The translations under genes were made by a program, and so were the position numbers. Below are positions 1 to 64,000 of a stretch of 64,000 nt of DNA, in pieces. The stretch is from Clostridiaceae bacterium (GTDB taxonomy: Bacteria > Bacillota > Clostridia > DSM-8532). Numbering within the stretch: position 1 is the stretch's first letter; every line of letters starts with the position of its first letter. The stretch covers positions 1 through 64,000 of the forward strand of contig DULR01000017.1 in assembly GCA_012840245.1 (NCBI GenBank), in the 5' to 3' direction. The notes beneath the pieces are model-generated. The model was not told where the DNA came from. It ran no database searches and saw only the letters and a program-made list of their open reading frames with translations.

Positions 1-96
1 CCTGATATGAACCCTATTTTGCAATTTCTTATTGAATTTTTACCAGTATTTAGAGAAAAATCATTGATGTATTTAGAAAAAACGGTTATGGCCTAA
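1..96 (+). CDS. C-terminal end of a CDS truncated by the window edge (...PDMNPILQFLIEFLPVFREKSLMYLEKTVMA*)
   Basis: Frame 1 is open from base 1 to a TAA at 94-96 and is followed at once by a hairpin/T-run; family not recognised. Confidence 0.35.
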   Translation, partial: PDMNPILQFLIEFLPVFREKSLMYLEKTVMA

Positions 97-114
97 AACC
101 ACAACCGTTTTTGT
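76..114. terminator. Rho-independent (possibly bidirectional) terminator
   Basis: AAAAAACGGTTATGGCCTAAAACCACAACCGTTTTTG hairpin with flanking A and T runs. Confidence 0.6.
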
Positions 115-124
115 CTACAATCTG

Positions 125-146
125 AAAAGCCCGCATAAGCGGGCTT
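125..146 (-). terminator. Terminator of the small ORF at 160-288
   Basis: On the minus strand GCCCGC-TTAT-GCGGGC followed by TTTT. Confidence 0.6.
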
Positions 147-159
147 GGTTATGACACTC

Positions 160-288
160 TTATCCGTTCTTTTGCTTGGCCTTTTTAGTGTCATGTCCTG
201 TTCCGGGTACCGGCTCGCCTCTGTTTTCTTTCGTCGGTTCCGGATCGGTAAAGCGTCTTTCTTCATTTTCACGCTTTTTACGAGACAT
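160..288 (-). CDS. Small highly charged protein, 42 aa (MSRKKRENEERRFTDPEPTKENRGEPVPGTGHDTKKAKQKNG)
   Basis: ATG at 288 preceded by AGGAGG at optimal spacing (aaggagggatagtATG), stop at 160-162, terminator immediately downstream; absent from the ORF track, probably because it is short. Confidence 0.65.
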   Translation of the reverse strand: MSRKKRENEERRFTDPEPTKENRGEPVPGTGHDTKKAKQKNG

Positions 289-394
289 ACTATCCCTCCT
301 TCGTTATTATGTATGACCATAATTCTGAAAATTTATTTGATATGATAGAATATAAAGAGTATTATTTGTTACAACAGGATGTTTTGGAGGTTAC

Positions 395-1303
395 ATGAAA
401 AAACTGTTAAAAGGTTTGGGCGCAGCGATCGGCTACATTTTGGTATACATAATCGTTTCCATTTTGGTTGCGATCGCAGGCAGCATAGCATATGGAATTA
501 TTGCCGGTATTGCAGCATTTAAAACAGACTCTCCGCTTAACAGCATTTTTGACGGCTTCAGGAACAACATGTCCGATTCACTTGCGATTTTTACTATAAT
601 AGCAGGTTTGATTTCTCTGTTCATATACTGGCTGATCATTATAGCCGGTAAAAAAACCATCAAAGAACGGCTCGACCTCATACCGGTCTCTTTACATAAA
701 TTATGGCCTATAATACCTCTGGGCATATTCTTTAACCTTTTTATCGCCAATTTGCTGGCTGTACTCCCTCTCCCTGATCGTTTGATACAGGACTATGCGG
801 AAGCTTCCAGTGACATACAGGGTATTACACCGGCAATAGTATTGTCAGTAGTATTAATGGCACCCGTTCTGGAAGAAGTACTTTTCCGCGGGCTTGTCTT
901 TAAAAGCCTGCATCGGGGCATGCCACTGATCCCGGCACTGATATTGCAGGCTTTGGTATTCGGACTGCTCCATGGTCAGATCATCTGGATCTGCTATGCG
1001 ACACTTCTCGGAATTGCACTTGGAATTACAAAAGCAAGATATGTTTCGCTTTATCCGTGCATTCTTTTCCATTTGGCTTTTAACGGCTGGAATTACATAA
1101 TGGTTCCTGTCTATAATCTGCTGCCGGACAGCAATTTAGTCAATATCGCAATTTCTGTGGTTTCTGCTGTTATAATCGTATTATTGGGCATACTGATATT
1201 CAGAAAGACAGCAAGGGTGGAACATGCGTATTTGGCTGAATCAGCCGAAGACATACTGTCTTCTGAAGATACCGGACTCCAGAGTTTTGTCGATTATGAA
1301 TAA
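395..1303 (+). CDS. CPBP family intramembrane glutamic endopeptidase (CAAX protease-like)
   Basis: Multi-TM protein with EEVLFRGL motif and downstream H-containing TM helices. Confidence 0.88.
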   Translation: MKKLLKGLGAAIGYILVYIIVSILVAIAGSIAYGIIAGIAAFKTDSPLNSIFDGFRNNMSDSLAIFTIIAGLISLFIYWLIIIAGKKTIKERLDLIPVSLHKLWPIIPLGIFFNLFIANLLAVLPLPDRLIQDYAEASSDIQGITPAIVLSVVLMAPVLEEVLFRGLVFKSLHRGMPLIPALILQALVFGLLHGQIIWICYATLLGIALGITKARYVSLYPCILFHLAFNGWNYIMVPVYNLLPDSNLVNIAISVVSAVIIVLLGILIFRKTARVEHAYLAESAEDILSSEDTGLQSFVDYE

Positions 1304-1467
1304 ACATGCAAAAATTGAAGTGATGGCTTGCAACTGTCGGGACTGATCGATGTATTAATTTATGAGCAGTGTCATAGGGAATGCACGATTTTTGCCTTTC
1401 TGTCTTTTTTATGTATATTTATCAATACATTCTGTAGTTAAAATTATGAAATATCACATTTCTGCTC

Positions 1468-1496
1468 TTTCAAATGTTAGAGTATTATTGTATAAT
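1468..1496 (+). promoter_or_regulatory. Candidate sigma-A promoter of pckG
   Basis: TATAAT at 1491-1496 with TTTCAA-like -35 about 17 bp upstream. Confidence 0.4.
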
Positions 1497-1576
1497 AGGA
1501 GTGATCGATTGTCATAAATATATCAATCTTTAGATTTAAATAAATGCAACAATGCATTTCGAAGGGAGAATGGATT

Positions 1577-3361
1577 ATGAACAAAAAACTAGAAGCATGG
1601 GTAAAGGAAATGGCTGACCTGTGCAAGCCTGACAAGATTTACTGGTGCGATGGTTCGGAAGAAGAAAATAATCGTTTGTTAAAAGAAATGGTTGATTCCG
1701 GAATGGCTACGGTATTGCCAAAACGTCCCGGCAGTTATCTTTTCCGCAGCCACCCGTCCGATGTTGCCCGTGTTGAGGACAGGACATTTATCGCTTCAAA
1801 ATCACAGGATGACGCAGGTCCTACAAACAACTGGATCGATCCGGTTGAACTGAAAAAGACCATGACCAAACTTTATGACGGATGCATGAAGGGCCGTACA
1901 ATGTATGTGATTCCTTTCTCAATGGGTCCCGTAGGTTCTCCGGCTTCCAAAATAGGCGTTGAACTGACCGACAGTCCGTATGTCGTAGTAAATATGCGCA
2001 TCATGACCCGTATGGGAAAACAAGTTCTCGAAGTGCTCGGTGATGACGGCGAATTCGTACCTTGCCTCCATTCAGTCGGAGCTCCGCTCGAAGAAGGCCA
2101 GAAGGATGCTGCATGGCCCTGCGCTCCCATCGAACAGAAATACATCAGCCATTTCCCTGAGGAAAGGACGATCTGGTCCTATGGTTCGGGATATGGCGGA
2201 AACGCTCTTCTCGGCAAAAAGTGCTTTGCTCTTCGCATAGCATCTGTCCAGGCACGTGATGAAGGCTGGCTGGCAGAGCACATGCTCATTTTGAAGATCA
2301 CAAATCCTGAAGGCGAAGTAAGGTATGTTTGCGGCGCATTCCCCAGCGCATGCGGAAAAACCAATCTGGCAATGCTGGTTCCTACCATCCCCGGCTGGAA
2401 AGTTGAGACCATCGGCGACGACATCGCATGGCTCAGATTCGGCAAGGACGGACGTCTTTACGCAATCAACCCCGAAGCAGGCTTTTTCGGCGTTGCTCCC
2501 GGAACCTCGATGGAATCCAATCCTAACGCTATGCGCAGCATTGAGAAGAACACAATCTTCACAAACGTTGCATTGACCGATGACGGAGATGTTTGGTGGG
2601 AAGGAATCGGCAAGCCCGCTCCCGATCATCTGATCGACTGGCAGGGCAACGACTGGACTCCCGGATCAGATAAGAAAGCTGCTCATCCCAATGCCCGTTT
2701 CACAGCCCCGGCAAGTCAATGCCCCGTTATTGCTCCCGAATGGGAAGATCCTAACGGTGTGCCGATTTCAGCTATTCTTGTCGGCGGACGTCGTCCTACC
2801 ACTATTCCTCTGGTTCATGAAAGCTTTGACTGGAAACATGGCGTATTCCTTGGCTCCATCATGGGTTCGGAGATAACCGCAGCAGCTATCTCGGACAAAA
2901 TCGGTCAGGTTCGCCGCGATCCTTTCGCAATGCTCCCCTTCATCGGTTACCATGTATGCGATTATCTGCAGCATTGGCTCGATATAGGAGAAAAAGCCGA
3001 CCAGAGCAAGCTTCCGAAGATATTCTATGTCAACTGGTTCAGAAAGAACGAAGAAGGCAAGTTCATATGGCCCGGATACGGTGAAAACAGCCGTGTTCTC
3101 AAGTGGATATTCGAGAGAGTATCCGGTAAAGGCAAGGCAGTCAAGACTGCGATTGGTTATCTGCCTACACCTGACGCACTCGATACCGAAGGCCTCGACA
3201 TAAGCGCTTCCGAGCTGGAAGGCATCTTGTCTGTCAACAAGGAAGAATGGCTCAGGGAAGTAGAATCCATCAAGGAGCACTACAATAAGTTAGGTCCGAA
3301 GCTTCCGAAGGATCTCCAGGATCAGCTGGCTGCTCTTGAGAAGAGACTCAATGAAGCTTAA
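1577..3361 (+). CDS. pckG: Phosphoenolpyruvate carboxykinase (GTP)
   Basis: Full-length GTP-PEPCK signatures ([29 protein letters not shown]); start moved to ATG 1577 behind a GGGAG ribosome-binding site. Confidence 0.96.
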
Positions 3362-3386
3362 TGCATAAAGTATTCCTGAGAACATA

Positions 3387-3419
3387 CGGGATGGTTCGTT
3401 CTGAACCATCCCGTTTTTT
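3387..3419 (+). terminator. Rho-independent terminator after pckG
   Basis: CGGGATGGTTCGTTCTGAACCATCCCG-TTTTTT. Confidence 0.85.
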
Positions 3420-3565
3420 GGTATAATAAGAATATGTCTGCCCGGAAGCAGGCATATTCTTTGACCTTTCGCAATCATGGCAAGGTATGTAACCATTCGA
3501 TTACGGGATAAATATAACTGTATTGAACTGAACAACCCGTTATTGGATATTCTGAACGATGCTTA

Positions 3566-3593
3566 AGATCCTTCGCTTCGCTCAGAATGACAT
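3566..3593. repeat. Partial copy of dispersed palindromic intergenic repeat
   Basis: AGATCCTTCGCTTCGCTCAGAATGACAT; related copies near 6201, 49919, 62463 and 62589. Confidence 0.7.
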
Positions 3594-3632
3594 GGCTCTG
3601 TATTTGCAAATAAACCGCTGATCGGGAGGAGT

Positions 3633-6158
3633 TTGATGTTAAGGGTACATTATTACCGGTATGATCAGGATTATTCCGGCTGGGAATTGTGGATATGGGA
3701 AAAGGGTCAGGAAGGCTCTTTGCATATGTTCAGCTCTCAGGAATATTTGAACGGTGATACCCAGAAAGTTGCCAAAATAGCCGAAATCGACGTTTCCGGA
3801 TTCAACAGCAGGGAAATAGGCATAATTGTGCGTCGCGGCGGCTGGCATGAGAGAGATTATCTTTTCGACCGCTATTTTATTTTGTCAGATAAGGCTGTAA
3901 CTGAATCAGAGGATATATATCTGGTACAGGATACCGCTGAAATATTCAGTTCCATCGAGGAACTGCTTCTTTCTCCCGGATTTGAAAGAGCGGTGTTCGA
4001 GAACTTCCGCGAGATCTTTGTTTCCCTTCAGGCTCCTGCCCATGAAGGCCACGAAATATTGCCGTTCAAGGTATATGAAGACGGTCTGGAAATCCCTATC
4101 CGGCATGTAACTCCTATAAGAGGAGCAAGGCAATTCATGATTTCGCTGGAAAGGGACATGACTCCCGGCTGTACCTATATGATATACAAACCCGGCTTCA
4201 GGACCGGCTATGTTGACTATGGAATGATCTACGACACTCCCGAGTTTGACGATATGTTCACATATGACGGAGATGATCTGGGAGCCAACTGGAGACCTGA
4301 TTACACAACATTCAAGGTGTGGGCTCCCACCGCTTCGGCTTTGTTTCTGAACCTTTATGAAACCGGGACAGGCCCGACCCTTAAAGATGTCATCGAAATG
4401 AAGCGTCAGGAAAAAGGTGTATGGGAAGTGAGCGTCGGAGGAGATCTTTCCGGAACTTACTACACATACAGCATCATAATCATGGGAAACACCCTGGAAG
4501 CTGCCGATCCTTATGCCCGCTCTTCAGGAGTGAACGGCAGGAGAAGTATGGTCGTAAACCCGTCGCTGGCTGATCCTGAAGGCTGGGAAAAGGTCCGCCA
4601 CATACATCTTGCTAACCCGACAGAAGCGATACTTTATGAGGTCCATGTTCGGGACATCACTATACATCCCAGCTCAGGAGCCGAATACAGGGGCAAGTTC
4701 AGAGGGCTTGCCCAGAAAGACACCCGTTCCCCAGAAAACCTTCCCACAGGATTATCCCATCTGATGGATCTCGGCATAACCCATGTCCATCTGATGCCTA
4801 TAAACGACTTTTTTACAGTGGATGAGAACAAGCCTTTGGAAAACCAGTACAACTGGGGCTATGACCCTACCAACTTCAATGTTCCTGAAGGCTCCTACGC
4901 AACAGATCCCTATGACGGCTATGTCCGCATCAGGGAACTCAAGGAAATGATCAAATCCATAAAGGAAGCCGGTATCGGAGTCGTTATGGATGTGGTGTAT
5001 AACCATACCTACAAATCCAATGATTCGGATTTCAACAAGCTGGTGCCGGGATATTACTACCGCACCGACAGGCAGGGCATCCTTTCCAACGGCTCGGGCT
5101 GCGGCAATGAGATCGCTTCGGAGCGTTCAATGGTAAGAAATTTCATAATAGAGTCAGTCAAAAGATGGGCTTCCGAGTATAAGATAGACGGCTTCAGATT
5201 CGATCTTATGGGACTTATAGACATCGAGACCATGAACACTATCCGCCTGGAGCTTGATAAAATCAGTCCCTCCATATTGCTTTACGGCGAGGGCTGGACA
5301 GGAGGACCATCACTTCTTAAAAGCTACGATGCCGCATTAAAGATCAACGCTCCAAAACTCAACAGGATCGCATTTTTCAACGACAATACCCGAGATGCCA
5401 TAAAGGGCGATGCCTTCCGTCAGAACGCAACAGGCTTTATTACAGGAAACCTGAAATACAAGGAAGGGGTCAAGTTTGGTGTAGTAGGAGCTGTCTACCA
5501 TCCGGGGATCGACTATTCAAAAGTCAATTATTCAAGCTTCGCATGGGCCAGTTATGCATGGCATTGCGTTAACTATGCGGCTTCCCATGATAACCTCACC
5601 CTATATGACAAACTTGTCGCCAGCCGCCCGGACTTGAGCGAAGAGGACCATATCCGCCTGGTAAAGCTGGCTGCCGCAATCGTTCTTACATCACAGGGCA
5701 TACCGTTTTTCCTGCTGGGCACCGATATGATGCGCTCAAAAAAAGGAAACCACAATTCATACAATGCTCCTGATGAGATAAATCAGATAGACTGGTCGTT
5801 GAAATCAAAGTATTATAACGTTTTTAACTACCACAAGGGTCTGATCGCACTTAGAAAAGCCCATCCGGCCTTCTGTATGTATCAGTCCGAGGAAATAAGG
5901 AGAAATATCATATTTCATCCGTGCCCTGACTGGGTGATAGCATTTTCCATCAATAACTATGCCAACAACGATCAATGGAGGGCAATATTTGTTGTTTACA
6001 ATGCGGGGATAGGTCCTGAAACACTGAGTCTTCCCGAAGAAGGGCTCTGGCATGTGGTGGTCGATGAAAACACCGCGGGAAATAAGCCTGTCGCCAGCTT
6101 TACAGGAAAGGAAGTAACTGTCGCAGCCCGCTCGGCTAAGGTATTGTATATGGATTAA
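3633..6158 (+). CDS. pulA: Type I pullulanase (GH13)
   Basis: YNWGYDP motif, GH13 regions (DVVYNHT, GFRFDLMG, YGEGWTGG) and N-terminal CBM-like domain. Confidence 0.95.
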   Translation: MMLRVHYYRYDQDYSGWELWIWEKGQEGSLHMFSSQEYLNGDTQKVAKIAEIDVSGFNSREIGIIVRRGGWHERDYLFDRYFILSDKAVTESEDIYLVQDTAEIFSSIEELLLSPGFERAVFENFREIFVSLQAPAHEGHEILPFKVYEDGLEIPIRHVTPIRGARQFMISLERDMTPGCTYMIYKPGFRTGYVDYGMIYDTPEFDDMFTYDGDDLGANWRPDYTTFKVWAPTASALFLNLYETGTGPTLKDVIEMKRQEKGVWEVSVGGDLSGTYYTYSIIIMGNTLEAADPYARSSGVNGRRSMVVNPSLADPEGWEKVRHIHLANPTEAILYEVHVRDITIHPSSGAEYRGKFRGLAQKDTRSPENLPTGLSHLMDLGITHVHLMPINDFFTVDENKPLENQYNWGYDPTNFNVPEGSYATDPYDGYVRIRELKEMIKSIKEAGIGVVMDVVYNHTYKSNDSDFNKLVPGYYYRTDRQGILSNGSGCGNEIASERSMVRNFIIESVKRWASEYKIDGFRFDLMGLIDIETMNTIRLELDKISPSILLYGEGWTGGPSLLKSYDAALKINAPKLNRIAFFNDNTRDAIKGDAFRQNATGFITGNLKYKEGVKFGVVGAVYHPGIDYSKVNYSSFAWASYAWHCVNYAASHDNLTLYDKLVASRPDLSEEDHIRLVKLAAAIVLTSQGIPFFLLGTDMMRSKKGNHNSYNAPDEINQIDWSLKSKYYNVFNYHKGLIALRKAHPAFCMYQSEEIRRNIIFHPCPDWVIAFSINNYANNDQWRAIFVVYNAGIGPETLSLPEEGLWHVVVDENTAGNKPVASFTGKEVTVAARSAKVLYMD

Positions 6159-6200
6159 AATGAAGGATGGCAGGGTGATCTCTTCGAAGAATTATCTTAT

Positions 6201-6298
6201 GTCATTCTGAGGGAGCGCAGCGACCGAAGAATCTTTTAGATCCTTCGCCAAGAACATGTGAGCGTCTCTCTCCTGCCAGGATATTCCCCGGAATGACA
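6201..6298. repeat. Dispersed palindromic intergenic repeat copy
   Basis: GTCATTCTGAGGGAGCGCAGCGACCGAAGAATCTTTTAGATCCTTCGCC ... GGAATGACA. Confidence 0.7.
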
Positions 6299-6394
6299 AT
6301 TTGGGGTGTACATGATAAAATAATTACAAGTCTTGCGGGCGCTAATTGCACGCCCCTGTATCAAGCCTAATAAACATATGAGGAGATAAACGAT

Positions 6395-8005
6395 ATGAAG
6401 AAAAACAACCTTATTCTTTACATTACCTCCTTCCTCTCAGGCATGACGGTCATGGCTGTCGAGCTTTCCTGCTCAAGGCTTCTTGCGCCGTATTTCAGTT
6501 CGTCACAAATAGTCTGGACGGTTATCATCGGACTTATCATGATATGTATGAGCATAGGCAACGTTTTGGGCGGAAGAAGCGCTGACAAGCACAGGAGCCT
6601 GGGACGTCTGTATTTCTACATCTGGATCGCATCTGCCTGGATAGCTCTGATCCCTTTTGTCGGGAAATATCTGATATCGGGTATAGCAGGTTTCCTCATG
6701 CTCTTCCTGCCCGGAGGGAATCTTGTGCTGATGGGTTCCGCCCTGTCATGCATCGTTATCTTTTCCCTGCCAATGACGCTTCTTGGCATGGTTACTCCCT
6801 ATCTGGTCAAGCTTGGTGTTGAAGATACAGAAAACAAAGGACGGATAGCGGGACAGATCTATGCCATGGGTACCGTCGGAAGCATCATAGGAACATTCGT
6901 GCCGACATTCTTTACGATCCCCTATATAGGCACGAGCAAGACCTTCCTGCTCTTTGCACTGCTTTTGAATGTGGTGTGCGCCCTGTATTTTCTCTTTTCG
7001 CGCAAAAATGCGCTCAGGAACACCGTAACGGCTATCGTCCTGCTGGTTTTGCTGTTCACCCCCTTCAATGACTCACTGGCTTTCTGGAAAACAAACATAT
7101 TATATGAAGGGGAATCATTGTACAATTACCTTCAGGTAGAAGAAACCGATGACTCTGTGATCCTTTCGACCAACGTGGCCTTCGGAGTTCAGTCCATATA
7201 CAAAAAAGACGGATCACTTTCCGGATATTATTATGAATACGCCCTTATGGCACCCTATTTCATCAAGGATATGTCCCCTGAGAAAAAGCTCGATGTTCTG
7301 GTGCTGGGTCTTGGCACAGGCACTTACCCGAAGCAGTTGAAAAAATATATACCCAATGTAACCACTGACGCAGTTGAAATAGACGCTAAAATTGCCGACC
7401 TTGCGTCAAAATACTTCAACCTCAGGGAGGATGAAGCCATTGTCTATATCAACGACGGCAGGAGCTTTTTCTCGACCCCTGACGCCAAACAATATGACAT
7501 TATCCTGGCTGACGCATATCAGGATATAACCGTGCCTTTCCACATGTCCACCGTGGAATTTTTTAAGATAGTAAAAGATCATCTGAAGCCCGGCGGAGTA
7601 CTGATCGTGAATGTCAATATGAAATCAGGAAGCTTTACAGGTGTCCCCGAATATCTTGCGAACACCGTAAAAAGCCTTTTCAATAAGGTATACAGGGCCG
7701 ATCTGTCGGTTGTCACCAACTCGCTGCTTTTTGCAAGCGATGACAATGATATGATCGAAAATTATAAAAACAATACTGCAAACCAGATCCCTCTGGATCA
7801 TGACTTGTATAATATTTCCCGATATATCAGCAGTCATCTCGTTGAAATCACCGATACAAAACTTGTTTTGACAGACGATCTCGCGCCTGTTGAAATCCTT
7901 GGTCAGAAAGCATTGAGTGAGATAGTTCAGTCGGAAGTCGAAAGAGTCAGCGGTATGCTGAAAGGGAAAAGCCTTCAGGAGATATTTGAGTATTTGGCAA
8001 ACTGA
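6395..8005 (+). CDS. Membrane-fused spermidine synthase-like protein
   Basis: N-terminal TM helices followed by a SpeE-like Rossmann fold (VLVLGLGTGTYPKQL, AVEIDAKI, DIILADAYQD). Confidence 0.85.
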   Translation: MKKNNLILYITSFLSGMTVMAVELSCSRLLAPYFSSSQIVWTVIIGLIMICMSIGNVLGGRSADKHRSLGRLYFYIWIASAWIALIPFVGKYLISGIAGFLMLFLPGGNLVLMGSALSCIVIFSLPMTLLGMVTPYLVKLGVEDTENKGRIAGQIYAMGTVGSIIGTFVPTFFTIPYIGTSKTFLLFALLLNVVCALYFLFSRKNALRNTVTAIVLLVLLFTPFNDSLAFWKTNILYEGESLYNYLQVEETDDSVILSTNVAFGVQSIYKKDGSLSGYYYEYALMAPYFIKDMSPEKKLDVLVLGLGTGTYPKQLKKYIPNVTTDAVEIDAKIADLASKYFNLREDEAIVYINDGRSFFSTPDAKQYDIILADAYQDITVPFHMSTVEFFKIVKDHLKPGGVLIVNVNMKSGSFTGVPEYLANTVKSLFNKVYRADLSVVTNSLLFASDDNDMIENYKNNTANQIPLDHDLYNISRYISSHLVEITDTKLVLTDDLAPVEILGQKALSEIVQSEVERVSGMLKGKSLQEIFEYLAN

Positions 8006-8012
8006 ATGATGA

Positions 8013-8180
8013 TCAAAGAATGAAAGGCTCTATCTCGATGGCATCGTCGGTCTTGCCTTTCAGAGCATAGCAATATTGCTTGCATGCGATAATCAGATCG
8101 ATTATATCGCCTATTATCGCTACCAGCGCGGCTAAAATGACCAGCCTGTATATTTCGGCCTCAAAATTGCTTTTGCGCAT
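8013..8180 (-). CDS. Small single-TM membrane protein, 55 aa (MRKSNFEAEIYRLVILAALVAIIGDIIDLIIACKQYCYALKGKTDDAIEIEPFIL)
   Basis: ATG at 8180 preceded by GGGGAG ribosome-binding site, hydrophobic segment, stop at 8013-8015; absent from the ORF track, probably because it is short. Confidence 0.6.
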   Translation of the reverse strand: MRKSNFEAEIYRLVILAALVAIIGDIIDLIIACKQYCYALKGKTDDAIEIEPFIL

Positions 8181-8254
8181 AACACTCCCCGGGGAAAGTC
8201 TTTGTACTGATATACTATTCCAAAGACTTATCCCCGGTTCTATTATGTCCTTCG

Positions 8255-11200
8255 CTATTGTCCCAAAATTATAGCTTTACTGATCTGCCCATCCTTTTTG
8301 GCTCTGATCTTCAGAGGCTCACGTTCAAGCATGGGAGCGATAAGGTTGGTGACCACCTGTCCGTTCTTATCGGTCTTCCAGAAAGGATATGATATATCAT
8401 TGAGATAGATGTCGGCGTTTTCTACAGGATTTCCGCTCTTGTCGGTAACAGTTATGACAGTGGTCTCTCCCGGCCTGATCCCTTCAACCTTAAGCGACAG
8501 CGCATATTCCATGGTCACGTTCATATCAGGCAGGTTGAACCTCTGGCTGGAGGGATTGCTTCCTACTATCATGGCTCCCAGACGAAGCTTGATCTGGGTA
8601 TTATCCTGGAATCCGGGCTTTGCCTTAAATGTTATGGTTCCAAGCTTAGCAGTGGCTTCAGCCGACAGATTGGTCAGATTGTCTATCTCAAGTGTAATGC
8701 GTCCGTTGGTCGCATCCACTCTATGAGTAATGACCTTGCCCTTCGATACCCAGGGCTCCAGCGCCACCTGAAGACCTGCTGTTTTGCTGTCGGCATCCAC
8801 TACTTCAACAGCATTTGTGTCATATATGATATCTGCATATATTTTTCTCAATGTTTTCGGGTTCTTGATCTCCAGCGCGGTCGTGAAGCTGCCTCCCTCT
8901 GTCACAGTGGGCGTCGTGGTCGCGATGACCCTCGGCGCTCCCGTATCTACCGTAAAGGTAATTGCTTTCGACCCGTTCTTGCCGGAGAAGTCGGTGTAGC
9001 TGACCACAAGGGTGTGGTAGCCATCGGCCAGAGGCAGCTCGGTACCCAGCTCACCTTTGATCGATATATTACTGTTGCCGGTAATGGTCAGTCCCGACAA
9101 AACGACTCCGTCGAGCAGCACCTGTATGCTGTTCGGATCGACGCCGGTTCCTTTGGGATCAGTGATGATTTCTGCCGTCAGCGGTATCCTGCCGGTATTG
9201 ATAACAGCATTGTCAGCAGGCGAGGTTATTTTGACTACTGTCTCCTGAACAGCTTCTTCGCCTGAGTAGACGGCTCTTAACTGGTCAAAGTACAGTGTTC
9301 CCTTCGTTCTCATTTCGTCTCTTGAACACATCACTCTTATAGGTGTCTCTAGAACGAACGGCCCTTTCCTGCCTGAAGGTATCTTCGCTTCGACATATCT
9401 CCAGCCCGTCCAGTCTATTCCGCCTGTTCCGGTGTTCGGATTGTAGTCAGGTGTGAAATCGATATAGAAGCTCTGGCCGCTGCCATCACGGACGCTTGCA
9501 CGCAGCCACGACTTGCTGTTGTCACCGTAGACCCACATGCCTATGGCGACAGGATTTCCATTCAAGGATAACTCGGTCTTTGTTTTGGTATTTGGATTCA
9601 GTGTATATGCGTAAACTCCTGCAACACCTTTTTCAACGCCGTTTCCAAGGGTAAAATCATAATCCATCTTCAGAACGCCGCTGCCCGATCTTGCCAGTGA
9701 AGGATCCTGAACGACAGATACATTGGCAGACTTAGCCCTGACCGTAGTGTATCCCCAGCCGAATGCGCCTTCGAAATCCTCGATAGCATTCGGTGTGGCA
9801 GGAACTATCACATTTATATATGCGCTGCTGTTTCCATAGCTGACCCTGATACGTCCGCTTCCCTGGGCATCCTTCGACATGGTGAAGACTCCTTCAGGGG
9901 TGATAGTCCCGATATTTCCTTCGACCTCCCAGGTAAAGGAGCTGTCTGTGCTTACAACTTTCATGTTCTGGTAATAGGCTTCGCAGCTTAAGTCGATGAC
10001 ATCCCCCGGAAGAAGAGTTATAACGCTTTTGGACGGTTTTAATGAAGTTATTTTATCAGGTATCACTATCTCCGAGGCACCTGCAATGAGGCCGCTGACA
10101 GCCAGAACCGCATATTTGCCAGGATTGTTTCCAACTGTGAGCCTGCCCTGAGAGTCTATCTTCCCGGCGCTGCTGGCCCATGTTATCTGCTGTGGCACAG
10201 CTGTGGGCAGATAGCTTTCATCGGTCGCCAGAACTGAAAACTCTACAGTGGAGCCAGGAAGTGCATAGACAATACCCGGATATGTGTGCAGCTTTGCCGC
10301 GTTGGGATTTTTGGTTGCCTGTCCTTCTTTTATTGCAATACTGGCTTTTGAAACCAGCAAAAGTCCGTTGGAATTATGTCTTTCTGTACCGTCCGAAGGG
10401 TTGTTCAGAAGCCCGGGGCTGCTGTGTCCGGGCATTCTGGCTATAATAGCCGACGACCCGCCGCCATCGAGCTGAATGGCCTTTATGCAGCCTGCTTTAT
10501 GCAGGAACTGGGCTATCTCCATGCTCGAAACGCCCTGGCTTAGCGTACTTCTTCCGTCTACCTGGAAGAATACGACTTCACCATTTGCCTTTACCCCTAC
10601 AGCTGTGGAAGGAGCATGATTGGTAGTTGAAAGCCCAGATACGATGGCTCCGTTGTTTATCAGTATTTTGTCTCCGCCGACTGCCTGTTCGACATTTGTC
10701 CATTTGTTCTCAACGTCGCGGAAAGTAAATGTCACCTCATCGCCTATTATGAAATTGGCAAGTATGCTGAAACCGGGTTTGTTGTTCCTTGCCGACAAAA
10801 CGAGCTGGTTCGGTCCTATGGGGGTGGCTTTCGAGTTGGCCTCTATAGCCGATACTCTGGCTGTTACCGTTCCACCGACTTTTATTTCACCTGAAATGAT
10901 ATCGAGCACGACCTCCAGACTGGGAACAGCACTTGCCGTGTTGGGGCCGAAATCACTGGTGTAGAGGTAAGGCCCCCAGTCGTTCTGAGCTTTGTTCAGA
11001 TTTCCGAAATTGTATTGCTTTCCTTTATGGGTAAAATTCATATCTATATTGGGGGTGTCTATAACGACTGATCCGTCACTGTTGAAGCCAATGGCATTCC
11101 ATTTGGTATTGCTGTAGCTTACAAGCCTGCCGTTCTGTATCAGCAAACCGATGGGCACGCCGTTTTCGAGGTAATAGAAGTCTCCGTTAATCCCTCCGAT

Positions 11201-11545
11201 TATGGATACCCCAAGTCTGTTTTCTTCGATTTTAGAAGTGCTGCTCAGGGACACCCTGCTGTTTACACTGTTCCCGTATGCAGCCAGTACTTTGGCATCC
11301 GAGGTAACGGGGTTGAATGTTATCATGTGGCCCGCTTTATAGGCATTGGACCCGTTCATTCCCTTCCAGCTATTCAAGGTAACCCCCGGTGCGATAACCC
11401 GCTCCTCATCGTAATATATTCTGGTAGAGCCAAAGTCCTGGACAACTGCGAAAGCACTGTCTCCTACCATGAATGAAAATATCAAGGAGAAGCAAAGGAA
11501 TATGGCAAAAAGTTTCTTAAGTGACCTTGAAATCTTTTGTCTCAT
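8255..11545 (-). CDS. Secreted phosphodiester glycosidase (NAGPA domain) with Ig-like and cohesin-like domains
   Basis: Signal peptide; NAGPA motifs (GGINGDFYYLENGVPIGLLIQNGR, IQLDGGGSSA); bacterial Ig-like segments; cohesin-like region near the C-terminus. Confidence 0.8.
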   Translation of the reverse strand: MRQKISRSLKKLFAIFLCFSLIFSFMVGDSAFAVVQDFGSTRIYYDEERVIAPGVTLNSWKGMNGSNAYKAGHMITFNPVTSDAKVLAAYGNSVNSRVSLSSTSKIEENRLGVSIIGGINGDFYYLENGVPIGLLIQNGRLVSYSNTKWNAIGFNSDGSVVIDTPNIDMNFTHKGKQYNFGNLNKAQNDWGPYLYTSDFGPNTASAVPSLEVVLDIISGEIKVGGTVTARVSAIEANSKATPIGPNQLVLSARNNKPGFSILANFIIGDEVTFTFRDVENKWTNVEQAVGGDKILINNGAIVSGLSTTNHAPSTAVGVKANGEVVFFQVDGRSTLSQGVSSMEIAQFLHKAGCIKAIQLDGGGSSAIIARMPGHSSPGLLNNPSDGTERHNSNGLLLVSKASIAIKEGQATKNPNAAKLHTYPGIVYALPGSTVEFSVLATDESYLPTAVPQQITWASSAGKIDSQGRLTVGNNPGKYAVLAVSGLIAGASEIVIPDKITSLKPSKSVITLLPGDVIDLSCEAYYQNMKVVSTDSSFTWEVEGNIGTITPEGVFTMSKDAQGSGRIRVSYGNSSAYINVIVPATPNAIEDFEGAFGWGYTTVRAKSANVSVVQDPSLARSGSGVLKMDYDFTLGNGVEKGVAGVYAYTLNPNTKTKTELSLNGNPVAIGMWVYGDNSKSWLRASVRDGSGQSFYIDFTPDYNPNTGTGGIDWTGWRYVEAKIPSGRKGPFVLETPIRVMCSRDEMRTKGTLYFDQLRAVYSGEEAVQETVVKITSPADNAVINTGRIPLTAEIITDPKGTGVDPNSIQVLLDGVVLSGLTITGNSNISIKGELGTELPLADGYHTLVVSYTDFSGKNGSKAITFTVDTGAPRVIATTTPTVTEGGSFTTALEIKNPKTLRKIYADIIYDTNAVEVVDADSKTAGLQVALEPWVSKGKVITHRVDATNGRITLEIDNLTNLSAEATAKLGTITFKAKPGFQDNTQIKLRLGAMIVGSNPSSQRFNLPDMNVTMEYALSLKVEGIRPGETTVITVTDKSGNPVENADIYLNDISYPFWKTDKNGQVVTNLIAPMLEREPLKIRAKKDGQISKAIILGQ

Positions 11546-11771
11546 GTAAAAAACCCCCTGAAATAAGTGAAAACTATATTAGCCCGTATAGGAAAAGCTT
11601 AGCATAAATCGACCGGATAAGACAGGGTAATTATGTTAACAGTGTATTTCGCTTTTGTTACAAGATCGGCTTATATTCTTGATTTTATTTATTCAACCCT
11701 GACTGGTAATATGCTAGAATGGTATACAAATAAGTATATTGTTCTCACCGTTTTAGGATTCAGGAGGAGTC

Positions 11772-13430
11772 ATGGATAACAAAAGAGGGTTGATCATAAG
11801 GCTGGCTGCTGTCGTATTTATTGCGATTCTATCGGTATCGGGGATCCTGGTTCTTGGTTACCATACTTTTTTCCCGGCAAAACTGACCCTAATGACCGCA
11901 AGTTACATAAATAACCGTAAACTTTATGATACTCTCGATAAAAACATAACACTTTACGAGGAAAAGTATATCAAACCCCTTCTGGAAAGCACCATCCAAA
12001 AGGAGATAACCGCAGGGCTCAATGTCGATAAAGAGTTGCTTTCGCTTTTTCTTCCCGAAGGATCGGCCGATGAGATCCGCAAGCATATCAGAAACATAGC
12101 CCTGAAGTACGATCACAAAATAGACATGGAGAATAAGAAGCAGTCTGTCCGGATAGGGTTGAATTATTTGCTGAATCCCATTCTTACCTTGAGAATGTCA
12201 TTGGAGGACAAACGATTCGCTGTCGGAATAGATGAACTGACCAATAAAACCGTTACAGGAAATATAAAGGATCTGGGCAGCCTTTCCAGATTCCTTCCCG
12301 ATACCCGGTTTTCTGGTCTCTGGAACTACCTTGAAAACTTAGATCCTTGGATTGTAAAAGAGATCATGGAAGAGGTCAGAATAGACAGAAAAGATCTGAA
12401 AGAAGTTGTTGTTGGGTACTCCCGCGATATTTTCAAAGCCATCGACCCGGAGGATATGACCATAAAGAGATCTCAGGCAACTACTGTTCTGGATGAGGAA
12501 GTAAAATGTCATGAGATAACCATCAGACTGGATGGCAAAGATCAAAGAAGATTAGCTTCTGTTTTCCTGGAGAAGCTTAAAAGCAATGATGCATTTTATA
12601 ACCTGTTCTATGGAAATCTGAATAAATATCTGTCCATATTGATCCAAAATCCGTTCTTTAAGGATTATTTCGATTCCGGCGAGCTTGAGGACCTGTTCAG
12701 CAAAGGCAGCTTGCTTTCTGCATTTGAAAAAGAACTCGACAGCATCGAAAAAAATCCTGATGCTACCATAAAAATATACATAGACGGGTTTGATATCGTA
12801 AAATATGAAGTGACCACCCATATCAACGATGACCCTGAGCCTTTCGTCATAACGAACGAACTGCGCCTGAAAGGCTGCTCATTTGACTTAAGAATGACTG
12901 CCAAAGGCAACCTGAACGGAAACGGAGAATTTAAATTCAGGATCACCAGGGACTATGATGAGCACAATGATCTGAGTGATTTGACGATGAAATTCGGTTT
13001 GGTACAGGATGATCCGGATAATATGCTTAATTTCTCTTTTTCCATCGACTCAAAGGAAGAATCGGCAGGCAAGAACGAAGTCGGGCATACGATCGATTTC
13101 ACAATGAAAGCTGAATCACCAGCTTCATTGACTGATGATATGGAATTAAAAATTACGCTGGATGGCACAAAGATAAGAAATGCCAAAAAGCAGGTCATCG
13201 AAAGCGATTATGACGGCGATATATCCATATCGATTCCATTCATGAACCCGGATCATCTCAGCCTGGGCTTCTATTTCAAAACAGAAAGCATATACGGAGA
13301 AGAATTCGAGATTCCGGAACCCGACGAGGTTTTTGATATAAAAACAGCCACACAGGAAGAATTCGATCAGCTTATCGATGAAATAACCTCGAGACTTGAA
13401 GCCCTGCAGCAATTTTTAGGCGCATTTTAA
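11772..13430 (+). CDS. Membrane-anchored extracytoplasmic protein of unknown function
   Basis: N-terminal TM helix followed by long soluble region; good ribosome-binding site (aggaggagtcATG). Confidence 0.7.
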   Translation: MDNKRGLIIRLAAVVFIAILSVSGILVLGYHTFFPAKLTLMTASYINNRKLYDTLDKNITLYEEKYIKPLLESTIQKEITAGLNVDKELLSLFLPEGSADEIRKHIRNIALKYDHKIDMENKKQSVRIGLNYLLNPILTLRMSLEDKRFAVGIDELTNKTVTGNIKDLGSLSRFLPDTRFSGLWNYLENLDPWIVKEIMEEVRIDRKDLKEVVVGYSRDIFKAIDPEDMTIKRSQATTVLDEEVKCHEITIRLDGKDQRRLASVFLEKLKSNDAFYNLFYGNLNKYLSILIQNPFFKDYFDSGELEDLFSKGSLLSAFEKELDSIEKNPDATIKIYIDGFDIVKYEVTTHINDDPEPFVITNELRLKGCSFDLRMTAKGNLNGNGEFKFRITRDYDEHNDLSDLTMKFGLVQDDPDNMLNFSFSIDSKEESAGKNEVGHTIDFTMKAESPASLTDDMELKITLDGTKIRNAKKQVIESDYDGDISISIPFMNPDHLSLGFYFKTESIYGEEFEIPEPDEVFDIKTATQEEFDQLIDEITSRLEALQQFLGAF

Positions 13431-13477
13431 GGGGCTGTCTCAAAAGCATGCCAATAATAGTATTCTGAGAAAGCCCC
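13431..13477. repeat. Short copy of GGGGCTGTCTCA-ended inverted-repeat element
   Basis: GGGGCTGTCTCA ... TGAGAAAGCCCC terminal inverted repeats between convergent genes; may also act as a terminator. Confidence 0.5.
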
Positions 13478-13485
13478 GACAGTTT

Positions 13486-14670
13486 TCATATCCTTCTGAG
13501 TGCTCTTTTCATACCATAGTAGGAAAATACAATAAACCCAACAGAAGCTGCTCCAAGGACAAAAATTGCCGGGAGCGCGGACTCTATTCTGTCTGGCACG
13601 CCATACAGGTCGGTCAATGCTTTCAAAGCCCATCCCTGTGGTGTCAGCAATGCGATCGACATAAGGGGTTTTGGCACTCCGGCCAGATTCCAGAGGCAAC
13701 CTCCCATGATCCCGGTCACAAGGGTAAGGACCGGAGCAGATGCCTGCAGCTGATGTGATGATTGGAAAACCGCTGACAAGAACAGGCTGACGGAGGATAC
13801 GCAAAGTATATATAAAAACATGATCATGAAAGGCAGCGGGCCTTTTATCAAAAGCACGCCAAAGAATACCCATTGTACCAGGGTAAAAACAACGGTAAGG
13901 AACAAGCCCATGATAAACAGGGCGGCGATGTTGCCCATGAAGAGCTGGCGAAGAGCACCTTTGACCGACATGGCCCTTTGTATGGTCCCGTTTACTTTCT
14001 CCTCACACAGCCATCCGCTGCCAAAGAGAAGCCCCAGCATTATAAAGAGGATCAAAAGCCCCAGCGATGCGGCCGCAAAAGGCGGTATCGATATATTTCC
14101 GTCCTCTGTTGCCTTGACCTCTATCTCTTCATAGATGATGGTCATGACAGGATCAGGCTGCCATTTTTCTTCCAGTCTTTTGGCTACATCTTCGCGATCT
14201 GTATCGTCAAAATTTCTGCTAAGCCAGTCATAGGTAAAATCGGTCGAGTATATCCTCAATACTTCTGATGCGATGATCTCCTTTATAAGCTCGGCAGAGT
14301 ACGTTGAGGGGGACTTTACAATGGTGATCGCTCCTTCGATATTTCCGGTATTAAGTTTCTTCTCAAAACCTTTCCCGATGACGATCAATGCTTCGGCATC
14401 GTTATTTCTGACTTCTTTCTCCCCAACATCCAGAAGCCCTGTTTTAACGCTGAGTCCTTCCTTGTTCATAAGACGCCTGGCCAGAAGCTCTGAGCTTTCG
14501 GTTCTGTCCTCATCTGCCAGAAATATGGGAACATATCCGAGTTTCTCCTTTCTCTGGGCATAACCGGATATGGATGAAAGAAGGACCGGCAGGATCAATA
14601 TGGCAAGGACGAACAGCTTATCTGCAAAATGGATCCGAAGGCGGTTTTTTAAAATGCTCCAGAATCTCAT
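13486..14670 (-). CDS. ABC-2 type transporter permease
   Basis: N-terminal TM, large extracytoplasmic domain and TM cluster typical of the ABC-2/YhgE-like family; overlaps 14667 gene. Confidence 0.85.
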   Translation of the reverse strand: MRFWSILKNRLRIHFADKLFVLAILILPVLLSSISGYAQRKEKLGYVPIFLADEDRTESSELLARRLMNKEGLSVKTGLLDVGEKEVRNNDAEALIVIGKGFEKKLNTGNIEGAITIVKSPSTYSAELIKEIIASEVLRIYSTDFTYDWLSRNFDDTDREDVAKRLEEKWQPDPVMTIIYEEIEVKATEDGNISIPPFAAASLGLLILFIMLGLLFGSGWLCEEKVNGTIQRAMSVKGALRQLFMGNIAALFIMGLFLTVVFTLVQWVFFGVLLIKGPLPFMIMFLYILCVSSVSLFLSAVFQSSHQLQASAPVLTLVTGIMGGCLWNLAGVPKPLMSIALLTPQGWALKALTDLYGVPDRIESALPAIFVLGAASVGFIVFSYYGMKRALRRI

Positions 14671-15881
14671 CCCTCAACCCTCCTTCTCCTGATGCTGAGG
14701 ACGACCGAGGCACCTGCAAGGTAAAGCAATGCCATTGCCGCCAGTATTCCGGTACAGGTAAGGGTCTTATTCATATCCCCATCGTAAATGACATTCAGAA
14801 AACCTTGCGCTGACCATCTGTTTATGGTAAGTACGCTTAATTTCCGGCATATTGCCGGAAGCGAGGAAAGCGGATAAAGGCTTCCCCCCGCTATGGCCAT
14901 CAGCAAAATAGACAGGTTCGCGATAAGATCGGCAGCGCTTCCCGTTGACGAAATGCTTGCGACGAAAACGGAAAACGCGCCTGAAGCAAACGAGGTGGCC
15001 AGGAATACAGGGATCATGCCCGTTATGGACGAAGCAACACTGTTTCGGTCAACTATACTTACAAATATCAGAATAATGATAAACTGAACTGCTGATATGA
15101 GGAATGACAGAAGCAGCTTCGATGCCGCTGTCTGAAAGCTCTTTACCGGAGAAGCGTTAAGCCTTGAAAGAATGCCCAGCCGCCTTTCATCGGTCAGGAG
15201 CTTCATGCACGGAATGGAAGAAAACATTATGAATACCGACATAAGTGACATGGCATAGTAGATCACAGGATCTGTATCGTGTTTATCAGACTTCTTTTCA
15301 GATATCACGGCTTTCCTGTTCAAAACCAGGTCAACGAAGGCGTCAAAAGCTTTGTTTATCTCACCCAGCGCTTCTTCGAAGGCATAACCTTTTTCTGTTT
15401 CGATATCATAGATGACACTTAAAGACGCCAGCCCTGAGGATACGGTGTCGGAACCCACCAAACCGATATTTTTGACCAGTCTGGACTCAAGATATTTGGT
15501 ACTGGATCCCAGCACTTTCCCTGCCTGGGGTTCCCAGTAATCAATGCTCTCGGACAGATTCTCAGGGATTATTATGGCCGCGGCTGCCTCATCTTTTTCG
15601 ATCAGCCTTCTTGCCTCTTCCTCATCTGCGAAAATGATCTTCTCAATAATATCAAGATTTCGAAGCTGGGAAGCCAGAAGCCCCGTCCATGGCGATTTGT
15701 CGTTGTCCACCAATACTATCCTGAATGGTTCAATAAATTTATTGTGTTCGATTATGGGAGCCAGAGCTGTGGCAAATATGAGTATGATGATGACAGGCAT
15801 GACAAGGAGCATCAAAAGAGCCTTTATATCTTTGACCATTATTTTCAGATCATTTTTGAAAATGGTTATAAATCCTGACAT
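14667..15881 (-). CDS. ABC-2 type transporter permease
   Basis: Paralogous ABC-2 permease topology; abuts the ATPase gene. Confidence 0.88.
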   Translation of the reverse strand: MSGFITIFKNDLKIMVKDIKALLMLLVMPVIIILIFATALAPIIEHNKFIEPFRIVLVDNDKSPWTGLLASQLRNLDIIEKIIFADEEEARRLIEKDEAAAAIIIPENLSESIDYWEPQAGKVLGSSTKYLESRLVKNIGLVGSDTVSSGLASLSVIYDIETEKGYAFEEALGEINKAFDAFVDLVLNRKAVISEKKSDKHDTDPVIYYAMSLMSVFIMFSSIPCMKLLTDERRLGILSRLNASPVKSFQTAASKLLLSFLISAVQFIIILIFVSIVDRNSVASSITGMIPVFLATSFASGAFSVFVASISSTGSAADLIANLSILLMAIAGGSLYPLSSLPAICRKLSVLTINRWSAQGFLNVIYDGDMNKTLTCTGILAAMALLYLAGASVVLSIRRRRVEG

Positions 15882-16613
15882 CTAGACCTCCTCCAGCTTA
15901 AGCATGAGCTGTTCAAGGTCATCATTGCCGGTGGACCTTAGGATCTCTTCCACTGAGCCGGAATAAAGAAGATCGCCCTCACGCAGGACCAGGATCCTGT
16001 CGCACAAATGCTCCAGCTCATCGATATGATGGCTGGTTATCAATATGGTGCGGCCTGACTTTTTAAGTTCCAGTACAAGCTCTGCGATAGTTGCCCTTGA
16101 CAGTATGTCCACTCCTGCGGTCGGCTCATCCATTATCAGGAGCTCTGGATCATGAAGAAGGGAGGCTGCAATATTAAGACGTTTTTTCATTCCTCCGGAA
16201 AAGGTCTTGACTTTGTCGTTTTTTCTGTCTTCCAGTCGAAGAAGCTGAAGAGTCCTGTCGATCTTTTCTTTCTTCAGCTTATTATCCACGCCGTATATCC
16301 CGCCCCAGAAATCCAGGTTCTCATACGCTGTGAGCATGGGGTAAAGGGCAGTCTCCTGCGGGACATAGCCAAGATTAGCTCTCACTTTTTCAGGATTTTT
16401 AAGGATATCCTCTCCGAATATATGTATCTTGCCTGATTCAGGTTTATTTATGGTCGCAAGCAGCGATATCAGTGTGGTTTTTCCGGCTCCGTTAGGGCCG
16501 ATGATCCCCAGGACCTCGCCTTTTCCGACATCAAAGGAGATATTTTTAAGGGCTTTTCTTCCTTTGTAGTTTTTATTTACATCACGAACCTCAATCAAAT
16601 AATTCTGCTCCAT
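15882..16613 (-). CDS. ABC transporter ATP-binding protein
   Basis: Walker A GPNGAGKTT, signature FSGGMKKR, Walker B LLIMDEPTAG; probable start at internal Met 16613. Confidence 0.95.
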   Translation of the reverse strand: MEQNYLIEVRDVNKNYKGRKALKNISFDVGKGEVLGIIGPNGAGKTTLISLLATINKPESGKIHIFGEDILKNPEKVRANLGYVPQETALYPMLTAYENLDFWGGIYGVDNKLKKEKIDRTLQLLRLEDRKNDKVKTFSGGMKKRLNIAASLLHDPELLIMDEPTAGVDILSRATIAELVLELKKSGRTILITSHHIDELEHLCDRILVLREGDLLYSGSVEEILRSTGNDDLEQLMLKLEEV

Positions 16614-16741
16614 CGAAATCTTGCCTTCCGCCTGATTCTTGATTAGTATCAATTACAATTTTACATGAAACATTATGTTTAGGACAGCCTGTTTATCAAT
16701 TCCTCATGATTTCCCAGTCCTTCATTCCGGTTTTGGACATG

Positions 16742-16773
16742 AAAAAAGCAGCCATCGCTGACTGCTTTTTTTT
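16742..16773 (-). terminator. Rho-independent terminator (bidirectional) after HU gene
   Basis: AGCAGTCA-GCGA-TGGCTGCT flanked by A and T runs. Confidence 0.75.
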
Positions 16774-16785
16774 ATCGATTATGTC

Positions 16786-17079
16786 TTATTTCTTCTTGCC
16801 CTTGGATGCTGCAACTTTTTCCTTCAGCTCTTTGCCTGCCTTGAATACAGGAGCCTTGGAAGCAGGAATCTTGATCTTAGCCTTTGTGCGAGGATTTACA
16901 CCGGTACGAGCCTTACGATCTCTTACGTCGAAGGTTCCAAAACCAACCAATGTAACCTTCTCGCCTTTAGCTAATGCTCCGCTGATGCTCTCGATGATAG
17001 CATCCAATGCGATGCCTGCATCCTTCTTTGTCATTTCCGCCTTCTTGGCAATTGCATCAATAAGATCCGCCTTATTCAT
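16786..17079 (-). CDS. hup: HU family DNA-binding protein
   Basis: MNKADLIDAIAKKAEMTKKDA..., GFGTFDVRDRKARTGVNPRT; start at 17079 behind AAAGGAGAG. Confidence 0.95.
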   Translation of the reverse strand: MNKADLIDAIAKKAEMTKKDAGIALDAIIESISGALAKGEKVTLVGFGTFDVRDRKARTGVNPRTKAKIKIPASKAPVFKAGKELKEKVAASKGKKK

Positions 17080-17557
17080 GTCAACTCTCCTTTCGGATAT
17101 TTCTGGCACTATATGCCATCTAGTTTATACCCATATTATTTCATAAAGCAACATAAAAAGCCATCATTTTTCTAAATTTTTTTTAAAAAATTTTCAAGAA
17201 AAGTGTTTGCCTCAGCAGTTTATACATTCCTTGTAATTCAAATCAATTTTACCATGCTTATTTTAGAATGTTGTTATTTTTTGGGAATACATTTTAATTC
17301 CCAATTTTTTTATGCTGACATCCCCTTGTTTTGGGGCTTTGAAGGGTATCGACCTATATCGCCAAATCCAATTTTGTTAATTTCTATTTTATTTTTAAAC
17401 TATAATCCAGTAATTATGCCAATGCTTTTTGTTTAAAGGCTTATGTGATTTGGTCACAGAAAAGCAACGACATTCTCAGTTATGATAATTCAAAATACAA
17501 TATATTAAAACTGGACAAATTAAAATATATCGAAATTACTGAGAGAAGGGTGGTTAT

Positions 17558-17959
17558 ATGATTATAAAGAAAATCAAAAAAATACTGCCTGGTATTTTTG
17601 CCATGATTTTATTCTCCTCTGCCGCCTGCACAAAATCTCTTTCTTTTACAAAAATAACGCCCAAGGATGCCCTTGAGCTTTTAAAAGGTGAAAAGAAAGC
17701 AGTTCTTATTGATGTACGTACTGAGGAAGAATACCGCCTTATAAGAATACCCGGAAGCATTCTGATCCCTGACTATGAAATAAAGGATAAGATCGAAAAG
17801 ATCGTACCGGATAAAAATACACCCATAATCCTATACTGCAGGACCGGAAACAGAAGCGCCAGGGCAGCCAAAACGTTAGCTGAAATGGGATATACCATGG
17901 TTTTTGACCTTGGAGGAATAGTTGACTGGCCTTTCGACACCGAAGGTGATGAAATATAA
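17558..17959 (+). CDS. Rhodanese-like domain lipoprotein
   Basis: Lipobox-like SSAAC after signal peptide; rhodanese active site YCRTGNRS. Confidence 0.88.
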   Translation: MIIKKIKKILPGIFAMILFSSAACTKSLSFTKITPKDALELLKGEKKAVLIDVRTEEEYRLIRIPGSILIPDYEIKDKIEKIVPDKNTPIILYCRTGNRSARAAKTLAEMGYTMVFDLGGIVDWPFDTEGDEI

Positions 17960-17980
17960 CAAAATATGCAAGGCTGACTT

Positions 17981-19378
17981 CTATAGCCCTGACGGTGATT
18001 TGAACAGAAAATACAGCATGAAGGTAATTGCAAGTAAATCGGCACAGCCACCGGGACTTACATTTATCAGGATAAAAATATCATCCAGCTTTTTTGAAAT
18101 CACTTTAATATCCCAGGCTTCGGGCTCTCTGTCTCTGATGAGCTCCCGGATCGTGCTCCGCAATTCCATCAAAGTTTCAGGGCATGAGCGGCCAATTATA
18201 TTCGTGTCATCAACATGTGCCATCAGATTGATCAGTACGGCAACCCCCGCGTCATTCAGCGAAAAGCCTCTGTCTATAAGCCTGCACATCAGGGGAAGAC
18301 CATATTCGGTTACAGATGTAAAACCGCCGGCCGCCTCACCTCTGGCTCCGGTTATGCCATATTGAACAAATATATTCTCTCCCTTTGTTTTTACAGGCTT
18401 TGGTCCAGACTTCCCGAAATCATTGTCAAGCGCAACAGTAGCCATTTTTGCGCACATGTCCCTCAGGTTCTCCAGATTTTCGGTCTTATTCCATCTATGC
18501 AGATATCCCATTGCGACACATACGAGCCCAAGTGAGAAAATCGCGCCCTTGTGGGTATTGACGCCATTTGTAGCCTCAAGCATAGCCTCCTCGGCTTCAA
18601 TGCCAAGATGCCTTGCACGGACAAACAGCCTCTCAGGGTCATTGCTCTCATCGCTCAGGCCGAGCATCGTGAGTCTGTAGAAATATTTATAAAGCGCTGA
18701 GGCACTGTTCATGAAGGTGAAGATATCCATATCCTCATGTGCCCCCTGATTGCAGCAGTCAACAAGGCCAGGCTTAGGTGTCACACATACCTCATACAGT
18801 ATGGATCTCTGGGCAAGTGAAGCTATCCTGTGGGAATATTCATCGTCAAAATAGCCCTTGAGCCTTTTTATAGTCTCTTCCTTAAGCGTTTCCAGGGAAT
18901 GATTTCGGCTTCTTGCGCACAATGCTGCCGGAGCATCACATATAATGCAGCGACGGGCTTCCATTCCCAGATCCGTACGTGATAGTTTTCTCCCATCGGG
19001 TGAAATAACATCTATATCAAAAAAACGTCCCAGAGGGTGGTGATCCTCAATTACAGCCATTTGTGCCTTGATTTTGGATGCGTCACCCGTTACGACAAAA
19101 AACGCCTCGCAGCCTGTATCGGAGATTTTCTCCTCAAAGGCAGCCAGAACATCCGAATTCATCTCAAGTCGCTTTTTTATTATTCCCTTACCTATGTCAA
19201 AGGCCTTTCGTGACAGGGTGAATGATTTGACCGGTCCTGCTATATTCAGGGTAAAGCAGATGACCGGAAGACCATATTGCTTTATAAGCCTTTCCTGAGC
19301 TTCCACCCTCTCCTCTCTGGCCTGGAGCATCTGTTCAAGAGCAACAGTCCTGCCATCAAAAAAAGCGTCGATTTCCAT
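17981..19378 (-). CDS. citXG: CitX-CitG fusion: apo-citrate lyase phosphoribosyl-dephospho-CoA transferase / triphosphoribosyl-dephospho-CoA synthase
   Basis: N-terminal CitX-like region and C-terminal CitG-like region (VTPKPGLVDCCNQGAHEDMD, THKGAIFSLG); clustered with citCFED. Confidence 0.88.
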   Translation of the reverse strand: MEIDAFFDGRTVALEQMLQAREERVEAQERLIKQYGLPVICFTLNIAGPVKSFTLSRKAFDIGKGIIKKRLEMNSDVLAAFEEKISDTGCEAFFVVTGDASKIKAQMAVIEDHHPLGRFFDIDVISPDGRKLSRTDLGMEARRCIICDAPAALCARSRNHSLETLKEETIKRLKGYFDDEYSHRIASLAQRSILYEVCVTPKPGLVDCCNQGAHEDMDIFTFMNSASALYKYFYRLTMLGLSDESNDPERLFVRARHLGIEAEEAMLEATNGVNTHKGAIFSLGLVCVAMGYLHRWNKTENLENLRDMCAKMATVALDNDFGKSGPKPVKTKGENIFVQYGITGARGEAAGGFTSVTEYGLPLMCRLIDRGFSLNDAGVAVLINLMAHVDDTNIIGRSCPETLMELRSTIRELIRDREPEAWDIKVISKKLDDIFILINVSPGGCADLLAITFMLYFLFKSPSGL

Positions 19379-19420
19379 AGTTTAATCCTCATGCTTCTAT
19401 TCCCTGATCCATTAATGCCA

Positions 19421-19531
19421 GGGGCTTGCCTCAGCATATTATTGTTGACATGCTGTTCAGTATATTCCTGTGTCCTCGTCGCAGGAATATACTGAACAGC
19501 ATGTCTTAGTATGAACTTCTGATACAGCCCC
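19421..19531 (-). repeat. Inverted-repeat element with 24-bp perfect hairpin, between citC and citXG
   Basis: GACATGCTGTTCAGTATATTCCTG-TGTCCTCGTCG-CAGGAATATACTGAACAGCATGTC (19447-19505) inside GGGGCT...AGCCCC ends. Confidence 0.75.
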
Positions 19532-19535
19532 TTAT

Positions 19536-20609
19536 TTATGCTCCGGGTTTTAAGCCCGGTGAAATAAGATAATTGTTCCTCAAAGTCTCTGCAAGCTTTC
19601 TTCCCTCTTCAGAAGTAATATAGCTGTAGGTAACAGGCGGCACCAGCGATTTGAGCCCCTCATAATCACCTGCCGCCATCAGCCTCCTGACTCTTGAAGC
19701 ACTGATCGCCTCACCGCCGGATGTGACCCGGGGCACTTCGATTATTTCTATTCCGCTGCCTTTAAAAAACTCCTTCATCTGCGAATTATATGCAGCTGTT
19801 ACGGGGCATAAGGGCTCGGTCCCTACAAAGCGCTTCCTGATTCCCAGCTCTCGGGCAAAATGATCCCTGAACATGGCAAGATCCAGAGTGCAGTTGATTT
19901 TATCAGCATCTGCGCGCTCCTTGATAAAATAGGATGGAAATGTTGCCGATGAAATCAGATAATCTGAGGTTGAATGCACTGTTACATTTTTGATATGTGA
20001 AACGCCCTCTCTGACCAGACGGTGGCGGACCTCCGCCCTGAAAACGCTTTTATCCTCGGCAAGAACAAAAATATGAAGCCATTGGCAGGCGCTGGCTGCT
20101 TTTTCTATAAGATACAGATGACCGTTGGTAAAGGGATTGCAGTTCACTACTATTGCACCCACATCTGTGATGCCCTCGGGTCTCGGCAGAGATTTAAGAT
20201 AATTCTGCAGACCATCCCTTACATTCTCCATCAAAACTGCTTCCCGGGTCGCAGCGACAGGATAGAACCCCAGCCCTGAAAAAAGAGCTTTATTTTCTGG
20301 TTTTGTGAAAATAAAAAGATGATCGAGTCCCTTTTGCAGGGCATATGTCATGAGATGAGTCATAACCGAAGCGCTCAGTCCCTCACCCTGATATTCTTCC
20401 GAAATGGCGACACATTTGATGACATTGCTTTCCAATGATCCGGTAGCGATTATTTCGCCGTCATGGTCGTACAGATTGACGGTAAACTGTATACCCTCAT
20501 CATATTGGAGGCCGTTTTGCCCTAAAAACTCCCTGGTCAGTTTAAGGCTAATGCCCTTGAAAGGATAACCGTACATAAAGCTGAAAGCGCCATAGGCCAT
20601 AATATGCAC
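19536..20609 (-). CDS. citC: [Citrate (pro-3S)-lyase] ligase
   Basis: N-terminal GNAT-like domain followed by nucleotidyltransferase domain (VVNCNPFTNGHLYLIEKA). Confidence 0.92.
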   Translation of the reverse strand: MHIMAYGAFSFMYGYPFKGISLKLTREFLGQNGLQYDEGIQFTVNLYDHDGEIIATGSLESNVIKCVAISEEYQGEGLSASVMTHLMTYALQKGLDHLFIFTKPENKALFSGLGFYPVAATREAVLMENVRDGLQNYLKSLPRPEGITDVGAIVVNCNPFTNGHLYLIEKAASACQWLHIFVLAEDKSVFRAEVRHRLVREGVSHIKNVTVHSTSDYLISSATFPSYFIKERADADKINCTLDLAMFRDHFARELGIRKRFVGTEPLCPVTAAYNSQMKEFFKGSGIEIIEVPRVTSGGEAISASRVRRLMAAGDYEGLKSLVPPVTYSYITSEEGRKLAETLRNNYLISPGLKPGA

Positions 20610-20647
20610 ACCATTCTTTTTCTATATTTTGATTCTGCTGTTTAAGA

Positions 20648-22192
20648 TCATTCTGCTATCTGGTATATAAGATCGATAACCGACCCGTCACGGTATGTAA
20701 CTACACCGACAACTTTATCCGTATACCTGACTGGCTCAGGACAACCGGCAAGCCGCTCGGCGCTTTCCTGAAGCTCTTCTATCCTTCTGACATGAAGGCC
20801 GGCTTTTGTCAGCCGTTCATATAGCTCAGGCCTTTGCGGATTGACAGCTATACCCTGGTCGGTAACCACAACATCTATGGTTTTTCCCGGAGTTACGATC
20901 GTATTCAGCCTTTTGACGATCGTGGGTATTCTGCCCCTCATCAATGGAGCCACGACTATTGCCATGCCCGCTCCTGCGGCAGTATCGCAATGTCCTCCGA
21001 TAGCTCCTCTTATAACACCATCCGAGCCTGTCAGAACATTTACATTAAAATCTGTGTCGATTTCCAGAGCCGACAGGACCACAACATCAAGCTGATTGAC
21101 TGCTGAGCCTTCATTACCGGGACTGGCGTAGTAGGATGCGTCGATTTGCTGGTGGAAACGGTTATTTTTAAGGGATTCAGCCGCAATTAAGTCGAATGAC
21201 TGCACATCGAGCAGTTTCTTTACAAGTCCTTCCTCATGAAGCTTTACTACCTGACCGGTTATTCCGCCAAGTACAAAGCTGGCCTTGATTTTTTCCTCCA
21301 GCATTTTTTCTCTTAAAAAACGGGCTGTGGCCAGAGATGCTCCCCCGGTACCCAGCTGAAAGGAAAAGCCGTCATAGAAATAGCCGCTGGCTGCAATGAC
21401 CTCGGTGGTCGTCTCGGCTATCAAAAGCTCCTTTGGATTTTTTGTGTAACGGGTGGCCCCGCTCATTATGCCCTGGGGATCTCCGATTGCATCGACCTTC
21501 ACAATATAGTCGACCTGCGATTCGGGGATACCAAAGGGTGCGTTGGGATAGGGCACTATATTATCAGTAATGATGACCACTTTGTCGGCATAAAGGGCAT
21601 CCAGCTTGGCATAGCCCATGGAGCCGCAGGATATGCCCGTATCATGGTCACGGGAATAGCCGTTGGCATTTCCGTAGGGGTCACAGGATGGAGCGCCCAG
21701 AAAGGCCACATCTATTTTAAGCTGACCGCTTTCAATAGCATATGCCCGACCGCCATGAGAGCGGAAGGTAACAGGAATATCCATGAGCCCCCTGGATATC
21801 GCATCAGCAAGCTTACTTCTCATTCCGCTTGTTTCAATACGTTTGACCACACCACTTTTGATATGTCCGACCAGGGGATCATGTATTTCAGCAAGAGAAC
21901 TGGCTGCTACCGTAAGGTCCTTTATTCCCATTCTGGCGATGGTCTCCATGACCATATTGAGAACATAGTCACCATTTCTGAAATGATGATGGAATGATAT
22001 GGTCATGCCATCCTTCAGTCCGCACATCTCAACTGCCTTTTCTATACTGGGAAGAACCTTGTTGTGAACTGCGCTTCTCTCTTTAAGGCATATGATATCC
22101 TTTTGCATAGCCCTGCAGCCATCACGGAATGGTTCTTTTATTCCACTCAGGCTGTTTATATATGGTATCGAGCTTATATCTGTTTCTTTCAT
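20648..22192 (-). CDS. citF: Citrate lyase alpha subunit
   Basis: Characteristic CitF sequence (ISFHHHFRNGDYVLN, SGGHCDTAAGAG-like region, LGTGGASLA). Confidence 0.94.
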   Translation of the reverse strand: MKETDISSIPYINSLSGIKEPFRDGCRAMQKDIICLKERSAVHNKVLPSIEKAVEMCGLKDGMTISFHHHFRNGDYVLNMVMETIARMGIKDLTVAASSLAEIHDPLVGHIKSGVVKRIETSGMRSKLADAISRGLMDIPVTFRSHGGRAYAIESGQLKIDVAFLGAPSCDPYGNANGYSRDHDTGISCGSMGYAKLDALYADKVVIITDNIVPYPNAPFGIPESQVDYIVKVDAIGDPQGIMSGATRYTKNPKELLIAETTTEVIAASGYFYDGFSFQLGTGGASLATARFLREKMLEEKIKASFVLGGITGQVVKLHEEGLVKKLLDVQSFDLIAAESLKNNRFHQQIDASYYASPGNEGSAVNQLDVVVLSALEIDTDFNVNVLTGSDGVIRGAIGGHCDTAAGAGMAIVVAPLMRGRIPTIVKRLNTIVTPGKTIDVVVTDQGIAVNPQRPELYERLTKAGLHVRRIEELQESAERLAGCPEPVRYTDKVVGVVTYRDGSVIDLIYQIAE

Positions 22193-23079
22193 TGCATTGC
22201 ACTCCTTAAAGCATTTGTCGCGCCGGCAAGCTCAAGAAGATGCAAGGCCCTGTCCAGAACAGGCTTGTCGATCATTTTGCCGTTCATGCTCACAACACCT
22301 GAGCCCCTTTTCCTGGCTTCCTCCATTGCTTCAACGATAGCAAGGGATTTTTCAATTTCATCTTTCGTTGGGGTAAACACAGCATGAAGAGGTTTTATCT
22401 GACTTGGATTGATCACTGATTTTCCGTCGAAGCCAAGCTGCTTTATAAGCTTTGCTTCTTTTATGAATCCTTCTGTATCGTTAACATCTGAAAAAACAGT
22501 ATCCAATGCGTCGATCCCGGCGCTCCGGGCAGCCATGACGATCATACTTCGGGCTGTCAGAAGCTCAATACCGTCAGCAGAGCGGGTGGTTTTAAGATCT
22601 GCGGTAAAGTCCTCTGCTCCCAGCGCGATACCGACCAGCCTTTTGCTGGCGTGGGCAATTTCCCTGGCATTGAGAACCCCCTGTGCGCTTTCAATAGCGG
22701 CTATCATTTTTGTCTTTCCGACAGGAATGCCGCAGGCTGCCTCGATCCTTTCGATTTCCTTCTCACATGCTATTACGTCCTGCTCAGAATCGGTCTTCGG
22801 CAGGCGTATGACATCAGGCTGCGCCCGTACGACCGCTTCGAGATCCTTCAAACCGAAATCGGTGTCCAGCCCGTTGATCCGTACAGCTACTTCCTTGCCG
22901 CCGAAATCCAGGGTTTTCAGCGCGTTATAAACAAGAAACCGGGCTGCATCCTTTTCTGTCATGGCCACCGAGTCCTCAAGATCGAGCAGGATCACGTCAG
23001 ACCCGTAAATGTGCGCATCACGAATCATACCGGGATTGTTGCCCGGAACATACAGAATGCTCCTTCTGAGCCTTTTCAT
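22189..23079 (-). CDS. citE: Citrate lyase beta subunit
   Basis: RRSILYVPGNNPGMI, LDLEDSVAMTEKD, ALGAEDF; overlaps citF start by 4 bp. Confidence 0.95.
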   Translation of the reverse strand: MKRLRRSILYVPGNNPGMIRDAHIYGSDVILLDLEDSVAMTEKDAARFLVYNALKTLDFGGKEVAVRINGLDTDFGLKDLEAVVRAQPDVIRLPKTDSEQDVIACEKEIERIEAACGIPVGKTKMIAAIESAQGVLNAREIAHASKRLVGIALGAEDFTADLKTTRSADGIELLTARSMIVMAARSAGIDALDTVFSDVNDTEGFIKEAKLIKQLGFDGKSVINPSQIKPLHAVFTPTKDEIEKSLAIVEAMEEARKRGSGVVSMNGKMIDKPVLDRALHLLELAGATNALRSAMQ

Positions 23080-23379
23080 TTATGCATTACTTCCTTCCCA
23101 GATGTAATCGTCCGACTGGCCGGCTCTGTAAATGGCAGCAGCGGTTCTGGCCCTGATGGTGCAATCCAGCGCCCCCTTATCAATGGCGGTTATGCGGGCT
23201 CCTTCAACACCCAGCTCACAGGCCGTGTCCATGATCACCTTTCTGATCTGATTGCCAAATTGCTTTATAACCAGGCTGTCCAAAGAAATGGTTATTTTGT
23301 TGTCGTCAGATGGCTCAACTTTTATCAGGATATCGCTGGACTCCAGTGTTCCAGCGATACCTACCTCTTTTATTTTCAT
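23080..23379 (-). CDS. citD: Citrate lyase acyl carrier protein (gamma subunit)
   Basis: AGTLESSD prosthetic-group serine region; directly upstream of citE. Confidence 0.93.
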   Translation of the reverse strand: MKIKEVGIAGTLESSDILIKVEPSDDNKITISLDSLVIKQFGNQIRKVIMDTACELGVEGARITAIDKGALDCTIRARTAAAIYRAGQSDDYIWEGSNA

Positions 23380-23411
23380 ATTTGTCCCTTCAAATCAAAT
23401 GCATCGGTGTG

Positions 23412-24575
23412 TCAAATGATCCGGCTGATATTGTTCCTGACCTCTTCAGCCCTCTTAAGATCCTTTGCGATTATCTCTTTTGCAGTCATTATGAATTCAT
23501 CAACGCATCTGTCTATATCGAGCCTGCTCTTCTTATCTACTATTTCTATCTCATTTTTATCGAAGATCTCATATCCATACAGAGCACCAGCGATAACTCC
23601 GGCCATGACTCCTACCGAGTCTGCGTCTCTTCCTGAGTTGACACCGTCTATGACAGCCTGGATGGGTCTGTCCTCGTACAGTGTCACATAAGCGATGGCT
23701 ATGGGCAGCTCCTCGATCGAGTAGAGACGGCTGGGAGTATAATTATGAGTAGGCTGTCCCACTCTTTCGATGGATCTTGCGAACTGCTCTGCCACAGGCG
23801 AATATGGAAGGATAGCTTTGAAGAATTCTTCTATGATGAACGCCTTCTCCTCTCTTCTGGAGCGAAGTTCCATAGCCTTTTGATAAAGGTCACGTATAGC
23901 GTTCCTGGTACCGTCCTTGGCAAGCTCAAGAGCTGTTTTTACTACATCATGGATAGTTGCTCCAGGTTCAAATGCCTTGGATATAATCGCTGCGAGAACT
24001 CCTGCAGCCTCCAGCCCATAGCTGAGCTGATGACCGACTGCAAAATCAATTGCTTCATCATAAGCCGCTTTCGGATTGCATGCGTTGACAACTCCCACGG
24101 GAGATATATACATTGCCGCTCCACAGTTGACCATGTTTCCCATGCCGCCTTCCCTGGGATCGCAGTTGGCAAGTCCATGGCGGTTGAATATATGCTTTTC
24201 GGGATAGAACAGCCTTTCCACTATCATGGCTTCCCTGCCGAATTCGGCTATATATCTGGGCCTGTATGCAATTTCCTTTATGAATTCATCTGCCATATCA
24301 TAGGCATCTATATGATCTTTTTTCGCTTTGTAAACATTCAAAAGAGCAAGGGTCATAAGAGTATCATCGGTGATGGTGCCATAACCCCTCATCCTGTCGG
24401 CTCTTTCCACTACGCTCTTGTCTGCTTTCCACCATTTTGTGTTGACGGTGGTTACAGGTCCTCCATAGAGATCAAGGATCTGCTGATGCGTCAGCCTTTC
24501 AACGGGAGCTCCGAGAGCATCTCCAAAGGCTGTTCCGTATATAACGCCACGGGTTTTTCTTTCAAAGTCGGTCAT
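23412..24575 (-). CDS. ADP-ribosylglycohydrolase (ARH) family protein
   Basis: GTAFGDALGAPVE, ITDDTLMTLAL, GRDADSVGVMAGVIAGALYG metal-site motifs. Confidence 0.92.
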   Translation of the reverse strand: MTDFERKTRGVIYGTAFGDALGAPVERLTHQQILDLYGGPVTTVNTKWWKADKSVVERADRMRGYGTITDDTLMTLALLNVYKAKKDHIDAYDMADEFIKEIAYRPRYIAEFGREAMIVERLFYPEKHIFNRHGLANCDPREGGMGNMVNCGAAMYISPVGVVNACNPKAAYDEAIDFAVGHQLSYGLEAAGVLAAIISKAFEPGATIHDVVKTALELAKDGTRNAIRDLYQKAMELRSRREEKAFIIEEFFKAILPYSPVAEQFARSIERVGQPTHNYTPSRLYSIEELPIAIAYVTLYEDRPIQAVIDGVNSGRDADSVGVMAGVIAGALYGYEIFDKNEIEIVDKKSRLDIDRCVDEFIMTAKEIIAKDLKRAEEVRNNISRII

Positions 24576-24595
24576 GATGAAGTACCTCCGCGTAT

Positions 24596-26716
24596 TTATA
24601 ATTCTTCAAAAGTTACATCAGAAAACAATGTTCTTCCCATATAGAGCTTGGCAAATCCGAACATACCGTAGGCAAAATCACTGTCCCTGGCCTCAAGGAG
24701 TTTTTCACCGTCAATATACAGAGTTATCTGATCTGCCACTGCCTTCAGTGAAACAGTATAGGTCTTTCCGTATTCCCATGGAAAATCGGCTTCGCAAAGC
24801 TTCTCAAACCCGAAGTTATTCTTGTAGATGGCGATCTTGCCGGGCTTGTCGAATCCTGCATGATAACCGCGTTCGATTCCCTGGGATCTGGCAGTGAGCA
24901 TGTGCCCGCTGCCGTTTTCAGCAGTTATTTTGGCTGTTACCATATAATCTCTGGCAAAATAGTTGCCTGAGAATGACTGGGCATAGTCGCAGCACATGGC
25001 ATCCAGCTTCCCGTCTTCAATGGACCATGCTCCGTGATTGTGTGAGAATGGCGTAACTGAACCGAAGTTTTTGAGCTGCTTGCTGAAATCGATGCTGTAT
25101 TTGGCCTTTCCATAGATCCTGAAGTCGTCTATGAAGATCCTTCCAAGGCTTTTGACCTTTGCAGAATAACCTTCGACAATGATACCTACCTCGTCGATCA
25201 TTTCCCCGTCTGTATCGGGTATTGTAAATTCTACCTTCGTCCATTCGTGCTGTGCCGGTCTGATATATCCCTGCACAAGATCCTTTTTTGATTTTGCCAG
25301 TCTTACGAAAGGAGCGATGCCTATGGTCTCATTTCCTTCCCATTGGTCGAGATATACCTGAAGGCTCACCTTCTGTCCGCTGTATGCCTTTGGCGAAAAT
25401 ACAGGCATGTACCGCTCATCGCTGAAGTCATCGCGGGTATAGAAGGGCTTGTAGAAGACCTTGCATCCCTGATATCTTTCCAGCCTGTCGAAAAGCACTT
25501 CGATAGAACCCTTGCTTTGGAAAGCTGTCTCATCAGAATGCTTTATTCTGCAAAGGAACGGATCCGACACCCTGAAATTGTGGGTGGAACCCGGCAGTTC
25601 AAAGTCAAAGTATATTTCATCCTCTTTAAAGCTGTATTTCAGCCACTCCGGAGCTTCCTCCCCCGCCATGCGGTAGCCGAGCAAGGCCAGCTCTTTGGCG
25701 TAGGTCGGGATATCGACTATATTGAGATATCCGGATACACCGGACAATACGATAGAATCGTTTATGGGATCACGGTACCTTGCAGCCAGGCCATCGAGAC
25801 CGCACATTACACCCAGTACGGTCCCAACGTTTCCTGCATTGCAGTCGGTATCCCATCCGCACATGGTAGCAATTTCAACGGTGCGGTTGAAATCGCCTTT
25901 CCCATACATCATGGCAAGCGCGCATACACCCGCATTGGGTATGATGTGGCAAACACCCTTGTACTTGTCATAACCCCAGTCTCTGATGAGCATATCCATG
26001 CATAGCCTGAAATCATCAGGATGCTCATCATAGAAATCCATAACCGCACGCACGACCCTGCTGTATGTGCTGTCTTCGGGTATAAAGGTAAGAGCCTTTT
26101 CTATTATGGCCCGGATGTCATTGCAAACAAAAGCTTCGGCTATAGCCGCGCAGAAAAATCTTGCGCCGTTCAGTCCTTCGCCGTCATGGGATACGCTTGC
26201 AGCAGTCGCTCCCAGCTTTGCTGCCTTTTCAGGATCGCCCGGGCATATCAATCCCCATGTGTCTATGAATATCTGACCACCTATCTGTTCGGCGATGGTT
26301 CTGCCGTTCTGGGCAATCGAACCTGACTGAGGAGGTTTTATACCGGCCTTAAGATTAAGAAATGCGGTGTGTTCGGTACTGACCCCATAGCCTCCCCACC
26401 AGAACATGCCTACCCCCTCCCTGGCATAGTTGAGCCATGCCCGGCCTACGTCTTCGGGAGTAAGTTCTCTGTCCTTTGCATCATCATAGAGTGCTCTTAA
26501 GAAATAAAAAGGGCCGTTTGCGTCATCATCTGCCGCAAAGTTCTTGTAATCCTTCACATATGACGTTATATCCCCATAAGTTTTCCTTATTCTCTCATAA
26601 GTCCATATAGTGGGCTCGACCGGGGCACCAAGCCTTATTCCGATGTTCATTCCCAGAAATCCGGAATATACTTTTTCCAGATAATTTTCCTGAATCATAA
26701 CAGCACCGCCTTTCAA
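24596..26716 (-). CDS. ADP-ribosylglycohydrolase family protein with C-terminal beta-sandwich (lectin/LamG-like) extension
   Basis: N-terminal ARH fold with variant motifs (FAADDDANGP, CGWDTDCNAGNVGTVLG); C-terminal jelly-roll-like region; no signal peptide. Confidence 0.85.
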   Translation of the reverse strand: MKGGAVMIQENYLEKVYSGFLGMNIGIRLGAPVEPTIWTYERIRKTYGDITSYVKDYKNFAADDDANGPFYFLRALYDDAKDRELTPEDVGRAWLNYAREGVGMFWWGGYGVSTEHTAFLNLKAGIKPPQSGSIAQNGRTIAEQIGGQIFIDTWGLICPGDPEKAAKLGATAASVSHDGEGLNGARFFCAAIAEAFVCNDIRAIIEKALTFIPEDSTYSRVVRAVMDFYDEHPDDFRLCMDMLIRDWGYDKYKGVCHIIPNAGVCALAMMYGKGDFNRTVEIATMCGWDTDCNAGNVGTVLGVMCGLDGLAARYRDPINDSIVLSGVSGYLNIVDIPTYAKELALLGYRMAGEEAPEWLKYSFKEDEIYFDFELPGSTHNFRVSDPFLCRIKHSDETAFQSKGSIEVLFDRLERYQGCKVFYKPFYTRDDFSDERYMPVFSPKAYSGQKVSLQVYLDQWEGNETIGIAPFVRLAKSKKDLVQGYIRPAQHEWTKVEFTIPDTDGEMIDEVGIIVEGYSAKVKSLGRIFIDDFRIYGKAKYSIDFSKQLKNFGSVTPFSHNHGAWSIEDGKLDAMCCDYAQSFSGNYFARDYMVTAKITAENGSGHMLTARSQGIERGYHAGFDKPGKIAIYKNNFGFEKLCEADFPWEYGKTYTVSLKAVADQITLYIDGEKLLEARDSDFAYGMFGFAKLYMGRTLFSDVTFEEL

Positions 26717-26785
26717 TCATCAAACAGATGGCAAATCACATAATGCAATCAATATATTTACCCAATTAAAATGTCTTGATAATCT

Positions 26786-27688
26786 TCAGCATATTTCAGA
26801 CCTTGAGGGAATGGAAGACTGGGCTCCGTTACGTGAAACACAGATCCTCGCAGCCTTGTTCGCAAAAGCGATGGCTTCATCGATACTCATGTTTTCCGAT
26901 AAACCCACAGCAAATGCCGCATTGAAGGTATCCCCCGCGGCAGTGGTGTCAACGACCTCAATATCTTCAACCTTGAAGACTTTCGAACCGTCTTTGTTTA
27001 CCCAGATAGCCCCTTCCCTGCCGAGAGTTGCGATGACATTTTTCGCGCCTTTCTGAAGCAGTATATCAGAAGCCTTTTTCGCCGTATCCACATCCTTTAC
27101 CGGCGTGCCCGACAGCTTTTCCAGCTCAGATTCATTCGGAGTAAGATAATCCACAAGCTTAAGGATTTCATCGGGAATACTGTCAGGTGCGGGAGCAGGA
27201 TTAAGCATCACTGTACAGCCATGCTTATGTGCCAGGCGTATTGCAAGATATGCCGCTTCAAGAGGGATCTCAAGCTGAATGAGAATGATTTTGCTTTTTG
27301 ATATCACTTCTTCGTTGTTTGCGATAAAGTCTGTGTCGCAGGCTGAGTTCGCAGCCGGAAGAACAACGATGCTGTTGTCTCCTTCTTCATTTATATAAAT
27401 GATCGCGATTCCGCTGGTTTCATCCTGCTGACATGAAATGTTCGAAACATCGACCCCGACATTGGACAAATTATCTATAAGCTGTTTGCCTAAATCGTCG
27501 TTACCCACTTTGCCGAGCATTGAAACCCCATGTCCAAGCTTGGCCGCTGCATATGCCTGATTGGCGCCCTTCCCTCCGGGTACATACCCATGGAGTTTGC
27601 CCATAACAGTTTCACCAACTCGAGGTATTTCTTTCAAATGGATTACCATATCCATGTTCAAACTGCCAATTACTAATATGTTTTGCAC
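26786..27688 (-). CDS. rbsK: Ribokinase-like PfkB family kinase
   Basis: GSLNMDMVIHLKEIPRVGETV, PGGKGANQA, TTAAGDTFNAAFA. Confidence 0.92.
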   Translation of the reverse strand: MQNILVIGSLNMDMVIHLKEIPRVGETVMGKLHGYVPGGKGANQAYAAAKLGHGVSMLGKVGNDDLGKQLIDNLSNVGVDVSNISCQQDETSGIAIIYINEEGDNSIVVLPAANSACDTDFIANNEEVISKSKIILIQLEIPLEAAYLAIRLAHKHGCTVMLNPAPAPDSIPDEILKLVDYLTPNESELEKLSGTPVKDVDTAKKASDILLQKGAKNVIATLGREGAIWVNKDGSKVFKVEDIEVVDTTAAGDTFNAAFAVGLSENMSIDEAIAFANKAARICVSRNGAQSSIPSRSEIC

Positions 27689-27761
27689 GTCACTACCTCC
27701 GATGAATCAATTCGGTTGATGGTATTTTGTTGAATTCAGCATAGCAATTAAAATTGTAAGA

Positions 27762-27773
27762 GTAACCGGTTTC
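27762..27773 (-). promoter_or_regulatory. Candidate LacI-family operator 1 (upstream of rbsK operon)
   Basis: GTAACCGGTTTC, 8-bp perfect palindrome AACCGGTT at 27764-27771. Confidence 0.65.
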
Positions 27774-27784
27774 GTTCAATAACA

Positions 27785-27813
27785 ATTATATTAATTGTAA
27801 CTACCATTGTCAA
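27785..27813 (-). promoter_or_regulatory. Sigma-A promoter of the rbsK-ARH-cit operon
   Basis: On the minus strand TTGACA-N17-TATAAT (full consensus), 11 bp before operator 1. Confidence 0.75.
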
Positions 27814-27941
27814 CAGCCCAATCATCGTTTTGTGACGGTAAAGCATGACAGTTGACTATGCCTGTATTATCAAGTATAATAGGCCTTGGAACGATTCTGC
27901 GATCGATCGGGAAATATGATGAATGTCAATTAAATAGCAAA

Positions 27942-27953
27942 GAAACCGTTTTA
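27942..27953 (+). promoter_or_regulatory. Candidate LacI-family operator 2 (upstream of lacI-type gene)
   Basis: GAAACCGTTTTA, near match to AAACCGGTTT. Confidence 0.5.
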
Positions 27954-28033
27954 CATAAAATATAACATATTGAGAGAAACCTTGTTGATTTTTTGCAAAT
28001 CAATATTTATAATATTTTAGAACAATTATCGGA

Positions 28034-29068
28034 TTGGAGATGGCCGATTTGAGATGCACCATATCAGATATCGCCCGGATCGCGAAAGTTTCAAAAGCTA
28101 CAGTTTCACGCGTTATCAACAACAAGAGCGAAGGGGTAAGCCCTGAGACAGCGCAAAGGATCCGTGAAATAATAGAAGAGCTTGGATACCGGCCCAACTC
28201 ATTGGCCCGCAGCATTGCAAACTCCAGGGCTAAGATGCTCGGTCTGGTCATTCCGGATATCACCAACCCATTCTTCCCCAACCTTGTCCGGGGCATCGAG
28301 GATTATGCCAATTCCTGCGGCTATACGGTTTTTCTCTGCAATACCGACAACAACCCCGAAAAGGAAGAACAGTACCTTCTGTCTCTCATAGACAAAAGGG
28401 TAGACGGGATAATACTCGTTTCTACTACCTCTCAGAGCTGTACTCTGGAACAGCTCAACAAGTACAATATACCCTTTGTCCTTGTGGACCGTCCCCTTAC
28501 CAATGAATATATAGACCTGGGCGTGTATGCCAACAACTATAAGGGAGTTTATACAGCCGTCGAGTACCTGATAGGCTGCGGGCACAGGGATATAGCCTTC
28601 CTGGGAGGAACCAGGAAGGTCATCACTACGACAGAGCGGTTCGAAGGCTACAGGGACGCTCTGAGGGATGCCAACATCCCTTTGGACAAGTCGCTCGTCA
28701 AGTTCGGAGATTATTCCATCGCCTCGGGGATAGCAATGATGGAGAAGCTTATTGAAGAGAAAGCCGGATTTACCGCTGTCATGGCAGGCAACGATCTTAT
28801 TGCCATAGGAGCAGTAAAAGCTCTCAGGCATCACCGCATCAAGGTTCCGGACCAATGTGAGATAATAGGGTTCGACGGGATCGAACTGACCGAGATCTTC
28901 GATCCGGCTATTTCTACCGTAGTCCAGCCCATCTATGAAATCGCCATCGAGTCAGCGAAGCTTCTGATTGGTAAAATCAACGGAGAAATAACCTCATCCA
29001 GAAAGATCATAGTGGAACCCACCCTTGTATTGAGAGCCACGACAAGAAACAATAAGACTCAGGAATAA
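28034..29068 (+). CDS. LacI family transcriptional regulator
   Basis: ISDIARIAKVSKATVSRVINNKSEGVS HTH and periplasmic-binding-like domain. Confidence 0.95.
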   Translation: MEMADLRCTISDIARIAKVSKATVSRVINNKSEGVSPETAQRIREIIEELGYRPNSLARSIANSRAKMLGLVIPDITNPFFPNLVRGIEDYANSCGYTVFLCNTDNNPEKEEQYLLSLIDKRVDGIILVSTTSQSCTLEQLNKYNIPFVLVDRPLTNEYIDLGVYANNYKGVYTAVEYLIGCGHRDIAFLGGTRKVITTTERFEGYRDALRDANIPLDKSLVKFGDYSIASGIAMMEKLIEEKAGFTAVMAGNDLIAIGAVKALRHHRIKVPDQCEIIGFDGIELTEIFDPAISTVVQPIYEIAIESAKLLIGKINGEITSSRKIIVEPTLVLRATTRNNKTQE

Positions 29069-29202
29069 TGCCGATACTACAACATGGTTTTCTGTTTATG
29101 AATATTCAATTATTGGTATTTTCTCTAAATAAAACGGCTTAAGATGCCTGTCCTTTATGCAATTCGCACAATAATGTCAGGGATTTTTGTTCAAAATATC
29201 AG

Positions 29203-29232
29203 TTGCTAATTGCACAGAGGTTAACCTATAAT
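29203..29232 (+). promoter_or_regulatory. Candidate sigma-A promoter of ABC importer operon
   Basis: TTGCTA-N18-TATAAT, 8 bp before operator 3. Confidence 0.5.
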
Positions 29233-29240
29233 AAGTTAAG

Positions 29241-29250
29241 AAACCGGTTT
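29241..29250 (+). promoter_or_regulatory. Candidate LacI-family operator 3
   Basis: Perfect palindrome AAACCGGTTT. Confidence 0.65.
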
Positions 29251-29314
29251 AGTTATTTTGAATTCAGCAGGCCTCCTTGACCCTGAAACCATATTCAACA
29301 TCGGAGGTAGTCTT

Positions 29315-30244
29315 ATGACCACACTCGGAAAGGGATTAGAACTTAATAAACATGCAACGTTCCGTAAACTGAAGGCAGACTCCATACTGTATTTGATGAT
29401 AGCGCCCACGATCATTTATTTCCTAATATTCCGTGTATGGCCTATCGCAAATATGAGGCTTGCTTTTTATACTTTCCGCTCAAAGGGACCGTGGGAATTC
29501 GTAGGTTTTAAATACTTCAAGCAGCTTTTCGGATCTCCCGCGTTTTACAGCATTCTCAGAAACACTTTAATAATCAGCTTCATGAAGTATATACTCATGT
29601 TTCCCCTGATTGTGCTGTTTGCTATCCTCCTCAATGAAATGAGAAGCCATTCGCTGAGGAGATCAGTGCAGGTTATTTCATATCTGCCGCACTTTCTGTC
29701 ATGGGTAGTTATAGCAGGTATCTGGCTTTCCTTCCTGTCACCTTCGAATGGTGCTGTCAACCAGATCCTCGGTCTTTTCGGAATGGAACCGGTCGATTTC
29801 ATGACAAGCAAGAAAGCCATAAGATGGGTGTTGTTCTTCTGCGAGCTGTGGCGAAGCATAGGCTGGGACTCCATAATCTATTTCGCCGCCATCATCGGGA
29901 TCGATGCTGAATTGTATGAAGCTGCGGATATCGACGGGGCAGGCCGCCTGAATATAATCAGGTATATCATACTTCCGGCGCTGTTTATCCCAATGGTCAC
30001 CGTATTCATACTGAATCTGGGATTCTTCCTGAACGCAGGTTTTGACCAGGTACTGAATTTTGCTAACGACTCTGTTTTGAGCACCATAGACATTCTGGAC
30101 ACTTACATCTATCGTTTGGGTCTGGTCAATGGTCAATATTCACTAGCGACCGCACTCGGACTTATAAAAGGCGTTGTCGGCGTGTTCCTGGTGCTTGGGA
30201 CCCATGTAGTGTCCAAAAAATATACCGGAGTCGGTGTTTGGTAA
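29315..30244 (+). CDS. Carbohydrate ABC transporter permease (LplB-like)
   Basis: EAADIDGAGRLNIIRYIILPAL motif; start moved to ATG 29315 behind GGAGG. Confidence 0.9.
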   Translation: MTTLGKGLELNKHATFRKLKADSILYLMIAPTIIYFLIFRVWPIANMRLAFYTFRSKGPWEFVGFKYFKQLFGSPAFYSILRNTLIISFMKYILMFPLIVLFAILLNEMRSHSLRRSVQVISYLPHFLSWVVIAGIWLSFLSPSNGAVNQILGLFGMEPVDFMTSKKAIRWVLFFCELWRSIGWDSIIYFAAIIGIDAELYEAADIDGAGRLNIIRYIILPALFIPMVTVFILNLGFFLNAGFDQVLNFANDSVLSTIDILDTYIYRLGLVNGQYSLATALGLIKGVVGVFLVLGTHVVSKKYTGVGVW

Positions 30245-30257
30245 GGAGAGATCACAG

Positions 30258-31142
30258 GTGAAACCTAAAAAGAATATATTGGCTCAGGTAATAATATCGA
30301 CAGTAATGATACTGATAATCCTGACTATGATAATTCCCATACTGAATATATTTGCCAAATCATTTTCCGACCCGGCGCTCTCTCCCTCGATGAGTGGTCT
30401 GCGCATTATACCTGTCGGCTTTGACCTGATAAATTATCAGATTATTTTCAGCCATCCGGTGCTGATCCCGTCAATATTCAACTCATTGCTGATAACCATC
30501 GCAGGTACTTGCCTGAACATTTTCATGACCACCTCGGCGGCTTATGTGCTTGTAAGGCCGAATCTGATCGGCAAAAAGGCGATCATGGTATTTCTCATCT
30601 GCATGATGCTTTTTGATCCGGGATTCGTGCCGGAGTATCTGGTAGTGAAAGATCTTGGTCTTATGAACTCCAGATGGTCTGTTATCCTGGTCACGGCTGT
30701 CAACGTTTTTTACCTTGTCATCATGATGCGGTTCTTCGGGGAGGTTCCCAACGAAATGCATGAGGCCGCCACGATCGACGGCGCAGGACATTTCAGGATC
30801 TTCTGGCAGATCTATATGCCGCTTGCCAAATCGGGTATCGCAACTTTGACGATGTACTATGCAGTTTCCAGGTGGAACGAGTATTTCAGATCAGGTATAT
30901 ATCTGCTCGATTCAAAGAAAACTACATTACAGGTTATCCTCAGACAGTTCGTCGTTATGAATTCAACCGAAACCATCGTACGGGCACAGGATCTTCTGGA
31001 CTACAATGAGTTTGCCAAGATCGACGTCAACGCCCTCAAGGCTGCGACGATCGTTGTTGCTATCGTTCCCATAATCATCTTCTACCCGATCATATTGAGA
31101 TACATCAAGGGCGGAGTCATGACAGGCGCTGTAAAAGGATAG
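30258..31142 (+). CDS. Carbohydrate ABC transporter permease (YtcP-like)
   Basis: EAATIDGAGHFRIFWQIYMPL motif; likely GTG start behind AAGGAGAG. Confidence 0.9.
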   Translation: MKPKKNILAQVIISTVMILIILTMIIPILNIFAKSFSDPALSPSMSGLRIIPVGFDLINYQIIFSHPVLIPSIFNSLLITIAGTCLNIFMTTSAAYVLVRPNLIGKKAIMVFLICMMLFDPGFVPEYLVVKDLGLMNSRWSVILVTAVNVFYLVIMMRFFGEVPNEMHEAATIDGAGHFRIFWQIYMPLAKSGIATLTMYYAVSRWNEYFRSGIYLLDSKKTTLQVILRQFVVMNSTETIVRAQDLLDYNEFAKIDVNALKAATIVVAIVPIIIFYPIILRYIKGGVMTGAVKG

Positions 31143-31264
31143 TATCTATTGCCCTTTCCAGTTCGTTTAGAATCATCGGAGCATACGGATCTTCTTTAAC
31201 AGCTCTGATGGTTATAATATACGCTTTCGTTTTTCGAAAGTAATCTATTTATAGGAGGAATTAC

Positions 31265-32773
31265 ATGAAAAAGACATTATCAATTCTATTGGCAGTCTTG
31301 ATGATCGTTTCTGTGTTTGCAGGATGCGGCAAGCAACAAACAACCCCGCCTGCAACTACATCAAGCAACCCACCCGCTCAGACAGGCTCTGAACAGCCTA
31401 AAGGAATCGGAACTCCGGAAAACCCCGTGAAGGTTACAATTCTGGAGAAGGACGTCTCCATGTCTGAAGAAGACGTCGTCAAAATGGTCGAAGCCATTGA
31501 AAAGGGAATGGCAGCTGAAGGCAACTATGTTGACATCGAGTATCTTGAGCCTCCTGCAGGCAAGTACGTCGAAGTTGTACCTATCGCCATCAGAACAGGC
31601 CAATATACACCCGATATCGTATACTTCCAGAATGGCGTAGAGCTTCCTCTTGTACAGGAAGGCCTTCTTGAGGACCTGACACCTTACATCGAGAAGTCCA
31701 CCCATATCAAGGCCAATATGGAAGATTACAACTGGGAAAGACTGAAGAACTATCCTTATCTTTTGTGGATAGCACCTCCGATGACTTATGTTCCTTACAT
31801 CAGAGGCGACTGGTTCAATCAGCTCTCTATAAAGGATGAGTTCCTTGCAAATCCGACTGTTGAAAATTACTACAAGATGTTCAAGGAAATCAAGGATAAA
31901 GGTTTGGCTGAATACCCGCTTACCACCGACAACAACAAGCTCCGTCTTGACGGTGTATTCAATCACGCTTTCGGTATTACTTCCACCATCATGAAGGAAG
32001 GCGACAAGTATATCTTCTATCATGTATCACAGGGCGAAAAAGCTAAGCTCGAATGGCTCAACAAGCTCTACACGGAAGGTCTGTTCGATCCTGAGTTCAT
32101 CACAAATACATGGGATGTTATGGAACAGAAGTTCTACGAAGGAAAGAGCGCTTTGATCTCCGGCAGAGCAGGCGACGTTGGACAGATCCATGACACAAAG
32201 ATGATCCAGACCAATGGTGAAGGTGCAGCTCTTGTTGTTCTTCCTCCTGCAAAAGGTGTAAGCTGGGCATATGCTTCAGTTGACGTTACAAGAGAACCCC
32301 GTGGATTTGCTATCACCGCTGACTCCAAGGTCAAGGATGCTGCTTTCGCAGTTCTTGAGTTCATCAACAGCCCTGCAGGAAGAACAATTGACAAGATCGG
32401 TATCGAAGGAATCCATCACAAGGTTGAAAACGGAAAGACCGTTCTCACTGACAAATATTCATCATGGTGGTCACGCTTCTTCGAATCTCTGAACGGATTC
32501 AATCCGAATCCTCCTCTGGAAGGCTCCATATACACTCCTGCAGCACAGGATTCACTCAAAAAGGCTATGGAGTTCTATGCTGAGGATGTGAACATAATCG
32601 TTCCGGAAGAGCTTGCTCCGAAATGGGACGCTATGATCAATCTCTACAATGAGTACTATGCTGACATTATACGTGGTGTCAAACCCGTCAGCGCATTCGA
32701 CGATTTCGTCAAAGAATGGAATGCTGCAGGCGGCGATGAATTCAGCGAATATCTTGCTGAAGTGCTTAAATAA
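31265..32773 (+). CDS. Extracellular solute-binding lipoprotein of ABC importer
   Basis: Signal peptide and lipobox (VFAGCGK); family 1 solute-binding features. Confidence 0.92.
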   Translation: MKKTLSILLAVLMIVSVFAGCGKQQTTPPATTSSNPPAQTGSEQPKGIGTPENPVKVTILEKDVSMSEEDVVKMVEAIEKGMAAEGNYVDIEYLEPPAGKYVEVVPIAIRTGQYTPDIVYFQNGVELPLVQEGLLEDLTPYIEKSTHIKANMEDYNWERLKNYPYLLWIAPPMTYVPYIRGDWFNQLSIKDEFLANPTVENYYKMFKEIKDKGLAEYPLTTDNNKLRLDGVFNHAFGITSTIMKEGDKYIFYHVSQGEKAKLEWLNKLYTEGLFDPEFITNTWDVMEQKFYEGKSALISGRAGDVGQIHDTKMIQTNGEGAALVVLPPAKGVSWAYASVDVTREPRGFAITADSKVKDAAFAVLEFINSPAGRTIDKIGIEGIHHKVENGKTVLTDKYSSWWSRFFESLNGFNPNPPLEGSIYTPAAQDSLKKAMEFYAEDVNIIVPEELAPKWDAMINLYNEYYADIIRGVKPVSAFDDFVKEWNAAGGDEFSEYLAEVLK

Positions 32774-32786
32774 ATAACAGCTCTCA

Positions 32787-32823
32787 ACACAACAGGTACA
32801 GGCCTCGGCCTTACCTGTTGTGT
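32787..32823 (+). terminator. Stem-loop after solute-binding protein gene
   Basis: ACACAACAGGTA-AGG/CCT-rich loop-TACCTGTTGTGT. Confidence 0.7.
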
Positions 32824-32860
32824 ATTTAAAACTGATTTTGAGAATAGAAAGGATACCCAG

Positions 32861-33847
32861 ATGATATCAAGATCTGAATTTATCAAAGACAGAAATAAAG
32901 TATTGGACAAAGCATTAGGCAGTTTAAGCGGCCTTGCCATCGGGGACTCCTTCGGTGATGCTTCGAGGAAACCCGACAACCAGCAGAATTATGGGATCAC
33001 GACAGATTTTCACAAGGGTGCATCCTGGAGTACTGATGATACCGAATTCGCATTGCTTACCGCAAAGATACTCATAGATTGCAGAGGAAATCTTACAAGT
33101 GACGATGTGGTAAATGCATGGCTGACACATGTAGCGACTCAGGATGAGCTCAAGAGAGGCGGAGCCAGCGAGTTTGAAGCCTCAAAGAATCTGCGCCGCG
33201 GTTTGCGCCCACCCCTTTCGGGCAAATACAACAGCTATTTCACCAGCGATGGAGCTGCGATGCGCATAGCTCCCATAGGGATAATCTGCGCAGGTGATCC
33301 TGAGAAGGCAGCAGCTATGGCTGAGATAGACGCCAGCATCAGCCATTATGAAGACGGTATCTGGGGCGCACAGGCTGTTGCTGCAGCAGTATCTGTCGCC
33401 ATGGTGGATGGTACCATCGACGAGATAATCGGTGCCGCATTGAACGCTATCCCTTCCGACTCATGGTTCTGTTACACACTCAATAAGGCTCTTGAGATAG
33501 GAAACAGGACAGGAAAATCTCTTATAGATTCATGGATGCCTCTTCACGACGAGCTTTGGGCAAGCTATCGCGCAACTGTGGCCGAGGCTGTTTCAGAGGC
33601 ATTCGGCGTGCTCAATATAGTCAATGATACCTTTAAGAACGGCGTTATAGCCGCAGGCAATTTTGGACGCGACGCTGATACAATAGGAGCTATTGTTGGC
33701 GCTATTCTTGGCGCGAAATACGGCGCTTCCCAGATACCTGAGCATTGGATCGAAAAGACCAGGTATCCGACAGGAACATGTCTTCTCTTTACAAAGGGAA
33801 TCGATATCCGGGAAATGGCCGAAAAACTGGCCGACTTGATCATTTGA
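32861..33847 (+). CDS. ADP-ribosylglycohydrolase family protein
   Basis: [42 protein letters not shown]. Confidence 0.92.
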
Positions 33848-33881
33848 TCGCAGCTTCCCCTGGATTGGAGGATAAAAGGGA

Positions 33882-34973
33882 ATGACATGGTTTTTGGCCA
33901 CCTTTCTGGTTGGCTTGATTGGTGCTTTGATCTGCTTCAAATTAAAAGTTACAGGCGGATTGATGATCGGCTCGCTTGTGGCGGTTGCTTTGTTTAACAT
34001 AATCACCGGACTTGCATATTTTCCGTTGCCTGCGAAAATTTTCGCTCAGATAATATCAGGCGCGTTCATCGGAATGCAGGTTAACAGAAAGAATGTTTCG
34101 GATCTTAAGAAAATGGCGAAACCCACGGTTTTTCTTGTTGGGGGGTTACTGATCATAAATATAATAATGGGCTTCGTCATATACGCTTTATCCGATTGCG
34201 ATCTGATGACAGCTTTATTTGCGGCAGTTCCCGGCGGAGTTGCAGATATAAGTATAATAAGCAGCGATATGGGTGCGGATACATCGAGAGTTGCCGTATT
34301 CCAGCTATTCCGCATGATCACTGTCCTTACCTTTTTCCCTGTTCTGATCCTTCCTGTAACAAAATATATAACCAAAAAGCAACCGCCCTCCAATAATTCT
34401 ATGCAGGAGCAGACCGAAACACAGGCTTCTCCGGAAGCAACCGGCAACAGAAAGACCGTTGATAAACCCGTTAAGAAAACAGTTCTTACTCTTTCAATAG
34501 CTTTTGTCTTCGGCGTATTGGGAGCGATACTTAACATACCGGCAGGTCCGCTTCTATTCTCAACCCTTTCGGTATCGGTCCTCAGTTTATGGACCAATAA
34601 TGCCTATATGCCTTTTGCGATCAAGCGCTTTGCCATGATAATCGCCGGATCTTATGTAGGAAGCAGCTTTATAAGAGAGAATCTTGACGGAATTGTCCGG
34701 CTGATTTTCCCGATGATACTTCTCGTAGCAGGATATATGGTTTTCTGTGTGCTTTTGGGGATCCTTATGAGCCGCCTTTTCAAGATCGATATAACTACCG
34801 CTTTATTCTCCTGCACCCCGGCCGGTGCCAGCGATATGGCTCTGCTGGCAACCGATCTGGGTGCCGCAGGCCCTCAGGTAGCGCTATTGCAGATCGCAAG
34901 GCTGTTCTGTGTCATAACCATCTTCCCGAGGGCAATAGAACTGGTGCTTTGGCTTTGGGGCATGGTTACATAA
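33882..34973 (+). CDS. AbrB family membrane protein (putative transporter) with internal duplication
   Basis: Two repeated halves with AAVPGGVADISIISSDMGAD and SCTPAGASDMALLATDLGA. Confidence 0.88.
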   Translation: MTWFLATFLVGLIGALICFKLKVTGGLMIGSLVAVALFNIITGLAYFPLPAKIFAQIISGAFIGMQVNRKNVSDLKKMAKPTVFLVGGLLIINIIMGFVIYALSDCDLMTALFAAVPGGVADISIISSDMGADTSRVAVFQLFRMITVLTFFPVLILPVTKYITKKQPPSNNSMQEQTETQASPEATGNRKTVDKPVKKTVLTLSIAFVFGVLGAILNIPAGPLLFSTLSVSVLSLWTNNAYMPFAIKRFAMIIAGSYVGSSFIRENLDGIVRLIFPMILLVAGYMVFCVLLGILMSRLFKIDITTALFSCTPAGASDMALLATDLGAAGPQVALLQIARLFCVITIFPRAIELVLWLWGMVT

Positions 34974-35124
34974 TACGGCAGTATACTTATGCCGGTAAAG
35001 CATCTGCCGGCGGGCCTTTGCCCCAAATATTGGCCTGTTCATATTTTCTTGACTTCTCATTTATGACTGTGTTACAATATTCAAGCATGCTGGTCAAGTG
35101 CCGGCAAAGCGAATAGAGCAGCGT

Positions 35125-35216
35125 GGAGAGATGGCTGAGCTGGTCTAAGGCGCACGACTGGAAATCGTGTGTACGTTAAAAGCGTACCGAGGGTTCGAAT
35201 CCCTCTCTCTCCGCCA
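35125..35216 (+). tRNA. tRNA-Ser (anticodon GGA), encoded CCA
   Basis: GGAGAGA/TCTCTCC acceptor stem, CTGGAAA anticodon loop, variable arm GTACGTTAAAAGCGTAC, GAGGGTTCGAATCCCTC T-arm, discriminator G and CCA. Confidence 0.95.
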
Positions 35217-35222
35217 TTCCCG

Positions 35223-35256
35223 AGGGGATTCGCCATTAAGGTGAATCCCTTTTAAT
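35223..35256 (+). terminator. Terminator downstream of tRNA-Ser
   Basis: AGGGGATTCGCC-ATTAA-GGTGAATCCCT-TTT. Confidence 0.7.
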
Positions 35257-35270
35257 AATTAGTCATCCAT

Positions 35271-35699
35271 TCAAGCCAATTCCAGCATCTCGGTCGATAA
35301 AATCTTTGGTATAAGCCCAAATCTGCCTATATTAATTATTTTTACTTTATCTCTTCCCATATAGAACCTGTAATTGCTTATGTTCTCAGGTGGTTTACAA
35401 TATGTGATCAATAATGACTCTGCATCAGCCAACTTATTTGAGGAGAACTTTTTCCTATCTCCGAAGGACAATACTCCAAATCTAATAAACAACTGACCTC
35501 GATAATAATGCAACCATTGCTTAGCGTGCTCATTAATCCTATGGATAAAAGGTCTTTCCGTTTTTCCTATATACAGAAGTGTCATATTATCGCCAAATTT
35601 TCTATATATCGCATAAATACCGAACTCATTCGATATATCATATTTGATGATGTTGTTAATTTTATACGGACCATACCATTTTATTATTATTTCCTCCAT
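35271..35699 (-). CDS. GIY-YIG nuclease domain protein
   Basis: IYAIY...LLYIGKTERPFIHRINEH, followed by conserved acidic AESLLI segment. Confidence 0.75.
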   Translation of the reverse strand: MEEIIIKWYGPYKINNIIKYDISNEFGIYAIYRKFGDNMTLLYIGKTERPFIHRINEHAKQWLHYYRGQLFIRFGVLSFGDRKKFSSNKLADAESLLITYCKPPENISNYRFYMGRDKVKIINIGRFGLIPKILSTEMLELA

Positions 35700-35865
35700 T
35701 TTAGATTCCCCCTGATCTTAATATACAAAATCATTATATACAATCTCAGAAACATTTTTTTAATTTATATTTTTATATTAATAAGTATAATGCCATGAGG
35801 TTTTCGATGCTCGAGGCAGGTGAAATTTTGGCGGAAGCCGGAAAAGGTGAGAAATGATAAATAAT

Positions 35866-35891
35866 AAAAAAACCCGGTTTTTAAGCCGGGT
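35866..35891 (-). terminator. Terminator of AraC-type gene
   Basis: Minus strand ACCCGGCTTAAAAACCGGGTTTTTTT. Confidence 0.8.
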
Positions 35892-35904
35892 ACAATTTTA
35901 AATA

Positions 35905-37398
35905 TCAAAGTGTTTGCTCCAGATCCTTGAGCAAATGCAGGGCTTCGGAATCAGCAGCTTTGCACTTATCGATCAATTCAGCTATTTTTCGCCGGTTTTC
36001 TGTTTCCGAAAACAACCTCAATTGTTTTTCATCCCTCTGCCAGCCACCCAGTATGTTATACATACTATAAGCGTTTTGCTTAACTGTCTCAAATTTGCCC
36101 GCAATTTCCCTGAACAATGGCTGCGCAGGATTTTGTTCGGCCAATTTCTTAAAAAACTTCGCGGCATTATCCCTTCCGTCGGCAAGGCAGTCCATTGCAT
36201 CGCCCTGGCACATCAGCCTTTCAACGAGAATAGGAATGACAGGCTCTCTGGGGAATTGGCTTTCATCTGTAATTGCTCTTTTCCATGCATCATATGCCAT
36301 AATTCCCTTGGCATAATTGCCATCTTTGCGTCCGGAAATTACAGTAACAGCATTTTGTATCAGTTTCTTCAAGGGCATTTGAGTAGGGATCTTTTGTCCC
36401 ATCGACATGACAGCAATGGTATTCTGATTCTCCCACCATGAGTCGGTTATAAAATATCCTGAGTCATCAAACCTTATGCTGGAAGCGAATTCAGGATTGT
36501 CCTGAAAGAAATTCCAGCCAAGAAGTGTCTTCCCGTCATTGCGGTAACCGGTAATCAGGCAGGCTTCGGGCGGGCCTATAAAACCAAGACCGATACAAGG
36601 ATAACCTTTATCTATCTGTTCCCTGATAAACTTGATAAAGTCTTCTTTTGTCGCATTTGACAGGATTGATGAGGAATCGGCCAGATCACTGCACTCCTGC
36701 CAGTTTCCTCTGCATAACATTTTGAAAGCACGCCCGATACCTTCGATCCCGTTCTTATATACCATAATCGGGTCGTCAAACGTAAATATTACATCAACAT
36801 TGCCGCCGTTCCAGCAGGTTTCATCCCATACAAGACGAAACGCAGCACCGCTGGAAACCATAGCATAATCATAATCGATATCTTCACCGAGATAATTCGC
36901 CGCTGCTTTCAGACAAATCGGAAAAGGGGTACAGCCATATACACCATATCCAACCTTAGGAACACCATATAATATCGTGCTTCCTTTTACAGTTGCTTTA
37001 TCATTATTCACCTCAACCATCCTTTCTGAAACACCATAGACACCTGCGCAAAGCTTTATGCGGCCGACCATACACCTGCGCTTTCGGAAATCCTGTGGTG
37101 TTAGTCCTGTGACACGTTTAAATGCGCGAGTAAATGTATCGGGATTACTAAAGCCATATTTTACAGAAATGTTCATAATGCTTTCTTCACTATGGATGAT
37201 ATCAAAAGCTGCATGTGCAATTTTTCGGCTCAATACGTATCGTGCAAGAGATTTGCCTGTATATCTGGCAAATATAGAACGAATGTGGGAAAGTGAAAAT
37301 CCGGTCGCTTTTTCAAGCTCTGAATATTGAAAGCCGGACTGGAGCCGATTTTCCACGAACACAACAACTGACCATATGACAATAAAGTAATCCATCGC
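35905..37398 (-). CDS. AraC family regulator with large C-terminal cysteine-peptidase-like (BtrH/C39-like?) domain
   Basis: N-terminal AraC HTH pair (GFSLSHIRSIFARYTGKSLARYV, YGFSNPDTFTRAFKRVTGLTPQDFRKR); about 350-aa C-terminal domain. Confidence 0.75.
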   Translation of the reverse strand, partial: AMDYFIVIWSVVVFVENRLQSGFQYSELEKATGFSLSHIRSIFARYTGKSLARYVLSRKIAHAAFDIIHSEESIMNISVKYGFSNPDTFTRAFKRVTGLTPQDFRKRRCMVGRIKLCAGVYGVSERMVEVNNDKATVKGSTILYGVPKVGYGVYGCTPFPICLKAAANYLGEDIDYDYAMVSSGAAFRLVWDETCWNGGNVDVIFTFDDPIMVYKNGIEGIGRAFKMLCRGNWQECSDLADSSSILSNATKEDFIKFIREQIDKGYPCIGLGFIGPPEACLITGYRNDGKTLLGWNFFQDNPEFASSIRFDDSGYFITDSWWENQNTIAVMSMGQKIPTQMPLKKLIQNAVTVISGRKDGNYAKGIMAYDAWKRAITDESQFPREPVIPILVERLMCQGDAMDCLADGRDNAAKFFKKLAEQNPAQPLFREIAGKFETVKQNAYSMYNILGGWQRDEKQLRLFSETENRRKIAELIDKCKAADSEALHLLKDLEQTL

Positions 37399-37653
37399 AT
37401 CACCCATTTATTCAAAATACTTCATGAAGTATTTTGATTGTATCACAACAATTTCCAATACTCTCGACTTTTTTAATGATAGTTCTTTCTCATCATTGTC
37501 ACCAGTTCAATTAACCAGAAAATATACTATAATGTTTTCTAAAGGTATAACTTCAGGCGTAATGAGATTCCATACCATATGGTTCATAATGCGCAAAGCG
37601 GACAGGGTAGTGATGGGTTAAATCGCGGAGAATATATGAGAGATAAAACATCA

Positions 37654-39177
37654 TCACAGCTTCAGGTCCGCCCCTAGCACTCCTGTGACGGACCCGGACT
37701 CGTCAGTTATAGGTACCGACAGTGTAAGGCAAGGCCTTTTCGTGATGGCCGATATATAAACCTTTGAGCAGAATTCCTTCCCCTGAATGCTTTCCCGGAA
37801 CCAGTCCCTGATTTTTGCATTTGCTATGCCCGCTTCAGGAATGGAGCATATGAACCTGCCCTTTGTATCATTGCTCCATATGGCTTCTATGAAATCATTT
37901 TTCTTAATAAACCGGGAAAGTTCTTCCCTGTGGCTTTCCTTGTCCATCTTTTTGATCTCAGGAAGAGCGGCAAGTTCCCTTATCATAATAAATGCGTCAT
38001 TTATTCTCCCGGAGTATCTGGAGCTTTCAGAAATCAGGTCCTCCAGCCCCGTGTTATCCTGCAGTTCCATCAGTCCCTTAGAGGCATCATTCAGACGGCT
38101 GCCCAGCTCGGCTACCTCCATTATGCCCTGCATCTGTTTATATACTGATCTTTTCACGCTTTCAACGCTTTCTTCAGCAACACCTATCAGATTTTCCACC
38201 TCGCATATTTTATCCACTACATTGCCAGCGCTTCTGGCCTCGGTTTCAGATAACATGATGATTTTTTTCGCCATATCCAGTAAGCCATGAAACGATCGGT
38301 GAATCATGCCGAGCTTATTTTCAATATTGACAGCACTCTTTACGCCATTATCGATCTTTATACCAATTTCACCGACAGCCCTGTGAACACCTGTGATCTC
38401 TTCGTTGATAACTGATATAAGGTGCTTGATCTCATCCACTGATTTTTCACTTTCCATCGCAAGCTTCTGCACATCTTCTGCCACAACGGCAAAGCCTCTG
38501 CCATTTTCCCCTGCTCTGGCCGATTCGATTTTAGCATTCAGGGACAAAAGCCGGGTCTGCCTGGCGATATGGCTGACTGTCTCCAGAATCTTCACTATAT
38601 CTCCTGATGCGTTTGACAATTTATCCATATAATCAGTAGTTTCCCTGAAGGTTGATTCTATTTCGCCAATGATGTCCGCAACCTCGAGTATTTCCGATTT
38701 ACTTGTATCCAGGACTGTTTCCGAGCTTTTACCCACGGATTCAAGCTCAAGAGTGGTGCTCCTTGAATCCTCCAGAAGCCGGATCATCTCCCTTACTTCC
38801 ATAACCGTTTCATTGATCTTTTCATTGACTTTATCGTTTAAATGAGCCATCTCTTCAGTCTGAGCATATACCTGCTGTGCAAACCCGTTATTCTCATCGA
38901 GATTTATTTGCAGCTGTTCTGAAACAGCCCAGATTCGGTTCGATGTAACGTGCAGCTCAAGCTTAAGCCTTGCCAGTTCGCTTATCAGGTCAGCGATTGT
39001 CTTATCCTTTTGAGCATTGGCTTTGAAACTGCTTTTCACCAGTAAGAAGCCGGCTGGAAAACAAACTGACAGGTAAATAATCAGATTTATCAGTTTCAAC
39101 GGAAAGGGCAGCAAGAATATTACAGAGCCCAAAATACAGCCCAACGCAACAGTCACCGAAACCATTTTGTTACTCAT
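37654..39177 (-). CDS. Methyl-accepting chemotaxis protein with C-terminal Cache/PDC-like domain
   Basis: MCP hairpin ([36 protein letters not shown]) followed by a PDC-like C-terminus (TKRPCLTLSVPITDESGSVTGVLGADL). Confidence 0.88.
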   Translation of the reverse strand: MSNKMVSVTVALGCILGSVIFLLPFPLKLINLIIYLSVCFPAGFLLVKSSFKANAQKDKTIADLISELARLKLELHVTSNRIWAVSEQLQINLDENNGFAQQVYAQTEEMAHLNDKVNEKINETVMEVREMIRLLEDSRSTTLELESVGKSSETVLDTSKSEILEVADIIGEIESTFRETTDYMDKLSNASGDIVKILETVSHIARQTRLLSLNAKIESARAGENGRGFAVVAEDVQKLAMESEKSVDEIKHLISVINEEITGVHRAVGEIGIKIDNGVKSAVNIENKLGMIHRSFHGLLDMAKKIIMLSETEARSAGNVVDKICEVENLIGVAEESVESVKRSVYKQMQGIMEVAELGSRLNDASKGLMELQDNTGLEDLISESSRYSGRINDAFIMIRELAALPEIKKMDKESHREELSRFIKKNDFIEAIWSNDTKGRFICSIPEAGIANAKIRDWFRESIQGKEFCSKVYISAITKRPCLTLSVPITDESGSVTGVLGADLKL

Positions 39178-39193
39178 ACCTGCATCCCTCCTG

Positions 39194-39234
39194 AATAAAA
39201 AAAGCGTTAATACAGGATTTTCCTATATTAACGC
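39194..39234 (-). terminator. Terminator downstream of transglycosylase gene
   Basis: Minus strand GCGTTAATA-loop-TATTAACGC followed by a T run. Confidence 0.75.
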
Positions 39235-39303
39235 CGTTGTTAAGCCGCTATTGAAAATTTATTTTTGATTTTAGCACATAAAGATTGCGATGGCAATCGT
39301 TTT

Positions 39304-40032
39304 TTATTTATCTCCTTCCGGGGCTTTGTCAATATTCGCCATAGCCATAATAGCCTGAGCTTCTTCTTCAGTTATTAAATGGCAGCCGACCATTCTGTCA
39401 AGAACCTGCTGGTGCCTTTGCGCAGCGAGCTCAGGATTTACATCAGGAGAGTAAACAGATGGCGCATTGGGGATCCCTGCAAGCAAAGTGCACTCGTAAT
39501 CATTCATTCCAGACGGGATTTTGCCGAAATAACCCTGGCTGGCATCATAGACCCCGTAATATCCGCTCCCAAAATAGATGGTATTGACGTACAACTCAAG
39601 AATATCATCTTTCGAATATTGCTTTTCCAAAACAAAGGCCATGAAGGTTTCGGCAATTTTACGCTCCAGCTTTTTCTCCTGAGTGAAATAGATGTTCTTT
39701 GCCAATTGCTGAGTGATGGAGCTTCCTCCTTCAGCCAGGCTCAAAGAGGTCAAATTCACCCATACGGCCCTTCCGATGGAAATTATGTCTATTGGTCCAT
39801 GATCGTAAAAGCGGTGATCTTCAACGGCCACTACCGCGTCTATATACATCTTTGGCAATTGTTCAAGGGGCGTGTAGTTTTCCCGGGACCTTATACTTTG
39901 TACCTTATCCGTCAGACTGCATTCCTTAAGAGCATCCTTAAACATCACATACCCTTTACCGGTATAAAACATTCCTGTAAGAATGCAGACAGCAAATATA
40001 GCTGTTATGATCCTAACGATCCACTTTTTCAT
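39304..40032 (-). CDS. Biosynthetic peptidoglycan transglycosylase (GT51, monofunctional)
   Basis: VAVEDHRFYDHGPID, GGSSITQQLAKN, EKQYSKDDILELYVNTIYFG. Confidence 0.93.
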   Translation of the reverse strand: MKKWIVRIITAIFAVCILTGMFYTGKGYVMFKDALKECSLTDKVQSIRSRENYTPLEQLPKMYIDAVVAVEDHRFYDHGPIDIISIGRAVWVNLTSLSLAEGGSSITQQLAKNIYFTQEKKLERKIAETFMAFVLEKQYSKDDILELYVNTIYFGSGYYGVYDASQGYFGKIPSGMNDYECTLLAGIPNAPSVYSPDVNPELAAQRHQQVLDRMVGCHLITEEEAQAIMAMANIDKAPEGDK

Positions 40033-40177
40033 TATTGCTTTCCAGCCTTTCTATTCCATGCCCGCTGTTCCTTCCAATTATACAGCCGGGCCTGTACACA
40101 AATATCCTATTCTATTCATATTGTAACTGGGAAAGGTGACGACTCGGTGACTTGAAGATAACAAAAATGTCACATTA

Positions 40178-40207
40178 AAAAAGCGAACACCTTTATATGT
40201 TCGCTTA
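40178..40207 (-). terminator. Terminator of AraC-NTase-like gene
   Basis: Minus strand AAGCGAACATATAAAGGTGTTCGCTTTTTT. Confidence 0.8.
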
Positions 40208-40244
40208 AGGATTTGGCTCACAGATGAGTGGTCTGTCATAACGC

Positions 40245-41300
40245 TTATCTTTGATTCATTTTTTCTTCAATTGCTTTGACCCGATCAGGGCGATTGAAAT
40301 TCAGGTTGTCCTGTTTCAGCATTTCCAGGCTTGAGACATATACATCTGTTCCTTTGAAACTGATTTTTCCGAGTTTATTCATATCATAAGGTTCGAGCTC
40401 TTTATTGTGGAATGCGATACTAATTACAGCTTCCATAAATACCTCTCCAAGCCCGCTCATTACCCAGTCCTCGCAGCGTTCTATGGGTCTTATTGCAAAT
40501 CTGCAGAAATGATCTCTGACTTTATCAAAATCAGAGTAGTTCGGGATAATGATATTGACATCTTTGGGCTCCACATCGATCCCCCAGAGCTTCATGGCTG
40601 TGCTGCCGTGAATATACCAGTCTACGCCAACTTTTTGGATTTCCGAAATAAATAAATCCAGTGCTTTCTCCCAGGGAGCCGGGATCAATCTTAGCTTTTG
40701 CTTTATAGCTGTCTCGCCGTATTTCGTGAAGTTCTCGGCACAGTACTCAAAGTCTCTTACGTTGTCGAATGATTTTATAAAACTATTGCCTATCTGCCAC
40801 CACAGATTCTCTTTAAAGTAGTCCCAGTATTTTTCGTCAACATCTTCAGCAAAGAAGGCATAATAGTTCCAGTCATACATCTGTTTCACATAGATCTTCA
40901 TATCCTTACCTCCAATTGGTTTTGTGAAGCCGACAGAGTGCAGCAGCCGGCTTCTTACGGAATTCGGAGAAGGCTTTTGCAGTTTCCGGTATGACCAGGG
41001 AGTTATACCGTATACTTTCATGAATGCTCTTGTAAACGCTTCCTGAGATGAATAGCCATGTCTCATGGCTATATCGGTTATTCTGTAGTCAGTCTCAATA
41101 AGTTGTCTGGCAGCATGCTGGATCTTTGAAATCAATAAATATTCTTTTAATGATATTCCTTCGAGCTCGTGGAACTTCCTGGACAGATAGAACGGTGAAT
41201 AGCCGCTGTAATCAGAAAGCCGCGACAGCGAGATATCTTCTTCCATGTTACTGTCTATCCATGATTTTATTTTTTGTATCTCGTCATACCATGAAAACAC
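40245..41300 (-). CDS. AraC family regulator with C-terminal nucleotidyltransferase-fold-like domain
   Basis: N-terminal AraC HTH (YSPFYLSRKFHELEGISLKEYL..., HGYSSQEAFTRAFMKVYGITPWSYRK); C-terminal WYIHGSTAMKLWGIDVEPKDVNIII resembles a GS...D.D NTase motif. Confidence 0.75.
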   Translation of the reverse strand: MFSWYDEIQKIKSWIDSNMEEDISLSRLSDYSGYSPFYLSRKFHELEGISLKEYLLISKIQHAARQLIETDYRITDIAMRHGYSSQEAFTRAFMKVYGITPWSYRKLQKPSPNSVRSRLLHSVGFTKPIGGKDMKIYVKQMYDWNYYAFFAEDVDEKYWDYFKENLWWQIGNSFIKSFDNVRDFEYCAENFTKYGETAIKQKLRLIPAPWEKALDLFISEIQKVGVDWYIHGSTAMKLWGIDVEPKDVNIIIPNYSDFDKVRDHFCRFAIRPIERCEDWVMSGLGEVFMEAVISIAFHNKELEPYDMNKLGKISFKGTDVYVSSLEMLKQDNLNFNRPDRVKAIEEKMNQR

Positions 41301-41588
41301 AAAAGCACCTGCCTTCCAGACTTATATTAACTCAAGCGGAAGTACGAATCTTGATATATGTTGTTATCTTCCATTTTGTCCTTTGAGGGTAAAACATGTC
41401 AATCGAAAAATGTCCTGAGCAATACACGGGAAATACTGGAATAGCCGCGATCCCCCGTGAAATACTAATATTAAATAGTTTAAGCAAGTTCGGGGATTTC
41501 CGGCTTGTCTTAATCCTCATGCTGAAGATATAATTACCTTGCGCAAACAGGGTTTAATCTTTTTATATAAATAACTACTGCTTATTTC

Positions 41589-41924
41589 ATGGAGGTAGCC
41601 TTGATTAATCATATATTCAGGATATCAGGCATCGAATCTAAAAGGTCCGAACTTAAACGAATATTGATTTTTTTCAGATATATCTCCTTTGTGGTGACTT
41701 CGTTATTCTTCATGCTTGGCGGTACACCCCGCAATCTGCTGAGGAGGTTGTTCATTGTAGCCTGTATAGGTGTATCGGCAATCATAGTCACATACCTGTA
41801 TGATCATCTTTGGGATAAAACACGATTAATAGCTCATATCCTGCTTATCGAGACGATCTTTAACTCGATTATAATAATCCCTTCAGGAGGCCCTATCTGG
41901 AGCTATGTGGCAGATATTGGATGA
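41589..41924 (+). CDS. Small multi-TM protein, possibly truncated sensor-kinase input domain
   Basis: Hydrophobic helices ending at IIIPSGGPIWSYVADIG, similar to sensor-kinase TM regions but with no kinase domain. Confidence 0.45.
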   Translation: MEVALINHIFRISGIESKRSELKRILIFFRYISFVVTSLFFMLGGTPRNLLRRLFIVACIGVSAIIVTYLYDHLWDKTRLIAHILLIETIFNSIIIIPSGGPIWSYVADIG

Positions 41925-42241
41925 TCGTACCTGTAAAGCGCCATTTTGAGATATATGGTGTTATAGGTGCTCAAATATCTCCCGTCAATACTGATTACGA
42001 AGAAAAGGAAAGACAGCTCATATTTTTTTCAGATCTGAGTACCATTGTGCGGATATCAGATGAGCTTGGAAAACCGATCCTTTATCATTATCAGTCGAAA
42101 AAAAGCGGTATATGCAAATTTTATGTCCTTCATGACAGAGAGATGTATGTATTTGATATAAAAGCGAATCAGGACTCCGGAACGAATGATTATTCGACTG
42201 AAACCAAAGATTTGCTGGAATCAATAGGTCACTTCGTTTAA
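41921..42241 (+). CDS. Hypothetical soluble protein
   Basis: ORF overlaps the preceding stop (ATGA-type overlap); no family recognised. Confidence 0.4.
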   Translation: MIVPVKRHFEIYGVIGAQISPVNTDYEEKERQLIFFSDLSTIVRISDELGKPILYHYQSKKSGICKFYVLHDREMYVFDIKANQDSGTNDYSTETKDLLESIGHFV

Positions 42242-43863
42242 TTATTACTATCTGTATCCGGCGGTTCTGAGGTTGTCTCAGGTGTTTGCTCAGGCTGAGG
42301 TGCAGGAGATGCAGGTGATGGCTCCCTTAAGACATTTATGGTATATTTTCTTGAAAAGAGGCCGTCGGCAGATAAAACATGTACGATGATCACGTTTTCG
42401 CCTTCGGTCAGTTCTATCTTGTCAGGGTCTGTTTTTTTATCGTTGACCGTATAGCTTATACGTACCTTTTCATCGTAGGGTTTCAGGGTTATTCTGGCAT
42501 ATGCTGCGTAAGACGGTACCTTTGCTGAAAACAAAGCGTTGGCAGTATTGAATGGAGGACTTAGAACCATGTTGTTCCATTCCGCATTCGGGCTTATTTG
42601 CATCTCGCCTGTATTCTTCTCAGAAGCTGCAGTCTGAGTCGAACTCGCGGGAGCTGGAGCCGGTGTCGGCGATGCGCCGGGTGCAGGTGATGTTTCAGTA
42701 TCGGTCGTTGTGTCTGAACCTGAAGGCTCTGCAGCATCGGGATTCTGACCGGTTTGCTCTGATGCCGGACTTTCCCCGGGCGGCAAGAGCACGTATTGAA
42801 GCTGCAGCTTTTCAAGATAAACATTCGATGTCACGATCTTCTTATCGCCATTCTCTTCTGTTTCTGCATACTCACCGTCTATGCCGCTGTTATCATAAAC
42901 GATCTGTTTCACCAGTTTTGCATGGATGGCTATACGCCCGTCATCTCCCCGGCTCTTGTCGCATGTGGACAGCGTGATGATCTTGTCCCGGGGTGAGAGA
43001 GAAACTCCGAAATCATGCTCCGATCTGCTTTTAATAATATTAAGAAAGCTCATGAAGTCCTCATCATCTGAAAACACCGTTCTTCTGTAGTCGAAGTCGG
43101 CTTCGGTCGAATAGGCTGAAAAAACCTTGTATTCAAGGCGAGTGTAAAGCAAATCCAGATATATGGTGGTGATATTTCCGTATTTCTCTTCATCGGTGGG
43201 ATAGCCTCTCAGATTTCCGAACATGGAATTGTTTCTCATGGCATGGCCGTAAATGACTATATTTCTGTCGGGTTCTGCGCTGAGATTGGCCGCGTCCATG
43301 AATATCGAACCTGAATTTGATTTGTTTTTATAAAAGTCGTGGGTCATGTAATAGTCATTGTCGAAATACTGCATTACGGGATAATCGATGGGTTTTTTGA
43401 ACCCTGGCATGGTGATCCACCCCACCAGATCATCATTCTGGGCTTTCAGATCCGCATATATCTTTAAAATGCCGTCGGAATTCAAATCATCGGGATCGCC
43501 GTTGAAAACGACATATGGAAGTGGCTCTTCATTTTCATTTTTTGAGGTATCAGGCTCATCCTTGGTATCCGACGGAGTAAGATTCTGAAAATCAGGCGAT
43601 ATATGACCGGACTGGACCGAAGCCCGGATCTCATTGTAAACCTTATCCTCTTTATGGTATGCATAGAGCTTGGCTATAAGCATTGACAGGGAAATCAAAA
43701 AGGCAGCGATGAGAACATAGAAAAGCAGATTCCTGACCAAATCGTCAGAAAAAATCTGCTTTTTTATCGGTTTATCCTTTTCTTCCTTTGGTCCATTTTC
43801 ATGGGTCAAATTTTCTTCCATAAGCCAATAAATCTCCTGCAGCAAGCCGTTGTCCATACCCAT
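42238..43863 (-). CDS. Class B-like sortase with P/S/T-rich linker and C-terminal cadherin-like beta-sandwich
   Basis: N-terminal TM, sortase motifs (NIVIYGHAM, TLSTCDKSRGDDGRIAIHAKLV), low-complexity linker, then cadherin-like repeat (NGENVIIVHVLSADGLFSRKYTINVLR-like). Confidence 0.88.
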   Translation of the reverse strand: MGMDNGLLQEIYWLMEENLTHENGPKEEKDKPIKKQIFSDDLVRNLLFYVLIAAFLISLSMLIAKLYAYHKEDKVYNEIRASVQSGHISPDFQNLTPSDTKDEPDTSKNENEEPLPYVVFNGDPDDLNSDGILKIYADLKAQNDDLVGWITMPGFKKPIDYPVMQYFDNDYYMTHDFYKNKSNSGSIFMDAANLSAEPDRNIVIYGHAMRNNSMFGNLRGYPTDEEKYGNITTIYLDLLYTRLEYKVFSAYSTEADFDYRRTVFSDDEDFMSFLNIIKSRSEHDFGVSLSPRDKIITLSTCDKSRGDDGRIAIHAKLVKQIVYDNSGIDGEYAETEENGDKKIVTSNVYLEKLQLQYVLLPPGESPASEQTGQNPDAAEPSGSDTTTDTETSPAPGASPTPAPAPASSTQTAASEKNTGEMQISPNAEWNNMVLSPPFNTANALFSAKVPSYAAYARITLKPYDEKVRISYTVNDKKTDPDKIELTEGENVIIVHVLSADGLFSRKYTINVLREPSPASPAPQPEQTPETTSEPPDTDSNN

Positions 43864-43964
43864 TCAAAGTCATACAGGCTTTTTGGAGCATTCTGCTGAT
43901 ATTATACCATAATTGCAGGCAACGGCACTGATACCCTCTGTGCAGCGCGACCACAGTACGAATA

Positions 43965-46085
43965 TCATACCTTGAAAATGCTGATGGCAGCTTTAAGACG
44001 CTGAGCCTCCTTTTCAAGCTGCTCGGCATTTTTCTGATAAGCTTTCATTTCGTGCATCTGCCTATCGAACGAAGCCGTGACCTCCTGAGTCGTAGCAGCT
44101 GTCTGCTGGGAAACTGATGAAATATTCTGGATGGTGCTGAGAACCTGGTCCTTATGTCCGACCATTTCTTCGGTGCTCAATTTTATTGCATGGACCTTTT
44201 TCACCAGTGCCTCCATGGATTCTGAAATCTCATTGAAGGACAAAATGGCTTTTTCAAGCGCTTCGTTCTGCTCCGATATGGTCATTTCGGTCGAATCTGC
44301 CTTCCGGACCATCATTTCGGTTTGCTGTTCATTTTCTTTTACTATTTTCGCGATATCCTGAGCTGAGGCAGCGGTCTTTTCAGCCAGCTTCTTCACTTCC
44401 TCGGCGACGACTGCAAACCCGCGTCCCGCTTCTCCTGCCCTTGCTGCTTCAATTGAAGCGTTGAGCGAGAGAAGTCTGGTTTGCTCGGCAACTCCGGTTA
44501 TGACCTTGACTATTTTAGTGATATTTTTGCTTCTTTCGCTGAGATTATCGATATCGCTCCGAACTTCCCTTATGATCCTGTTTGTCTGGGCAGCCTTCTC
44601 TTCAAGGTCCCTTATGGATGAAAGACCGTTTTTGGTAAGCCGGAAGGTTGAATCCGATACCTGTTCGATCTGTTTTGCGTTATCAGAGACAACACCGATG
44701 GCAGCTGCAAGCGAATTGGATTTTTTGACCCCTTCTTCGGTATCCTGCGCCTGCGCATTTGCTCCTGAGGCTATCTCTTCCACCGCTGCGGTTATATCCT
44801 CAGCAAAAGCCACGATATTGGCTGTGGATGAGTTTACGAGCGAAGCCGAATCAAAAACTGCCCCTGCGATATCGGCAGCCTCGAAGATTAGCCGCCGCAT
44901 GCTTTCCATCATCTGGCCTATGCTTGCAGTCAGCATACCCAGTTCATCGCTCCTGTCGCTTTTCAGCTCCTGGCGCAGATCGCCTGAAGCCGCTGCTTTG
45001 GCGGCAGAAACGATCTTTTTGATTCCTGCGCTGAGCTTACCCGATATCATTAGAGCTATCGTTATTGAGATCACCACTGCAGCCGCTACTACGACCAGTG
45101 TCGTTCCAAGTATACTGTTGGCCGCAGCATTCAAAACCTTCAGTGGGATTTCAGTACCGATAATAACAGCGTTCTTCTCAGCCTTTTCAAGGATAAAGAT
45201 CTTGTCTTTATCCTCCTTTACCATAACAGGTTCGGAGCTTTTCACAAAATCGGCATATACCGGATTTTTCGAGAATGAATAGCCCGATTCGATGTTGGAA
45301 AGATCGGCTTCAAGTTCAACAGCATTATCGAACTCGTCCTGGGTTATGATATGGCTCACGCCCCTTAGCGTACCCATCCTTTCGATCATGCTGCCGACAA
45401 CCGTCGGATCTATTTCGATTATGATCACTCCCATCATGGAACCGGAGTAAGTGTCGATATACTTGGTGATATATGCAAAAGAAGATTTCCCTGCTCTGGC
45501 GTTCCCACCGTAAAGCTCCAGCAAAACCGACTTGTCTCCTACCCACATACTCCTTTCCTTGCCCGACAGGAATGAGTCAAAAAAAGGGATGGCTTTAAGC
45601 TGGTCAAGGTTTTTTACCGTCATACCGGTCGATGTCATGCTGGGAGATATGAAAATACCATTGTTTTTACCGATGATGGCATAGTTTTTTATGTATTTGT
45701 TCGACGCAGTAAAAGACAGCATCAGCGAATTTATCCTGTTCTGCACCTCTATCCGCTCTTCCGGATCTATATCCATAAAATCCGGTTTCAGCGAAGTTTT
45801 GATATCCTCATTTGTAATAAACTGCGCCGCCTGTGATTCAACGATGTTTCCGAGCATATTGAACATCGAGATCTCGCCGCTTATTACGCCTTTGGAGGAA
45901 TCGGCGGCAATTTTGATCATCTCTGATCTGGCCATCGAAAATGAAAATACGCCAATGATTATGATCGCAAATATGGGAACCAGATACGAGACAATCAGTC
46001 TTGTACTTAGTTTGAGCTGCGGAAATTTGAACTTAACGGGTCTGAGGTTGGGCCTGACGGATTTTCCTTTTTTGATATCCATCAT
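43965..46085 (-). CDS. Methyl-accepting chemotaxis protein
   Basis: Cache-type extracellular region, HAMP and MCP signalling domain ([35 protein letters not shown]); start near 46085 behind AGGAGG. Confidence 0.93.
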
Positions 46086-46150
46086 AACAACGCCTCCTGT
46101 AATTAATATTTGCTTGAAACAAGCCACCTCAAAATTAATATCACTACTGC

Positions 46151-46792
46151 TTACTCATATATACAAATCTCAGCAGCCTGTCCTCCTTTTTCGAAGGTTC
46201 CCGAATTCTGCGTAAAAATAAATTGTACATAGGCAGCATCGGTTGGGGTAAACTCAATGATAACCAGATTCCCTGTCTGGGGATCGAACTGGTATTGGGT
46301 TGACGGGACAACCGTTGTAAATTCCTCTCCGTCTGTACTGACCTGAATCTCGAAAGTCTGGGTACGAGGACCCCAAATTGCTGCGGGGTTCAGCATGATG
46401 ACCGCGGTCCTGATCTTATAGGTCCCATCAAGATCTATCTTCATGTAGTTAGGAAAATCAGCGCCCTCCCAATATGTCAGAACGTTGCCGTCATTTACAT
46501 TCTTAGGCTTGTATACATCAGTATGAAGACCGCTTTCGACTTTTTTGTTCAGCGCTACATTTTCGCCTGTTGGAAGCTCCGGCACTACCGGCTCGGGTTT
46601 TTCAAAGCCGGCCGGAACCTCCACTTTTGACTGCTCAGGAGTTGCAACACGGTTGACGATTGGCGTGGGCTTTGCATTTTTGGCTGTTTCGGAACCGGAA
46701 GTTTCCGCAGGTGTCATGAAAATCGTATAAATGCTGACAGCACTGCATATAACGATGATGGCAATCAATATGTAAGAAATCGTCTTTTTCAC
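46151..46792 (-). CDS. Membrane-anchored F5/8 type C (discoidin-like) domain protein
   Basis: N-terminal TM, then [11 protein letters not shown]...[37 protein letters not shown]. Confidence 0.82.
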
Positions 46793-46801
46793 AACAGCAC
46801 C

Positions 46802-48343
46802 TCATTCCACAATAATATTGGCAGTGTAGGAATTGATCTTCAGCTTAAGATCCTTTTCATTCGTTATCCTGTTGCCGTTTATGACAACATTTCTTATCGT
46901 TACGTTCTCGACCATATGCTCTTCATCATATCCGTAGATACGGGACGGGGGCGTCACACCGGCATCTGAATTGAGAACGGTAAGGTTCTCGACCAGAACA
47001 TCCTTTATTTTGCCGCGGTTTGGTGTTGTTGACCATCCGCTTGCAGCTATGTTGAAATCTATGAGCTGATTGTTGTCCCCTGCATCTCCCCTGCCCATAA
47101 AGGCATTCTCAACAACAATGTTGCTGTATGTAATATTCTGGACAAGAGCGTCATCCGAGTTGTGGATTGAGATGACCGGCTTATGGAAGTTATAGAGGAC
47201 TGTGATGTTTTTAAATGTTATATCTGTGATTTTTGAGTTCTTAAGCTGACCTTTGTTGGTTTCATATCCTATCTCACAGGACTGCGCCAGGTCTGTCCAG
47301 ACCTGGATATTGTCAAAGGTAATGTTGTTTGAGTTTATACCGTAGTTTTTAACAACGAGTGAGTCATCCCAGCTTCGTACAAAACTGTCTTTGACATAAT
47401 AATTCAGACAGGACTGGAAGGTAAAGCCGTCACCGTTGGGACGGGCTGAAATTATTTTTACGTTGGAAATCTCGGCGCCGTCGGACTGGAAGGAATTGAA
47501 GCACCATGCGTTGGAGTTGTGGATTATTATGCCTTCCACCTTGATGTTGAAGCAGTTGCGGAAATCTATAGGCACTCTTGCGTATTCTCCTTCTTTTACC
47601 CACGATTCATATATAGAACCATCGATCATTCCCCTGCCTCTGATGCTTACATTCTTTGCGTTGTCTGCCACCACCGAACCGTGCAGTATAGCACCGCCGG
47701 AGATATAAAGCGTTTGATTGTCCTTTAATGTCAGGCTTTCGATCTCCCATTCTCCCGGTTCGATAAATATAACGTTAGGATCATTCTTATCGGGAATATC
47801 CTTTTCAATGGGGTTTGCAAAAATATGAAATGCTTTGTTGGGCGATCCGTTGAACTGTACGGTATATTGTCCGGGCTCAGTAAGCGTAAATTTGACATGG
47901 CCGTCTGCCACTTCAGCCTGTACACCTGCCGAAAGGGGTGAAACCACTGCCGATTCGACCGGTTTGTCCAGACCTGTCATCAAAATGTCCACTTTCACTT
48001 CTCCTTCAAAATCAAAGTATGCCATAGGAGTCGAGGAAAGCTTGGGCGTTTTGCTCCAGGAATGGGTATTGTTTACTACTGCATCGTAAACGAATACGGG
48101 TTCTCCTTCAACGGTCAACTTGGCATCATCAGAGGCTTTTATTGTCTTTGGAGCATCATAAAGTGTTAGTGTTGCCGGTGATTTCCCAGACACATCAGCA
48201 TTTCCTTCGATGCTTTGTACCGGACCGGAATTTGCTCTAATGGCTAAACTCGGCACAAAAAGCTGAATTACGGTAAACGCTACGGCAATAAGGGCTAAAA
48301 TCCCCAGAAAAATAAGTGAAAAATTATTATTTTTTTGCTTCAT
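46802..48343 (-). CDS. Membrane-anchored right-handed beta-helix glycoside hydrolase (GH28/GH49-like)
   Basis: N-terminal TM, beta-helix repeats (GGAILHGSVVADNAKNVSIRGRGMIDGS, NGDGFTFQSCLNYYVKDSFVRSWDDSLVVKN). Confidence 0.8.
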   Translation of the reverse strand: MKQKNNNFSLIFLGILALIAVAFTVIQLFVPSLAIRANSGPVQSIEGNADVSGKSPATLTLYDAPKTIKASDDAKLTVEGEPVFVYDAVVNNTHSWSKTPKLSSTPMAYFDFEGEVKVDILMTGLDKPVESAVVSPLSAGVQAEVADGHVKFTLTEPGQYTVQFNGSPNKAFHIFANPIEKDIPDKNDPNVIFIEPGEWEIESLTLKDNQTLYISGGAILHGSVVADNAKNVSIRGRGMIDGSIYESWVKEGEYARVPIDFRNCFNIKVEGIIIHNSNAWCFNSFQSDGAEISNVKIISARPNGDGFTFQSCLNYYVKDSFVRSWDDSLVVKNYGINSNNITFDNIQVWTDLAQSCEIGYETNKGQLKNSKITDITFKNITVLYNFHKPVISIHNSDDALVQNITYSNIVVENAFMGRGDAGDNNQLIDFNIAASGWSTTPNRGKIKDVLVENLTVLNSDAGVTPPSRIYGYDEEHMVENVTIRNVVINGNRITNEKDLKLKINSYTANIIVE

Positions 48344-48379
48344 ATTCGATTCTCCTTGCCAAAAACAAATAGAGACTTT

Positions 48380-48397
48380 AAGTTGAGCGTTTAACTT
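48380..48397 (-). promoter_or_regulatory. Candidate operator, beta-helix GH operon
   Basis: In gene direction AAGTTAAACGCTCAACTT; 15/18 match to the operator at 48510-48527. Confidence 0.55.
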
Positions 48398-48403
48398 GTT
48401 AAT

Positions 48404-48432
48404 ATTGTACCATATTATATTTTACAAAGCAA
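48404..48432 (-). promoter_or_regulatory. Sigma-A promoter of beta-helix GH operon
   Basis: Minus strand TTGCTT-N17-TACAAT, 6 bp before operator. Confidence 0.55.
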
Positions 48433-48435
48433 CCA

Positions 48436-48457
48436 TTTTAGTTTAATGTAACTAAAA
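48436..48457. promoter_or_regulatory. Additional intergenic palindrome
   Basis: TTTTAGTT-TAATGT-AACTAAAA, perfect 8-bp arms. Confidence 0.4.
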
Positions 48458-48473
48458 AAACTCGCCTTTGGTA

Positions 48474-48502
48474 TTGACACCATTGCCTATATTTGCTATA
48501 CT
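48474..48502 (+). promoter_or_regulatory. Sigma-A promoter of NPKTG protein gene
   Basis: TTGACA-N17-TATACT. Confidence 0.75.
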
Positions 48503-48508
48503 GATGAC

Positions 48509-48528
48509 AAAGTTTATCGCTAAACTTT
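48509..48528 (+). promoter_or_regulatory. Candidate LacI-type operator
   Basis: AAAGTTTA-TCGC-TAAACTTT, perfect 8-bp arms, 6 bp after the -10; degenerate second site GTTCAACGATAAAC at 48534-48547. Confidence 0.7.
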
Positions 48529-48572
48529 ATTGAGTTCAACGATAAACCAAATTATTTAAGGGAGGCACATCC

Positions 48573-49424
48573 ATGAAAAAAGTTATTTTTACCGCTTTCT
48601 TAGCTGTTCTGCTGGCAGTATCAATGACTGTATTAGCTTCTGCCGGCACTATTCCATCTGATGCTTTTCTGTTCGATGATTTCTCTCAACCCCGTGGCAT
48701 GAACACCAACGACAAGCCCGCTCATAACGGAGCCGGTCTGCAATGCTGGTGGCACAACTTCAATGCAGGCGAAGTAAAAAATAAGGAATGCGAACTCAAA
48801 GACGGCATCCTGAAGATCGTTTACGGCTTCGATATGGAAGATGACGTAGTTTATACCTGGGGTAACTGGGGCGAAGCATTCGACATCCATTGTACTGATT
48901 CAACAGGAACAAGGGGCGACCCGAATTGCCAGGATTATAAGTATTTCCACATCACAATCAAGGGCGCTAAAGGCGGCGAAGAGAAGGTTCTGATATTCAA
49001 TCCCGCTCCCGAAGATGATGACAACTATTCATTATTCTTTGATCAGCTCGTTCTTGCAGATGGTTCACATCCGAAAATCACAACCGAATGGCAGACTCTG
49101 AAGATCGACCTTGCTGCATCAGGAATGCCTCAGGTATTCAACCGTTTCCACATCAGATCCATCAAAGACGGCGTTACCATTTATCTTGACGAGCTGTACT
49201 GGACAGAGCCCGATGGCAACGGCAAGAAGCCTGTTCCTAACCAGAACTTCACCAAGCTTGCAACTCCTGAAGTAATCAAGCAAAGAGTTGCTGCATTCGA
49301 AAAAGGCACATCCGCTTCAGCTAATCCTAAGACCGGCGACAGCGGCATCTTCGCTCTGGTTGCTGTTATGATGGTTACAGCTGCTGGTATAGTTGCTCTT
49401 AAGGTTAAAAAAGCAAAAGTATAA
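48573..49424 (+). CDS. Secreted, sortase-anchored carbohydrate-binding-like beta-sandwich protein
   Basis: Signal peptide; CBM/jelly-roll-like body; C-terminal NPKTGDSG + TM helix + KVKKAKV sorting signal. Confidence 0.8.
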   Translation: MKKVIFTAFLAVLLAVSMTVLASAGTIPSDAFLFDDFSQPRGMNTNDKPAHNGAGLQCWWHNFNAGEVKNKECELKDGILKIVYGFDMEDDVVYTWGNWGEAFDIHCTDSTGTRGDPNCQDYKYFHITIKGAKGGEEKVLIFNPAPEDDDNYSLFFDQLVLADGSHPKITTEWQTLKIDLAASGMPQVFNRFHIRSIKDGVTIYLDELYWTEPDGNGKKPVPNQNFTKLATPEVIKQRVAAFEKGTSASANPKTGDSGIFALVAVMMVTAAGIVALKVKKAKV

Positions 49425-49457
49425 TCCCAGGATTTGACGGACTTATACTTCCTTACA

Positions 49458-49490
49458 TAAATGCCGCTCCGAATACGGGGCGGCATTTAT
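49458..49490 (+). terminator. Rho-independent terminator
   Basis: AAATGCCGC-TCCGAATACGGG-GCGGCATTTATT. Confidence 0.75.
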
Positions 49491-49513
49491 TATTGTCATA
49501 TTTTCACAGGGAT

Positions 49514-50080
49514 GTGAGTTTAGTGAGTTTAGGGGACGGACACTTTGACTCATTGTAATATTTGATATATGCTGACGAAGTCAAAACTCACATTCCGTGC
49601 CTGTACTGTCAAGGATGACATCACTGCGGCATATATTGCTTTAGTGCTGAGCAAGAGCGTGTACTTCACGTCCGCATTCATGTACTAGATAAACGATTTA
49701 AATTTGTTAGGCAACCGCTCGGTGTCATTTCTTCGAAATATTCCGTATTATCAAAACAAAATATACGCAAACGAAATTCCGCTTACGAGGGACCTTGCTC
49801 CCACCGTAGGGATCCGCACACATCATCCTGATCAAATGATCTTGCAGAGGCATTCATCACACGACATTTAATGTCATCACCGCATAACTCGTATCTTCAT
49901 GAGCAAGCGAAGGAACTATAAAGATTCTTCGTCGCTTTCGCTCCTCAGAATGATATATATATTGGTAACCCAAGCACTAAGGGTGAGCTACAGATTGCGA
50001 AATTAAAATGAGTCAAAGTGTCCGTCCCCTAAACTCAAAATGAGTCAAAGTGTCCGTCCCCTAAACTCACTAAAACTCAT
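49514..50080. mobile_element. MITE-like / REP-type element with inverted repeats (one left copy, two tandem right copies)
   Basis: GAGTTTAGGGGACGGACACTTTGACTCATT at 49514-49554; reverse complements at 50007-50036 and 50039-50080; no transposase ORF inside. Confidence 0.65.
49919..49955. repeat. Dispersed palindromic intergenic repeat (half copy)
   Basis: AAAGATTCTTCGTCGCTTTCGCTCCTCAGAATGATAT. Confidence 0.6.
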
Positions 50081-50087
50081 AAAATAA

Positions 50088-50128
50088 AAAAACAGATGGA
50101 TCGGGGGTTTCTGGATCCATCTGTTTTT
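50088..50128. terminator. Bidirectional terminator of ABC importer operon
   Basis: ACAGATGGATC-loop-GATCCATCTGT flanked by A and T runs. Confidence 0.85.
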
Positions 50129-50192
50129 ATGTCGAGCAAAAAGGTCTGTCCTGTGCACTGATGTGCATGAAGGACCATCCCGGATATGCTTT

Positions 50193-51095
50193 TTAACCTT
50201 TTATACCTGAAGTCATGATGTTCTCGGTGAGCTTCTTCTGGAAGAAGAAGAACAGGATTATCGGAGGCAGTATGGAGAATACCACTGCACGGAGAACATC
50301 GAGATCGTTCGTATTATTGGCCCCCCTGTATTCAAAAAGCTTGACCATAACTGTCCTGTAATTATTGTCGAGAACCAGATAGGGCAGCAGGAAATCCGAC
50401 CATGCGCCGTTTATAGTATAGATGGCAACAACCACCAGTATGGGTTTGGAAAGCGGCAACACAATACGGGAGAACACCTGAAGAGGCCCGCAGCCGTCAA
50501 TACGTCCGGCTTCTATCATGGTCATCGGGAAGGAATCGAAAAACTGTTTGAACAGGACAACATAGAATGCATTAGCTCCCGCGGCAAGCCAAAGGGGAGT
50601 AAAAAACCCGGTCATCTTCAATCTGGTCAGATTCGCAAACAACGGAGTGATGAAAGTCGTTGCCGGAATGAGAAGAGAGAACATAACCAATGAATATACG
50701 ACCTTATGTCCTTTGGGTTTGAGTATCGACAGACCATAGGCAAGCAGACCGTTGAAAAGCAAAGCAGTAACGATGCTTCCTGTCACCGACCAGAGCGAAT
50801 TTATGTAATATTTATGGAATTTCATGTCTTTCCATGTATCGATATAGTAGTCTATGTTGAAAGCCTTTGGTAAAAAGCTTTTATTCCCTAAGAACTGCAT
50901 CGTGCCGTAGAACTCCTTGAGTTCCTTGAATCCGGCCAGGAATACCCATACTATCGGGAAAACCGATACTACCAGAATCACCGCACACGCCAGGTATATA
51001 AAAACCAATCCTATTTTTACACTGCTTGACCGAAGATCATAATCCCGTATAACGCCTGTTCGCTTGATACCGTTCATATTTTCCACACTCCTCAT
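50193..51095 (-). CDS. Carbohydrate ABC transporter permease
   Basis: EAGRIDGCGPLQVFSRIVLPLSKP motif. Confidence 0.92.
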   Translation of the reverse strand: MRSVENMNGIKRTGVIRDYDLRSSSVKIGLVFIYLACAVILVVSVFPIVWVFLAGFKELKEFYGTMQFLGNKSFLPKAFNIDYYIDTWKDMKFHKYYINSLWSVTGSIVTALLFNGLLAYGLSILKPKGHKVVYSLVMFSLLIPATTFITPLFANLTRLKMTGFFTPLWLAAGANAFYVVLFKQFFDSFPMTMIEAGRIDGCGPLQVFSRIVLPLSKPILVVVAIYTINGAWSDFLLPYLVLDNNYRTVMVKLFEYRGANNTNDLDVLRAVVFSILPPIILFFFFQKKLTENIMTSGIKG

Positions 51096-51997
51096 TCAAG
51101 ACTCTCTCTGCGCTTATTCAAAGTGTTGTATATGACCGTGAAGGTAAGCAGCATCAAAGCTATGATGACAGATACCGCTGATGCCCTTCCATAGTCGATG
51201 CTGGACGCATTCTGTATATAATTGAACAGAAGCTGCATAAGCGAAATCGATGCGTTGTCGGGTCCTCCGTTCGTAAGTACAAGCGGTTCATACAGGATCT
51301 GGAATACGGCGATGATCTGCAGGATGAGCAATGTGCTTCCAAGGTTGAAAATCTGGGGCAACGTAATGTGCCATGTGCGGCGCCAGATGCCTGCGCCGTC
51401 GATAGTAGCTGACTCATACAGCTCCGGGTTGATCCCCGCAAGTCCTGCCATATATATGAGAGCTGTGGCTCCTGCGCCTTTCCATGTCAATATAACGACG
51501 ATAAGAGGGATAATGATATCCGCATTTGACAGCCATGCTCTGGCATCCATTCCTAAATAACTGATCAGTACGTTGAAAGCTCCTGAAGGTTTTGCGGAGA
51601 AGAAACTTCTCCACATCAAGACTGTTGCAAGCCCAGGCATAATATTGGGAAGATAAGACGCTGTCCTGAACAGTCCCCTCAGACGTGTCGTCTCGCCTAT
51701 CAGAACAGCTATTATTATAGGCATCAAAAATCCTATGACAAGGGACCAAAGCACATATGATACGGTATTTCTCAAAGCCGCTGTAAAATTGGGGTCTTTG
51801 AAAACCGCTATGTATTGATCCAGTCCCACGAATTTTTCAAGGCTCACGCCTTTTGTTTTAAAAAGGCTCATTACAATGCTTTCACCCATCGGGACCCAAA
51901 CGAAGAAGGCGAATAAAATCACCGACGGCAGCATTATGAGCCAGGAATTGATATTGTTTTTCAGATTCCAATACTTGCCTGAGTTTTTGTCAATCAT
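51092..51997 (-). CDS. Sugar ABC transporter permease
   Basis: ESATIDGAGIWRRTWHITLPQI motif; 4-bp overlap with downstream permease. Confidence 0.92.
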   Translation of the reverse strand: MIDKNSGKYWNLKNNINSWLIMLPSVILFAFFVWVPMGESIVMSLFKTKGVSLEKFVGLDQYIAVFKDPNFTAALRNTVSYVLWSLVIGFLMPIIIAVLIGETTRLRGLFRTASYLPNIMPGLATVLMWRSFFSAKPSGAFNVLISYLGMDARAWLSNADIIIPLIVVILTWKGAGATALIYMAGLAGINPELYESATIDGAGIWRRTWHITLPQIFNLGSTLLILQIIAVFQILYEPLVLTNGGPDNASISLMQLLFNYIQNASSIDYGRASAVSVIIALMLLTFTVIYNTLNKRRESLE

Positions 51998-52054
51998 TTT
52001 TTCACCGCATTCTGTCTAAATTTTGGCTCATAGGTTCCGGATAATTATGAATCT

Positions 52055-52086
52055 GCCTGGCAGCCGAAATGGATCGGCTGCCGGGC
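52055..52086 (-). other. Intra-operon stem-loop between solute-binding protein and permease genes
   Basis: GCCTGGCAGCCG-AAATGGAT-CGGCTGCCGGGC. Confidence 0.7.
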
Positions 52087-52106
52087 AGTCTCTTTAAGTT
52101 TACTTA

Positions 52107-53591
52107 TTATTGAGCATCATTCACATATTCGTCAATCAGCTTCTGGAAGTTATCCTGTGCTTTGTCGAGAAGTTTTTGGATATCGGCATCCTTGTTCGTA
52201 AGAACTCTCTGGATTACCTTTGTCAGCTCAAGGTACATTTCCTGGGCCATGATGGGCTCTTCAGCACGGAGAGCGCCTTTGTTGATGGTATCAAAGTAAT
52301 CCTGATAGAATCTCATATCTATGTTCTGATATTGATTTACAACTTCCAGCTCAGCTTCTGTGTATTCAGGATTGTTCCATGCCTGTATGCGAGGGATAAC
52401 GGGTATGCCATCCTGTACGCGTCTTGCGGCATCCTGCTTCATACCTTCTATGCTGTCCGGAGTAAGAACAGGAGCTTTGCCCATCAGCTCAAGATATGCA
52501 AGGCAGGCTTTGATCTGATCCGAGGTTGCATTGGGAGCAAACATATATGCGGTACCGCCTGCGAGCATATACTGATCGCCCTTTGGTCCTGCCGGGAACG
52601 GAACGAGTGCCAGTTTGTCAACAGGAAGACCGTTGATCGCAGTGGGGTTATCAACTGCGTCGTTAGCACCGAAGTACATTGCTGCTCCGCCTGTTCCCAG
52701 TTGTGTCATACCTGATCCCCAGTTCTCCTGAGTCGGGTCAGCTGTGAGACAGTCATATTTCCATTTGAGATCTCTTACGAATTCCATGGCCGCAACAACT
52801 TCAGGAGTGTTGAGATGTGCATACCATCTGCCGTTTTCATATGTTTCAAGCGTTGCTCCATAGTTCCATGCTATATTTGAAAAATGCCATCCGCCGGCGC
52901 CATCCATAGCAAGGAGGCAGAATCCTGGAGTGCCTGTTCTCTCTTTTATAAGGGCTGCAGTTTCAGCAAGTTCCTGAAGTGTCTTGGGATACTTGGGAGT
53001 TCCGTCTTCATTCATCAGGTCGGCTGCTTCGAACAGTTCGACGTTTATCATTAAACCTAAACCGTAAGAATCACGAGGAATACCATAGATCCTGCCTTCT
53101 GCATCAGAAAGCATCCTCTTGTATCCCGGATTCATGTATTGTTCCCAGCCCTTTTCCTTAAGTTCATTGGTTATCTCTGCCACCAGACCGGCATTAATAA
53201 GCCTTTGGGGTTCGGTGAACCATGGCTGGAATATGGTAGGTGCGTTGCCTGCCGAAGCCATAGTTACGTACGTATCAACAGCGTATTGATAATGGAATGG
53301 CTCGATCGTAACATTTGGGTACAGTTCCTTCATCTTAGCAACAAAGCCTTCATGCATGGCTATTTCAGATTCTGCAGCAGTATCAGAAGGCCAGACACCA
53401 AGCTTGATGGTTGCTGTAAGATTCGGGTCGCCCTGAAGGCCTTCACCTATAGGAGTGATCTCTACTTCGGAAGTTGACGAAGGTGTTGCTGTTGGTGTTG
53501 CTGTCGGTTGGTTATCGTTGTTCGATGGCGCTCCGCAGCCTGCCAGGAGCAGGATAAACGCCAGGGTTAAGGTAAGAATTGACTTTTTCAT
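52107..53591 (-). CDS. Extracellular solute-binding lipoprotein
   Basis: Lipobox LLLAGCGAPS; family 1 solute-binding fold; start at 53591 behind AAGGAGGG. Confidence 0.92.
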   Translation of the reverse strand: MKKSILTLTLAFILLLAGCGAPSNNDNQPTATPTATPSSTSEVEITPIGEGLQGDPNLTATIKLGVWPSDTAAESEIAMHEGFVAKMKELYPNVTIEPFHYQYAVDTYVTMASAGNAPTIFQPWFTEPQRLINAGLVAEITNELKEKGWEQYMNPGYKRMLSDAEGRIYGIPRDSYGLGLMINVELFEAADLMNEDGTPKYPKTLQELAETAALIKERTGTPGFCLLAMDGAGGWHFSNIAWNYGATLETYENGRWYAHLNTPEVVAAMEFVRDLKWKYDCLTADPTQENWGSGMTQLGTGGAAMYFGANDAVDNPTAINGLPVDKLALVPFPAGPKGDQYMLAGGTAYMFAPNATSDQIKACLAYLELMGKAPVLTPDSIEGMKQDAARRVQDGIPVIPRIQAWNNPEYTEAELEVVNQYQNIDMRFYQDYFDTINKGALRAEEPIMAQEMYLELTKVIQRVLTNKDADIQKLLDKAQDNFQKLIDEYVNDAQ

Positions 53592-53648
53592 TATATCCCT
53601 CCTTAAAAAATTCCCGTCAAAAATGTGCATGTTGCACAAATATTTAAT

Positions 53649-53668
53649 TTAGTTTAGCGATAAACTAA
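53649..53668 (-). promoter_or_regulatory. Candidate LacI-type operator
   Basis: TTAGTTTA-GCGA-TAAACTAA, perfect 8-bp arms. Confidence 0.7.
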
Positions 53669-53672
53669 CCTA

Positions 53673-53701
53673 ATTATATACAAATACTTTCTAAGTGTCA
53701 A
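53673..53701 (-). promoter_or_regulatory. Sigma-A promoter of ABC importer operon
   Basis: Minus strand TTGACA-N17-TATAAT, 4 bp before operator. Confidence 0.8.
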
Positions 53702-53794
53702 GCGAAAACTCCAAGAAAATATGCCTTTCTTCAAAGCTCTTTCTGCAAGTGATCATAGCTTTTATATCCTTATCGGAAGACAATCATAAACTAA

Positions 53795-53838
53795 TAAAAA
53801 ACCTGAACCAGGCAAAATGCCCGGTCCAGATTTTTGAT
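53795..53838 (-). terminator. Probable terminator of ABC importer operon 53898-57105
   Basis: Imperfect hairpin of ACCTGAACCAGGC/GCCCGGTCCAGAT with T run on the minus strand. Confidence 0.5.
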
Positions 53839-53897
53839 AGGAGAAATTTGATGTATGATGATAAACTGCAGGCTGCAGCCCATATTATTTCCCGAAA

Positions 53898-54770
53898 TCA
53901 GCCTTTTACCGAACCTGCCATTATTCCTCTCGTTATATGCTTATTGAGAATTATATATACGATTAGCGTCGGCAGAGCGCTTAAGGTCATCACTGCAAAC
54001 TGAGCCGAATAATTGGACGTGTACTGTCCCGCAAAATTATAGACTGAGAACGGGAGAGTTCTGAATCTGTCGCTTGACAGGAATGTGGCAGCCATTATGA
54101 ACTCGTTCCAGATGCTTATGAACGACATGATTATTACAGTCATGATCGCAGGCTTGAGAATGGGAAAAATGATCTGGAAAAGAAGTCTGAATACACTGCA
54201 CCCATCCATGAAGGCCGATTCCTCAATGGCTTCAGGAACCGTGTCCATAAAACCTGTAAGGATGAAGGTTGCCTGCGGAAGACCGAACGCTACATAGGGT
54301 ATTATCAGCGCGAACGGCGAATCTTCTATATTGAGGCTTGTAAACGTCAGGAAGTTTGGAAGCAGCGTGGCGTGAATAGGGATCATAAATCCCAGGAGAA
54401 CTATGTTCAGGAACATCCTGCTGAGCTTCCACTTCATCCTTGTAAAACCATAGGACATCATGACTGAAAGGATCACTATCAATATCAGGCTGACAGTGGT
54501 TATGATTATGCTGTTCAGGAAGTATTGCGGAACCTTACCTGCTGTCAGCGCAAGTTCATAGTTCTTCCAGTATGGCGGATTCGGCCATTTGAGAACATTT
54601 TTACCGAAAAGCTCATTACTTTGCACAAGCGAGAAATCTGTAAGCCAGACCAGCGGAAATATAGCCCCTATGGCAATGACCGAGCACAGAAATATATTTA
54701 AAAACCTGAAGATCGATGGTTTTGCTTTCAATCTCATACCTGAAATATTCTTATCTGCAAACTCTTTCAA
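53898..54770 (-). CDS. Carbohydrate ABC transporter permease
   Basis: ESAFMDGCSVFRLLFQIIFPILKP motif. Confidence 0.92.
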   Translation of the reverse strand: MKEFADKNISGMRLKAKPSIFRFLNIFLCSVIAIGAIFPLVWLTDFSLVQSNELFGKNVLKWPNPPYWKNYELALTAGKVPQYFLNSIIITTVSLILIVILSVMMSYGFTRMKWKLSRMFLNIVLLGFMIPIHATLLPNFLTFTSLNIEDSPFALIIPYVAFGLPQATFILTGFMDTVPEAIEESAFMDGCSVFRLLFQIIFPILKPAIMTVIIMSFISIWNEFIMAATFLSSDRFRTLPFSVYNFAGQYTSNYSAQFAVMTLSALPTLIVYIILNKHITRGIMAGSVKG

Positions 54771-54782
54771 AATACTCTCCCC

Positions 54783-55664
54783 TTAAACTTCTTTATTTCT
54801 GAACAGCTTCTGAACGATGATCGTTATGATCACGCATATCACTACAAATACCAGTGAGATGGCGTTCGCATAACCATATTTTTTCGCATTGAAGGCCTGA
54901 GTGTACAGATAATTCGCAACGAACTGGGTCTTTGTCCCCGGTCCGCCGTTGGTCATTATGAAGATCGGCTCCATCTGTTTCAATGAAGCTGTTATAGCTA
55001 TCGAAATATTAACGAAAATAACAGGTTTGAGCATGGGCAATGTAACTTTTACAAACTGCTGCCATGCGTTGGCTCCGTCTATCCTGGAAGCCTCGTACAA
55101 TTCATCGGGTACGCCCTTGATACCCGAATAATAAATCAAAAATGCATAGCCAAATCCCTGCCACATTATGACAAAGATAACCGAACCCAGGGCGATATTC
55201 GGGTTCCCCAGCCAGTCACGTTTGAGAAAACCTAAATTGACCAGCTCCAAAAATTTATTTACAAGACCATAGCTGGAATTGAACAGGTTCACCCACATCT
55301 TTGATGTTATAACGATCGAAATAACGCACGGAATAAAAAATACCGCTCTGAAAAACGTTTCAAGCCTGCCCTTCAGCTTATCTACCGCTATTGCATAGAA
55401 CATTGCGATCGGGTGTTGTATAAAAACCGTGGCAGCAGCCAGCAATGCCGCATTCAGAAGAGATGTCCTGAACACCTTGTCATTGAATATTACCGTTTTA
55501 TAATTTTCTGCTCCTACAAAATTATACTCGCCTATTCCCTTCCAATCGGTCATACCATAGAAAAAGCTTTTCACGATAGGGAAAAGTACCGCAAACGAAA
55601 AAACCAGTAGACCAGGAAAGACAAGCATAAATATTGTGCTTTTCCTTCGTCTGATTAGATCCAT
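54783..55664 (-). CDS. Sugar ABC transporter permease
   Basis: EASRIDGANAWQQFVKVTLPMLKP motif; likely start at internal Met 55664. Confidence 0.92.
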   Translation of the reverse strand: MDLIRRRKSTIFMLVFPGLLVFSFAVLFPIVKSFFYGMTDWKGIGEYNFVGAENYKTVIFNDKVFRTSLLNAALLAAATVFIQHPIAMFYAIAVDKLKGRLETFFRAVFFIPCVISIVITSKMWVNLFNSSYGLVNKFLELVNLGFLKRDWLGNPNIALGSVIFVIMWQGFGYAFLIYYSGIKGVPDELYEASRIDGANAWQQFVKVTLPMLKPVIFVNISIAITASLKQMEPIFIMTNGGPGTKTQFVANYLYTQAFNAKKYGYANAISLVFVVICVIITIIVQKLFRNKEV

Positions 55665-55710
55665 ACTGCTGTCCCCCTGCAAGATTTTTTTCCTGAAATG
55701 ATCCAATATT

Positions 55711-55740
55711 GTCTGAGCAGGGTCTTCGCCCTGCTCAGAC
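55711..55740 (-). other. Intra-operon stem-loop between solute-binding protein and permease genes
   Basis: Perfect 12-bp stem GTCTGAGCAGGG-TCTTCG-CCCTGCTCAGAC. Confidence 0.8.
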
Positions 55741-55752
55741 GTGATAGTTCAA

Positions 55753-57105
55753 TTATTTTGCAGCTGCTTCGTCAAGTTTGCTCAGGAATTCGTCGATTGA
55801 AACGGCACCTGCCGAGAACTCCTGGATAATGTTCTCAACGTCAGATTTCCATTCACCGGGTTTGAAGTCGTTCCAGGGTGTACCGCTCATCGATGTGGCA
55901 GTATTGAGGATATTTGTTACACCTTTCTGGAGTATGTTCTCATTGCCTGTCAGATATGATGAGTAGTTCTGGCCAGGCACAACAAGTCCTTCCTGCCATC
56001 CGATCTTAGCCCAGTTATCGGGATGCATCATGTAGTTGAGCAGCTTGATGGCTTCTTCTTTTACGGGTGAAGATGCAGATACTGCGTAGCCGCCGCCGTT
56101 CCATGCCACGATGTCGGTTGCTTTGCCCTTACCATCTTCAACCACAGGGAACGGGATCAGATCTACATTCTTTCTGAAGCTTTCGGAGTTGTCAGGATTG
56201 CTTGCCATACCGACTTCCCATGCTCCCATGTAGAACATGGCTGCCTGTTCCTGCAGGAAGAGGTTCATGGCTGCGCCATAATCGGCCGATATGAACGAAT
56301 CCTGGAAAAGACCGGCGTCTATAAGGCCTTTATACAACTCTGCCGCTTTTCTGATATCCGGATCGGATGCGAAGTTGGTATCGCCCTTTGATGCGTTGTA
56401 AATGGTGCGCTGATTTCCGCTGACTTTTAGCAGCAGATCCTGGAAGAACAGGTTGAGTATCCATTTGTCCTTGCCGTTGATGGTAAGAGGCTGAATGCCT
56501 TTTTCTCTGAATGCTCTTGCAGCATCCAAAAGCTCATTGTATGTAGTGGGTATTTTGACGCCGTTTGCTTCAAACATTCCCTTGTTGATGTACAGTGTAG
56601 TCATGTCCTGGTTTCTGGGAAGTCCATAAAGTTTTCCGTTGTAGCTGAAGTCTGTAGTTGCGCCTTCGAAGAATCCGTAATCCTTGTAGTCATCGGGGTT
56701 CAGTTCGGCAACATATCCTTTTTCCATAACTGCTTCAAGGAATGAAGGCTGTCCCCATACGCTGAGGAAATCAGGCAAATTATTACCTGCCACATATGAC
56801 TGGAATTTCTGCTTGTAAGGCTCATCCTGAAGCGCTTCCACTTTTATCGTCACATGCGGATTTTCTTTCACGTAGTTGTCCAGCAGCATTTGCTCAAGCT
56901 TGCCCTGACCGGCCGAACGGTCTGAAAGGTTCGTGAACACATTGATCGTTACAGGATCTTTTCCGGGTTCGCTCGACGGACTCTGGCTTGCTGCCGGTGA
57001 AGAAGTTCCTGGTGTATTCGTTGTTTCTTTCCCGCCACAAGCTGCAAGACTGACCAGAATAGCTATCATAGTCAGAAAAACGAGCACTTTTTTAAAAGTT
57101 TTCAT
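55753..57105 (-). CDS. Extracellular solute-binding lipoprotein
   Basis: Lipobox VSLAACGG; family 1 solute-binding features. Confidence 0.93.
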   Translation of the reverse strand: MKTFKKVLVFLTMIAILVSLAACGGKETTNTPGTSSPAASQSPSSEPGKDPVTINVFTNLSDRSAGQGKLEQMLLDNYVKENPHVTIKVEALQDEPYKQKFQSYVAGNNLPDFLSVWGQPSFLEAVMEKGYVAELNPDDYKDYGFFEGATTDFSYNGKLYGLPRNQDMTTLYINKGMFEANGVKIPTTYNELLDAARAFREKGIQPLTINGKDKWILNLFFQDLLLKVSGNQRTIYNASKGDTNFASDPDIRKAAELYKGLIDAGLFQDSFISADYGAAMNLFLQEQAAMFYMGAWEVGMASNPDNSESFRKNVDLIPFPVVEDGKGKATDIVAWNGGGYAVSASSPVKEEAIKLLNYMMHPDNWAKIGWQEGLVVPGQNYSSYLTGNENILQKGVTNILNTATSMSGTPWNDFKPGEWKSDVENIIQEFSAGAVSIDEFLSKLDEAAAK

Positions 57106-57350
57106 TTCGAACTCCTCCTTGAAATTACTTAATTTTGGTAGCTACACTGTTAATATAGCATCTTCAGTGTTCATTATAAGTAGACAAATTTTTAAAATGG
57201 TTTTCTATTTTTATACATTGTGCTATACTTACGTTATAAGATTTTCCCATTTCATGAAAATGACTATAAGCGAAAGCTTTCTATATAACAGTTTTCTTAT
57301 ATATCGGGTATCGTCCCAGCAGATTTTACACAGGACATGTTTCGCAGAGG

Positions 57351-59219
57351 TTGGCTATGATTCAGGCTTTTTTCAATAAAATAAAGGTCTCTTTCATGAA
57401 CTTGAGCATAAGAAGCAAATTAATAATAGCCAATTGCATCATCATCTCGATCGTTGCTTTTTCCATAGGCATCACAGCCTATTCCCTTTATCGCCAGACC
57501 GTTACGAACCGCCTGTCCACTGTCAATTTAAGAGATCTGAAACAGGTAGCCAACAGCATAGATTATCTGCAGAAAGACATTATAGAGCTTTCCAATTTCA
57601 TAGCGTCCGATTACACTGTCCAGAAAGCCATTTCATACTCTCCCGAAGAGCTGATCATGGCCATCCAGGAACAGAGCTACGTCAGGTATCTTATCAACAA
57701 CCTGCTCATATCAAAGGAATATGTAAGTTTTATAAGCGTCATCGCCGGCAACGGTTTCAGCCATTATGCCGCTTCTGACAGAAGCTTCGGTATACCGACA
57801 TTTCAGATGCTAAGCGAGACCGAATACTACAAGAAGGCTTATGACGGCAAGGGTTCCCCCTTATGGGCATATCTCCCCATAGACAACACCGACTATATAA
57901 CCAGCAATAAAGGCAATAAAATAATCATGTTCAGGACCCTGCTCAAGATGAACGATTATTCCACCAAAGGATTCATAATGATATCCATCAATCTTGACAA
58001 ACTTAAAGAAATATACAGGAGCATGCTGGAAATCGATCAAAGCACTCTGATCCTGCTTGATGAAAATGGCCTCCCCATTTTTTATGACACCAATAAGCCT
58101 ACCGATCCGGGTTTCAACGGTGTCAGCGATATTTTGGACAGTATACCCGAAAAAGCTTTAAATGACGGCGAAGGCACAGAGATCTTCACTTACAACGGCA
58201 AACAGCTTCTTTTGACCTTCGCGCCACTCAAGAATGTCAGCTGGAAGCTTGTAAATATTGTTCCTTTGCAGAATTTTGCGGTCAATGTCCAGTTCATACC
58301 TGTAATCGTCATTATAGTTCTGGTATTCGCTCTGTTTCTCGGCTTTTACTTTACGACCTTCACCTCTTCCATGCTGATAAAGCCCATCAAAAACCTTCTT
58401 GCATCGATGACCCGTGTTAAGCAGGGCAATTTTAAGGAAACTGTCCGGGTCAAGTACAACGATGAGGTCGGAGAGCTTTGCCTGCACTATAACGATATGA
58501 TAGCCAACATCAACAGGCTGCTGAATCAGGTCTATACTCTTGAGATCGAGGAGAAGATCGCAGAGCTTAAGGCACTCCAGGCACAGATAAATCCCCACTT
58601 TTTGTATAATACCCTTGACACTATCTACTGGAAAGCGGTATCGGGCGATAACAAAAGTGTCCAGGAAATGATCCACGCTCTGTCCAAACTGTTCCGACTT
58701 GCCCTCAACGTGGGCAAGGATTTTCTGTACGTGCGTCAGGAGAGAGAGCTCATCAGCTACTACCTGCTGCTGCAGGAAAAGAGGTATAAAAACAAGCTGG
58801 TTTATAACCTGGATTTCAGCCCCAACATCCTTTATTATCAGATACCCAAGCTGATTCTCCAGCCGTTTGTGGAAAATGCCATCGTTCACGGTATCGAGAC
58901 CGAGGATAAACCCACCAATGTAGACATACTGGGATTCATGGATGATGAAAGACTTCATTTCATAATCCGGGATAACGGGAAAGGCATGCCGCAGGAAGTT
59001 CTGGACAAACTGCTCAATCCTCAGATCGACGCAAACAGCACTCCCGACAGAGGCGGCTATGGTATCAAGAATGTAATAAACCGTCTGTCCATTTATTATG
59101 GCAGTAAATATTCGATAGATATAAAAAGCGAGCTGGGAAATGGCACCGAGATCGATATCTTCATACCGCAGACACCCGAAATCAATATAGAGAAAGGAAA
59201 TCTGAAGGGCTATGTATAA
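57351..59219 (+). CDS. Sensor histidine kinase, YesM-like (HisKA_7TM-less, His_kinase/HATPase)
   Basis: Cache region, HAMP, LKALQAQINPHFLYNTLDTIYWKA, DNGKGMP, GGYGIKNVINRL. Confidence 0.93.
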   Translation: MAMIQAFFNKIKVSFMNLSIRSKLIIANCIIISIVAFSIGITAYSLYRQTVTNRLSTVNLRDLKQVANSIDYLQKDIIELSNFIASDYTVQKAISYSPEELIMAIQEQSYVRYLINNLLISKEYVSFISVIAGNGFSHYAASDRSFGIPTFQMLSETEYYKKAYDGKGSPLWAYLPIDNTDYITSNKGNKIIMFRTLLKMNDYSTKGFIMISINLDKLKEIYRSMLEIDQSTLILLDENGLPIFYDTNKPTDPGFNGVSDILDSIPEKALNDGEGTEIFTYNGKQLLLTFAPLKNVSWKLVNIVPLQNFAVNVQFIPVIVIIVLVFALFLGFYFTTFTSSMLIKPIKNLLASMTRVKQGNFKETVRVKYNDEVGELCLHYNDMIANINRLLNQVYTLEIEEKIAELKALQAQINPHFLYNTLDTIYWKAVSGDNKSVQEMIHALSKLFRLALNVGKDFLYVRQERELISYYLLLQEKRYKNKLVYNLDFSPNILYYQIPKLILQPFVENAIVHGIETEDKPTNVDILGFMDDERLHFIIRDNGKGMPQEVLDKLLNPQIDANSTPDRGGYGIKNVINRLSIYYGSKYSIDIKSELGNGTEIDIFIPQTPEINIEKGNLKGYV

Positions 59220-60816
59220 ACTTGCTATTATCGATGATGAACATGAGCATGTGAACGGCGTGAAGGACTATATCCCCTGGGAAAGATACGAAATCGAGGT
59301 ATGCGGAGTTGCGTATAACGGAAGGGACGGGCTTGAGCTTATAAAGGAATGTCGCCCTGAGATCGCTCTCGTAGACATTCAGATGCCATTCATCGACGGT
59401 CTGTCCCTTATAGAGGAAGTGAACAAACTCGGAATAAACACACAGATGATCATAATGAGCGGACATGATGATTTCGAATACGCCAGACAGGCCATAAAAC
59501 TCAAGGCCAGCAATTATCTTCTTAAGCCTTGTTCTGCCGAAGAGATCATCCAGGCGGTGCTGAAGGCAAAAAACACCTATCTGGAAGAATCGAACAAAAA
59601 AAGTCTGATAGAGCAGTACCAGTCTGTTTTCCCGCAGTACATAAACCTTCTGAAGGAGAAGTTCCTGATAAGCCTTCTGGATAACAACCTTCAAAACCCT
59701 TCATCCTTTTTCAGGGATATCTCAAGCTATGGGATCAACCTGACAGACAACCCCTGCTGTGCCGCTGTATTCAGGCTGGAGGACAAGGACAGGCTTTACA
59801 CCCAAAGCACCAGCAGAGAATTCGACTTTCTGATAATAAGCATCATAGAAGAGATAAAAAAGGTCTCTGCAGACAAATATCCGTTTGAACTGGTCATTAA
59901 GGGCAATGACATCGTCCTGTTATCTTCAGGCGAACTGGCCGATTATGAAGCGTTCGTAGTCTATATCCAGAAAATATACCACAGACTGTCTGAGGTCTTT
60001 GAATACCAGTTCACCGTAGGTATAGGGCAGGTGGTCTCTACTCCTCTTTTTATACATAAATCATACAGCCAGGCTTTGGCTGTCCTGGAAAACAGCATTT
60101 TTTTAGGCGAGAAAAAAGTAGTCGTCTATGACGACAGGATCCTGGAAGAAAGCTTCCATTATCTTTATCCCTTCAATGAAGAGAAAAAGCTCCTGCATGC
60201 CATTGAGGCGGGAGATGTCTCAGCCATAAGGGAAGAAGTAGACAACTTTTTTGCTACCTTTGAACAGTGCTCCAACATAGACAACAATATACTGAAGAAG
60301 ATAGGAATAACGCTTTTGAACAGCATGATGAGGTTCTGCTCCGAAAAAAATCTGTACAACGATGCTTTGCACCAGCTGATTTTCAGCAGCTTCGACAAGA
60401 TCATCAAAGCCGTGTCCTTCGAATCCATGAAGGCTGAAATAAATAGAACCATTGACAAAATAATCGAGCATATCCATAGTACTGCGCCAATAAACAAGCT
60501 GGTCCAGCTTGCCCTCAACTATATCCATCAGAACTATGCCCGTGAAATAAGCCTGAAAACAGTGGCTGATGAGCTTTTCATCTCGGCATCATATTTAAGC
60601 TTTCTTTTCAAACAGGAGCTCAAAAAGAATTTCGTGGATTATCTCAACAATTACAGGATCAACATTGCAAGGGAGTTATTCAAGGATCCCAGGCTCAAGA
60701 GCTATGAGATAGCATACCAGGTCGGTTTCCAGGACGAAAAATACTTCTACAAGCTGTTCAAGAAATACACTGGTCTTACTCCTTCCCAGTACAGGGAAAG
60801 CGTTCAGGTTTTTTGA
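59212..60816 (+). CDS. YesN-like response regulator with AraC HTH output
   Basis: Receiver domain (IIDDEHEH, ALVDIQMPFIDG, LLKPCSAEE) and C-terminal AraC HTH. Confidence 0.94.
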   Translation: MYKLAIIDDEHEHVNGVKDYIPWERYEIEVCGVAYNGRDGLELIKECRPEIALVDIQMPFIDGLSLIEEVNKLGINTQMIIMSGHDDFEYARQAIKLKASNYLLKPCSAEEIIQAVLKAKNTYLEESNKKSLIEQYQSVFPQYINLLKEKFLISLLDNNLQNPSSFFRDISSYGINLTDNPCCAAVFRLEDKDRLYTQSTSREFDFLIISIIEEIKKVSADKYPFELVIKGNDIVLLSSGELADYEAFVVYIQKIYHRLSEVFEYQFTVGIGQVVSTPLFIHKSYSQALAVLENSIFLGEKKVVVYDDRILEESFHYLYPFNEEKKLLHAIEAGDVSAIREEVDNFFATFEQCSNIDNNILKKIGITLLNSMMRFCSEKNLYNDALHQLIFSSFDKIIKAVSFESMKAEINRTIDKIIEHIHSTAPINKLVQLALNYIHQNYAREISLKTVADELFISASYLSFLFKQELKKNFVDYLNNYRINIARELFKDPRLKSYEIAYQVGFQDEKYFYKLFKKYTGLTPSQYRESVQVF

Positions 60817-60838
60817 TCAAAAAATCAGACCAATTATA

Positions 60839-61084
60839 GGGCTGTCTTAGAAGTCTATTTTATGACATGCTGTTCGGGGATGAACTGCCTTCCACAGAAG
60901 CAGTTGAATGTTGTAATGAGAACAGTGCAGCTCGAGATTCACATGCTCTGGACAGTGCGAAAATTTCGCACTGCGATTGCCAGCGACCTCGTGAGATCAA
61001 ACTTGAGCATTAACAACTTCCTGCGACGAGGACAGCAGGAAGATCTGAACAGCATGGCAACATATTGTTTTGAGACATACTCTG
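60839..61084 (+). repeat. Long copy of GGGGCTGTCTCA-type structured inverted-repeat element
   Basis: GGGCTGTCTTAG...GACATGCTGTTC ... GAACAGCATG...TTTTGAGACA; contains hairpin CTTCCTG-CGACGAGGACAG-CAGGAAG and palindrome CAGTGCGAAAATTTCGCACTG. Confidence 0.6.
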
Positions 61085-61106
61085 TTCATAATTTGTATGG
61101 AATATA

Positions 61107-61135
61107 TTGACATATGTTTTCTTGCATGATATCAT
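61107..61135 (+). promoter_or_regulatory. Sigma-A promoter of SPFH-RHH operon
   Basis: TTGACA-N17-TATCAT, overlapped by TGATATCA-TTA-TGATATCA (61127-61145). Confidence 0.65.
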
Positions 61136-61176
61136 TATGATATCAGTTTAGTATTGTACTGATAAGGAGGTTTTAT

Positions 61177-62193
61177 ATGGAAGCCAAATATACTCAGGAG
61201 ATAGAATTGAAAGCAAAAAACGGTATGGGTATGCTTATACTGAGTATCTTTCTCCTGATTGCATCGATTGCCGTGATAATATGGGGAGCAATACTCATGA
61301 GCGGCAGCAGGCTGGCAACGTTAGGTACCATCATGTTCATCCTTGGACTTGTCTACCTGTGCCTGAGCTGGATCCCGTTTATGGGACTTAAAATTCTCAA
61401 ACCCCAGGAAGCCCTTGTTCTCACTTTGTTCGGAAAATACATCGGTACGTTGAAAGGAGAAGGATTCTTCTTTGTAAATCCTTTCGTTTCTGCAGTCAAT
61501 CCGACTGTCGGGCGCGGTGCCGCAACAAGTACCGAGGATCAGAATCCGTTTTTCCAGTATAACAGCCAGACCGGCAACGTCAACGTCAACCTCTACAATC
61601 AGAAGAAAACCATATCCCTTAAAGCCATGACCCTTAACAATAACAAGCAAAAAATAAACGATGCTCTCGGAAATCCTGTGGAAGTGGGAGTCGTAGTTAT
61701 CTGGCGCGTCGTAAATACTGCGAAGGCAGTATTCAATGTAGACAATTACAAAGCTTTTCTGTCCATACAATGCGACTCTGCATTAAGGAATATTGTAAGA
61801 CTTTATCCATATGATAAGTCTGATATCGGAGAGGAAATGACCCTGAGAGGCAGCAGCCAGGAAGTTGCCGATAAACTTAAGGCCGAACTCCAGTCAAGAG
61901 CCGATATAGCCGGTCTGGAGATCATCGAGGCCCGAATCACGCATCTTGCCTACGCTCCCGAAATAGCTGCCGCCATGCTCCAAAGGCAGCAGGCTTCTGC
62001 TATAATCGACGCCAGAAAGATGATCGTCGACGGAGCGGTAGGAATGGTCGAGATGGCACTCAGCAGGCTGAATGAGACCGGTATCGTCAATCTTGACGAA
62101 GAGAGGAAAGCGGCAATGGTAAGCAATCTTCTTGTTGTGCTCTGCGGCAACAAAGACGCACAGCCGGTCGTTAACAGCGGGTCGATTTATTGA
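61177..62193 (+). CDS. SPFH (band 7/prohibitin-like) domain protein
   Basis: Two TM helices, [60 protein letters not shown]. Confidence 0.92.
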
Positions 62194-62378
62194 TGCCTAT
62201 GGATAAGAAAGCTGATCAGGAAAAAAAGCAAGTACTGCTGCGCCTGTCCCCCACATTATGGAAGGAGCTTGCAGCGTGGGCTGAGGATGAATTCCGCTCC
62301 ATAAACGGGCAGATCGAGTATTTGCTCACCGAATGCGTCAGAAAACGGAAAAAGATATCTTCAGAAAAATCCGATTAA
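62190..62378 (+). CDS. Arc-like ribbon-helix-helix protein
   Basis: [42 protein letters not shown]; 4-bp overlap with SPFH gene. Confidence 0.8.
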
Positions 62379-62379
62379 T

Positions 62380-62417
62380 AAATGTGCAGAAGGGACGATC
62401 CTTTCTGCACATTTTTA
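62380..62417 (+). terminator. Terminator of SPFH-RHH operon
   Basis: AATGTGCAGAAGG-GACGAT-CCTTTCTGCACATTTTTATT. Confidence 0.85.
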
Positions 62418-62462
62418 TTAAAACGATTAATAAACGTAAATTTCTACTGCGAAGCCAAGCTA

Positions 62463-62553
62463 TGTCATTCTGAGGAGAAGCGACATAAAGTCGCTGCGAC
62501 GAAGAATCTTTTATAGATCCTTCGACTTCGCTGCACTTCGCTCAGGATGACGC
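62463..62553. repeat. Dispersed palindromic intergenic repeat (full copy)
   Basis: TGTCATTCTGAGGAGAAGCGAC...GAAGAATCTTTTATAGATCCTTCGACTTCGCTGCACTTCGCTCAGGATGACG. Confidence 0.75.
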
Positions 62554-62588
62554 GGGTTATGCGCTGGAGAAGCCTCATGGCCTGACTA

Positions 62589-62659
62589 TGTCATTCTGAA
62601 CGGAACGAAGTGTAGTGAAGAATCTTTAAAAGATCCTTCGACTTCGCTCAGGATGACGC
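62589..62659. repeat. Dispersed palindromic intergenic repeat (full copy)
   Basis: TGTCATTCTGAACGGAACGAAGTGTAGTGAAGAATCTTTAAAAGATCCTTCGACTTCGCTCAGGATGACG. Confidence 0.75.
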
Positions 62660-62774
62660 AGTAAGGCTAAGCAGCGGAAAACCCTGCTTATAATTTGCAT
62701 TAATAAAAATGTTCACGGGCGAGGAGTCGGGGACGCCGTCCCCGACAACGTATCCATCAAATTACACGAAATTA

Positions 62775-63434
62775 TTATTTTCCCAGAATCAATGAAATGC
62801 CGTATCTTAATGTCTCCTCATCTATCCCTCCGGTTATGCCTCCGATGACGTATCCGTCCCTGTCGATGAACAGGGTGCTCGGTATTGACCTGATTCCGTA
62901 GGTTATGGCCGCATCCTGCTGTGTATCAAAGAGAACCGTGAAGGTAAATCCATTCTCCTCGATGAATTTCTTCCCTGATTCAACAGTTTCCCTGCTTCCT
63001 TCGGCCAGATCGACCATCAGGAACAAAAGCTCATCTTTTTCAAACTCTTCGGACACCTTGTTGAAATGAGGCATCTCCTCCCTGCATGGAGGGCACCAGC
63101 TTGCCCAGAAGTTTAAAACGATAGGTGTTCCAAAAAAGTCAGAGAGCCTGACCTCGTTGCCGTCATAATCCACGACCGTAAAATCTGGAGCTTTGATTTT
63201 TTTCTCCGGCTCATCATCACCTGGTGTTTCTGTTTCTGTATCAGGGGTATTGTCAGTTCCGGCACCTGGACTCAGGGACTCGGAGGCCAGGGTTTCGGTT
63301 TTAGTAGAATCAGCAACGTCATTGCGCCCCGGAGCCCTATAGTTTTTACTCAGGTAATCATAGCCCACGACCGCTGCCGCAATAAATATCACAAAACCTA
63401 AAATGTACAGCAATAATTTTAATTTCTGATTCAT
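62775..63434 (-). CDS. TlpA/ResA-like thioredoxin-fold protein
   Basis: N-terminal TM anchor, FWASWCPPCREEMPHF active site, IPSTLFIDRDG. Confidence 0.93.
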   Translation of the reverse strand: MNQKLKLLLYILGFVIFIAAAVVGYDYLSKNYRAPGRNDVADSTKTETLASESLSPGAGTDNTPDTETETPGDDEPEKKIKAPDFTVVDYDGNEVRLSDFFGTPIVLNFWASWCPPCREEMPHFNKVSEEFEKDELLFLMVDLAEGSRETVESGKKFIEENGFTFTVLFDTQQDAAITYGIRSIPSTLFIDRDGYVIGGITGGIDEETLRYGISLILGK

Positions 63435-63450
63435 CCTGCTTTCTCCCTTA

Positions 63451-64000
63451 TCAAAACGATAAAAGTCCTATAACTTTTCCCAGATACCCTGTCATCATGG
63501 CTATACCCAGAATTATAAGCATGATTCCGGACACAAGGTTGATGGTCCTATAGTTGCGTTTGATAAAATCAAATACGCTCTTCAGTTTGTCCAGAATCAG
63601 CGCAGATGCCATAAAAGGAAGACCAAGGCCTGTTGAGAAGCTGAGCAGCATAAGTATCCCCTTATGGCTTTCCTGGGAAGATGCGGCAAGCATCAGAGCT
63701 GAGCCCAAAAATGTTCCTACACATGGAGACCAGCCTACGGAAAAGACTACCCCGAACAGCAGCGAGGACAAAAATCCTGGTTCTGACAGACTTTTGCCGG
63801 TACGACCATGATTTTTATTGAGTATTGATATATTTATGATCCCTGTATAGTTCAGGCCAAGGAGCACGATAACTCCTCCGGCCACAATATTCACCCATTT
63901 TGAATATCTGACGAGAAAGCTTCCAAAGAATCCCGCAAATGCGCCCAACAGGACAAACACAGTGGTAAAGCCCAGCACAAATCCCAGGGCGTTTACAAGC
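63451..64000 (-). CDS. CcdA-like cytochrome c biogenesis / DsbD transmembrane protein, 5' end beyond window
   Basis: GVVFSVGWSPCVGTFLGSALMLA...LSFSTGLGLPF; canonical N-terminal helix missing because of window edge. Confidence 0.85.
   Translation of the reverse strand, partial: LVNALGFVLGFTTVFVLLGAFAGFFGSFLVRYSKWVNIVAGGVIVLLGLNYTGIINISILNKNHGRTGKSLSEPGFLSSLLFGVVFSVGWSPCVGTFLGSALMLAASSQESHKGILMLLSFSTGLGLPFMASALILDKLKSVFDFIKRNYRTINLVSGIMLIILGIAMMTGYLGKVIGLLSF

Follow-up and report, generated by a model that had tools for sequence, protein, structure and literature searches.

The promoter-operator units found in the window, as the whole analysed stretch of 64,000 nucleotides is called here, very probably form one regulon, and judging from the sequence its regulator would be the LacI-family protein encoded on another contig of the same genome (C50:55055-56065). 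The operator is common to three promoters, we infer, because all of them belong to one sugar-utilisation programme.

Promoter-operator units in the window

Three promoter-operator units had been claimed in an earlier note on this DNA, and direct reading of the sequence confirmed all of them, together with their coordinates. The first precedes an ABC importer on the minus strand. Its promoter (53673..53701) is composed of TTGACA (53701-53696) and TATAAT (53678-53673) with a spacing of N17, and 4 bp further on, just 3′ of the −10 box, lies the operator TTAGTTTATCGCTAAACTAA (53649..53668, minus strand), which is kept in contig C24 of genome G007. The importer genes, all on the minus strand, encode an extracellular solute-binding protein (SBP_bac_1; 52107..53639, with a likely ATG start at 53591) and two ABC permeases with BPD_transp_1 domains (permease 1, 51092..51997; permease 2, 50193..51095). 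The second unit, on the plus strand, has a promoter (48474..48502) consisting of TTGACA (48474-48479), N17 and TATACT (48497-48502), and 6 bp separate it from the operator AAAGTTTATCGCTAAACTTT (48509..48528, plus strand), of which G007 has an identical copy. In tandem with this operator, 22 bp 3′ of it, there is another, AGTTCAACGATAAACC (48533..48548, plus strand), also kept in G007; this fourth site had been overlooked in the earlier note. The gene downstream (48573..49424, plus strand) encodes a cell-wall-anchored protein with an NPKTG sorting signal. Its model, a CBM-like beta-sandwich of low-to-moderate confidence, showed a weak to moderate fold match to CBM29/CBM30-like modules, and the sequence search with this family gave no PDB match.

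The third unit is located on the minus strand, where the promoter (48404..48432) comprises TTGCTT (48432-48427), N17 and TACAAT (48409-48404) and is followed after 6 bp by the operator AAGTTAAACGCTCAACTT (48380..48397, minus strand), kept in G007. The operon begins with a membrane-anchored beta-helix hydrolase of clan GH-N (46802..48343, minus strand), a Pfam GH28 member whose model is closest to the GH49 isopullulanases and dextranases, and continues with a membrane-anchored discoidin (F5/8 type C) protein (46151..46792, minus strand). The operon probably ends with a methyl-accepting chemotaxis protein gene (43965..46127, minus strand), located 24 bp after the discoidin gene. In G013, a different chemotaxis protein gene of this type carries an operator of its own.

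A scan with up to three mismatches found six operator matches in the window, against 0.58 expected, and none of 100 shuffles reached six. The exact sequence AGTTTANCGNTAAACT occurs at three places in the window genome (Poisson P about 7e-6) and at two in G007, compared with two in 57 relatives that are free of the locus. As expected for a LacI-family regulon, whose operators usually have a central CG, the sites are palindromic and are located at the promoters of both sugar genes and a regulator gene. The CGCT centre in one orientation, which had been put forward as common to the operators, is no property of the regulon, as its other sites in the genome centre on CGTT, CGAT or CATT. It is highly improbable that such palindromes arose by chance or convergence and that the three units are regulated independently: versions with one to two mismatches do exist elsewhere in the genome, mostly within genes (this was also found for the palindromic two-mismatch sites that were checked), but the exact sites are rare and stand before genes linked in function, and their conservation extends beyond the genus.

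Among individual sites outside the window, that at C6:40641 lies within a decayed binding-protein remnant, that at C8:6231 is intergenic and non-palindromic, and that at C74:15285 has its closest plausible gene some 400 bp off. The number of operators per genome was tried as a marker of LacI presence and was rejected: genomes that have the LacI gene could not be told by it from those that lack the gene, G010 having four sites with no more than one mismatch but no LacI orthologue, and G012 having no such site. The discriminating feature is the position of the site relative to the genes.

A probable LacI-family regulator on another contig

The earlier note had predicted a LacI-family regulator from elsewhere, which agrees with the gene on C50, and had stated that no LacI gene lies near, which is incorrect, since the window itself contains one at 28034-29068. 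The C50 protein has 336 residues, with the recognition helix VSATTVSNV, and both its helix-turn-helix domain (PF00356) and its periplasmic-binding-like effector domain (PF13377) scored above cut-off. Two GH65 phosphorylase genes adjoin its gene. The LacI gene itself has an operator upstream (C50:56082); in the window genome and in most site-bearing relatives this autoregulatory site is devoid of the central CG. Orthologues of the C50 protein (79-100%) are present in exactly four of 14 same-genus genomes, namely those with the importer binding protein and the GH28-type gene, and the recognition helix contains TTV[SAT]N in all 65 LacI copies at 40% identity or more.

Other LacI proteins of the genome were weighed as regulators. 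The one encoded beside a GH31 gene (C10:34288-35319) might control at least one window unit or share sites with the C50 protein, given that its own upstream palindrome, AAGTTAAACGGTTAAATT, has its left half in common with the hydrolase operator. This is quite improbable, because its recognition helix (VSVASVSYV) differs and has a tyrosine at the helix position, and because in relatives both the linkage with these genes and the operator footprint go with a TTVSN-type LacI. The LacI gene of the window shares its contig with the units and is the nearest one, at a distance of about 20 kb; the protein is scarcely credible as their regulator, with a different helix (SKATVSRV), upstream palindromes of the GAAACCGGTTTC type and a different importer adjoining its gene. 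A further candidate on C14 (47754) was rejected on account of its ordinary SRV helix and its distance of 15 kb from the C14 operator.

A conserved locus split over several contigs

Operators are also found upstream of the GH65 gene termed GH65a (C50:50443) and, on a third contig, upstream of pgmB (C14:32752), whose product scored above the beta-phosphoglucomutase cut-off; GH65 gene, importer and pgmB are all under the same operator type. The predicted co-control of surface hydrolase, surface binder and importer held in that the three would belong to the same regulon. The set was incomplete, as it would also include GH65a, the second phosphorylase gene GH65b, pgmB, the repressor gene lacI and probably the chemoreceptor gene, and would therefore make up a complete catabolic pathway.

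In G013 and G012, two genomes of the same genus, these genes form one cluster, SBP-P1-P2-GH65a-GH65b-LacI-hydrolase-discoidin (P1 and P2 being the permeases), in G012 together with pgmB. A single cluster of importer, GH65 pair, LacI, PgmB, hydrolase and discoidin genes exists in dozens of other Clostridia as well, and in many it includes an NPKTG homologue. Across 80 loci located by means of the hydrolase, tblastn detected discoidin in 75, LacI in 67, GH65b in 62, GH65a in 61, PgmB in 51, the solute-binding protein in 45 and the NPKTG protein in 40. When the operator footprint in relatives was taken as the best site with up to two mismatches and up to 300 bp upstream of the gene, it was found at the SBP gene in 12 of 15 cases, at the NPKTG gene in 31/40, at the hydrolase gene in 41/78, at lacI in 13/65 and at pgmB in 8/51, against 0-0.33% in shuffled sequences; the operon-internal discoidin, P1 and GH65b genes gave 0-1. 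The lacI and pgmB genes of many relatives have no recognisable site. The intact cluster in relatives, together with the operators at the expected promoters, points to a conserved locus that is split here and whose pieces are still linked by the operator. As read from these sequences, what was apparently a single ancestral locus now occupies three contigs or more in the window genome, each piece retaining an operator.

Alpha-glucan or pectin as the substrate

The substrate of the regulon is rather likely to be an alpha-glucan and not pectin. The pectic substrate considered earlier is doubtful in that GH65 enzymes act on alpha-glucosides, the published GH65 pair is of the alpha-1,3 type and the hydrolase model is nearer to GH49. 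The specificity positions of GH65a, FAIT-S, agree at four of six with the FAITQA motif of alpha-1,3-oligoglucan phosphorylases, with one alignment gap and one difference, and are unlike those of kojibiose phosphorylases (EEAPxx) or maltose phosphorylases (KV[MF]NES). In Lachnoclostridium phytofermentans, Cphy_3313 is a nigerose phosphorylase and Cphy_3314 an alpha-1,3-oligoglucan phosphorylase (PMC8950772). The order of Cphy_3310 to Cphy_3314 matches that of L. phytofermentans KNHs2131 (L182; GH28-pgmB-LacI-GH65b-GH65a) and UBA11728 (L180), and the putative orthology of GH65a and GH65b to Cphy_3314 and Cphy_3313 of strain ISDg is based on this gene order and on the numbering. Cphy_3310 to Cphy_3314 form a single locus, whereas their counterparts in the window genome are distributed over at least three contigs; no published regulon for them was found in the literature searched.

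The hydrolase model (pLDDT 90) combines an N-terminal beta-sandwich with a beta-helix, as in GH49 alpha-glucanases. Its best Foldseek match was the GH49 isopullulanase 3wwg (E 1.8e-16, TM 0.67), followed by GH49 dextranases, ahead of any GH28. Both these GH49 enzymes and the GH87 alpha-1,3-glucanases are right-handed beta-helix enzymes that act on alpha-glucans. There is hardly any sequence similarity between the hydrolase and Pfam GH49, whose profile gave no real match among 36 hydrolase members (best E 0.38, in one member); the GH28 profile was matched by all 36 orthologues. This GH28 match would suit a pectic target, in which the same regulon and C50 regulator would serve a genuine GH28 polygalacturonase, with alpha-glucosyl side groups left to the GH65 enzymes. 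So would UxaC, which is present in the window genome and makes uronate catabolism possible, and the reported activity of Cphy3310, probably the orthologue of the window hydrolase, on homogalacturonan, boosted by a carbohydrate esterase (PMC4230839). Such a target is nevertheless unlikely in view of the GH65 substrates and the GH49-like fold; moreover, the window genome yielded neither a second GH28 nor a PF00544 pectate lyase, and for L. phytofermentans another LacI gene, Cphy2742, has been proposed as the pectin regulator, its sites being cre-like. In polygalacturonases, the G-H-G and R-x-K motifs bind uronate, R-x-K contacting its carboxylate. Neither motif was found in the aligned region of the hydrolase, where the alignment is weak, though the three GH28 catalytic aspartates are kept (N-x-D 303-305, D326 and D327). 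Taking the alpha-glucan reading further, it can tentatively be proposed that the surface enzyme annotated as GH28, which is conserved together with the GH65 pair across Clostridia, is no pectinase and may represent an alpha-1,3-glucan-degrading family of its own within clan GH-N. It would then act at the outside of a widespread system for alpha-1,3-glucan utilisation that is controlled by LacI and also comprises a wall-anchored binder and, in certain species, a chemoreceptor under the same regulation.

Comparison with known systems

The KojR regulon of Caldicellulosiruptor bescii (pgmB-kojP, treP, kojEFG; PMC8579813) likewise unites a LacI-family regulator, CUT1-type importer genes, GH65-type phosphorylases and pgmB in one controlled set, the likeness being one of gene content. 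As described, it is one kojibiose/trehalose cluster without surface hydrolase, discoidin protein, sortase-anchored protein or chemoreceptor (PMC8579813), and, unlike in the KojR system, the GH65a residues of the window genome argue against kojibiose specificity. The ycj cluster of E. coli is similar in having a LacI-type repressor (YcjW), an ABC importer, a GH65 enzyme (YcjT) and a beta-phosphoglucomutase (YcjU); YcjT is a kojibiose phosphorylase, and YcjW dissociates from DNA in vitro when kojibiose is present (PMC6599011). The residues of GH65a are not of the kojibiose type. To our knowledge, the ycj cluster has no surface polysaccharide-degrading part.

Proposed mechanism and implications

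From the sites, gene content, synteny, footprint and conserved recognition helix, a scheme of binding, repression, inducer and substrate can be proposed. A dimer of the C50 LacI protein would bind [AG]GTTTAnCGnTAAAC[CT] at or just 3′ of the −10 box and block transcription of the importer, the NPKTG protein, the hydrolase-discoidin(-chemoreceptor) operon, GH65a-GH65b and the beta-phosphoglucomutase gene, and it would also repress its own gene through the probably weaker site without the central CG. At the surface, the beta-helix enzyme would trim an alpha-glucan, most likely alpha-1,3-linked, that is held by the surface binders, and the importer would take in the oligosaccharides. GH65a, of the alpha-1,3-oligoglucan phosphorylase type, and GH65b, of the nigerose phosphorylase type, would then yield beta-glucose-1-phosphate, which PgmB would convert into glucose-6-phosphate; the inducer may be a disaccharide of the pathway.

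The case shows how a motif noticed at promoters in raw sequence can point the way to a regulator gene on a different contig. It also shows that the pieces of a catabolic locus can become separated without losing their common control. Enzymes, repressor and operators are defined well enough for experimental test. The 'GH28 pectinase' that is widely conserved in Clostridia of the rumen, the termite gut and digesters probably has its role in the breakdown of alpha-glucan, fungal or bacterial.

Predicted operators and regulator

The three promoter-operator units, which belong to the ABC importer (53649-53701), the gene of the NPKTG protein (48474-48528) and the hydrolase operon (48380-48432), were confirmed exactly as the earlier note had described them by direct reading of the sequence. 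A scan of the window allowing up to three mismatches returned six operator matches against 0.58 expected, and none of 100 shuffles reached six. The NPKTG promoter carries a second predicted operator (48533-48548), located 22 bp behind the first and kept in G007, a close relative. The shared orientation of the CGCT centre, which had been put forward as an argument for a regulon, turned out to be unsupported.

The genome (2.9 Mb in 108 contigs, of which C62 is the window) contains 13 LacI genes and was searched by an operator pattern scan, after which the site sequences were read out. Beyond the window, matching sites were found in three biologically sensible places. On contig C50, where two tandem GH65 phosphorylase genes (GH65a and GH65b) are followed by a LacI gene in convergent orientation, the predicted site AGTTTTACGTTAAACT (C50:50443) lies upstream of a GH65 gene and AAGTTTAACATTAAACG (C50:56082-56097) immediately precedes the LacI gene (C50:55055-56065). 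The third, AGTTTAACGATAAACT (C14:32752), is immediately 5′ of a beta-phosphoglucomutase gene on another contig, whose product matches TIGR01990 above the cut-off. The earlier proposal of one regulon with a LacI regulator outside the window, to be sought by a genome scan for such sites and for LacI genes carrying one, was borne out. The three units very probably form a single regulon, for which the product of C50:55055-56065 is the predicted regulator.

Distribution and operator footprint in relatives

Of 14 genomes from the genus, four contain the LacI orthologue (79-100%), the binding protein (SBP) of the importer (54-100%) and the GH28-type gene, and all three are absent from the rest. Two of these four hold all the parts in a single cluster. 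When 85,462 species genomes were scanned with the hydrolase alignment, 80 loci came up. Almost all belong to Clostridia, and many come from the rumen, termite gut and digesters according to the sequence-record descriptions. LacI, both GH65 genes, pgmB, the discoidin gene and the importer are present in most of these loci, and a homologue of the NPKTG gene in 40. The parts are clustered in relatives; therefore, the window genome and G007 hold a dispersed version, on different contigs, of a widespread locus.

The operator footprint was examined by comparing the best 16-mer 5′ of each gene with shuffled sequence and with operon-internal genes, using no promoter alignment. Sites with at most two mismatches were found upstream of 12 of 15 SBP genes, 31 of 40 NPKTG genes, 41 of 78 hydrolase genes, 13 of 65 LacI genes and 8 of 51 pgmB genes, a single site possibly counting for both members of a divergent pair. 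The shuffled background was at most 0.33%, and the operon-internal genes for the discoidin protein, permease 1 and GH65b gave zero or one upstream match. All 65 LacI copies share the recognition helix TTV[SAT]N, which means that the regulator has been conserved along with the operator. The site in front of the LacI gene itself usually lacks the central CG (AACATT, AACCTT), which suggests a weaker, autoregulatory site. These CG-less sites (AACATT) are kept across genera (C50:56082-56097 and, in loci of relatives, L088:4886-4927 and L087:9799-9814).

Surface and sensing proteins

The wall-anchored NPKTG protein (48573-49424, plus strand) carries a sorting signal and matches a CBM-like fold weakly, and many of its homologues end without such a signal. 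Close to it, the window encodes a protein that unusually combines a sortase domain with a cadherin-like domain at its C-terminus (42238-43863). In most loci the hydrolase gene (here 46802-48343, minus strand) is followed by the discoidin gene (46151-46792, minus strand). Behind the discoidin gene, both the window genome and G007 have a chemotaxis receptor gene. In G013, of the same genus, another chemoreceptor gene adjoins the importer with its own predicted operator (L086:10316-10331); the regulon may therefore extend to taxis towards the sugar.

Hydrolase, phosphorylases and substrate

The beta-helix hydrolase is the only GH28 gene product of the genome. Pfam calls GH28 in all 36 orthologues tested, the catalytic aspartates are retained and the predicted structure has a mean pLDDT of 90. 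This structure comes nearest to GH49 isopullulanase and dextranases, followed by GH28, with GH87 alpha-1,3-glucanase lower. The R-x-K residues of polygalacturonases were not found in the hydrolase, in a region where the alignment is weak, and the genome has no pectate lyase of family PF00544. Pectin, towards which the earlier note had leaned, found no support and is an unlikely substrate; the reported activity of Cphy3310, a likely orthologue of the hydrolase, on homogalacturonan (PMC4230839) speaks in its favour and counts against an alpha-glucan role.

The substrate is probably an alpha-glucan, in the first place an alpha-1,3-linked one. Beta-glucose-1-phosphate is converted into glucose-6-phosphate by beta-phosphoglucomutase. 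GH65 phosphorylases produce beta-glucose-1-phosphate from alpha-glucosides (PMC8950772, PMC8537180). At the published specificity positions GH65a reads FAIT-S, which most resembles the type of alpha-1,3-oligoglucan phosphorylases. L. phytofermentans ISDg has a nigerose phosphorylase, Cphy_3313, and an alpha-1,3-oligoglucan phosphorylase, Cphy_3314 (PMC8950772). Judging by how the genes are arranged in strain KNHs2131, these would correspond to GH65b and GH65a, respectively, a match made by gene order and numbering rather than by sequence.

Other loci in the window

Directly behind the regulated importer, a second ABC importer lies beside a dCache histidine kinase and an AraC-type response regulator (53898-60816). 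The region 23412-34973 appears to be a second catabolic locus under LacI control: besides three ADP-ribosylglycohydrolase-family genes, it encodes a PfkB kinase and a sugar ABC importer, and its LacI gene (28034-29068) is preceded by GAAACCGGTTTC-like palindromes. A 1096-aa protein (8255-11545) carries a phosphodiester glycosidase (NAGPA) domain.

Relation to known systems

The combination of LacI, GH65, PgmB and an importer is a kind of system already known from KojR (PMC8579813) and YcjW (PMC6599011). What is new in comparison with these is the surface-degradation part and the dispersal of the locus.
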